Under the pieces are notes generated by a model, which was not told the DNA's origin, made no database searches, and worked only from the letters and a program-made list of their open reading frames with translations. From Ignavibacteria bacterium (lineage in GTDB: Bacteria > Bacteroidota > Ignavibacteria > Ignavibacteriales > Melioribacteraceae): a DNA stretch of 34,926 nucleotides. Position numbers and translations under genes: made by a program. The DNA is taken from positions 1-34,926 of the forward strand of contig WPAE01000044.1 in NCBI GenBank assembly GCA_009773205.1, in the 5' to 3' direction. Positions 1 through 34,926 of the stretch are shown one piece after another (position 1 is the stretch's first letter; each line of letters begins with the position of its first letter).

Positions 1-5
1 ATCAT

Positions 6-605
6 TTGACCCTGGGACTGGGGATTAATGTGATCCTACAGCTGGGGAATCATCTGGTCTTTTTTACCTTTTTGCTGGGGAATAATCTGGTCGCCGACAG
101 AAAAATATTGTGGGAATCAAAAAGACATAAAAATTTTGATAAGAAATGGATTTCCAAATTAAAAGAAGACCTGCGTGAAGCAAAGGTAAATGTTGGTGTA
201 ATAATTACTCAAGTTCTACCGGATGGTGTAAATAATTTTAGTTTAGTTGATGGAGTATGGATAGGAAGTTTTTTGTCTACGCTTGGGATCGCATTTGCAT
301 TAAGAGAAAATATGCTTCAAATCACACTCATTAAACAATCGGAAGTGGGGAAAAATCAGAAAATGGAAACTCTTTATAATTACCTAACGAGCCATGAATT
401 CTCTCAAAGAATTGAAGGAACTCTTGAAGCTTTCGAAGCAATGAAAAAACAAATCGAAGACGAACGAAAAGCATTCGAAAAGCAATGGGCTGCTAGAGAA
501 AAAATGCTATCCACTGTCATTAAGAATACATCCGGTTTACATGGTGATTTGAAAGGAATAATCGGTAATGCTCTGCCGGTTATAAATGTTCTAATGTCGC
601 GTTAA
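6..605 (+). CDS. DUF2130-family protein, C-terminal part with abnormal N-terminus
   Basis: From about residue 33 onward the protein reads like the conserved second half of DUF2130 proteins: ILWESKRHKNF, then WISKLKEDLREA, VGVIITQVLP, LVDGVWIGSF, a charged helical stretch and a C-terminal IGNALP segment. The function of this family is not established. The reading frame is open to the window edge and the apparent start is a TTG with no ribosome binding site, so the gene may begin outside the window. Residues before ILWES do not look like DUF2130. They are a leucine/glycine-rich stretch encoded by three in-frame copies of an 18-base repeat. The long coiled-coil N-terminal half usual in this family is therefore missing or displaced. 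The stop codon at 603-605 is formed by the TA target site of an IS630 element plus the first base of that element. The gene is probably non-functional, but this is an inference. Confidence 0.6.
   Translation: MTLGLGINVILQLGNHLVFFTFLLGNNLVADRKILWESKRHKNFDKKWISKLKEDLREAKVNVGVIITQVLPDGVNNFSLVDGVWIGSFLSTLGIAFALRENMLQITLIKQSEVGKNQKMETLYNYLTSHEFSQRIEGTLEAFEAMKKQIEDERKAFEKQWAAREKMLSTVIKNTSGLHGDLKGIIGNALPVINVLMSR
18..92. repeat. Three degenerate 18-bp direct repeats, in frame with the ORF
   Basis: Near-identical 18-mers start at 18, 42 and 75, following the pattern CTGGGGAATMATCTGGTC with a few changes in the first copy. The start-to-start distances (24 and 33) are multiples of three, so every copy is read as LG-N--LV. 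A partial further unit seems to precede position 11. The array ends just where recognisable DUF2130 coding begins (about position 100). Confidence 0.6.
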
Positions 606-1736
606 TCATGAATTGACGGATATAATCTTTTAAGTTTCACCCTTGCATCTTTGGTTGTAAACTGCCAGTTTATTTTCGCGTTTTTATTATTTCTATTTGA
701 TTGCCATGCACCAACTTCTTCCTGAATCGTTGTCATCTTAGAGATATGTCTGTTCAAGCACTGTCCATTTAATACATGTAATTCTATCTCTGCCATATTG
801 AGCCAGCTACCATGCTTTGGTGTATAAATAAATTCAAACCTATCCCATAACTTTTTTGCTTCCTCAGGTTCAAATGTTTCATAGAAGGCAGAGGCTGCAT
901 GTGTCTTAAAATTATCCATAACCAATGTAATTTTTTTTGCCTCGGGATATTGCTCATCAGCAATCCTTTTGATAAATACTGCCCAGTCTTTTTTGGTTTT
1001 ATATTCTGTTGCCTCAACAAAACGCTTTCCACGCAATGGTTCATTTGCCATAAATATATTCACCACGCCATGTCGTATATACTCATAATCCATCTTGGTT
1101 TCCTGTCCCGGCTTCATTGGTATTGATGAGCGCCTTCATCTATCAATTGTTTAGGAGATTCATCCATACACACTACAGGATAATCAGCATTGTAAGGCCT
1201 TTTATATACATCTAATACACGTTCCATATTTGCGACAAAGTCACTGTTCTTCTCCGGTGGAATTACCCACCCTTTTACTTTCCAAGGCTTAAGTTCGTTT
1301 TTTTTAAAACGCTTCTGACAGTTACGTGTGAAATACTTTCTACATATTGCAGTTCTACCATCTTGTCTGCCAATAAGCGCAAAGACCATTTGGCATAACC
1401 TTTTGGCGGTTCACTACAACAGAGCCTTACTAATTTTGCCTCTGCTTCACCATCTATTTTTGTTGCATACTCTCGTTGCGTGGGACGCCTTTCTAAGACT
1501 GTCTCCAGGCCTTCCTCCATAAATCTTTTTTTGACCCTATCTATTGTTCGCATACCAACTTTCAGAACCTTGCTTATTTGTTCATTGGTAACCTTTTCTG
1601 AATACTTACCTTCATCGCAATTAAGAAGGATGTATGACGTACGAAATGTTTGAGAAGTATGTGAACCTTTGTTTATTATCGCTAACAAATCTTCTCGTTC
1701 TGGTTGCGTCAGGTGAATCGTATATTTTATTGCCAT
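602..1736 (-). pseudogene. IS630-family transposase, broken by two frameshifts
   Basis: Three minus-strand fragments together form one IS630 transposase. Bases 1736 to about 1300 encode the N-terminal helix-turn-helix region (TNEQISKVLKVGMRTIDRVKKRF). Bases from about 1300 to 1128 hold the start of the DDE catalytic domain (PVVCMDESPKQ, first Asp). Bases 1128-602 hold LVMDNFKTH (second Asp) and SWLNMAEIEL (Glu). Both breaks shift into the -1 frame. The first lies on a run of eight A residues (plus-strand T run 1298-1305) and could be a programmed slippage site. The second, at about 1128-1138, has no slippery run and looks like loss of one base: adding a T restores a DEVR-type reading. The copy is therefore most likely inactive. 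Its stop codon (604-602) uses the flanking TA and a host base. Confidence 0.85.
605..618 (+). repeat. IS630 left terminal inverted repeat
   Basis: ATCATGAATTGACG, preceded by the TA target duplication at 603-604. It matches the right end at 11 of 14 positions. Confidence 0.75.
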
Positions 1737-1767
1737 AGTTTTTTATGACAAATATAATATATTATTA

Positions 1768-1781
1768 CGTCATTTCATACT
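1768..1781 (-). repeat. IS630 right terminal inverted repeat
   Basis: On the minus strand this reads AGTATGAAATGACG, and it is followed on the plus strand by TA at 1782-1783. Confidence 0.75.
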
Positions 1782-2341
1782 TAACTTAACATTAGTTGAT
1801 GTTATAATAGTGGCTGCTACTAATCCCGTTTGGTTGTAAGATTGAACCTCGTTTAACAATCGTAAATCAAATTAAGTATTGCTGTGTTTGATCGAAGGTA
1901 TCAATTAAATTGCAGCGTTTTTCTCAAAAATTGTGTCAATTGAGTGATTGGGGTTTCATAAATGCCCCAATAACTAATTTGACCAGAAAAGTCACAATAA
2001 ATTTTCCCACATCACATTCCATAGAACAAAGAAAAAGTTTAGCGAACAAGTTGTATTGCTTTAATTAGACATGTATTCTACTAACAGTTTTATTTGTTTT
2101 TGTTATTTAAAATGAGATTTGAAAACCGTACTCTGATACAGTAAATAAACGAAAAAGGGGAAACGAGTGTTTGTCCACGTAAAACATAACTACACAAAAT
2201 AATTAGAAAATAATATTTGAAGTTCATTTTAAGCTGAGACCCAAGTGATGGCACTCACTTTTAATAAAACTAATAACACTATATTTCGATCAGTCGAAAA
2301 GACTGTAACTAATATTTTATAAACAATGATTGGAGAATATT
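1782..2341. other. AT-rich intergenic region, 560 bp
   Basis: No coding frame or RNA gene was recognised. There are small hairpins at 1947-1971 (ATTGGGG / CCCCAAT, 11-base loop) and 2243-2260 (AAGTGA / TCACTT followed by TTTT). The second could be a weak terminator or operator ahead of the lipoprotein gene. The promoter of that gene should lie in this stretch, but I cannot place it. Confidence 0.4.
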
Positions 2342-3034
2342 ATGAAAATCAGAAATAGTTTATTACACGTGGCACTTGTTGTTACTATATTTACTTTCGC
2401 GGTAACAGGTTGTGAAAACCTTACAGAAGGGGAAGAAAATGCTAAAGCAAAGTTTAAAGTTTCTTTTGTTAACAAGACAACCACTTCGTCTCTTGCTAAA
2501 ATAAATACACCAAACACTGTAATGATAGATAGTGGTTATGTAATAATAAGAGAAATTGTTTTTGATGGCGAAAAAGCAGAAGGCGGTTCTGTTTCAATTA
2601 CACACGAACAAATCTCGACCATTTCTATTGCTACAGGCAAAGCTACACCTGAAATTGAAGTAACGATACCTTCCGGAAAATATAAAGATGTAAACCTTGG
2701 TGTAGAAATCCACGATGAAACTAACAAACCATCAATAGTTGCCAAAGGAGTTTATACTGATAATAGCGGTGTGAAAATACCAATACGTTTTGAGTTTAAC
2801 TCAGGCGAAGTGTTTGAAGCAAACGCAAAGGAGCATACATTCGCTTCTGGAGCATCTGCGCTTGCACAAATTAATTTTAGTCCTTCCAAGTGGTTTTCCA
2901 CTGTACAAAGTTATATGCTAGAAAATGCTACTAAAGTAAACGGTGTTATTCTTATCAATGAAAACACTAACACCTCTATATTTAATATTGTGGCTGATAA
3001 ATTGGACGATCTTACACAAGCAGAATTTAAATAA
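2342..3034 (+). CDS. Putative lipoprotein of unknown family
   Basis: This is a 230-residue protein with a short positive N-terminus, a hydrophobic segment (residues 7-20) and a lipobox ending AVTGC, so Cys24 is the probable lipidated residue. The ATG at 2342 is preceded by TTGGAG. A TTG four codons upstream lies inside that ribosome binding site and was rejected as the start. The mature part has many short beta-type segments (MIDSGYVIIREIVF, EIEVTIPSGKYKDVNLGVEI, IPIRFEFNSGEVF), suggesting a beta-sandwich domain exposed in the periplasm or at the surface. I do not recognise the family. The gene stands alone between the IS element and the convergent minus-strand operon, and is followed by a strong hairpin. 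Confidence 0.8.
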   Translation: MKIRNSLLHVALVVTIFTFAVTGCENLTEGEENAKAKFKVSFVNKTTTSSLAKINTPNTVMIDSGYVIIREIVFDGEKAEGGSVSITHEQISTISIATGKATPEIEVTIPSGKYKDVNLGVEIHDETNKPSIVAKGVYTDNSGVKIPIRFEFNSGEVFEANAKEHTFASGASALAQINFSPSKWFSTVQSYMLENATKVNGVILINENTNTSIFNIVADKLDDLTQAEFK

Positions 3035-3091
3035 TAGAGTAATATGTGTGAAAAAGAGCATTCATTTTAAAACAAAAACTTAGCCTTCTGC

Positions 3092-3121
3092 CGAATCCTT
3101 CCCTAAACAGGGAAGGATTCG
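3092..3121 (+). terminator. 13-bp perfect hairpin after the lipoprotein gene
   Basis: CGAATCCTTCCCT pairs with AGGGAAGGATTCG around an AAAC loop. There is no T run on either side, so termination is inferred from the stem strength and from its place between convergent genes. Confidence 0.55.
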
Positions 3122-3289
3122 ATTCTATATCAGCTGACTAACAGATAGTCTCACTTTCTTTGTCTTTTTTTCTTAATATTTTATTGCTGTAATTTCTTTA
3201 GTAAAATAAAACCCGCCAAGTACTTCGATAGTTTAAGACGTTTACACATTACTGTAAAGAATGCTTTAGCAAGTAAGAGATGCTAGTTA

Positions 3290-3544
3290 CTATCCAAATC
3301 TTAGTTTCAGAAACACAATAATCAACACCATCAGAAATGTTAGAGCTGTCATTGCTACAAGAGAAACACTGCCAATAAGAACTCCGTAAACGAGCCAAAG
3401 AACCTGACCAATTAAGTTTATTACGCTCCAAGCAATAGAAATATCTTTCGTGGATTTAGTTTTCCAAGATTTAATCACTTGCGGAAGCAAAGAGGAGGCG
3501 ACAAATATTCCGGCTATAAAGCCAACAAGCTCAGTTGTATTCAT
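3290..3544 (-). CDS. SemiSWEET-type sugar transporter (PQ-loop/MtN3 family)
   Basis: At 84 residues this protein has the size of bacterial SemiSWEETs, which work as dimers of three-helix bundles moving sugars across the inner membrane. Three hydrophobic segments are visible (about residues 5-20, 37-56 and 60-80). The family PQ motif is at Pro21-Gln22, within LLPQVIKSWKTKSTKDIS, followed by the usual basic loop. It is the last gene of a minus-strand operon, starting 7 bp after the MauE-thioredoxin gene. The substrate cannot be read from sequence. Confidence 0.85.
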   Translation of the reverse strand: MNTTELVGFIAGIFVASSLLPQVIKSWKTKSTKDISIAWSVINLIGQVLWLVYGVLIGSVSLVAMTALTFLMVLIIVFLKLRFG

Positions 3545-3551
3545 TCTATCT

Positions 3552-4430
3552 CTATTGAATTGAAAATGATTTTTTAATCTGGGCTAAAAAGTCGCCGTCC
3601 CACTTTTCTTTTATAATTCCGTTTTGCAGCCAATAAATTCTTGGCGGCGTTTGCCCAATAAGGTTAAAAAACTCATTTACTTGTATCATTCGATAAGGAA
3701 AATTGGAACTGCTCTTAGTCTTAAAGGAATCTACCGAAACATTTCCTTCGGAAAAAAAGAGTATATACATTTCCGGAAAGTTTTTGCTTTCTCTAAGCTG
3801 ATACAATTCTTTAGCTGCGTCCTGGCAATGATCACACTCGGTATTAAAAACGGCAAGAAGCTTATTGCCCGAAGCTAAATCAACTCTTCCGCTTCCTTCA
3901 AAAGATGTGTATTGAGCAAATTTAAAATCTTTGGCAGAACCTGCCGGACTCAAAACAAAAACCGACACAATCGAAATTACCATAATTAATAAAGGAGTTA
4001 AAACGCTTCTCTTTTTCTCTTGTGTAATTCTATACAAAGCCAAAGCTGGAATTAGCAACAAAACATTTTTGATTATAGATTCTGTTGGTGAAAGCTGCAG
4101 CATTTCTCCAAAGCAGCCGCAGTTACCTTTTTCGCCTAAAACAAAACCCGTGTAAAACAAATAAGCTGTGAAGCCGGCAATAAATAAACAAGTAGCGGGA
4201 ATTACAACTTTCTTAAGATAGGCGGATTGCAAAAACAACAAACCAAGCGCTAGCTCTAATCCAATTAATAATCTTACATAAACAGTTACTTCTTCGCGAG
4301 AAGATGCAAATCCTTGTTCTACCAAGATTATTTCAATTAATCCAGGAGCAATTAGTTTTGAATAAGCGGAAAAAATGAAAACGAAAGAAAGAAGAATGCG
4401 GAGCGTCCATGCGAAAATGTTTCTGCTCAT
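3552..4430 (-). CDS. MauE/DoxX-like membrane domain fused to a thioredoxin-like domain
   Basis: This 292-residue protein has two parts. Residues 5 to about 135 form a four-helix MauE/DoxX-type membrane unit carrying the vicinal cysteine motif NCGCFG (Cys104, Cys106). A further helix (about 146-162) leads into a thioredoxin-like domain with the active-site pair Cys199-Asp-His-Cys202 (TECDHCQDA) and a TPP segment resembling the cis-proline loop. MauE-type proteins support disulphide chemistry in the periplasm. The arrangement suggests a membrane-to-periplasm thiol relay, comparable in logic to DsbB-DsbA or VKOR-Trx fusions, which is an inference. The start ATG overlaps the pabC stop by four bases (ATGA), so translation is probably coupled. 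Confidence 0.75.
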   Translation of the reverse strand: MSRNIFAWTLRILLSFVFIFSAYSKLIAPGLIEIILVEQGFASSREEVTVYVRLLIGLELALGLLFLQSAYLKKVVIPATCLFIAGFTAYLFYTGFVLGEKGNCGCFGEMLQLSPTESIIKNVLLLIPALALYRITQEKKRSVLTPLLIMVISIVSVFVLSPAGSAKDFKFAQYTSFEGSGRVDLASGNKLLAVFNTECDHCQDAAKELYQLRESKNFPEMYILFFSEGNVSVDSFKTKSSSNFPYRMIQVNEFFNLIGQTPPRIYWLQNGIIKEKWDGDFLAQIKKSFSIQ

Positions 4431-5035
4431 ATAATATCAACTCCTTTTATTTGATTTATTGCTATTCCAGGTTGAACATCAATATCAATCATTGAATTGA
4501 TAAGAAATATTTTTTCATACTTAAGCATATCTTTCAAAGCGATATCTCTTTCGAGAATCATGCCGTCATCAAGAAGTTTCTGCCGCTTTGTTCCGTTAAG
4601 CAAATAAGTAGAAGGCGTGTAAAACTTTCCTTCTTTAGAGAAAACAATGTTTGAATAACTTGTATCTGTTACAAATCCGTTTTTTATAATTAAAACTTCA
4701 TCCGCCGTGCATTTGCACAACAGTTTTTGCAGGTTGCTTCTATCTTCATATTTGTAAGAGTAATTAACTTCATCTCCATTTACAATTTGGAGCGAGCCAA
4801 TAGTTCTCATTATGTAAGGATGAAATTCTACATCGTGAATAATTTCAGAATACAAAACTCTAACCTTGAAGACCGAATCCGAAATGCCTGTTGGAATTTT
4901 AATTTCGCTTGATAAATCAATCTTATTGTTCAAGCCAAACAAATCTCGTTGCGAAGTATTAAAACGCCTCTGATGATACTCCAAATTGCAAAGATTTCTG
5001 CGGCTTAGTTTTATTGTTTCAAGTAAACGGAACAT
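4427..5035 (-). CDS. pabC: Aminodeoxychorismate lyase (class IV aminotransferase fold)
   Basis: This PLP enzyme would release pyruvate from 4-amino-4-deoxychorismate to give p-aminobenzoate for folate synthesis. At 202 residues it is shorter than E. coli PabC (about 270), as is common in this phylum. Family marks are the N-terminal LETIKL / YHQRR segment, the presumed PLP lysine (Lys95, in SYKYEDRSNLQ), the ADEVLIIKNGFVTDTSYSNIVF block and the cofactor-side STYLLNGTKRQKLL segment. It starts inside the end of pabB, with a 17-bp overlap. That overlap and the neighbour favour the PabC assignment over a branched-chain aminotransferase. Confidence 0.8.
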   Translation of the reverse strand: MFRLLETIKLSRRNLCNLEYHQRRFNTSQRDLFGLNNKIDLSSEIKIPTGISDSVFKVRVLYSEIIHDVEFHPYIMRTIGSLQIVNGDEVNYSYKYEDRSNLQKLLCKCTADEVLIIKNGFVTDTSYSNIVFSKEGKFYTPSTYLLNGTKRQKLLDDGMILERDIALKDMLKYEKIFLINSMIDIDVQPGIAINQIKGVDII

Positions 5036-5996
5036 AAATTTTATCTATTAGCTCCTGATATTCTGATTTTACATTGCTCATAAAAGTAATGCCTCCGCCG
5101 CTTCGGTAAAACAAACCTTCTTGCGTATTCTCTATGAAACGAATCATAACAGCACTATCAAGATTATTTCCATCGTAATAACCAAAAACTCCTGTATAGA
5201 AACCTCGTTTAGTTTTTTCGGCGCTTTGAATAATCTCAACCGTTTTTTTCTTTGGTGCGCCGGAAATTGAGCCGGCTGGAAGCATAGAAAAAATTATATC
5301 GCCCAATTTACTATTGTAATCTGCGCCAAGCTCGCCAACTATTTTTGAACTGACTTGAAGTAAACTTTTTTTGTTTGTTTCTATTCTATCAATGTAGCGG
5401 AATCTTTCTACTCGAACATTTTTTGCTGCAATGCTCAAATCGTTTCTTATTAAATCAACTATGGTTGTGTGTTCTGCAGTTTCTTTTTCGTCTGACAGAA
5501 TAATTTTTTCAGCATTCGGTATCGCTGCATCAATTGTTCCCTTCATTGGATATGAAGAAATTACGCCATATTCAATTTTTACAAAACACTCCGGCGAAAA
5601 AACAACAAACTTGTTTTGGAATAACAACTTGTATTTAGCTCTGCTGAAAACAAAAATATCGTCAAGGGTTAGATTGGTTTTAATCTTAGTAGGAAAAGTT
5701 AGATTGGTTAGATAACTATTTCCGAGAGTTATTTGCTTTATCACATAATCAAAAGCAATTGAGTACAGAGTAAAATCTATCGGTTGAATTTGGAATTCTA
5801 TTTCTTTTGAAGATAAGTTGCTCTCTGTAGAACCTATTGAATATTCTATACCGTACTCGGTCAACTCATCACAGGAAACAACAAACGAATTATCCATTTC
5901 GAAATCAACTAAAAACAAAAACGGTCTTCTTTGTAAGCCGTAATTGTTCATTGCGTTAATAGCTTTTTGCTTTTTCAAAACGATGTTATCGAGCAT
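5019..5996 (-). CDS. pabB: Aminodeoxychorismate synthase component I
   Basis: This chorismate-binding enzyme aminates chorismate to 4-amino-4-deoxychorismate. It has the compact form (about 325 residues) lacking the long N-terminal domain of TrpE and E. coli PabB. The diagnostic C-terminal blocks are all present: AEHTTIVDLIRNDLS, MLPAGSISGAPKKKTVEII, GFYTGVFGYYDG, AVMIRFIE and RSGGGITFMSN followed by SEYQE. I chose the ATG at 5996. A TTG at 6005 is only three bases from the GGAG at 6009-6012, whereas the ATG is twelve bases away, so the start is uncertain by three codons. No glutamine amidotransferase (PabA) lies nearby, so ammonia must come from a TrpG/PabA encoded elsewhere. Confidence 0.88.
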   Translation of the reverse strand: MLDNIVLKKQKAINAMNNYGLQRRPFLFLVDFEMDNSFVVSCDELTEYGIEYSIGSTESNLSSKEIEFQIQPIDFTLYSIAFDYVIKQITLGNSYLTNLTFPTKIKTNLTLDDIFVFSRAKYKLLFQNKFVVFSPECFVKIEYGVISSYPMKGTIDAAIPNAEKIILSDEKETAEHTTIVDLIRNDLSIAAKNVRVERFRYIDRIETNKKSLLQVSSKIVGELGADYNSKLGDIIFSMLPAGSISGAPKKKTVEIIQSAEKTKRGFYTGVFGYYDGNNLDSAVMIRFIENTQEGLFYRSGGGITFMSNVKSEYQELIDKIYVPFT

Positions 5997-6024
5997 GTTT
6001 TTCAACTTCTCCGTTCCAGCGTTT

Positions 6025-7371
6025 TTATAAAACTTTGTTTAACGCGAAGGAAAGATTTTCTACGCCAACAATTTCGATACTAGCTTTGGTTTTGATTGTT
6101 TTTATATTATTGAAAGGAACTACAACCCTCTTAAAACCAAGCTTAGCTGCTTCATGAATTCTTTTTTCGATGTGGTTAACGCTTCGCACTTCTCCGCCTA
6201 GCCCAACTTCACCAATTACAACAGTATCGTTTCGTGCAAACTTATCCGAAAAATTTGAAGCAATGGCGCAACAGATTGCAAGATCAACCGCCGGCTCATC
6301 AATTCTAATTCCACCAGCAATATTTAGAAAAACATTTTGAACTGAGAGGCGAAGGTTTGCTCGTTTTTCCAAAACAGCAAGAAGTATAGAAAGACGGCGG
6401 TAATCAAAACCGGTTGCTACACGCTGAGGATTTCCGTAAGATGAAGGCGTAACCAGAGCTTGTACTTCTAACAGAATTGGCCGCGTTCCTTCGATGCTTG
6501 ATGTTACTACCGAACCTGTTGCATGTTTATCACGCTCACTTAAAAATATTTCGCTCGGGTTAAGAACTTCTCGTAATCCGTCATCGTGCATTTCAAAAAT
6601 GCCTATCTCGTTTGTACTGCCAAATCTGTTTTTCTGCGCGCGCAAAACCCGGTAAGAATAACTTCGCTCACCTTCAAACTGAAGAACAGTATCAACTACA
6701 TGCTCCAGAATTTTTGGACCTGCTATCATTCCTTCTTTTGTAACGTGCCCAACTATTATTATTGCGCAATGTGATTTTTTGGCAAGCTGCATCAGTTCAA
6801 CAGTGCATTCTCTAATTTGAGTTACTGTTCCCGGTGCATTTTCAAAATCTGGTTTATAAGTCGTTTGAATCGAATCTACAATAACAACTTTTGGCTCAAG
6901 CTTTTTAATTCCGCCGATAATTATATCCAAATCAGTTTCGGTCATAATCGAAATTTTTTCGCCTGTTACTTTTAAACGCTTTGCCCGTAGGCTTATTTGG
7001 TTTGCCGATTCTTCTCCAGTTACATACAAAACATCGTCATCAATTTTGCTTGCGGCTTGCATTACAAGAGTTGATTTACCAATTCCAGGATCGCCGCCAA
7101 TTAGCACAACCGAGCCAGGCATTAAACCGCCGCCAAGTACACGATCAAACTCTAATATATTTGTTTTTACACGCTTTTCAGATTCAACTACTTGCTCGCT
7201 CAACTTAGTTATTTGATGATCTGAAACATGACTTTTCCTTCCTGTCTTTTTCTCTTCAATCAGTTCTTCTAAAAAAGTATTCCAGCTTTCGCAAGACGGG
7301 CATTTGCCAATCCATTTAAGCGATTCGTATCCACAGTTAGAGCATACATATTTAATCTTATTTCGTGCCAT
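6025..7371 (-). CDS. radA: DNA repair protein RadA
   Basis: RadA is a RecA-like, DnaB-type branch-migration ATPase that processes recombination intermediates. The 448-residue protein shows the whole architecture. It has an N-terminal four-cysteine zinc finger (Cys10, Cys13, Cys24, Cys27), Walker A GGDPGIGKS at 92-100, and Walker B VVIVDS. The RadA-specific KNRFG motif is at 247-251, and a C-terminal Lon-protease-like domain contains the GEVGLGGEVRSV block. Its ATG shares one base with the stop codon of the upstream ABC ATPase gene, so the two are probably translated together. Length and motifs are normal. Confidence 0.96.
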   Translation of the reverse strand: MARNKIKYVCSNCGYESLKWIGKCPSCESWNTFLEELIEEKKTGRKSHVSDHQITKLSEQVVESEKRVKTNILEFDRVLGGGLMPGSVVLIGGDPGIGKSTLVMQAASKIDDDVLYVTGEESANQISLRAKRLKVTGEKISIMTETDLDIIIGGIKKLEPKVVIVDSIQTTYKPDFENAPGTVTQIRECTVELMQLAKKSHCAIIIVGHVTKEGMIAGPKILEHVVDTVLQFEGERSYSYRVLRAQKNRFGSTNEIGIFEMHDDGLREVLNPSEIFLSERDKHATGSVVTSSIEGTRPILLEVQALVTPSSYGNPQRVATGFDYRRLSILLAVLEKRANLRLSVQNVFLNIAGGIRIDEPAVDLAICCAIASNFSDKFARNDTVVIGEVGLGGEVRSVNHIEKRIHEAAKLGFKRVVVPFNNIKTIKTKASIEIVGVENLSFALNKVL

Positions 7372-8099
7372 TAGAATCCGGTTCTTTGAATAAATTTTTG
7401 AATTACAGAATCAGTACTGTTAAGCAGTTCATCGGGTGTTCCGGTAAAATAAATTTTGCCTTCGTGCATCATCGCAATTTTATCCGCTACATTTTTTACG
7501 CTAAACATATCATGCGTAACAATAATTGAAGTAGCCATAATTTTTTGATTCAAATCTTTAATCAAATCATCAATCGAATCGGACATTATCGGGTCTAATC
7601 CAGTTGTTGGTTCATCATAAAGAATATAACTTGGGTTAGTAACTAGGGCACGCGCCAAGCCAACTCTCTTTTTCATTCCGCCGGAAAGTTCTGCGGGTTT
7701 TAATTTTTGTGTATTTGGCAAACCAACCAACGCTAATTTATCTGCAACAATTTTTGCAATTGCTTCTTTAGATTCAACATTGTTTTCGGTCAAAGGAAGC
7801 GAAACATTTTCTTCCACAGTCATAGAATCGAACAAAGCCGCTCCTTGAAAAAGAAAGCCAAACCTCTTGCGTGTTTCGTAAAGTTCTTTGTTGTTCATTT
7901 CGTTGATAATTCTGCCTTCGAATTTTACATAGCCTTTATCGGGTTTAAGAAGCGCAACAATATGTTTTAGTAATACACTTTTGCCGCAGCCGCTTTTGCC
8001 TATAATTGCAAGAGATTCTCCTTCTCGAATTGTAAGATTTATCCCGCGCAGTACCAAATTTTTGCCAAAACTTTTGTGAAGATCAACTATTTCTATCAT
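7371..8099 (-). CDS. MlaF/Ttg2A-type ABC transporter ATPase
   Basis: This 242-residue ATPase has Walker A GKSGCGKS (34-41), a Q-loop in the form FLFQGAALFDSMTVEENVSLPL, signature LSGGMKKRVGLARAL, Walker B YILYDEPTTGLDP and switch VTHD. The LFDSLTV-type Q-loop and the SGGM-KRV signature are typical of MlaF, the ATPase of MCE-dependent phospholipid transporters that maintain the outer membrane. The MlaE permease and MCE protein normally next to it are absent here: upstream lie a repeat element and an unrelated cytochrome gene. The ATG at 8099 was preferred over a TTG one codon earlier. No clear ribosome binding site is visible. It is the first gene of the operon running to 3290. Confidence 0.88.
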   Translation of the reverse strand: MIEIVDLHKSFGKNLVLRGINLTIREGESLAIIGKSGCGKSVLLKHIVALLKPDKGYVKFEGRIINEMNNKELYETRKRFGFLFQGAALFDSMTVEENVSLPLTENNVESKEAIAKIVADKLALVGLPNTQKLKPAELSGGMKKRVGLARALVTNPSYILYDEPTTGLDPIMSDSIDDLIKDLNQKIMATSIIVTHDMFSVKNVADKIAMMHEGKIYFTGTPDELLNSTDSVIQKFIQRTGF

Positions 8100-8154
8100 C
8101 AAGTAATCGAAGGATTTGTTGAGTGAAATATATAAAAATTGAGTTGTATTTGAT

Positions 8155-8283
8155 TTAAGGGCACTTCTAAAAATAAGTGTTTATAAAATTTTACCCACGC
8201 CGAAAAACGGCGGGCGGGCGCAGAGTTCGATAAGAAAACGCAAAGTCCGCAAAGAATATTGATATTTTTAGAGGCGCCCTTAA
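8155..8283. repeat. MITE-like element, family 2, copy 1
   Basis: This is a 129-bp segment bounded by inverted repeats of about 21 bp that differ at two positions. The left end reads TTAAGGGCACTTCTAAAAAT, and the right end, on the opposite strand, reads TTAAGGGCGCCTCTAAAAAT. The interior contains CGCAAAGTCCGCAAAGAATA and a GC-rich CCGAAAAACGG hairpin. The same ends and part of the interior recur at 19283-19387. It lies in the 5' region of the mlaF-radA-pab operon, about 55 bp before its first start codon, and contains no coding sequence. Confidence 0.75.
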
Positions 8284-8293
8284 GAGTTTACCC

Positions 8294-8328
8294 AAAAAAA
8301 ATCCACAGTGTGTGCCGTGGATTTTTTT
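8294..8328 (-). terminator. Intrinsic terminator of the cytochrome gene
   Basis: AAAAATCCAC and GTGGATTTTT form the stem around a ten-base loop, with a T run on the minus-strand side just after the cytochrome stop at 8341. T runs exist on both strands, so it may work in both directions. Confidence 0.8.
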
Positions 8329-8340
8329 GAATTCGTTTTA

Positions 8341-9852
8341 TCAGTGTACTAGCGATGTGTGACAATCCGAACACAGCATGCTTTTCCATTTATCGCCAAC
8401 ATCAGTTCCGGGGTGCTTAAAATCCAATGCGCCAAAAAGCGAAGCTTTTTCCAGCTTATTTGTGTATCCCTGAGCATTAATTGTATGACACAAGTTGCAA
8501 TCCATTCTAATTACTTTTCCATCGGCAGATTTATGATTATCGTTATGACATCTGAAGCAGCCTTTAAATTCAAGATGCCCGATGTTGTTTGGATAAACAT
8601 TCCACTTTACCTTCATTTCTGGAAACATATTTTTATTGAATTCTGCTTGAATTCCCGAAATCGCTTTATCAATTAAAGATTTTTGGTTTTTGAACACTTC
8701 TGGATAGTTGGCTTTGTAAAAATCGAGAACGCCGTTAGAAATCTCCTTCATTGCTTCATCGGTTGTTGCGAAATTATTTTCAAGAATATCCAGAGCAATA
8801 AATTTAATTCTAGGAAGTTCTTTTGGTATAGAGCCAGATGTGATAGCATTGTTTAAAAAATAAACCGGATGCTGATAATTATGAGATGGTCTGTTGTGGC
8901 AGTCCATACAATCTACTAATCTTGTTTCTAATGTTTCGAGTTTTCCATTTGCAACTTTCTGGTTTGGGTCTTCATACACAATAACTTCTCCAGTTTTCAG
9001 ATTAGTATATCGAACCCAGGGAATGATCTCGCGTTTTTTATCAGCAGCTTTGTATTCAATTTTTACATCTGGATTAATATGCCAGTGTATGCCTTCTTGA
9101 AGTCCGAGAGCGCTAAGGGGCGCACCTATTTTCATAGTTAAAGAAATATCCCATTCAGAATTCTTTTCATCGGAGAGATAATGCTTAGTCTGTCTTAATT
9201 TTCTCGAATAGAATTTTTCTGGCCAGTGGCATTCTTCGCAAGTTTCTCTTGCCGGACGCAAATTAGCAATTGGAGTTTCAATTGGTCTCGGAACGGTTCC
9301 AAGTGTTACCGCATAAACTTGGTACAAGCCAGAAAGTTTTGAACGCATATACCAATCGGCGCCAGTGCCAACGTGACAGTCAACGCATCGCACTCTTGCG
9401 TGCGGAGAGTTTTTATAAGCAACATATTCCGGCTTCATTACTTCGTGGCAGACTTTGCCGCAGAATTCTACAGATTCTGTATAGTGAAAAGCTTCGTAGC
9501 TTCCTACAGCAGAAGCAAGCAGAAAAACTGATGTTCCTGCTGCAAATATCATTGCGGCGTGTCTTTGTTTTACATCATTAAAATTTATTACTGGCCAGCC
9601 TTTTGTCACTTCGCCAGAAGTGCGTTTTTCTTTTCTAATTTTTAACCACATTCCCAATGGAATGAGAAGAAGCCCAATAAATAGTACGCCTGGCAGCAAC
9701 ACGTAAATAATTAAACCAAGATATGTGTTGCCCGTTCGAGTTACAGAGGATATAATAAATAGGAACACAATCATTGAAAATGTAATTACTGCAACTGTGG
9801 CTCCTACAAGAGAAATCCAATTTTTAGATGAGTCTGGAAGTTTTAGCTTCAT
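8341..9852 (-). CDS. Seven-haem NapC/NirT-type membrane cytochrome c (ImcH-like layout)
   Basis: This 503-residue protein has three hydrophobic segments near the N-terminus (about 14-36, 44-70 and 99-118) followed by a periplasmic multihaem domain. Haem-binding motifs start at Cys131 (CGKVCH, a CX3CH variant), then CXXCH at 156, 205, 315, 432, 452 and 494. The region around the first haems (EFCGKVCHEVMKPE, SPHARVRCVDCH) is the NapC/NirT signature, so it should take electrons from the quinol pool and pass them to periplasmic partners. Three helices plus seven haems resemble Geobacter ImcH more than four-haem NapC or NrfH, which is inferred from layout only. No partner reductase is adjacent. 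A terminator follows directly, so the gene appears to be transcribed alone. Confidence 0.88.
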   Translation of the reverse strand: MKLKLPDSSKNWISLVGATVAVITFSMIVFLFIISSVTRTGNTYLGLIIYVLLPGVLFIGLLLIPLGMWLKIRKEKRTSGEVTKGWPVINFNDVKQRHAAMIFAAGTSVFLLASAVGSYEAFHYTESVEFCGKVCHEVMKPEYVAYKNSPHARVRCVDCHVGTGADWYMRSKLSGLYQVYAVTLGTVPRPIETPIANLRPARETCEECHWPEKFYSRKLRQTKHYLSDEKNSEWDISLTMKIGAPLSALGLQEGIHWHINPDVKIEYKAADKKREIIPWVRYTNLKTGEVIVYEDPNQKVANGKLETLETRLVDCMDCHNRPSHNYQHPVYFLNNAITSGSIPKELPRIKFIALDILENNFATTDEAMKEISNGVLDFYKANYPEVFKNQKSLIDKAISGIQAEFNKNMFPEMKVKWNVYPNNIGHLEFKGCFRCHNDNHKSADGKVIRMDCNLCHTINAQGYTNKLEKASLFGALDFKHPGTDVGDKWKSMLCSDCHTSLVH

Positions 9853-9962
9853 TTAAGCACCATATTATTTTCGTGCTGAAATTAAGCAACAGATATTTGA
9901 AAAGGAAGAAAAAAGATAGCTCAAATAGATACGTGGTTTTTAAGATTCAACCTTGATTTGTG

Positions 9963-9993
9963 CAAAAAAACCTCTCAGTTAAACTGAGAGGTT
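9963..9993 (-). terminator. Intrinsic terminator of the DUF4920 gene
   Basis: CCTCTCAG and CTGAGAGG form a perfect stem with a five-base loop, followed on the minus strand by TTTTTTT. It sits 45 bp after the stop at 10038. Confidence 0.88.
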
Positions 9994-10037
9994 AATAAAC
10001 ATTGAATTTCTGGCTGTGTTTGTAAAACAAAAACCGT

Positions 10038-10550
10038 TTACTTTATAACTGCACCAAGTCCTTTAATTTGATATTTTTTAGCAGATGCAGTTCCTTTATC
10101 GCTGCCGCAGCTGCTGCCCTCGGCTTTAGCTTTGTCTCCAGAACATCCGCCGCAGGCACTTTTTTCTTTAACTTCAGCCTTATCGTTTTTCGCTTCGTTT
10201 TTGTGGTCACCGCATGAGTTTTTTGCTGTTACCTCTTCAACTACGCCTTCAACTGTAACTAATTTTCCTTTACTCTCTTGAGGAAAAACTATAACGCCAT
10301 CTTCAACTTTTACTTTAATTTTTTCTTCGGTGTTTTCTCCGGCTACTTCTATCCAACATCCTTTATTTGTGCAGACAGTTAAAATTGTTCCTTCAATTAA
10401 AACTGTTTTGCCTTCAAGTTTAGCGGTGTTTTGCAAAACGTCTGAAACGGTTAATTTTTCTTTTAACGTAATGGCTTTTCCGAGTTTAAGCTCTGCAGCG
10501 TTAACAATAGTAACTGCCATAATTAGAAACAAAACAAATATTCTTTTCAT
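10038..10550 (-). CDS. Secreted DUF4920 protein with cysteine-rich insert
   Basis: A signal peptide (residues 1 to about 18, ending VNAA) leads into an OB-like beta domain. This carries the DUF4920 block LEGKTVLIEGTILTVCTNKGCWIEV, with the conserved pair Cys60 and Cys65. The function of DUF4920 is not established. This copy carries an unusual low-complexity insert between about 110 and 155, rich in Lys, Ala, Gly and Cys (SCGDH, SACGGCSGD, SSCGSD; Cys113, 133, 136 and 148), before the final KGLGAVIK strand. The insert could bind metal, which is an inference. The start ATG is preceded by GAGGAG. It is a single gene with its own terminator. Confidence 0.8.
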   Translation of the reverse strand: MKRIFVLFLIMAVTIVNAAELKLGKAITLKEKLTVSDVLQNTAKLEGKTVLIEGTILTVCTNKGCWIEVAGENTEEKIKVKVEDGVIVFPQESKGKLVTVEGVVEEVTAKNSCGDHKNEAKNDKAEVKEKSACGGCSGDKAKAEGSSCGSDKGTASAKKYQIKGLGAVIK

Positions 10551-10663
10551 TTTTTCTCCTCTGTTTGGTTTTTGTACTGTTAATTTAAGCTAAAGAAACG
10601 ATTACAAGCAATCCGAATTTGCAATGATTATATTAGAATAGCCGTTAGCTATTAACTTATTAG

Positions 10664-10875
10664 AGACAGCTGAAAAATTAATCTATTGTCACACCTGCTT
10701 GCATCAGGCAAGCTGAGCCAGTCGCCCGCCTGATGAGCCGAAGGCGTCCGCCTCGGCAAGCCGAAGGCGAGACGGGAGACGGGAGGCAGGAAGTGTGGCA
10801 ATTTCGTTTGTAGTGTCATGGTTCGACAAACCCTGTCATGAGCTTGCCGAATGATCACCATGACAAAAAAATATT
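10664..10875 (-). repeat. Modular interspersed repeat, family 1, copy 1 (overlaps priA start)
   Basis: Read on the minus strand, this copy has blocks C then B followed by the conserved tail GTGACAATAGATTAAT and a decayed right end (AGCTGTCTC instead of AGATGTTTC). It lacks block A and the left terminus found in the other two copies (15238-15456, 20341-20523). Its block C (10824-10875) is identical to that of the third copy and extends through the priA start codon into codon 6, where similarity stops. Confidence 0.85.
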
Positions 10876-13319
10876 TTCCATTACCATTTAGAAATTCTTT
10901 TACTTACTCAATCCCAGATGAGTTCCGCCAATCTCTGAAGGTTGGCGTTCGGGTTGTGGCGCCGTTTGGAAAAAGAGTACTTACAGGTTTTGTAATTGGT
11001 TTAACAGAAATTACAGATGTAAAGGAAAAAATTAAACCAATCCGCGATGTGTTAGATGAACTGCCAATCTTTGATGAAACATCTATAAAATTTTACGAAT
11101 GGATTTCCGAATATTATATCAGTTCACTTGGCGAATCTTTGCGCAACTCCGTTCCATACGGAAGCGATGTTGAATCCAAACGCAAAATTGTTGTAGATAT
11201 AAAATTCTGCTCGCAGCTTTATGACCAAGAAACAAAGAAGAATTCTCCGAGAGCAAAACTTTTAAGCGTTCTTGCGGAAAAAGAAGTTCATCATATTTCG
11301 GTGCTTCAGAAACAATTAAAAACAAAAAGTATTTACTCACCGATTCGCGCCTTAGAAAAAATTGGCGCAGTAACAATTCTCGATTTAGTAGAGCATGGCA
11401 AAGTACGCGTAAAAACCGCAAAGTTTGTTCAATTAGCAAAATCTTTAGATGAGGTTTACGCCGCTATTCCAGAAATGGAAAGGAAGTCCCCTAAACAAGT
11501 TGTTGTTCTTTTAGAGCTAATTTCTAAAAAGGAAGGCTTACAGCAATCAGAGTTATTAAGTAGAACCGGAATAAGTCAATCGGCAATACAAAGTTTAGAG
11601 AAAAAAGGCTTTGTAGAAGTAATTGATAAAGAAATAGAGCGGGTTTACTCCGAAGTTTATACTGAATCGTTTAAGGATTTTGAACTAACCGAAACACAAA
11701 ATAATGTTGTAGAGCAAATTGGAAAAAAGATTGAAGCCGGCGAATTTGAAACTTTTCTTTTGCACGGAGTTACCGGAAGCGGTAAAACTCAAGTTTATAT
11801 TGAGCTTGCAAAGAAATCTTTGGCAAAAGAAAAAAGTGTAATTATTCTTGTCCCCGAAATTTCACTAACGCCACAAATTACTTCCCGCTTTTATAATCAC
11901 TTTAAAGATAAGATAGCCGTTTTGCACAGCAGAATGTCGCTCGGCGAGCGTTACGATTCCTGGCGCGGAATAGTTGCCGGCAAATACAGTTTGGTAATTG
12001 GTCCTCGCTCTGCCTTGTTCGCACCTTTGAAGAATGTTGGATTAATTGTAGTTGATGAAGAGCACGACCCGAGTTACAAACAGTATGATCTCATTCCAAA
12101 ATATCATGGAAGAGATGCCGCGATAATTCGCGCAATGCACAGCGGCTGTCCGGTGCTGTTAGGTTCGGCAACTCCTTCTGTAGAAAGCATGTACAATGCT
12201 TTAACTAAAAAATTTACTCTTCTTGGTTTACCTGAGCGGGTTGACAAAGCAACGCTTCCTCACATTTGCCTTGTTGATTTAACTGTTGAAAAAAAGAAAA
12301 AGAAAATGGAAGGAATTTTTTCTCAATTGCTGTTAGAAGCAATTGGAGAGAGAATTAAGAAAAAAGAAAGCGTAATTATTCTTCAAAACCGAAGAGGATT
12401 TGCAACACAAGTCTTTTGTAACGATTGCGGCGAAGTTGTTATGTGCTCTGATTGCTCTGTCTCGATGGTTCACCATATCAATAAAAATATTTTGCAATGC
12501 CATTACTGCAATATTATTCAGCATGTGCCAAAAGCATGCCCTGTCTGCGGCTCAATCTCGCTTAAGTTCTTTGGAACCGGAACTCAAAGAGTAGAAGATG
12601 AACTGAGTTATTATTTCCCAACTGTTTCGATAGAAAGAATTGATTCCGATTCGATTAGCAAGAAGGGAAGTTTAGGAGAAATTCTAAACCGATTTCGCAA
12701 AGGAGAGATACAAATTCTTGTTGGAACGCAAATGGTTTCTAAAGGCTTGGATTTTGGCGATGTAACTTTAGTTGGCGTAGTTGCCGCAGAAACATCTTTG
12801 TGGATTCCCGATTTCCGTGCCGATGAAAGAACTTTTCAACTGCTAACACAAGTTGCAGGACGCGCCGGCAGAAGCGAGAAAAAAGGTGAAGTAATAATTC
12901 AAACACAGAATCAGAAACATTTTGTTCTTCAAAAAGTTTTGGATAACGATTATCAATCGTTTTATCAAAAAGAAATTGTTCTTCGAGAGCAAGGCGAATA
13001 TCCTCCATTTGTTAGGTTAGCGCTTATTGAAGTGAAGGATGAAAAAGAAGATAAATCCCGCGGAGCTATAAAGGATTTGTTTGAGATTTTGAAAAGAGAA
13101 TCGAAAGGGTTGAAGATAACTCCACCAACCGAAGCAATTGTTTATAAGATAAAAGGTTTTTTCCGCTGGCAGATTTTGATAAAGAGCCACAAAAAATTTG
13201 ATCCATCAGGCAAACTTTTGCGTGCCACTCTTCTGAATACTTTGATCGAGTTCAATCAGAAATCGCGGTATAGAGACGTTAAACTAATTGTTGATGTTGA
13301 TCCGCAGTCAATAATTTAA
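10860..13319 (+). CDS. priA: Primosomal protein N' (replication restart helicase)
   Basis: PriA recognises stalled forks and D-loops and loads the replicative helicase. The 819-residue protein contains the N-terminal DNA-binding domain (NSFTYSIPDEF to VVAPFGKR). Its helicase core has GVTGSGKT near residue 305, DEEHDPSYKQYD near 400, and the late motifs GTQMVSKGLDF and QVAGRAGR. Between the helicase lobes lies the eight-cysteine zinc region, at about 520-567 (CNDCG, CSDC, CHYC, CPVCG). I chose the ATG at 10860, although another ATG three codons upstream is possible. The start and the first five to six codons lie inside a dispersed repeat shared with 20341-20523. The usual strand before the LP motif is therefore shortened, and the native 5' region has been replaced. 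No ribosome binding site is evident. Confidence 0.95.
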   Translation: MTKKYFPLPFRNSFTYSIPDEFRQSLKVGVRVVAPFGKRVLTGFVIGLTEITDVKEKIKPIRDVLDELPIFDETSIKFYEWISEYYISSLGESLRNSVPYGSDVESKRKIVVDIKFCSQLYDQETKKNSPRAKLLSVLAEKEVHHISVLQKQLKTKSIYSPIRALEKIGAVTILDLVEHGKVRVKTAKFVQLAKSLDEVYAAIPEMERKSPKQVVVLLELISKKEGLQQSELLSRTGISQSAIQSLEKKGFVEVIDKEIERVYSEVYTESFKDFELTETQNNVVEQIGKKIEAGEFETFLLHGVTGSGKTQVYIELAKKSLAKEKSVIILVPEISLTPQITSRFYNHFKDKIAVLHSRMSLGERYDSWRGIVAGKYSLVIGPRSALFAPLKNVGLIVVDEEHDPSYKQYDLIPKYHGRDAAIIRAMHSGCPVLLGSATPSVESMYNALTKKFTLLGLPERVDKATLPHICLVDLTVEKKKKKMEGIFSQLLLEAIGERIKKKESVIILQNRRGFATQVFCNDCGEVVMCSDCSVSMVHHINKNILQCHYCNIIQHVPKACPVCGSISLKFFGTGTQRVEDELSYYFPTVSIERIDSDSISKKGSLGEILNRFRKGEIQILVGTQMVSKGLDFGDVTLVGVVAAETSLWIPDFRADERTFQLLTQVAGRAGRSEKKGEVIIQTQNQKHFVLQKVLDNDYQSFYQKEIVLREQGEYPPFVRLALIEVKDEKEDKSRGAIKDLFEILKRESKGLKITPPTEAIVYKIKGFFRWQILIKSHKKFDPSGKLLRATLLNTLIEFNQKSRYRDVKLIVDVDPQSII

Positions 13320-13385
13320 TCCGCCAGAGATGGACGAGGGTCAAATTCCCCGCATCTTGAGGCGAATAAATAAAATTTGTTTTCA

Positions 13386-13445
13386 GAAACTTCGCTGCCC
13401 CGCCTGCCAAAGCAAAGCGGCGGGCAGGTTGCGGCGAGGAGTTTC
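13386..13445. repeat. GC-rich imperfect palindrome
   Basis: GAAACTTCGC at the left and GCGAGGAGTTTC at the right frame CCCGCC/GGCGGG arms around AAAGCAAAGC. It stands out in an AT-rich spacer and resembles REP-type palindromes. It could also end priA transcription, but has no T run. A related phrase, GAAGCAGGCGGG, occurs at about 13533. Confidence 0.55.
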
Positions 13446-13496
13446 ATTTTGTTAACAACTGATATAGAGCGCATATTAAACTGATGAAGTAGTGAA

Positions 13497-13518
13497 AACC
13501 GATCTGTTTAAATCGGTT
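13497..13518. other. Small hairpin upstream of the pseudouridine synthase gene
   Basis: AACCGAT / ATCGGTT with an eight-base loop, about 80 bp before the gene. The role is unknown. A weak terminator or operator are both possible. Confidence 0.3.
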
Positions 13519-13598
13519 ACTTTAACATGCCCGAAGCAGGCGGGTCCGTGTTCTATTAAGAGTGTATTCTCGCGGCTATCAAGAAACTCGAAAAAGTG

Positions 13599-14207
13599 AT
13601 GAACAAGAAAAGATATTTTATTCTCTACAAACCATACGGAGTTTTGAATCAGTTCACCGATGGTGAAAACAGACCAACTCTTGCTTCGCTTTATAGTTTC
13701 CCCAAGGATGTTTATCCGGTTGGCAGACTTGATATGGACAGCGAGGGTTTACTTTTACTTACTAACGATAAGCAACTAACAGAGCGCCTTCTTAATCCTA
13801 AAAACAAGCATGAGCGGGAATACTTTGTTCAAGTTGAAGGAACTCCAACAAAGGAAGCTTTGCAAAAACTAATTAGCGGAGTTGCGATTGAAGGAAAGAA
13901 AACATTGCCTGCAAAAGCAATGTTGATTGATGATCCAAATTTTCCGCCTCGCAATCCGCCGATAAGAGAAAGAAAAACAATTCCAACAAGCTGGATTTCT
14001 TTAACCTTGATAGAAGGGAAAAATAGACAAGTGAGAAAAATGACAGCAGCCGTTGGCTTTCCAACTTTGCGTTTAGTTAGGGTAAGAATTGATAATTTGA
14101 TTCTCAGCGATTTGAAAGCAGGAGAAGTAAAAGAGATTTCGGGAAAAGAAATTAGTGTTTTAAAATGTAAAGACTCACCGCGGCGAGTCTCTACGCAAAA
14201 GTCTTAA
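13599..14207 (+). CDS. rluE: RluE/RsuA-family pseudouridine synthase without S4 domain
   Basis: The enzyme would isomerise a uridine in ribosomal RNA. The catalytic motif [16 protein letters not shown] places the nucleophile at Asp45. KPYGVL at the N-terminus and [10 protein letters not shown] followed by [12 protein letters not shown] complete the RsuA-type fold. There is no N-terminal S4 domain, which matches RluE (23S rRNA position 2457 in E. coli), though the target site is inferred by similarity of layout. Start is ATG 13599, with a GTG directly before it possible. The last residues ([13 protein letters not shown]) are encoded by a palindromic repeat-like sequence and do not look native, so the original C-terminus may have been overwritten. 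Confidence 0.88.
14171..14190. repeat. 20-bp near-perfect palindrome inside the rluE 3' end
   Basis: AGACTCACCG is followed directly by CGGCGAGTCT, with one mismatch. It encodes the odd C-terminal tail of the pseudouridine synthase and ends 17 bases before its stop codon. Confidence 0.5.
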
Positions 14208-14224
14208 CCCAAAAAGTAAGCCGA

Positions 14225-15061
14225 TTAACCCGTAAAGTTTCCTAAGAATGGAAACGTTTTTGTTAAGAAGTAAAATAGCAAACTAAAGCCAAGCCAAATA
14301 ACAACTACAGCAATCACATATTTCTTTACATCATCGGCTTTATTCATCTTTGCCAAGCCAATTCCAAAGACAACATAAAACCAAATTGAAAGCGGATTAG
14401 CCTTGCTTAACAAAAATCCGGTTGTTGTAGTTTTATCCATTCCCATTAAATCAGCGGCAGAAAGACCAGTCATTAATTTTCCCATAGCTAAAGCAGCAAT
14501 TACAGAAATAATTATTTCAATAACGGATATATACATTGGCAAGCCGTAAGCAACCATAATATCTTTGTATTCGCCTCCTCCTTTTAAGCCGTATTTAGAA
14601 ACAAGTAAGAAAAATCCGGTTACTACAAAAAAGACTATAAACATTCCGAAAGGGATTCCTACAACTAAACTAATTGTTTGAAACATATTTGCAGCCTCGC
14701 CGCTCATATTTTCTTGTATTTGTTCAAGCTGTTGGTCTGCTTGTTCTTGAGTCATTTTTCCTTCTTTAACTGCATCGTCAAGTCCCTTTTCAATGTTTTG
14801 CATCATTTTTTCTTGTTGCTGCAATTTAATTTCTGGGTTGCTCATCATTACAAATTGAGAAAGAATAGCAACAACAATTACAACTAAAACTGGAATAAGC
14901 CAATCCGAAGTTTTAGCCGGAAATTTAGCTATCCTGCTAAACATTGGCTGTGGTTCTGTAAAAACTCCAACAAGCTTATCGGTGTGAGTAAGTTCCTGTT
15001 CTTCTTGTGCATCTTCAACGGAGGACATCTTTGGTGCATCTTGGTTTTGCTTTTCTTCCAT
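14225..15061 (-). CDS. Yip1-domain-like multi-spanning membrane protein
   Basis: This is a 278-residue protein with a charged, low-complexity N-terminus (about residues 1-30), then TEPQPMFSRIAKFPAKTSDWLIPV, which is typical of bacterial Yip1-like proteins. Five hydrophobic segments follow. Between the first and second there is a Glu/Gln/Met-rich, probably coiled-coil stretch (MMQNIEKGLDDAVKEGKM to QIQENMSG). The function is unknown: family members are inner-membrane proteins without a clear role. The start was set at ATG 15061 because AAGGAG lies just before it. An upstream ATG at 15103 has no such site. It converges on the pseudouridine synthase gene with 17 bp between the stops. Confidence 0.7.
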   Translation of the reverse strand: MEEKQNQDAPKMSSVEDAQEEQELTHTDKLVGVFTEPQPMFSRIAKFPAKTSDWLIPVLVVIVVAILSQFVMMSNPEIKLQQQEKMMQNIEKGLDDAVKEGKMTQEQADQQLEQIQENMSGEAANMFQTISLVVGIPFGMFIVFFVVTGFFLLVSKYGLKGGGEYKDIMVAYGLPMYISVIEIIISVIAALAMGKLMTGLSAADLMGMDKTTTTGFLLSKANPLSIWFYVVFGIGLAKMNKADDVKKYVIAVVVIWLGFSLLFYFLTKTFPFLGNFTG

Positions 15062-15237
15062 TTGATTTCTCCTTGATTTTAATTTGGTGAGGTTGCCGAA
15101 CAAATTTAGTGAAAAAACTTAAATATTCTTTGTTGAATAAATGACGAAAAGATTATGAAATGCCTTCACCAATAATTAGAATCGGGATGAAATACAAATT
15201 GCTCGAAAAGCAAATTAACACGTTTAATAATATTTTT

Positions 15238-15456
15238 AAACATCTGAAATATTTACGCTAAGTCATGGTGAGTCTTCGACACAATCACTGCCTTCGCAGT
15301 GATTGGCTCAGACTGACATCCAGTACTCAATATTTTCAAACGAAATTGCCACACTTCCTGCCTCCCGTCTCGCCGCCTTCGGCTCATCAGGCGGGCGACT
15401 GGCTCAGCTTGCCTGCTGCAAGCAGATGTGACAATAGATTAATTATTCAGATGTTT
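15238..15456 (+). repeat. Modular interspersed repeat, family 1, copy 2
   Basis: This 219-bp copy has both termini: AAACATCTGAA at 15238-15248 and its reverse complement at 15446-15456. Inside are block A (with the perfect hairpin AATCACTG-CCTTCG-CAGTGATT and the phrase CAGACTGACATCCAGTACTC) and block B (CGAAATTGCCACACTTCCTG, the GC-rich GGCTCATCAGGCGGGCGAC). The shared tail then reads TGTGACAATAGATTAAT. It lacks block C. It fills most of the 480-bp gap between the divergent Yip1-like and tnaA genes. The rest of the gap is AT-rich, with no other recognisable feature. Confidence 0.88.
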
Positions 15457-15541
15457 CATTTTGTAAAACTTATATGTCTTCAATTCACTTTCAATTCTTT
15501 AATAATAATTCTTAATTTTCTTTCACTAAAAAAGAGGAAAA

Positions 15542-16912
15542 ATGAAAACCATTATTGAACCGTTCAGAATTAAATCTGTGGAGCCGATTAAGTTTACCAC
15601 AAAAGACGAGCGCGCAAAAATTTTAGAAGAAGCAGGCTACAATCCATTCTTAATTAAAGCCGAAGATGTTCTGATTGATTTGCTTACCGATAGCGGAACA
15701 TCTGCAATGAGTTCCTACCAGTGGGCTGGAATTATGCGTGGTGATGAAAGCTACGCCGGCGCAAAAAGTTTTTACCGCTTTGAAAGCGCAGTTAAAAAAA
15801 TTACCGGCGATACTTTTATAATTCCGACACATCAAGGAAGAGCTGCAGAGAAAATTTTGTTTTCCATTCTTGGCGGCAATGGAAAATATTTTGCTGCTAA
15901 CACTTTCTTCGATACCACACGAGCAAACATTGAGTTTTCCGGAGCGGAAGCTTTTGATTTGTTAAACGAAATCGGAAAACATCCCGAGCAGCGCGCGCCT
16001 TTTAAAGGCGATATGGATGTTATTGCTCTAGAGGCATTCATCAAAAAACATGGAAGAGAAAACATTCCGCTTGTTGTTTTAACTGTAACAAATAATTCCG
16101 GCGGCGGACAGCCTGTTTCGATGAAAAACATTAAAGAAGTTTCTTCTGTCTGCAAGAAGAATAACATTCCTTTGTTTTTAGATGCATGCCGTTTTGCCGA
16201 GAATGCTTACTTCATCAAAATGAGAGAAGACGGCTACAAAGACAAAACAGTTTTAGAAATCTGTAAGGAAATGTTTTCTTATGCCGATGGTTCAACAATG
16301 AGCGCGAAGAAAGATGCGCTTGTAAACATTGGCGGCTGGCTTTCTCTAAACGATGAAGAGCTCGCGTTGAAGTGTAGAAATCTTTTGATCGTTACAGAGG
16401 GCTTTCCAACTTACGGCGGATTAGCCGGAAGAGATCTCGAAGCAATTGCGCAAGGCTTAGATGAAGTTGTTGATGAACATTATTTGCAGTACAGAATTCG
16501 AAGTACAGAATATCTTGGTGAAAAACTGCTGAGCAACGGAATACCAATTATAGAGCCGCCTGGAGGGCACGCAATTTATATTGATGCAAAGCGCTTCGCG
16601 CCGCACATTCCGCCCGAACAATTTCCTGGACAAGCGATAACTTGCGAAATGTATGTTGAAGGCGGAATCCGCGCCTGTGAAATTGGAACAATTATGTTCG
16701 GCAAGTATGATGAAAATGGAAAAACAATTCCGGCTATGATGGAACTAGTTCGCTTGGCAATTCCGCGCCGAGTTTATACACAAAGCCACATTGATTACGT
16801 TGCTGAAGCTGTAATAGAAGTTTACAAAAAGAGAAACGAACTTAATGGCTACGCTTTTACTTACGAAGCGCCGATTCTGCGTCACTTTACCGCGAGATTT
16901 AAGAAAACATAA
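15542..16912 (+). CDS. tnaA: Tryptophanase (tryptophan indole-lyase)
   Basis: This 456-residue PLP enzyme would split tryptophan to indole, pyruvate and ammonia. The PLP-lysine motif MSAKKDA places the Schiff-base lysine at Lys257. THQGR, LDACRFAENAYFIK and TEGFPTYGGLAGRD are conserved in this family. Two positions separate tryptophanase from tyrosine phenol-lyase: Asp124 in FFDTT (Thr in the phenol-lyase) and the Ile of EIGTIMFG (Arg in the phenol-lyase). Both favour tryptophanase. AGAGG precedes the ATG. No short tryptophan-rich tnaC leader is present. The gene heads a co-oriented cluster with the next three genes. Indole signalling is a possible role, not shown here. Confidence 0.92.
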   Translation: MKTIIEPFRIKSVEPIKFTTKDERAKILEEAGYNPFLIKAEDVLIDLLTDSGTSAMSSYQWAGIMRGDESYAGAKSFYRFESAVKKITGDTFIIPTHQGRAAEKILFSILGGNGKYFAANTFFDTTRANIEFSGAEAFDLLNEIGKHPEQRAPFKGDMDVIALEAFIKKHGRENIPLVVLTVTNNSGGGQPVSMKNIKEVSSVCKKNNIPLFLDACRFAENAYFIKMREDGYKDKTVLEICKEMFSYADGSTMSAKKDALVNIGGWLSLNDEELALKCRNLLIVTEGFPTYGGLAGRDLEAIAQGLDEVVDEHYLQYRIRSTEYLGEKLLSNGIPIIEPPGGHAIYIDAKRFAPHIPPEQFPGQAITCEMYVEGGIRACEIGTIMFGKYDENGKTIPAMMELVRLAIPRRVYTQSHIDYVAEAVIEVYKKRNELNGYAFTYEAPILRHFTARFKKT

Positions 16913-16924
16913 ACCCCGCGACTC

Positions 16925-16970
16925 GGCGCTAAAATATTTCCGCAAAGACATAGAGAACGCAAAGGATAAA
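16925..16970. repeat. Fragment resembling the interior of repeat family 2
   Basis: TAAAATATTTCCGCAAAGAC and AGAACGCAAAGG resemble the interior of the copy at 19283-19387 (AAATATTTCACGCTAAGAAC on its minus strand). It fills the short gap between tnaA and the next gene. The similarity is partial, and no terminal repeats are seen. Confidence 0.4.
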
Positions 16971-17807
16971 ATGAAAAAGCACTTTGAATATATATCTGAA
17001 AAACAAATTTTCCGGCTGCTGTTAAGCGGCTCGGATAAACTGCTAATTGAAACACGAAACACAAACACTAAAGAAGTTTCTTTTAATTGTTTCGAACTGA
17101 TTAGCGGTAAGCAGATATTATGCGATTTGCAATTAGAAGAAAAAACATGGCTTGGTGTTGAAGCAATCTACAAAGACATTATTTTCTTTCACAAATTTCC
17201 CAAACCAAATATGCCGGGACACAAAGAAATAATTGCTTTCGATATTGCAGAGAAAAAAATAACCTGGCAGAATAAAGAGTACGCCTTTGCTTTTGTTTAC
17301 GAAGGCAAAGTTTATTGCTATACTCAAGGATTTGAAGAAAGATTCTTTTACGCGTTGGACTATTTGACTGGAGAAGTAAAGGAAGATATTGGAAGCAATT
17401 ACGCGCTAATAAATTCGCTTCGCACCCAAGCCGAAAACGCGAAAGATTGGTCGCCGTATGCTTTTCCTAAGTCAAACGTTGCTTACGCTGATGAATCTTC
17501 TCAGAAAATTATTACTCAGTTTACGGCAGCTTTTTCTTTAGTTGGGCAAATTGAATGGATTGTAAAAAACAACATTCTTTTGTTTACTTTTCATACCAAA
17601 GAGAAAAATGAAAAATTTACAAATCGGTTTGCTGCAATTTCTACAATTAACGGCGAAGCCTCTTTGTTTGAAACCTTAAACGAAAATGTAATGGCGCTGC
17701 TCACAGATTCTTTTTTTGTTTATAAAGAATATCTGTTTTTGTTAAAAGGGAAAAACGAAGTTTTGATTTACTGGTTAACGCAAGAACAACATTTGGGTTT
17801 GGATTAA
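16971..17807 (+). CDS. Protein of unknown function (DUF4905-like, uncertain)
   Basis: This 278-residue soluble protein has no signal peptide or membrane segment. It is built of repeating short beta strands (DKLLIETRN, KEVSFNCFELISGKQIL, EIIAFDIAEKKITWQ, VYCYTQGFEERFFYALDYLTGEV, NRFAAISTINGEASLF), which suggests a beta-propeller-like fold. A DUF4905 assignment seems possible, but I could not confirm it. The start was set at ATG 16971. The frame stays open further upstream, but that extension overlaps tnaA and runs through repeat-like DNA. It lies 58 bp after tnaA and 32 bp before the AMMECR1 gene, so it is probably part of the same operon. Confidence 0.7.
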   Translation: MKKHFEYISEKQIFRLLLSGSDKLLIETRNTNTKEVSFNCFELISGKQILCDLQLEEKTWLGVEAIYKDIIFFHKFPKPNMPGHKEIIAFDIAEKKITWQNKEYAFAFVYEGKVYCYTQGFEERFFYALDYLTGEVKEDIGSNYALINSLRTQAENAKDWSPYAFPKSNVAYADESSQKIITQFTAAFSLVGQIEWIVKNNILLFTFHTKEKNEKFTNRFAAISTINGEASLFETLNENVMALLTDSFFVYKEYLFLLKGKNEVLIYWLTQEQHLGLD

Positions 17808-17839
17808 GATCAAGAAAAAAATTAAGAGAAGAGATAGCA

Positions 17840-18394
17840 ATGGATTTAACTTCTGAAGAAAAGAAGATTTTGCTTGCTGCCGCAAGAAATTCGATTCTCT
17901 CACTTTTTGAAACCGTAACTATTGAAAAACCGGATTACAAAAAACATCCTGTTCTGAAATCACACTCGGGTGCGTTTGTTACTTTAACAGAAAACAAACG
18001 TCTGCGCGGATGCATTGGTTATATTATCGGCGATAAAGCGGTATTCGAAACTGTTTGCGAAGCTGCAATTCAAGCGGCAAAGTATGACCCGAGGTTTTCT
18101 CCAGTACGCAAAGAAGAGATAAAAGATATCTCGCTGGAAATCTCAATTCTCTCCAAACCATTTCCTCTTAACTGCTACGACGAAATTGAACTTGGCAAAC
18201 ATGGTTTAATTTTGCAAGAGCAAGGAAGGCGTGGTTTACTGCTTCCGCAAGTTCCTATCGAACACAAGATGAACAAAGAAGAATATCTCGATGCAATTTG
18301 CCAGAAGAGCGGGTTTAATAAAAGCTACTGGAAAGAGAAAGAACTAAAACTAAGTGCATTTACAGCAACAGTGTTTTCAGAAGAGGAGATATAG
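17840..18394 (+). CDS. amrA: AMMECR1-domain protein (AmmeMemoRadiSam system protein A)
   Basis: This 184-residue protein covers a complete AMMECR1 domain, including the invariant LRGCIGY motif (55-61), AAIQAAKYDPRFSPV, LEISILSKP, GLILQEQGRRGLLLPQVP and the C-terminal W-KE-L segment. The biochemical role is unknown. In many prokaryotes this protein is encoded with a Memo-like protein and a radical SAM enzyme. Here the Memo gene follows after one base, but no radical SAM gene is nearby. A purine-rich AGAGAAGAGA upstream may serve as the ribosome binding site. Confidence 0.9.
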   Translation: MDLTSEEKKILLAAARNSILSLFETVTIEKPDYKKHPVLKSHSGAFVTLTENKRLRGCIGYIIGDKAVFETVCEAAIQAAKYDPRFSPVRKEEIKDISLEISILSKPFPLNCYDEIELGKHGLILQEQGRRGLLLPQVPIEHKMNKEEYLDAICQKSGFNKSYWKEKELKLSAFTATVFSEEEI

Positions 18395-18395
18395 A

Positions 18396-19220
18396 ATGAA
18401 AACGGTACGTGAGCCGGCAGTGGCTGGAATGTTTTATCCGGCTTTCGCCCCTAAATTGAGGTCGGAAATTCAAGCGCATCTAACTTCTGTAAACCTTAAA
18501 AAAACTTTCGAGAATATTTTCGGTTTAGTTTCTCCGCATGCCGGTTATGTTTATTCAGGCAAAACGGCAGCATACGCATACAAAGCAATTCAAAATAAAT
18601 CTTACAAAACGGTTGTAGTTATTTCTCCAAGCCACAGAGAATATTTTCCGGGAATTTCCATCTATAGCGGCGATGCTTACAAAACCCCGCTTGGAGAAAT
18701 TGAACTTGATAAAGAAATGATAGCTAAACTTACTGAAGATAAGATCTTCATCTTTGAAGGTATAAACGGACACGGAGCAGAACACGCGCTCGAAGTTCAG
18801 CTTCCATTTTTACAAACTGTTCTTGATGGCTTCAAACTCGTTCCTATTGTAATGGGAGATCAACGAAAGGAATTTGTTTTTCACTTAGCAGAAAAACTTT
18901 CTCCATTGGTCAATAACGAAACATTAATTGTAGCAAGTTCAGATCTTTCCCATTTTCACACAAGAAAAGAGGCAGATAAACTTGATGCGGTTATAGAAAA
19001 TAGAATTTCTAGTTTTGATTACAACGGCTTGCTTGATGATCTTGAAAAGAATAAATGCGAATCATGCGGCGGCGGGCCAATTGCAGTATTATTAAGAACA
19101 GCCGAATTAAATGGAATTCAAAATGTAAAAATCCTTTCACGTACAGATTCTGGCGATGTTAGCGGAGATACAAATGAAGTAGTTGGCTATTTAAGCGCTG
19201 TTCTTTTTTCTTCTTCTTAA
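18396..19220 (+). CDS. amrB: Memo-family protein (AmmeMemoRadiSam system protein B)
   Basis: This 274-residue protein resembles human MEMO1 and the LigB-type non-haem iron dioxygenase fold. Residues matching the metal ligands of MEMO1 are visible: His48 in SPHAGYVYSG, His80 in SPSHREYF and Cys224 in SCGGGPI. Other family blocks are GHGAEHALEVQLPFLQ, PIVMGDQ and SSDLSHFH. The ATG at 18396 has AGGAG at the usual distance and lies one base after the AMMECR1 stop. In-frame upstream starts overlap that gene and were rejected. The actual reaction is unknown. Confidence 0.92.
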   Translation: MKTVREPAVAGMFYPAFAPKLRSEIQAHLTSVNLKKTFENIFGLVSPHAGYVYSGKTAAYAYKAIQNKSYKTVVVISPSHREYFPGISIYSGDAYKTPLGEIELDKEMIAKLTEDKIFIFEGINGHGAEHALEVQLPFLQTVLDGFKLVPIVMGDQRKEFVFHLAEKLSPLVNNETLIVASSDLSHFHTRKEADKLDAVIENRISSFDYNGLLDDLEKNKCESCGGGPIAVLLRTAELNGIQNVKILSRTDSGDVSGDTNEVVGYLSAVLFSSS

Positions 19221-19237
19221 TATGGGTAGTTACAGAA

Positions 19238-19276
19238 TATCGTCGTTCCTGCAAGTTACTTACGGAAACGACGATA
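19238..19276 (+). terminator. Long hairpin after the Memo gene
   Basis: TATCGTCGTT at 19238 pairs perfectly with AACGACGATA at 19267-19276, and the interior continues as imperfect complement. It is placed where termination of the tnaA-amr cluster is expected, but has no T run. Confidence 0.5.
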
Positions 19277-19282
19277 GCTCTC

Positions 19283-19387
19283 TTACGGGCACCTCTAAAA
19301 ATATCAATTTCCTTTGCGGGCTTTCCTTTTTCTTTGTGTTCTTAGCGTGAAATATTTTAAAAAAAAGTTTTTAGAGGTGCCCTTACG
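19283..19387. repeat. MITE-like element, family 2, copy 2
   Basis: This is a segment of about 105 bp with inverted termini, GGGCACCTCTAAAAA on the left and TTTTTAGAGGTGCCC on the right (15 bp perfect). The left half (ATATCAATTTCCTTTGCGGG) matches the opposite strand of the copy at 8155-8283. It lies between the convergent Memo gene and the Lys/Cys-rich gene, where its stem may also stop transcription. Confidence 0.78.
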
Positions 19388-19404
19388 TTAAACTTGCTTA
19401 TTAC

Positions 19405-20169
19405 TTATTTCTTTTTTTCCGTTATGGTTTCTTTCGATTCCTTTGTGTCTTTCTTTTTGTCAATAATAATATGCACCTCTTTATCATTAGAATCACTGCA
19501 TTTCATTTTCCACTTTATATTTCCTTTTCCACACTGCTTAATCTTAGCTTGCTCCTTGCCGCAATGTTTACAATAGTTTTTGCAGCAACTATCTTTAATA
19601 TTCTTATCAACACAAATTAGATGGTCTTTATCAGTTGTTTCATCGCCGCACACCTTCTTCATTATCACTTTTACTTTACCATCGCCTCCTTCTTCTGCAA
19701 TAAACTTATCGGCTTCTTCACCTACGTAGGTTTTTGTTTCTTCCTTGCCATCTTTTGAAGTGGTTACGGTAACATTCTTTTTACCGTCTTTAATTTCTAC
19801 CTTTACTTTTTTTTGCACGCCATCTTTTTTTAGGTCTATGTCTTCACACGTATTAGCAACACAGCAAGAAGCTCCGCCGCTTGTATAAATCTTTATTTTC
19901 TTTTTTTTGCCCGAAACAGTAACATCTTCCTCATCAGTGGTAACTGCGAGTGCTTTTATCACACCAGCGGCTTTAGCAATCTTTGCTATTTGCTCGGCTT
20001 CTTTTCCTTCAAACACAACGTCTTTGCCATCAACCTTAATTGTTACTTTTTCAATTTTTCCCTTGAGATTAGCTAACTTGTCTTTAGTTTCCTTTTCTTG
20101 GGCGTTCAAAGCAACTCCCAAAACAACTAACAGCATTATAACTGTCGTTTTCAAACAATTGATTTTCAT
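19405..20169 (-). CDS. Secreted lysine- and cysteine-rich protein, unknown family
   Basis: This 254-residue protein has a signal peptide (residues 1 to about 24, ending LNAQ). The mature part is very lysine-rich and has eleven cysteines: 102, 103, 108, 174, 186, 195, 196, 200, 203, 213 and 224. The densest group is CCKNYCKHCG at 195-204. A beta-beta-helix unit appears twice: KVTIKVDGKDVVFEGKEAEQ near 41-60, and SKDGKEETKTYVGEEADKF near 138-156. Metal binding or disulphide cross-linking outside the cytoplasm is a reasonable guess, but I do not recognise a family. AAGGAG precedes the ATG. The gene is alone on this strand. Confidence 0.75.
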   Translation of the reverse strand: MKINCLKTTVIMLLVVLGVALNAQEKETKDKLANLKGKIEKVTIKVDGKDVVFEGKEAEQIAKIAKAAGVIKALAVTTDEEDVTVSGKKKKIKIYTSGGASCCVANTCEDIDLKKDGVQKKVKVEIKDGKKNVTVTTSKDGKEETKTYVGEEADKFIAEEGGDGKVKVIMKKVCGDETTDKDHLICVDKNIKDSCCKNYCKHCGKEQAKIKQCGKGNIKWKMKCSDSNDKEVHIIIDKKKDTKESKETITEKKK

Positions 20170-20340
20170 TTTTTTGTTTCTCCTTTTGTTCGAGTTGTAA
20201 AAGATATTAGCTTATACAACGCGTTTCTGTAAAAAGTGCCGTTAAAAATGCAAAAACTAAAAAAAGTTTAGCTGTTCACATTTATAGCAGAAATTTCTTT
20301 AGTTTGGTAGAGATTAACAAAAAACTTTTCTAATTAATAG

Positions 20341-20523
20341 AAATATCTGAAATATTTACGCTAAGTCATGGTGAGTCTTCAACACAATCACTGCCTTCGC
20401 AGTGATTGGCTCAGACTGACATCCAGTACTCAATATTTTTTTGTCATGGTGATCATTCGGCAAGCTCATGACAGGGTTTGTGCTGCAAGCAGGTGTGACA
20501 ATAGATTAATTATTCAGATGTTT
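20341..20523 (+). repeat. Modular interspersed repeat, family 1, copy 3
   Basis: This 183-bp copy has a left terminus ATATCTGAAATATTTACGCT and a right terminus TTCAGATGTTT, block A nearly identical to copy 2, then block C (TGTCATGGTGATCATTCGGC to the AGGGTTTGT end) and the shared tail. It lacks block B entirely: block C jumps directly to CTGCAAGCAGGTGTGACAAT. It occupies the 414-bp gap between the divergent Lys/Cys-rich and DUF971 genes. The remaining part of the gap (20170-20340) is AT-rich and should hold the promoter of the minus-strand gene. Confidence 0.88.
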
Positions 20524-20583
20524 CAATATTTTTGGTTAGGTTTTTACTAATCCATAATAACGCAATTTGTTTCGAGGAGAGAA

Positions 20584-20931
20584 ATGGCTGTACCAACAAA
20601 AATAAAATTACATAAACAAGAATTTTTAGAAATAGTTTGGGATAACGGACACACGCATAAATTTGATCTCAAGTTTTTACGCGACGAATCTCCGGACGCA
20701 GGAAATAAAGGAGAAACAATTCTATGGAAGCATTACGCTCCGCCCCCAAAGAAGCCGCTTACACCACAAGCTTACGAAATTGAAAAAATAGAGATGGTTG
20801 GTAATTATGCCATTCAGATTAAATGGAAAGATGGTTATAACTTTGGAATTTACTCTTGGGATGTTTTGCAAAGGTTAGGAGATTATTTAGAAGTAAAAAA
20901 CAACTTGCATCAAGATTTTGAACACGAGTGA
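20584..20931 (+). CDS. DUF971 (GBBH-like N-terminal domain) protein
   Basis: This small 115-residue protein is a DUF971 domain, similar to the N-terminal domain of gamma-butyrobetaine hydroxylase. Visible marks are FLEIVWDNGHTHKFDLKFLRDESPDA and the late block NYAIQIKWKDGYNFGIYSWDVLQRL. DUF971 proteins are often linked by context to iron-sulphur assembly or Mrp-type ATPases, but the role is unproven and no such neighbour is here. GAGGAG lies just before the ATG. The gene is separate from its neighbours and ends in a hairpin shared with the convergent TlpA-like gene. Confidence 0.85.
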   Translation: MAVPTKIKLHKQEFLEIVWDNGHTHKFDLKFLRDESPDAGNKGETILWKHYAPPPKKPLTPQAYEIEKIEMVGNYAIQIKWKDGYNFGIYSWDVLQRLGDYLEVKNNLHQDFEHE

Positions 20932-20935
20932 AGCA

Positions 20936-20977
20936 GAGCATGAATAAGAGCAAGGTACAAAATTCTTATTCATGCTC
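20936..20977. terminator. Hairpin between convergent genes
   Basis: GAGCATGAATAAGA at 20936-20949 pairs perfectly with 20964-20977 around a 14-base loop. Only weak T content follows on either strand. The position between two convergent stops supports a bidirectional terminator. Confidence 0.6.
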
Positions 20978-20994
20978 TTGCTCTTATTCTGGTA

Positions 20995-21594
20995 TTACAA
21001 AAGTTTTTTAATGTGTTCTTCGTAAACTTCTATTGGCTTTAACCCAACATAGGTTGCAACAATCTTTCCTTGCTTATCAATTATAAATGCAGTTGGTATT
21101 GATTGCACTCCGCCATAGCTGACTGTAACCGCTTGATTGCCATAAACAACAGGATAATTAATTCCATACTCTTTAATAAATGGAACTACATCACCTTTAG
21201 TCTGCGGTCCATCTAACGAAATTCCAACAATTTCAAAGCCTTTTTTGCCATATTTTTTCTTTAATTCAACCAAATCAGGAACTCCTTTGCGGCATGGCGG
21301 GCACCAAGTAGCCCAAAAATCTACGATTACAACTTTTCCTTTTAAGCTGGAAAACTTAAGTTTTTTTCCATCTGATGTTGGTAATTCAAAATCTGGCGCT
21401 TGAACTGATTTTTGTTCGCCAGTAGGAACGTAACTTGGGGGATATGGTCCGTTCGGTTCTTCTCCGCCAAACAGATAATCCGCATTGTTAAACACAAAAA
21501 GTAGAATTATAACAGCAAAGAATACTCCCGTGTATATTCTGCCTCTCATTTGTTTTGTTAATCCTGGTAATTTCTTGTTTTTATCTGTGTTCAT
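20995..21594 (-). CDS. Membrane-anchored TlpA/ResA-type thioredoxin
   Basis: This 199-residue protein has one N-terminal membrane anchor (about 20-36), a Pro-rich linker, and a TlpA-like domain with the active site Cys98-Pro-Pro-Cys101 in DFWATWCPPCRKG. The cis-proline SIPTAF and the FIIDKQGKIVATYVG strand are typical of the family. The domain faces the periplasm. A role in reducing apocytochrome c or other envelope disulphides is plausible given the seven-haem cytochrome in this window, but the genes are not adjacent. AGAGG precedes the ATG. Confidence 0.9.
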   Translation of the reverse strand: MNTDKNKKLPGLTKQMRGRIYTGVFFAVIILLFVFNNADYLFGGEEPNGPYPPSYVPTGEQKSVQAPDFELPTSDGKKLKFSSLKGKVVIVDFWATWCPPCRKGVPDLVELKKKYGKKGFEIVGISLDGPQTKGDVVPFIKEYGINYPVVYGNQAVTVSYGGVQSIPTAFIIDKQGKIVATYVGLKPIEVYEEHIKKLL

Positions 21595-21630
21595 TTTTTC
21601 CTCTTTTGATCAGTTTAAAAATAATAATTT

Positions 21631-21862
21631 CTATTCGTGTAATAAACTTATACTGCTTTACAGATTAGCAACTGGTTTAGTTCCTCTTCAAACGAAGATA
21701 TTTGTTCTCGGGCTAAATTTTTTTAGCAGCTTTTTAACGCTCTAGAAAACTGTACTCAAATGCAGAGTGGTTCAAACACCTAAGTTCTTTATCACTAAGA
21801 TATGCAACTGTTTTCGGCAAAAGCCTAACTAATTCTTCAATTTTAATTTGATGTGTTATCAT
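21631..21862 (-). pseudogene. Possible decayed Crp/Fnr-family N-terminus
   Basis: A 42-codon frame starts at ATG 21862, inside the end of the DUF6132 gene, and stops at 21734. Its sequence ELVRLLPKTVAYLSDKELRCLN resembles the first helices of Crp/Fnr regulators (LSDEEL--L pattern). Beyond the stop, a different frame continues with FSPRTNIFV, a stop, RGTKPVANL and a further stop, resembling the F--GE-IF-EG core of the cyclic-nucleotide-binding domain. Crp/Fnr genes are often found near DUF6132 in Bacteroidota, which supports the idea. The resemblance is short and judged by eye. An alternative is a real 42-residue protein of unknown role. Confidence 0.3.
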
Positions 21863-22055
21863 CTGCTTTCTTTTTGGTTGGTATAGTAAACACTAAACCG
21901 GCTATGCCTCCGTATATTGTAGATATCCACGGATTGCTTGTTATTGCACAAGCGCCTGAATTACAGCCGATAAAATAATAATACGCATATCCCAAAGAAG
22001 CTCCAGCTGCAACAGGAAATACTTTCTTAAGTAAAAATCTTTTATCTATTTTCAA
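21843..22055 (-). CDS. DUF6132-family small membrane protein
   Basis: This 70-residue protein has two hydrophobic segments joined by the typical loop YYYFIGCNSGACAITSNPWISTIYGG, which identifies DUF6132. Two cysteines (in GCNSGAC) lie in that loop. The function is unknown. In Bacteroidota, relatives tend to be encoded near thioredoxin, rhodanese and Crp/Fnr genes, and a TlpA-like thioredoxin lies downstream here. The 3' end overlaps the possible Crp/Fnr remnant. Confidence 0.82.
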   Translation of the reverse strand: MKIDKRFLLKKVFPVAAGASLGYAYYYFIGCNSGACAITSNPWISTIYGGIAGLVFTIPTKKKADDNTSN

Positions 22056-22112
22056 ATTAGCCTTTCTAATTTTGGTAATTGTTAGATGAATATTTCGAAT
22101 TCAAGATTCAGG

Positions 22113-22583
22113 TTATTTTTTTCCTTCTCCCCATTTTAAAACTTCTACACGCACATCAACTATTCCGGCGATAGCCATATCCAATGCTTTGGCTGCACCG
22201 TAAGATACGTCTATTATCCTCTCAGGGTGAAGCGGCATTCTGTCGTTTATTGGAATTGTAACCGATTTTTTATTGTAAAGATTAGTAACTCTTACAATCG
22301 TTCCCATTCTATAGCTTGGATGAGCGGCGGTAAGCCCGTTCATATCATAAATATCCCCGCTGTAAGTAGGCTTGCCGTTATATTGGTCCGCGTAATAAGA
22401 AGCAATGCCAGTTTGTGTTTCAAGTACATCCTTGTTGTAATCATTTTGGTCGTTTTCTTTTCGAAAAATAATTTCATCTGGTTCTGCCTGTTCAGTATCA
22501 TAATTTACTTTTTGATAACGTACTGTAGAACTGCAGGCAACAAATAGAACAACAACCGAAAAAATTGATAATGACTTAAGCAT
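22113..22583 (-). CDS. RlpA-like lipoprotein (double-psi beta-barrel)
   Basis: This 156-residue protein has a lipobox (LFVACSS, Cys17) and, after a short linker, an RlpA domain: GIASYYADQYNGKPTYSGDIYDMNGLTAAHP, MGTIVRVTNL, VTIPINDRMPLHPERIIDVSYGAAKALDM. RlpA proteins cleave or bind naked glycan strands of peptidoglycan at the septum. The consensus NDRGP reads NDRMP here. There is no C-terminal SPOR domain, so septal targeting through denuded glycans is not expected. The hydrophobic leader supports the start at 22583. No ribosome binding site is obvious. Confidence 0.85.
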   Translation of the reverse strand: MLKSLSIFSVVVLFVACSSTVRYQKVNYDTEQAEPDEIIFRKENDQNDYNKDVLETQTGIASYYADQYNGKPTYSGDIYDMNGLTAAHPSYRMGTIVRVTNLYNKKSVTIPINDRMPLHPERIIDVSYGAAKALDMAIAGIVDVRVEVLKWGEGKK

Positions 22584-22763
22584 AACTGACCAAAGTGTTG
22601 TTTAAAAATACAAAAAGTGGTAAAAACTTCGCTCCTTATCTCTCTACAAATGCAGAAAGTTTCTAGCCGGGCTAACCTATATTTGCTTAGCATATTAGTT
22701 CTTTAAGTGTTTTTTTGTTCTTACTTCAAATTGCCTAAATAAACTCTGTGAATTTTAAAAACT

Positions 22764-22797
22764 AAAAGCATTTCTTTTGTGTGCAATGCTTTTTTTA
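22764..22797 (+). promoter_or_regulatory. Possible leader terminator/attenuator before carA
   Basis: AAAAGCATT at 22764-22772 pairs with AATGCTTTT at 22785-22793 and is followed by a T run, the form of an intrinsic terminator on the plus strand. The nearest upstream plus-strand gene ends at 20931 behind its own hairpin, and the gene in between runs the other way. So the structure sits about 70 bp before carA with nothing obvious to terminate except the carAB leader. A second small stem (GTGAGG / CCTCGC, about 22805-22830) lies just after it. Confidence 0.45.
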
Positions 22798-22865
22798 TAT
22801 TTTTGTGAGGCGCTACTGAACAAACCTCGCCTTAACAATCACAAAGAATTGGAGCCAAAGAAGAA

Positions 22866-23951
22866 TTGGATAAAAACACCCGCACACCCAAACTAACCGC
22901 TAAACTTGTATTGAAAGATGGAAATATTTTTGAAGGAAGACTTTTCGGCGCCCAGCGTTCTGCGGCAGGAGAGGTTGTTTTCAATACTGGGATGGTTGGC
23001 TATCCGGAAACACTTACCGACCCTTCTTATAAAGGACAAATCTTGGTAATGACTTATCCACTTATTGGAAACTATGGCATTCCAAAAATGGATGATATTA
23101 AAAATCTTCAGCAGCATTTTGAATCCGATAGAGTTCAAATTCAAGCGTTAATTGTTTCCGAAGCATCTGCAAACTATAGCCACTGGAATGCTTTCCAGAG
23201 TTTAGATGAATGGCTCAAAGAATTTGGCGTTCCAGGAATTTATGGAATTGATACACGCCGCTTAACAAAAATTCTTCGCGAGTATGGTACAATGCTTGGC
23301 AAAATTGTAGTTGATAAGCAAAAAATCGAATACTATAATCCCGATATAGATAATCTTATTTCTAAGGTTACAGTTCAGCAAGTTGAAAAATATGGCAGCG
23401 GGAAAAAGAGAATTCTGCTCGTTGATTGCGGCTGCAAAAAAAGTATTTTACAAAATCTTATTGATAGAAATGTTACCGTTGTGCGCGTCCCTTATGATTA
23501 CGATGTTGCTAAAGAAGATTTCGACGGAGTTCTGCTATCAAACGGACCTGGGAACCCAATTGTTTACAAACAGCTTGTTGCAACCGCAAAAAAACTTATT
23601 CAGAAGCAAGCACCAATACTTGGTATTTGCATGGGACATCAAATACTATCTCTTGCTTCCGGAGCCAAGACTTATAAATTAAAATATGGACACCGAAGCC
23701 AAAATCAGCCTGTTAAGGAAGCTGGCGGAAACAAATGCTATGTTACTTCACAGAATCATAGTTTTGCTGTGGATACAAAATCATTGCCTCGCGGGTTTCA
23801 ACCATGGTTCGAAAATTTGAACGATTATTCAAACGAAGGAATGCGCCACGAAAAATTACCTTTCCGCAGCGTACAATTTCATCCAGAAGCTGCACCGGGA
23901 CCGGTTGATACCGGATTTATCTTTGATGAATTCTTGAAGGATGTAAAGTGA
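22866..23951 (+). CDS. carA: Carbamoyl-phosphate synthase small subunit
   Basis: The glutamine amidotransferase subunit supplies ammonia to CarB for carbamoyl phosphate, used in pyrimidine and arginine synthesis. The 361-residue protein has the N-terminal CarA domain (LVLKDGNIFEGRLFG, GMVGYPETLTDPSY, YGIDTRRLTKILREYG). A class I amidotransferase domain follows, with nucleophile Cys255 in GICMGHQ and the catalytic pair in QFHPEAAPGP. The start appears to be TTG at 22866, as no ATG or GTG precedes the conserved region in frame. GGAG lies 11 bases upstream. Rare start codons can lower expression. The stop overlaps the carB start by four bases. Confidence 0.95.
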   Translation: MDKNTRTPKLTAKLVLKDGNIFEGRLFGAQRSAAGEVVFNTGMVGYPETLTDPSYKGQILVMTYPLIGNYGIPKMDDIKNLQQHFESDRVQIQALIVSEASANYSHWNAFQSLDEWLKEFGVPGIYGIDTRRLTKILREYGTMLGKIVVDKQKIEYYNPDIDNLISKVTVQQVEKYGSGKKRILLVDCGCKKSILQNLIDRNVTVVRVPYDYDVAKEDFDGVLLSNGPGNPIVYKQLVATAKKLIQKQAPILGICMGHQILSLASGAKTYKLKYGHRSQNQPVKEAGGNKCYVTSQNHSFAVDTKSLPRGFQPWFENLNDYSNEGMRHEKLPFRSVQFHPEAAPGPVDTGFIFDEFLKDVK

Positions 23952-26900
23952 AATTAAAAAAAGTATTAATTATTGGAAGCTCTGCTCTCAAAATTGGCGA
24001 AGCCGGCGAGTTTGATTACTCCGGCTCGCAGGCAATAAAAGCAATTAAAGAGGAGGGCATTTACACGGTTTTAATCAATCCGAATATTGCCACAATTCAA
24101 ACTTCGGATCATTTGGCAGATAAAGTTTACTTGCTTCCAATCAACACAAACTATGTTGAAAAAGTAATTGCAAAAGAAAAACCAGATGGAATTATATTGG
24201 GCTTTGGCGGACAAACGGCTCTAAACTGCGGATTAGCGCTGCACCGCGAAGGAATTCTTAAAAAGTACAATGTAAGAGTTTTAGGAACGCAGATAGAAGC
24301 GATAGAGAACACCGAAGACCGCCAATTATTTTGTAATAAGCTATCGGAGATAGATGTAAAATTTCCTAAAAGCAAAGCGGTTACAACTCTTGATGATGCA
24401 ATTGCATTTGCCGAAGAAATTGAATATCCCATAATTATAAGAATTGCTTACGCTCTTGGCGGGCTTGGCTCGGGCGTTTGCCGCACTAAATCTGAACTTA
24501 AAAAGCTCGCTTCGAAAGCATTAAATTATTCTGCTCAGATTTTGGTTGAGGAATACCTTGAAGGCTGGAAAGAAATAGAATACGAAGTGGTTCGCGATAG
24601 ATTTGATAACTGTATTACAGTTTGTAATATGGAAAACATTGACCCGATGGGAATTCACACCGGAGAAAGTATTGTAGTTGCGCCAAGCCAAACATTAACC
24701 AACAACGAATTCCACATGCTGCGGGAAGTAGCAATAAAAACAATTCGTCACATTGGCATTGTAGGCGAGTGTAACATTCAATATGCGCTTGATCCGCACA
24801 CACAAGATTATAGAGTGATAGAAGTAAATGCTCGTTTAAGCAGAAGCTCGGCTCTCGCTTCCAAAGCAACAGGCTATCCGCTTGCTTTTGTAGCCGCAAA
24901 ACTTGCTCTTGGTTATGGCTTACACGAACTGCCAAACTCGATTACTAAAACAACAAAAGCATTTTTTGAACCGGCGTTAGATTATATTGTTATTAAAGTG
25001 CCACGTTGGGATTTGAAAAAATTCCGTTTGGTTAAACGCAAACTAGGTTCTTCTATGAAATCTGTTGGCGAAGTAATGGCTATCGGAAGAAAGTTTGAAG
25101 AAGCAATTCAAAAAGCTATGCGTATGCTTGATATTGGAGTTGAAGGATTAACTGCAAGCAGAACAAAAGTAGAGTTCGATGAACTAAAAGAAGCGCTTGA
25201 AAATCCTACAGAAGAAAGAATGTTTGCAGTTGTTCAAGCATTAAAACAAGGCTATTCGGTTGATTGGATTCATTCATTAACTTTTATCAACAAATGGTTT
25301 TTATATAAAATTCAAAATATTGTTGATGTAGAAAAAGAAATTGCTAATAACAAAGACAATATTTCCAAAGAACTTTTGCTTTATGCAAAACAACATGGTT
25401 TTTCAGACAGGCAAATTGCAAATGTAATTCAGAAAGATGCGCACGATATTTACGAGCTTCGAGAGAAATACAAAGTTCGTCCGTTTATTCAGCACATTGA
25501 TACACTTGCTGCAGAGTATCCGGCAAAGACAAATTATCTTTATCTAAGTTACAATTCATCCTCGCACGATTTCGATTTCAAACTGAGAAGTCCAATCATA
25601 ATTTTGGGCAGCGGTCCTTACCGAATTGGAAGTTCTGTAGAGTTCGATTGGTGCTGTGTAAATACAAGCAAAACACTTAGAGAAAACGGTTACAAAACCG
25701 TTATGATTAACTGCAACCCGGAAACAGTAAGCACAGATTACGATGAAAGTGATGCGCTGTTCTTCGATGAGCTTACAACAGAAACAATTTGGGAAATTTA
25801 CAGCGCACTTAAATCGAAAGGTGTAATTGTTTCTATGGGCGGACAAACGCCAAACAATCTTGCGCTTAAATTGCATAAAGTAGGAATTAAAATTTTGGGA
25901 ACCTCGCCTCAATCTATTGATAGAGCCGAAGACAGGAGCAAGTTTTCAAAGATGCTCGATGAACTTGAAATTGGACAGCCTGAATGGAGCAATCTTAACA
26001 CAGTTAAAGATGCGCTTGCATTTGCAAACAAAGTTGGATATCCAGTTTTAGTTCGTCCATCTTACGTTCTTAGCGGCGCCGCAATGGCAATTGCCACAGA
26101 CGATTTTGAATTAACGCGTTTCTTGCAAAAAGCAGTTGATGTTTCTAAAGAACACCCAGTAGTTATATCTAAATTTTTGGTTAACGCAAAAGAATTAGAG
26201 TTTGACGCAGTAGCGCAGAATGGAAAAATTATTTGTTCTGCAATTTCCGAACACGTTGAAAATGCCGGCGTTCACTCCGGAGACGCAACTTTAGTTTTGC
26301 CTGCTCAGCGCACTTATTTAGAAACGATGAGACAGATAAAAGAATTCTCGTCTTCAATTGCAAAATCGTTAAACATAAACGGACCTTTCAACATACAGTT
26401 TCTTGCTAAAGACAATAAAGTAAAAGTAATAGAATGCAATCTGCGCGCATCAAGAAGTTTTCCTTTTGTTTCTAAAACATTAAAGAAAAATTTTATCGAA
26501 ATAGCTGCAAAAGTTATGGTTAGACAAAAAGTTGAAAAAGTTGAAGATGTAACTTTCAGTTATGATTATGTTGGAGTTAAAGCCCCGGAGTTTTCTTTTA
26601 CACGCTTAGAGGGTGCAGATCCAACAACCGGAGTAGAAATGGCTTCTACAGGAGAAGTTGCATGCTTAGGAGAAGATTTTGATGAAGCGTTTTTGAAAGC
26701 ACTAACTTCAGTTGGCTATCGTTTTCCAATTAAATCTGTTTTAATTTCTTCTGGTACTATTGAATCTAAATCCGAATTACTTGAGCCATTAAGACAAATG
26801 ATGAAACTTGGCATTAAGTTTTATGCTACTTCTGGAACTGCAAAGTTTATGCACGGCAATGCAATTCCCGTTGAAACAATTGAATGGCCTACAAACAATA

Positions 26901-27130
26901 AAAACTCTAACGCTGTAGAGTTAATAAAATCGAAAGCGGTTGATTTGGTTATTAACATTCCCAAAAACTTTCAAGAAGAAGAATTAACAAACGATTATAT
27001 GATTAGAAGAACAGCAGTAGATTATAAAATACCATTAATCACAAATAGGCAGCTTGCAATGCGTTTGGCAGAGGCAATGACAAATAAAGACCCACTAAAC
27101 TTGGGCATAAAAAGCTGGGATGAGTATTAA
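23948..27130 (+). CDS. carB: Carbamoyl-phosphate synthase large subunit
   Basis: The 1060-residue subunit (usual size about 1070) contains two homologous ATP-grasp halves. The first half begins VLIIGSSALKIGEAGEFDYSGSQAIKA. The second begins IIILGSGPYRIGSSVEFDWCCVN near residue 548. A C-terminal MGS-like allosteric domain contains YATSGTAKFMHGN and ends in the RRTAVDYKIPLITN region. It forms carbamoyl phosphate from bicarbonate, ATP and ammonia channelled from CarA. The start is GTG inside the carA stop (GTGA overlap), so the two subunits are probably translated in a coupled way. No defect was seen. Confidence 0.96.
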   Translation: MKLKKVLIIGSSALKIGEAGEFDYSGSQAIKAIKEEGIYTVLINPNIATIQTSDHLADKVYLLPINTNYVEKVIAKEKPDGIILGFGGQTALNCGLALHREGILKKYNVRVLGTQIEAIENTEDRQLFCNKLSEIDVKFPKSKAVTTLDDAIAFAEEIEYPIIIRIAYALGGLGSGVCRTKSELKKLASKALNYSAQILVEEYLEGWKEIEYEVVRDRFDNCITVCNMENIDPMGIHTGESIVVAPSQTLTNNEFHMLREVAIKTIRHIGIVGECNIQYALDPHTQDYRVIEVNARLSRSSALASKATGYPLAFVAAKLALGYGLHELPNSITKTTKAFFEPALDYIVIKVPRWDLKKFRLVKRKLGSSMKSVGEVMAIGRKFEEAIQKAMRMLDIGVEGLTASRTKVEFDELKEALENPTEERMFAVVQALKQGYSVDWIHSLTFINKWFLYKIQNIVDVEKEIANNKDNISKELLLYAKQHGFSDRQIANVIQKDAHDIYELREKYKVRPFIQHIDTLAAEYPAKTNYLYLSYNSSSHDFDFKLRSPIIILGSGPYRIGSSVEFDWCCVNTSKTLRENGYKTVMINCNPETVSTDYDESDALFFDELTTETIWEIYSALKSKGVIVSMGGQTPNNLALKLHKVGIKILGTSPQSIDRAEDRSKFSKMLDELEIGQPEWSNLNTVKDALAFANKVGYPVLVRPSYVLSGAAMAIATDDFELTRFLQKAVDVSKEHPVVISKFLVNAKELEFDAVAQNGKIICSAISEHVENAGVHSGDATLVLPAQRTYLETMRQIKEFSSSIAKSLNINGPFNIQFLAKDNKVKVIECNLRASRSFPFVSKTLKKNFIEIAAKVMVRQKVEKVEDVTFSYDYVGVKAPEFSFTRLEGADPTTGVEMASTGEVACLGEDFDEAFLKALTSVGYRFPIKSVLISSGTIESKSELLEPLRQMMKLGIKFYATSGTAKFMHGNAIPVETIEWPTNNKNSNAVELIKSKAVDLVINIPKNFQEEELTNDYMIRRTAVDYKIPLITNRQLAMRLAEAMTNKDPLNLGIKSWDEY

Positions 27131-27204
27131 GATTATCCTAATTCCAATTTTACTTAAAAAAGTTTCTTTGTATTTTTGAATAGTTAAATTAGACGGGGTT
27201 GTTA

Positions 27205-27603
27205 ATGGCAGAAAATGCAATACCTGCTATTTTGGTTGTTGAAGATGATTTTGAAAATCAGAAGTTTTTAAAAATCTTTCTTAAAAGAAGTTTTGAAGTT
27301 AAGATGTGCGATAACGACGAAGAGTTTTACAACATTCTTAACAATAACCATATTGACATTATTCTGATGGATATTTCTTTGAGGGGAAATAAAGACGGAT
27401 TTCAGTTAACTAAAGAACTAAAAGCCAGCGAAAAGTTTAAAAACATTCCTATAGTTGGGCTTTCTGCTCACGCACTAAGAAAGGACAAAGATAATGCATC
27501 TAACGCGGGGGTTGATGTTTTTTTAACAAAACCGGTTGATGCTAATGTTTTGCTAAATACTTTGCTTAACGCTCTTGAAGGAAGCACCAAAAAGCTACTT
27601 TAG
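27205..27603 (+). CDS. Single-domain CheY-like response regulator
   Basis: This 132-residue receiver domain has no output domain. Acidic pocket residues Asp14 and Asp15 (VVEDDFEN), the phosphorylation site Asp56 (IILMDISLRG), Ser87 in the switch position (VGLSAHA) and Lys109 (FLTKPVD) are all in place, so it should be phosphorylatable. The DISLRGNKDG and GLSAHA motifs are like receiver domains attached to hybrid kinases. No kinase is nearby. Start is ATG 27205, and a TTG two codons earlier is less likely. The ribosome binding site is weak. The next gene starts 65 bp downstream on the same strand. Confidence 0.88.
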   Translation: MAENAIPAILVVEDDFENQKFLKIFLKRSFEVKMCDNDEEFYNILNNNHIDIILMDISLRGNKDGFQLTKELKASEKFKNIPIVGLSAHALRKDKDNASNAGVDVFLTKPVDANVLLNTLLNALEGSTKKLL

Positions 27604-27668
27604 TTTTTGCGCTGCAACATTTAATAGTAGTCTTTCGTCTAAAGATCAAAACAATTCTTGGAGAAACT

Positions 27669-28625
27669 ATGTTAAAGAAATTACACTTACTGTTTTTCTT
27701 ATTGTTAATTCTTGGTTCACCATTGTTTGCACAGGTGGTTGATTCAACAGATACCGAAGATGATGAGGAATTTTTTGAAAGAAAGCATAAACGCTGGTGG
27801 AAAAACTGGGCTAATAAAGATTGGACCGACTGGGAGCTTAGAGGCACTCCTTTTATCGAAGGAAATTATGGAATAGGTAAAATCGAAAACAAAAATATGT
27901 TTTATGATTTTAAAAGAATCGGATTAGCCGAACTAAAGCTCGGTTATTCAACACGCGAAGATTTTTTTGATGAAAAGATTATCGAGTTCGGAGACAAATA
28001 CTTTTTCATTTCTCGTCTTGGTTCAGATATAATTGAAACTGATCCAAAGTTAAACGAGATGCGCAGCGAAATGTGGCGTTTCGGGTTTGCAAAACGTAGC
28101 GGTTACGGGTACAAACTCGGCAGTTTTTCTATTCTGCCTTATCATGCAAGAGGTTTTATTTGGTCAAGATTGCACATGAAAGATTTTCCACCTTCTGTTT
28201 GGCCAGCTATTTATCCACCGTTGCCGGGACAAATAGCAGCAGAAAAGGATAAAGCCTTTCTAGATAGAATCAACAATACATTCCGGTTCGGCACAAACAC
28301 AGAAGCGGGAATCAATTTTGATATAGCTTCTTCTGTTGGCGTTAATCTGGGTTACGAATATTCTGTTCTATTTCCGCGCCACATGTTTTGGAAACATCTT
28401 GCAAGCTTAGTTATTGAAGGTGCCGGCAATAGTTTGTTAGAAAAGTTTATTGATGAGATCGCAGATTCTACTCCGCTTTCAGTTCCTTTTGTAAATTTTG
28501 TTTTAAAAGGAGCTTATAGTTATGCTTTCCATTCATTAAAGAAAGAAAAAATGAATTGGCCTTTCAATACAGAAACGCCTCTCACTTACGAAACCATAAA
28601 ATTTGGAATGACATTTACTTTCTAA
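27669..28625 (+). CDS. Putative outer-membrane or secreted protein, unknown family
   Basis: This 318-residue protein has a clear signal peptide (residues 1 to about 22, LFFLLLILGSPLFAQ). A short acidic stretch and an aromatic patch (HKRWWKNWANKDWTDWELRG) follow. Alternating strands then run to the C-terminus, which ends IKFGMTFTF. A final aromatic residue after alternating hydrophobics is the usual signal for beta-barrel insertion by the BAM complex. Segments such as EAGINFDIASSVGVNLGYEYSV support a barrel or beta-rich fold. I do not recognise a named family. GGAGA precedes the ATG. Confidence 0.75.
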   Translation: MLKKLHLLFFLLLILGSPLFAQVVDSTDTEDDEEFFERKHKRWWKNWANKDWTDWELRGTPFIEGNYGIGKIENKNMFYDFKRIGLAELKLGYSTREDFFDEKIIEFGDKYFFISRLGSDIIETDPKLNEMRSEMWRFGFAKRSGYGYKLGSFSILPYHARGFIWSRLHMKDFPPSVWPAIYPPLPGQIAAEKDKAFLDRINNTFRFGTNTEAGINFDIASSVGVNLGYEYSVLFPRHMFWKHLASLVIEGAGNSLLEKFIDEIADSTPLSVPFVNFVLKGAYSYAFHSLKKEKMNWPFNTETPLTYETIKFGMTFTF

Positions 28626-28635
28626 GAAAAGAAAT

Positions 28636-28814
28636 AGATTGTCTCAATTGTAAAGCAAGAGTCACGCTGAGCGCCCGTCACGCCTTCGGCTTTCCGAGGC
28701 GGATCCAGCGAGGCGAGGAGTCGAAATGTGAGTACTGCGAAAATTATCATTTCTCGACTTCGTCCCACTAAGCGGGACAAGATCGAAATGCCATTTGACC
28801 TTTTGAGACAATCT
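28636..28814. repeat. MITE-like element, family 3
   Basis: A 179-bp segment is bounded by perfect 12-bp inverted termini, AGATTGTCTCAA (28636-28647) and TTGAGACAATCT (28803-28814). The interior is more GC-rich than its surroundings and includes CACGCTGAGC, GCCTTCGGC, GGAGTCGAAATG and the inverted CATTTCTCGACTTCGTCCC, phrases of the type found in dispersed bacterial repeats. It exactly fills the gap between two convergent genes (stops at 28625 and 28819). It contains no coding sequence. Confidence 0.78.
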
Positions 28815-28818
28815 CTTT

Positions 28819-30297
28819 TTACATCGAAAATATGTGGGCTTGCCAAGGCTTCAATTCAATATACAAACCTAAACTGTTTATTTCTTCTGCCGAACGATTG
28901 TAAATAATATCATTTAATAAGTCCTTAAGGAATAGCTCCTCGGAATATCCTGTTACGTTAAGTTTTATTCTACATGTAGAAAAAAACTCTGAATAATTTA
29001 TTACAATTATTCTTCTCTCATCATTCAATTGCCATTCCCACGCAAGCATATTTTGAAAAGTAAGACTATTATCCCAAGAAGAGATTGGCTTTAGCAATTT
29101 CCAACTTCCTTTCTTAAATACTTCATCAGAACAAATCTTGAGAAGTTTAGCATAAAACAATTGTATTTCGGTGTTTGTTTTCTCTTCTGGTTCTCTAGTT
29201 ATTTGAACTGGAATCTTAACACGTTTGCCTTCAAACTGTCCATCGTAATAAAAACGCATACCTTGAAGTGTAGAAACAACTATTGCCGCGGCTTTGGATT
29301 TTTCTTTACCCACAACAGTTAATATTCTTTCCTCATCATGGTTTTCTAAAAAACGAATTGATTTTTGCTGATAAGAGTTATCAGCTTTTAAGTGTTCTGC
29401 AATTTCACTTACTGAAGAATATTTTAGCCTGTCCGTTAATCGTTTATCATATGTGTAATCGAACCCGAGTTGTTGAAGCTGCCACTCCAAGTCCCAATAA
29501 GCTTCTGCGAGAAACAAGAAATCATTCCTTTCTTTTTTAACAGTAGAAACAGCTTGGCTCCAAAACTCAGTTTTAGAATTTTGATGACACGCTACTGATA
29601 GAACACCCGCCCAAGTGTTTTTGAAGACATTGTTTAGAGCAAGCATTGCCATATCGCAGCGAACACCGTCGCATAAGCGTGTTAGTTTGAGTAATGTGCC
29701 GATTAAAAATTCTCTTGCTGCTGCATTAGAAATGTTAACTTGAACGGTATCCTGCCAAGCAGGAAAGAATGGGTCTCTTCCGTGCGCAAAAAACTCTGCT
29801 TTATCAATTCTTGGCTGAAAGAAAGTATGCGGCTCATTACGAAATGTTTCACGGCTGACACTTAAAAATATTTCTGGATTTGTTTGAAGAAGAACAGAAC
29901 CTGCGCTGAAATGATTGGGTACAAAATCGAGAATGAGTTTTATTCCATTTTGATTCAATGAATCTTTTAGCCAGAGTAAATCATCTTCAGTTCCAAGAAG
30001 CGGATTAACGATATAATCATTTATGGAGTATGGAGAGCCGGCAACATCTTGGTGCTTCCAATCCTTGAGCGCTTTAGAATAGCTTTTTTTTAGAAAGTCT
30101 TCAAAACAGTATTTATCAATTATTGAATTGCAAGTCTGCCAAACCCCCATCAGCCATACATACTCAATTCCAAGTTCGGCTAACTCTTTCCAATAAGTTA
30201 TCGGAATATTTCTAAGCGTAGATTTAGGGTGAGAAAAATCAAATTTTTTTATCCAAATGCGGGTATTAATTTCGTATAGTGTTGGGTTGTTTAGCAT
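28819..30297 (-). CDS. GH13 alpha-amylase family glycosidase
   Basis: This 492-residue cytosolic protein (no signal peptide) shows the four GH13 regions. Region I is DFVPNH (124-129). Region II is GVRCDMAML, with nucleophile Asp215. Region III is FLAEAY, with acid/base Glu265. Region IV is LENHDEER, with Asp321. So the catalytic triad is complete. It starts YEINTRIWIKKF, typical of bacterial intracellular members. The substrate (maltodextrin, glycogen or another alpha-glucan) cannot be told from sequence. ATG 30297 was chosen over a TTG at 30306. It starts 14 bp after the dnaG stop and is probably transcribed with it. Confidence 0.85.
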   Translation of the reverse strand: MLNNPTLYEINTRIWIKKFDFSHPKSTLRNIPITYWKELAELGIEYVWLMGVWQTCNSIIDKYCFEDFLKKSYSKALKDWKHQDVAGSPYSINDYIVNPLLGTEDDLLWLKDSLNQNGIKLILDFVPNHFSAGSVLLQTNPEIFLSVSRETFRNEPHTFFQPRIDKAEFFAHGRDPFFPAWQDTVQVNISNAAAREFLIGTLLKLTRLCDGVRCDMAMLALNNVFKNTWAGVLSVACHQNSKTEFWSQAVSTVKKERNDFLFLAEAYWDLEWQLQQLGFDYTYDKRLTDRLKYSSVSEIAEHLKADNSYQQKSIRFLENHDEERILTVVGKEKSKAAAIVVSTLQGMRFYYDGQFEGKRVKIPVQITREPEEKTNTEIQLFYAKLLKICSDEVFKKGSWKLLKPISSWDNSLTFQNMLAWEWQLNDERRIIVINYSEFFSTCRIKLNVTGYSEELFLKDLLNDIIYNRSAEEINSLGLYIELKPWQAHIFSM

Positions 30298-30311
30298 CGC
30301 TATCAATCAAA

Positions 30312-32180
30312 CTAATTATTTGCTTTTAAGTTTAGCATCGCTTTTCTATCGTCTTGTAATTCTCTGTTACGCTGAAGTAATTCGATGTGTAGTAGTTCAT
30401 CTTTAGATTCCGAGATTATCTTGTTGTTACGTTTTATTTCATCTTCAATCTGAAAAATCTGAAAACTTCGCACAGTTTCAACAGCGTGCTCAAAAGTATC
30501 TTTTTCTACTTTTCCGTTGAAAGCAAGGTCATCCCACTTTTTACTTATTGCTTCATCATTTAAAGAGAGTTTCATAACAAAGTTTTTAAGTTCAGGAGAT
30601 TCAATTTTTTCAACAAGGTCTGCCGGAGAGAATTTTTCTTCGTTCCAGCCATCGTGCACCAATTCTGCGAGTTTCATATAGTTTGTGTTTACAAAGCTTT
30701 CTACTGCTACATTATCAAAAATATAACCGATAATTTTTTCATCGCCGCTGAACAAAAGACGCAAAAGCTCTTTCTCGTTCGGATTTTGATTAACATGCAC
30801 AACAGGTAAAGTTAATTTAGATTCGGCTGCCGATTCTTCACTCCTAAAAAATTGCTTAGAGGCTTGCGTTTCAACCTTTGTTTTGTTTTGTAAAAGAGCC
30901 GCGTTTAGTTCAGATTCAATCAGTTTCTCACGAAGATTAAACTTCTTAGAAATTGTTTTCATCAACAGGTTTCTTTTCAATTCATCATTTACAAGTGCAA
31001 GTGTTCTAACAAGCTCGCGGATTGCCTTTGTCATTTCAGCCGGGTCTTCAAACATTCCTTGCAGCTCAAACTGCGAAGTTTGATACTCAAGAAAATTAAC
31101 AGCGCTTGTTACTTCTTCATCAAATTGTTCTTTACCAAACTTGTTAATGAACGAATCGGGATCTTCACCTTTTGGCAGAGTAATCACTTTTACTTCAAAA
31201 TTTTGTTTGAGTAAAAGCTCGATGCTTCTAAGAGCGGCTTTCTGCCCAGCAGAATCAGAGTCGAACAAAACAAAAATATTTTTCGTAAAGCGGGAAAGAA
31301 GCTGAATTTGTTCATCGGTTAAAGATGTACCAGAAGAAGCTACAACATTTTTTACTCCTGCTTGATATAGAGAAACTAAATCCATGTAGCCTTCAACAAG
31401 TATGGCGCGGTCAAGTTTTCTAATTTCATCTTTAGAGTGATACAATCCGTAAAGAGATTTTCTTTTGAAATATATTTGAGATTCCGGGGAGTTGAGATAC
31501 TTTGCAACATTATCGGCGTTTTGAAGCACTCTTCCGCCAAAGGCAATTACTCTTCCGTTTGGAGAAAATATCGGGAAGATTATACGCGCACGAAACTTAT
31601 CATAATACTCGCCGCGTTCGTTTGTATCAATCAAACCAAGCTGTTTTGCTTTTACTAAATCAATTTTGTTTTGCTTTGCGTGATTAAGAAAATTATCCCA
31701 GCCGAATGGTGCAAAACCAATTCCAAAACTCCTTTGTGTCTGTGGCTTTATTTTACGGTGTTTTAAATATTCTCTTGCTTCCTCAGCTTCGGCACTTTTT
31801 GTTAAATGTTCTAGAAAGAAACGTGCGGCTATTACATTTATGTCGTAAAAAACTTCAAGCTCATTTTGCTGATCGCCGGTTGATTCTTCGGTCTGAATTT
31901 TTATTCCAAGATGAGCGGCTATTTCTTCAACAGATTCAACGAACGAAATGTTTTTAAATTCCATCAAGAACTTGAAAACATTGCCGCCGTTCCCACAGCC
32001 GAAGCAGTGATATATTTGCTTGTCATCGCTAACCGTAAACGATGGAGTTTTTTCTTGATGAAACGGGCACAGACCAATAAAGTTTTTTCCCCGCTTACGA
32101 AGTTGAACGTAACCGCCAACAATGTCAACTATATCGGCAGCGTTACGAATCTCATCTATTTTATTTTCTGTAATACGCAT
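30312..32180 (-). CDS. dnaG: DNA primase
   Basis: This 622-residue primase synthesises RNA primers at the replication fork. The CHC2-type zinc site is complete (Cys38, His41, Cys59, Cys62, within CPFHQEKTPSFTV and HCFGCG). The catalytic core carries FGIGFAPFGW, FRARIIFPIFSPNGRVIAFGGR, the TOPRIM glutamate motif ILVEGYMD, and VLFDSDSAGQKAALRS. The C-terminal part (from about 430) is less conserved and should contact the DnaB helicase. The usual rpoD neighbour is not present. Instead a GH13 gene follows. A DJ-1/PfpI gene is divergent, with about 110 bp between the starts. Confidence 0.96.
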   Translation of the reverse strand: MRITENKIDEIRNAADIVDIVGGYVQLRKRGKNFIGLCPFHQEKTPSFTVSDDKQIYHCFGCGNGGNVFKFLMEFKNISFVESVEEIAAHLGIKIQTEESTGDQQNELEVFYDINVIAARFFLEHLTKSAEAEEAREYLKHRKIKPQTQRSFGIGFAPFGWDNFLNHAKQNKIDLVKAKQLGLIDTNERGEYYDKFRARIIFPIFSPNGRVIAFGGRVLQNADNVAKYLNSPESQIYFKRKSLYGLYHSKDEIRKLDRAILVEGYMDLVSLYQAGVKNVVASSGTSLTDEQIQLLSRFTKNIFVLFDSDSAGQKAALRSIELLLKQNFEVKVITLPKGEDPDSFINKFGKEQFDEEVTSAVNFLEYQTSQFELQGMFEDPAEMTKAIRELVRTLALVNDELKRNLLMKTISKKFNLREKLIESELNAALLQNKTKVETQASKQFFRSEESAAESKLTLPVVHVNQNPNEKELLRLLFSGDEKIIGYIFDNVAVESFVNTNYMKLAELVHDGWNEEKFSPADLVEKIESPELKNFVMKLSLNDEAISKKWDDLAFNGKVEKDTFEHAVETVRSFQIFQIEDEIKRNNKIISESKDELLHIELLQRNRELQDDRKAMLNLKANN

Positions 32181-32291
32181 TAGTAGCTTTACTTTTTAAC
32201 TTAAATATCTACTCGAAATTAGAGATTTATCTTGTCATTGCAAACATAGGCAAATTGTCCCTTCTATTTAATCTTTGTAATTTTGTAAGTA

Positions 32292-32828
32292 ATGAGAATC
32301 GAAAATCTGATACATAAAAAAAGAAGCGTTTTACTCTTTCTGCCATCGCAAAATTTTAACGAGCATGAATTCTTGATCATTTCAAACTCTTTAGAAGCAG
32401 CCGGTTACAAAATTTTTATTGTAAGCGATTCTTCTTTCCTCTGCATTGGCTCTAACGGATTAAAGATTAAAAATGATGTATTGCTTTTTAATGCACGCGA
32501 AAGCAACTTTGCCGGTTTTATAATAATCGGCGGCAGCGGAACAAGAAATTATTGGAGCAATTCTTCCTTGCAAAATTTGGCAAAGAAATTTGCCTCGAAA
32601 AATAAACCTGTTGGCGCAATTTGCAGCGCACCAATAGTTTTAGCTAAAGCCGGATTGCTTAGCGAAAACGCTACTTGTTTTCCAGATGATAAAAAAGCGT
32701 TGGAACGTGAAGGCGTAGAATTTAAGAACATGCCAGTAGTTAAAATTAATAAAATTGTAACCGGACAAGACCCTGCTTCATCTACCGAATTTATAAATAC
32801 ATTTTTGTTTGAACTATCTAAGTTGTAA
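32292..32828 (+). CDS. DJ-1/PfpI-family protein
   Basis: This 178-residue protein has the DJ-1/PfpI fold. It carries the conserved Glu (FNEHEF, about residue 24), FAGFIIIGGSGTRNYW, and the nucleophile-elbow cysteine Cys111 in GAICSAPIVLAKAGLL, ending with the late block NKIVTGQDPASSTEF. Members act as protein or glyoxal deglycases, chaperones or peptidases. The ICSAP elbow resembles DJ-1/YajL types more than PfpI proteases, so a stress or glyoxal-related role is plausible but unproven. It is divergent from dnaG, 57 bp before ispG. Confidence 0.88.
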   Translation: MRIENLIHKKRSVLLFLPSQNFNEHEFLIISNSLEAAGYKIFIVSDSSFLCIGSNGLKIKNDVLLFNARESNFAGFIIIGGSGTRNYWSNSSLQNLAKKFASKNKPVGAICSAPIVLAKAGLLSENATCFPDDKKALEREGVEFKNMPVVKINKIVTGQDPASSTEFINTFLFELSKL

Positions 32829-32885
32829 ACCTTACAGAACTTATCTTTACAGCTTTTTGTTTAATAGTAAAATGAAATTAAAAGT

Positions 32886-34817
32886 ATGACCTTCGAAAAA
32901 ATAAAAGCTTACTGCAACAGTCTTACCAAATACAGCCGCTTAGTTACGCGCGAAGTTTCGATTGGCAATGTTGCTCTTGGTGGAAATAATCCTATTCGTA
33001 TTCAATCTATGACGACAACCGATACTATGAATACAATTGCTACTGTTGAGCAGTCAATTAGAATGATTAATGCCGGCTGCGAATATGTACGAATCACCGC
33101 TCCAAGTTTGAAGGAAGCAGAAAATTTAAGAAGCATAAAAGAAGAATTGCGAAAGCGAGGTTACAACACGCCTCTAATTGCAGATATTCATTTTACGCCA
33201 AATGCAGCAGAGCTTGCGGCGCGCATTGTTGAAAAAGTCCGCATTAATCCAGGCAATTATGTTGATAAGAAAAAATTTCAGACGATTGAATATACCGACA
33301 CAGAATACCAAGAAGAGTTAGAAAGAATCCGCGAACGATTTAGCCCGCTTGTAATGATTTGCAAAGAATATGGAACGGCAATGCGCATCGGCACAAACCA
33401 CGGTTCTCTTTCCGATAGAATTATGAGCCGCTACGGAGATACACCGCTTGGAATGGTTGAATCTGCATTGGAATTTCTGCGCATTTGCGAAGATGAAAAT
33501 TATTACAATGTAGTTCTTTCGATGAAGGCAAGCAACACACAAATTATGGTTCAAGCTTACCGGTTGTTGATCGCAAAGATGCACGAAGAAAAAATGAACT
33601 ATCCGCTTCATTTAGGAGTAACCGAAGCAGGAGACGGCGATGATGGTAGAATTAAATCCGCCATTGGCATTGGAACTCTTCTCGAAGATGGAATTGGAGA
33701 TACAATTCGTGTTTCGCTTACAGAAGAACCAGAGTTTGAAATACCGGTTGCAATTTCGTTAGCATCAAGATATAAACAAAGAACATTGCACAAAGCAATA
33801 CCAGAGATTGAAACATTACCAAAAGATTCTTTCAATTATGGGAGAAGAGAAAGTTTTGAAGCTGCTGGAATAGGCGGAACAACTGTTCCAAAAGTTTTTG
33901 CTGATTTTTCCAGCGAAGAAAAAATTAATTATGATGATTTAAAAGAAGTCGGCTATAATTACGATCCGATAACCGACAAGTGGAATATTGCAGATACAGC
34001 TTGCGATCTGCTTTATCTCGGCAGTAATAATTTATCTTTTGATTCACCTACAAGCTTAAATCTTGTTTACGATTTTGTAAAGTGGAATTCACTTGACGAC
34101 AAGCTAAAAGGCTTTCCTTACTTCGATTCACTTGAAAAATATCTTACTTCATCATCAAAATCATTTGTGTTAAATTTTGTAAGCGTTACAAATGCTGTCA
34201 GCCATCTGCTGTCAGCTATCAGCAAAGACAAAACTGTTGTTCTAATTGTTACTACAAATAATTTACACGGAATGGCGGATCAAAGAAGAGTCTTTTTCGA
34301 GTTAATAAAACAGCAAATCAAAAATCCGGTTATACTAAAGCGAAGCTATTCCAACAACGAAGAAGAAACGCGTCTTTACGCATCTACAGATTTTGGTGCA
34401 CTGCTAATTGATGGTTTGGGAGACGGTGTTTGGCTCGAATCAAATTGTTCTAAATCTTTTATTAATAGAACTTTGTTTGGAATTCTGCAGGCGTGCAGAA
34501 CTAGAATTTCCAAAACCGAATACATTTCTTGCCCTTCGTGCGGAAGAACGCTTTTCGATCTTGTGGAAGTAACAAGTAGAATTCGTAAAAGGACAGAACA
34601 TCTTAAAGGAGTAAAAATTGCTATTATGGGGTGTATTGTAAATGGGCCTGGCGAAATGGCAGATGCTGATTACGGTTATGTAGGCTCCGGAGTTGGCAAA
34701 ATTACGCTTTATCGTGGAAAAGAGGTTGTAAAACGCAGTATTGGTTCGGAGAACGCTCTTGATGAACTTATTTCCTTGATAAAATTGGACGGAAATTGGG
34801 CAGAACCCAAGAACTAA
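32886..34817 (+). CDS. ispG: 4-hydroxy-3-methylbut-2-en-1-yl diphosphate synthase, long form
   Basis: IspG reduces methylerythritol cyclodiphosphate to HMBPP in the MEP isoprenoid pathway. The N-terminal TIM-barrel (NPIRIQSMTTTDTMNT, LIADIHFTPNAA, VRINPGNY) and the C-terminal iron-sulphur domain are clear. The 4Fe-4S ligands are Cys549, Cys552 (CPSCGRT) and Cys583 (MGCIVNGPGE), with Glu590 as the usual fourth ligand. At 643 residues it is the long form with a central insertion (about residues 290-500), as in Bacteroidota/Chlorobi, chlamydiae and plants, against about 370 in E. coli. The ribosome binding site is not obvious. No frameshift or missing residue was seen. Confidence 0.94.
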   Translation: MTFEKIKAYCNSLTKYSRLVTREVSIGNVALGGNNPIRIQSMTTTDTMNTIATVEQSIRMINAGCEYVRITAPSLKEAENLRSIKEELRKRGYNTPLIADIHFTPNAAELAARIVEKVRINPGNYVDKKKFQTIEYTDTEYQEELERIRERFSPLVMICKEYGTAMRIGTNHGSLSDRIMSRYGDTPLGMVESALEFLRICEDENYYNVVLSMKASNTQIMVQAYRLLIAKMHEEKMNYPLHLGVTEAGDGDDGRIKSAIGIGTLLEDGIGDTIRVSLTEEPEFEIPVAISLASRYKQRTLHKAIPEIETLPKDSFNYGRRESFEAAGIGGTTVPKVFADFSSEEKINYDDLKEVGYNYDPITDKWNIADTACDLLYLGSNNLSFDSPTSLNLVYDFVKWNSLDDKLKGFPYFDSLEKYLTSSSKSFVLNFVSVTNAVSHLLSAISKDKTVVLIVTTNNLHGMADQRRVFFELIKQQIKNPVILKRSYSNNEEETRLYASTDFGALLIDGLGDGVWLESNCSKSFINRTLFGILQACRTRISKTEYISCPSCGRTLFDLVEVTSRIRKRTEHLKGVKIAIMGCIVNGPGEMADADYGYVGSGVGKITLYRGKEVVKRSIGSENALDELISLIKLDGNWAEPKN

Positions 34818-34870
34818 TTTTTGTACTTCTTGAAGTTGAGCACGATTTATGATATATTTTGAGCAATTAT

Positions 34871-34926
34871 ATGAGTAAATTTTCTAAAAAAATAGGCATA
34901 AAATTAAAGACTGCGCTTCTCAGAAG
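34871..34926 (+). CDS. Start of an unidentified gene, cut by the window edge
   Basis: An ATG at 34871 opens a frame (MSKFSKKIGIKLK...) that stays open to the last base. The lysine-rich start could precede a membrane segment. It is too short to identify. The 53-bp gap after ispG would suit a following operon gene or a separate promoter. Confidence 0.4.
   Translation, partial: MSKFSKKIGIKLKTALLR

Follow-up and report, generated by a model that had tools for sequence, protein, structure and literature searches.

Three repeats lie between positions 10663 and 20524 of the window (the whole 34,926-nucleotide stretch analysed), which raises the question of what kind of element they are, what moved them and how they came to differ in their internal blocks. 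Our best explanation, which we hold to be very probable, is that they are non-autonomous MITEs, mobilized in trans, in all likelihood, by a transposase of the IS5 family, with a history of growth and deletion.

Three mosaic copies in the window

The tail TGTGACAATAGATTAAT is found exactly at 10677–10693 (minus strand), 15427–15443 (plus) and 20494–20510 (plus). When up to three mismatches were allowed, the window still held three matches, a number reached in none of 100 shuffles. The observation made in the first-pass annotation is confirmed. Its block assignment (C and B, A and B, and A and C in copies 1, 2 and 3, respectively) agrees with the stretches shared pairwise: left end plus A between copies 2 and 3 (114 bp at 92% identity, some flank included), B in copies 1 and 2 (84 bp at 94% and 35 bp at 100%) and C in copies 1 and 3 (50 bp at 100%). 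The accompanying claim of one block lost per copy describes copies 2 and 3, which carry internal deletions, but not copy 1, whose left end is gone and whose edge lies in priA (Table 1). The flanks of copy 3 have no 5-bp duplication, only a 4-bp AATA match. Divergent reading frames stand on both sides of all three copies. At position 28682 of the window, inside an apparent other element, the sequence closely matches the core of B.

Table 1. Positions of the three copies, their parts and the adjoining features in the window
Feature	Positions	Strand	Remarks
MITE copy 1	10663-10875	-	block limits from a single alignment, +/- a base or two
Copy 1 right end	10663-10693	-	diverged (GAGACAGCTGAA)
Copy 1 D	10694-10712	-	
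Copy 1 B	10713-10810	-	
Copy 1 C	10811-10864	-	
Copy 1 A, last 11 bp	10865-10875	-	rest of A and the left end absent
Start of priA reading frame inside copy 1	10851-10875	+	ATG at 10851 and 10860; use of either is presumed
MITE copy 2	15237-15457	+	C (all of hairpin 1) deleted
Copy 2 target duplication, left	15232-15236		ATTTT
Copy 2 left end	15237-15261	+	
Copy 2 A	15262-15336	+	
Copy 2 B	15337-15407	+	without a 20-bp piece
Copy 2 D	15408-15426	+	
Copy 2 right end	15427-15457	+	
Copy 2 target duplication, right	15458-15462		ATTTT
MITE copy 3	20340-20524	+	deletion covers B and the right arm of hairpin 1
Copy 3 left end	20340-20364	+	
Copy 3 A	20365-20442	+	
Copy 3 C	20443-20480	+	about 38 of 54 bp
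Copy 3 D, rest	20481-20493	+	
Copy 3 right end	20494-20524	+	

A MITE family and its probable IS5-family partner

The family has 12-bp inverted ends. A search for the ends GAAACATCTGAA/TTCAGATGTTTC and variants in four genomes of the genus yielded 48 copies. Perfect 5-bp target duplications flank 28 of these 48 two-ended copies, against 0.36 expected from mismatched flank pairs. Two-ended copies are 102–476 bp long and contain no transposase gene. Among the loci examined in the source genome, 30 copies have both ends and at least six lack one (window copy 1, C248, C152:171653, C380:9201, C85 and C251); a majority of copies without the shared termini, the outcome named earlier as fatal to the proposal, was not seen. 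A search of the 4.14-Mb genome with copy 2 returned at least 60 matching pieces, a lower bound because scoring covered only 40 of the 66 initial candidates. Terminal inverted repeats, duplications of constant 5-bp length, short, gene-less and numerous copies, and ends shared with ISs of relatives together characterize the family as a MITE.

Folding is stronger than in shuffled sequences (z of −3.6 to −6.9 in five folds). This, and the position of all window copies between divergent frames, would suit a selected structured RNA or regulatory element that does not move; yet the target duplications, the free loss of blocks, the lack of an Rfam match among eight sources and the absence of copy 1 upstream of priA in four relatives make such an element highly improbable.

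No transposase for the element was seen in the window, as noted before, and movement in trans is plausible: the outer ends match those of IS5-family ISs of Melioribacter/Stygiobacter relatives (L139, L103, L106, L124 and L146). The source genome copies are identical to the second IS of L139 over 13 bp, and those of the sister genome G003 to the first over 18 bp. In the relatives, the left ends of the ISs, for instance GAAACATCTGAAAAATT and GAAACCTCTGAAATATT, adjoin DUF772 and DDE_Tnp_1 transposase frames, for which the best NCBIfam model is NF033581 (IS5 family). Unlike the MITE, these ISs carry a transposase gene, and their interiors are unrelated to it. The ends tie the MITE family to an IS5-family partner. 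The sole IS observed with both ends, one in L139, is frameshifted, and its flanks lack a clean 5-bp duplication; the two pieces of its gene score 130.2 and 96.4 bits against NF033581 (cut-off 140), and 64.5 bits with PF05598 and 73.4 bits with PF01609, both above cut-off.

The transposase with matching ends that had been called for was thus found in relatives but not in the source genome, where searches for the partner transposase and for the IS end each gave no matches; the draft, in 476 contigs, may lack the transposase. None of the six PF01609 loci in this genome has the end pattern, and no far-apart end pair among the roughly 100 listed of 105 end matches represents an autonomous partner. 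One such candidate (C398:7936/10431) was rejected: it has no transposase between its ends, one of which falls within an ATP synthase beta-like gene. Six stretches in viral contigs matched a transposase protein pattern, and none was confirmed.

Gain and loss of blocks

All blocks occur together in copies C448 and C76, and nearly all in C327, in the block alignment. The order end-A-C-B-tail-end, deduced beforehand from the window, is present as such in these copies, and the copies across the genome did not show A, B and C to be unrelated repeats inserted independently. Neither C448 nor C76 has a perfect duplication, nor do 11 others of the 30 two-ended source genome copies. Two end types occur on the same interior: C390 and C61:60767 combine a type-1 left end with a type-2 right end, and C415 the reverse. 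Perfect duplications flank none of these three mixed-end copies versus 17 of the 27 others (p = 0.07, suggestive only); the mixed copies may have arisen by recombination between sister families. The two end types, and the B core match in the apparent other element, could also point to a cassette of independent modules, assembled separately in each copy and without a full-length ancestor. We consider this quite unlikely, given the all-block copies and the junctions of copies 2 and 3, which represent losses because they remove part of hairpin 1, kept whole in eight of the nine G003 copies displayed (the exception is C323).

A short form that lacks A, B and the insert of C is carried by G003, where 8 of 10 copies have perfect duplications, and by G001, where 3 of 7 do. 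In G003 it is 108–119 bp long with two hairpins, but its best fold is one long hairpin instead of two, a point against the explanation favoured here. C's insert and B sit within the loops of the short form's hairpins, and A is similar to a sister family. The simplest ancestor proposed from the window exists as a full form but, judging by these A-less sequences, is probably not the deepest one; copies without A may be ancestral or derived.

The internal losses of copies 2 and 3 have separate junctions with 0 and 1 bp of homology, and repeat slippage, offered at first as one cause of the window's losses, for this reason does not account for them. The main junctions of nine internally deleted copies across the genome, a set of our own choosing, have 0–2 bp of homology in every case. 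Perfect duplications flank six of the nine, and six of the left breakpoints fall within 17 bp (simulated P = 0.0007, in a test chosen after looking). Elsewhere, repeat-based loss fits: A, which has the 10-bp repeat GTCATGGTGA on both sides, is missing exactly between the repeat copies in C149:181601, C9, C296, C459 and C155:57316; C372, C467, C85 and C155:84520 have each lost 23 bp of B at an 11-bp repeat; and A is in tandem repeat in C390. As an account of the block losses, slippage or recombination at short internal repeats has against it the nine main junctions, those of copies 2 and 3 included, and the possibility that A-less copies are ancestral; we judge it a rather doubtful alternative. 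Collapsed reads from different copies could in principle have produced false mosaics, since the assembly is fragmented and some contigs (C421, C465, C380 and C365) have an edge within or next to a copy; the duplications at six of nine block-deleted copies and the presence of the family in three other assemblies of the genus leave this very little probability.

Under the MITE explanation, a founding form of ~110–130 bp would have had inverted ends around two hairpins with complementary loops, TGAGCTTGTCGAA and TTCGACAAGCTCA. In the source lineage, pieces would have entered the loops (C's insert and B) or come to lie beside them (D), and A would have joined in front, yielding an A-C-B form of ~300 bp. 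Independent deletions in single copies, mostly beginning close to the T7 tract at the base of the C hairpin, would then have taken the middle and kept both ends, leaving a shortened copy still able to move; some may have run outward, removing an end and flanking DNA, as in copy 1 at the start of priA. The family would thus allow module gain and loss to be put in order, starting with a two-hairpin MITE of 110 bp, passing through a block-built form of 300 bp and ending with deletion derivatives.

The recurring hairpin loop is TGAGCYTGTCGAA. The loop TGAGC^YTGTCGAA recurs in many genomes of the phylum, with arms that change yet stay complementary. In a palindrome test of nine inserts and blocks, A, D and three pieces taken from G001/G004 were more palindromic than shuffles (five of nine, p < 0.02). 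The remaining four, among them B (0.41) and C's insert (0.44), were not. As a tentative idea, unlikely on present evidence, this loop could be a landing site for small palindromes, perhaps captured through single-stranded hairpin intermediates, with growth by nested capture and the block repeats as layered records of it. Literature searches gave no match to the loop 14-mers and no on-topic publication on transposable elements or repeats in Stygiobacter/Melioribacter. The conserved-loop hairpin offers a testable lead on palindromes nesting within palindromes in bacteria.

Related systems and the start of priA

The closest known systems are BrickBuilt/MITE464 of Porphyromonas and the pneumococcal BOX. 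As described in PMC4596501, BrickBuilt and MITEPgRS/MITE464 of Porphyromonas gingivalis have ends, GAGACCTTTGCA for example, that the paper compares to IS5-family elements and that are similar to the type-2 ends (GAGACCTCTGAA) of the present family, likewise a Bacteroidota MITE. They share a leader, interior and tail, copies without one end, long stem-loops and a MITE inside a MITE, but their interior consists of 23-nt tandem repeats and not of pieces in hairpin loops, and their flanking duplications are unequal in length, in contrast to the constant 5 bp here. BOX of Streptococcus pneumoniae (PMC3049150) resembles our family in architecture: it is a composite boxA-(boxB)n-boxC with repeats inserted in each other, and at some loci boxC holds the start codon of an expressed frame. 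Its modules, however, are tandem boxB units, and only some likeness of BOX to the ends of ISSpn2 is reported there. REP palindromes also include small palindromes within larger ones, but as described in PMC3733652 they are GTAG- or CGTC-tagged and do not lie inside MITEs with 5-bp duplications.

At the corresponding sites in relatives, the interval that holds copy 2 is shorter in G002, by about 335 bp, and longer in G001, by about 1.6 kb; the flanks of copy 3 were not found in the stretches taken from G001, G002 and G004. For copy 1, homology with G001 resumes just past the element, at TTTTCC.TTACC, and both candidate priA start codons fall within it. The 200 bases upstream of priA in G001, G002, G004 and G005 contain no element, and PriA begins with M[FY]CQVV in these four genomes versus MTKKY in the source genome. 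From this comparison of sequences, copy 1 seems to supply the start of priA, a DNA-replication gene. The element is most likely selfish and the start codon a by-product put to use. The locus offers an example of a conserved replication gene whose start codon and N-terminal residues appear to have been replaced by a mobile element.

Copies of the element and their flanking duplications

The three repeat copies reported in the window by the first-pass annotation are real and lie where it placed them, as judged from the sequence and by DNA comparison. Used as a DNA query against the 4.14-Mb draft genome (476 contigs, including the window contig C457), copy 2 returned at least 60 matching pieces. 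Copies printed with their flanks show short duplications in direct orientation outside the ends GAAACATCTGAA...TTCAGATGTTTC. We collected 50 paired-end clusters from the fetched loci, of which a stricter end filter dropped 2, leaving 48 two-ended copies from this genome (30) and from G003 (10), G001 (7) and G004 (1), relatives in the same genus. Perfect 5-bp duplications flank 28 of these 48, versus 0.36 predicted from mismatched left/right pairs (17/30 in this genome, 8/10 in G003, 3/7 in G001 and 0/1 in G004). Duplications of 2, 3, 7 and 8 bp occur at chance levels; there are five of 4 bp (0.74 predicted) and one of 6 bp (0.06 predicted). An ATTTT duplication flanks copy 2, copy 3 has only a 4-bp match (AATA), and copy 1, whose left end is absent, falls outside the 48-copy set. 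These repeats are a transposable element, a gene-less mini-transposon (MITE).

Our literature search found no account of this family, which is the sole basis for calling it undescribed. In Porphyromonas gingivalis, BrickBuilt and MITE464 are modular inside, and their ends, similar to those of the present family, are likened to IS5-family elements (PMC4596501). BOX elements consist of modules, are nested in one another and can carry a start codon (PMC3049150); REPs are described inside palindromes (PMC3733652), and prokaryotic MITEs are reviewed in PMC10969869.

Elements and loci located in the window and elsewhere in this genome
Feature	Contig or locus	Position	Strand	Observation
Copy 1	C457	10663-10875	-
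Copy 2	C457	15237-15457	+
Copy 3	C457	20340-20524	+
Second MITE	C457	8159-8279		flanked by TTAA
Second MITE	C457	19287-19382		flanked by TTAC
MITE-like element	C457	28636-28814		ends AGATTGTCTCAA / TTGAGACAATCT (by eye)
IS630-family transposase	C457	602-1736	-	split into several frames
Tandem A block	C390 (L032)	1072-1326		A three times, in a mixed-end copy
Element cluster	C380 (L031)	1-9400		three copies of the element in 9.4 kb, one with an internal duplication
Cas6-like frame	C398 (L057)	2467-3261		resemblance by eye; near ATP synthase genes
Larger internal deletions	C352, C372, C387:26228, C436, C457:15237, C457:20340, C461, C467, C296

Block order and internal losses

The order end-A-C-B-tail-end, previously proposed as ancestral from the window copies with one block lost in each, is now seen directly and goes beyond inference, because C448 (305 bp) and C76 (312 bp) contain every block and two further copies nearly all: C380:8304 is missing the outermost left end, and the sole loss in C327 (268 bp) is a 30-bp piece of B. 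We aligned blocks to a composed 298-bp L-A-C-B-D-R reference, with L and R the left and right ends. Relatives carry a shorter form (108-119 bp in G003; 121-153 bp in G001, with small palindromes in the loops), in which the same kind of ends enclose two hairpins, GTCATGGTGAGCTTGTCGAACCATGAC and TCACACTTCGACAAGCTCAGTGTGA in G003. Loop 1 in G003 is the reverse complement of loop 2, so the entire short form can pair up into a single long hairpin, and the best fold computed for it has this shape (z -6.9). By visual inspection, hairpin 1 retains its outer arms in block C, whose difference is an insert in the loop; B occupies the hairpin 2 loop, with D, a small palindrome, next to it. A, C's insert and D are all missing from C149:7851, C365:7161 and C387:1411. 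Hairpin 1 is whole in 8/9 printed G003 copies and lacks a part in copies 2 and 3, so the blocks missing from these two copies are losses. To the eye, A resembles a portion of a sister family (type 2) that has GAGACYTCTGAAAAATT ends. The two end types are combined in three copies (C390, C61:60767 and C415), all of them without a perfect duplication (p 0.07).

Slippage at short internal repeats had been suggested as the cause of block loss. This does not fit the main junctions of nine two-ended copies with type-1 ends and larger internal deletions, chosen after alignment, which all differ and share only 0-2 bp of homology (0 bp in copy 2, 1 bp in copy 3), but it does fit A, which five copies lack between occurrences of the 10-bp repeat GTCATGGTGA, and also the loss in four copies of 23 bp of B at an 11-bp repeat. 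Left breakpoints in 6/9 fall at reference positions 94-110, which span a T7 tract and the base of the C hairpin (P 0.0007 by simulation, in a test made after looking).

Candidate partner transposases

Contigs of G001 and G004 break inside ends starting GAAACCTCTGAAATATT or GAATCCTCTGAAATATT. On a Melioribacter contig (L139), an element with such ends carries a split gene that matches DUF772 (64.5 bits) and DDE_Tnp_1 (73.4 bits), and its best NCBIfam model is IS5 family NF033581 (130.2 and 96.4 bits; cut-off 140). A second end, GAAACATCTGAAAAATT, comes after it, with the start of a similar gene. Similar ends precede transposase starts in L124, L132, L146 and L152, and also occur at L133 and G001:C10, with no transposase read alongside. 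The L139-type protein has no match in the 476-contig draft of this genome; relatives at E <= 1e-15 occur in 5/79 family genomes, the query's own among the five. Four more distant transposase loci in other genomes (L141-L144) have ends GGGCAYYTCTAAAAAC, like those of the second window MITE (GGGCACYTCTAAAAA / TTTTTAGAGGYGCCC).

The priA start and a recurring loop motif

Both candidate ATG codons of a gene identified as priA by NCBIfam lie inside copy 1. PriA of this genome starts MTKKYFPLPFRNSFTY (or MITMTKKY), and its N-terminus is M[FY]CQVVFPLPFRNSFTY in the four relatives read there (G001, G002, G004 and G005), where the 200 printed bases upstream of priA contain no copy of the element. Homology to G001 restarts at the edge of copy 1. 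We infer that a priA start codon inside copy 1 is in use.

Of 61 genomes sampled from the phylum, 35 contain the motif TTCGACARGCTCA, with 253 occurrences summed over genomes versus 13 of the pattern in reverse. At least six are found in each of 14 genomes and 0-3 in each of the others, and genome G118 has its six within 20 kb. Among 33 distinct occurrences in 30 loci (three rows apparently from Stygiobacter itself), 15 have complementary arms of at least 3 bp and five of at least 6, versus 2.0% and 0.04% at random places. The 18 without such arms may be ordinary coding sequence. TGAGC...GTCGAA with arms of at least 5 gave 12 distinct hairpins, versus none in each of 12 permuted controls, over 785 kb of loci counted with overlaps, many of them fetched for this element or motif. 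Five of nine inserts and blocks tested beat shuffles in palindromicity; C's insert and B are no more palindromic than shuffles. A genome search with the core of B gave 19 occurrences, versus none for the reversed control. Of the 16 examined, 15 belong to this MITE family by position. The other, at window position 28682, closely matches the GC core of B and lies within a stretch of the TGAGC...GTCGAA type, inside the MITE-like element at 28636-28814.
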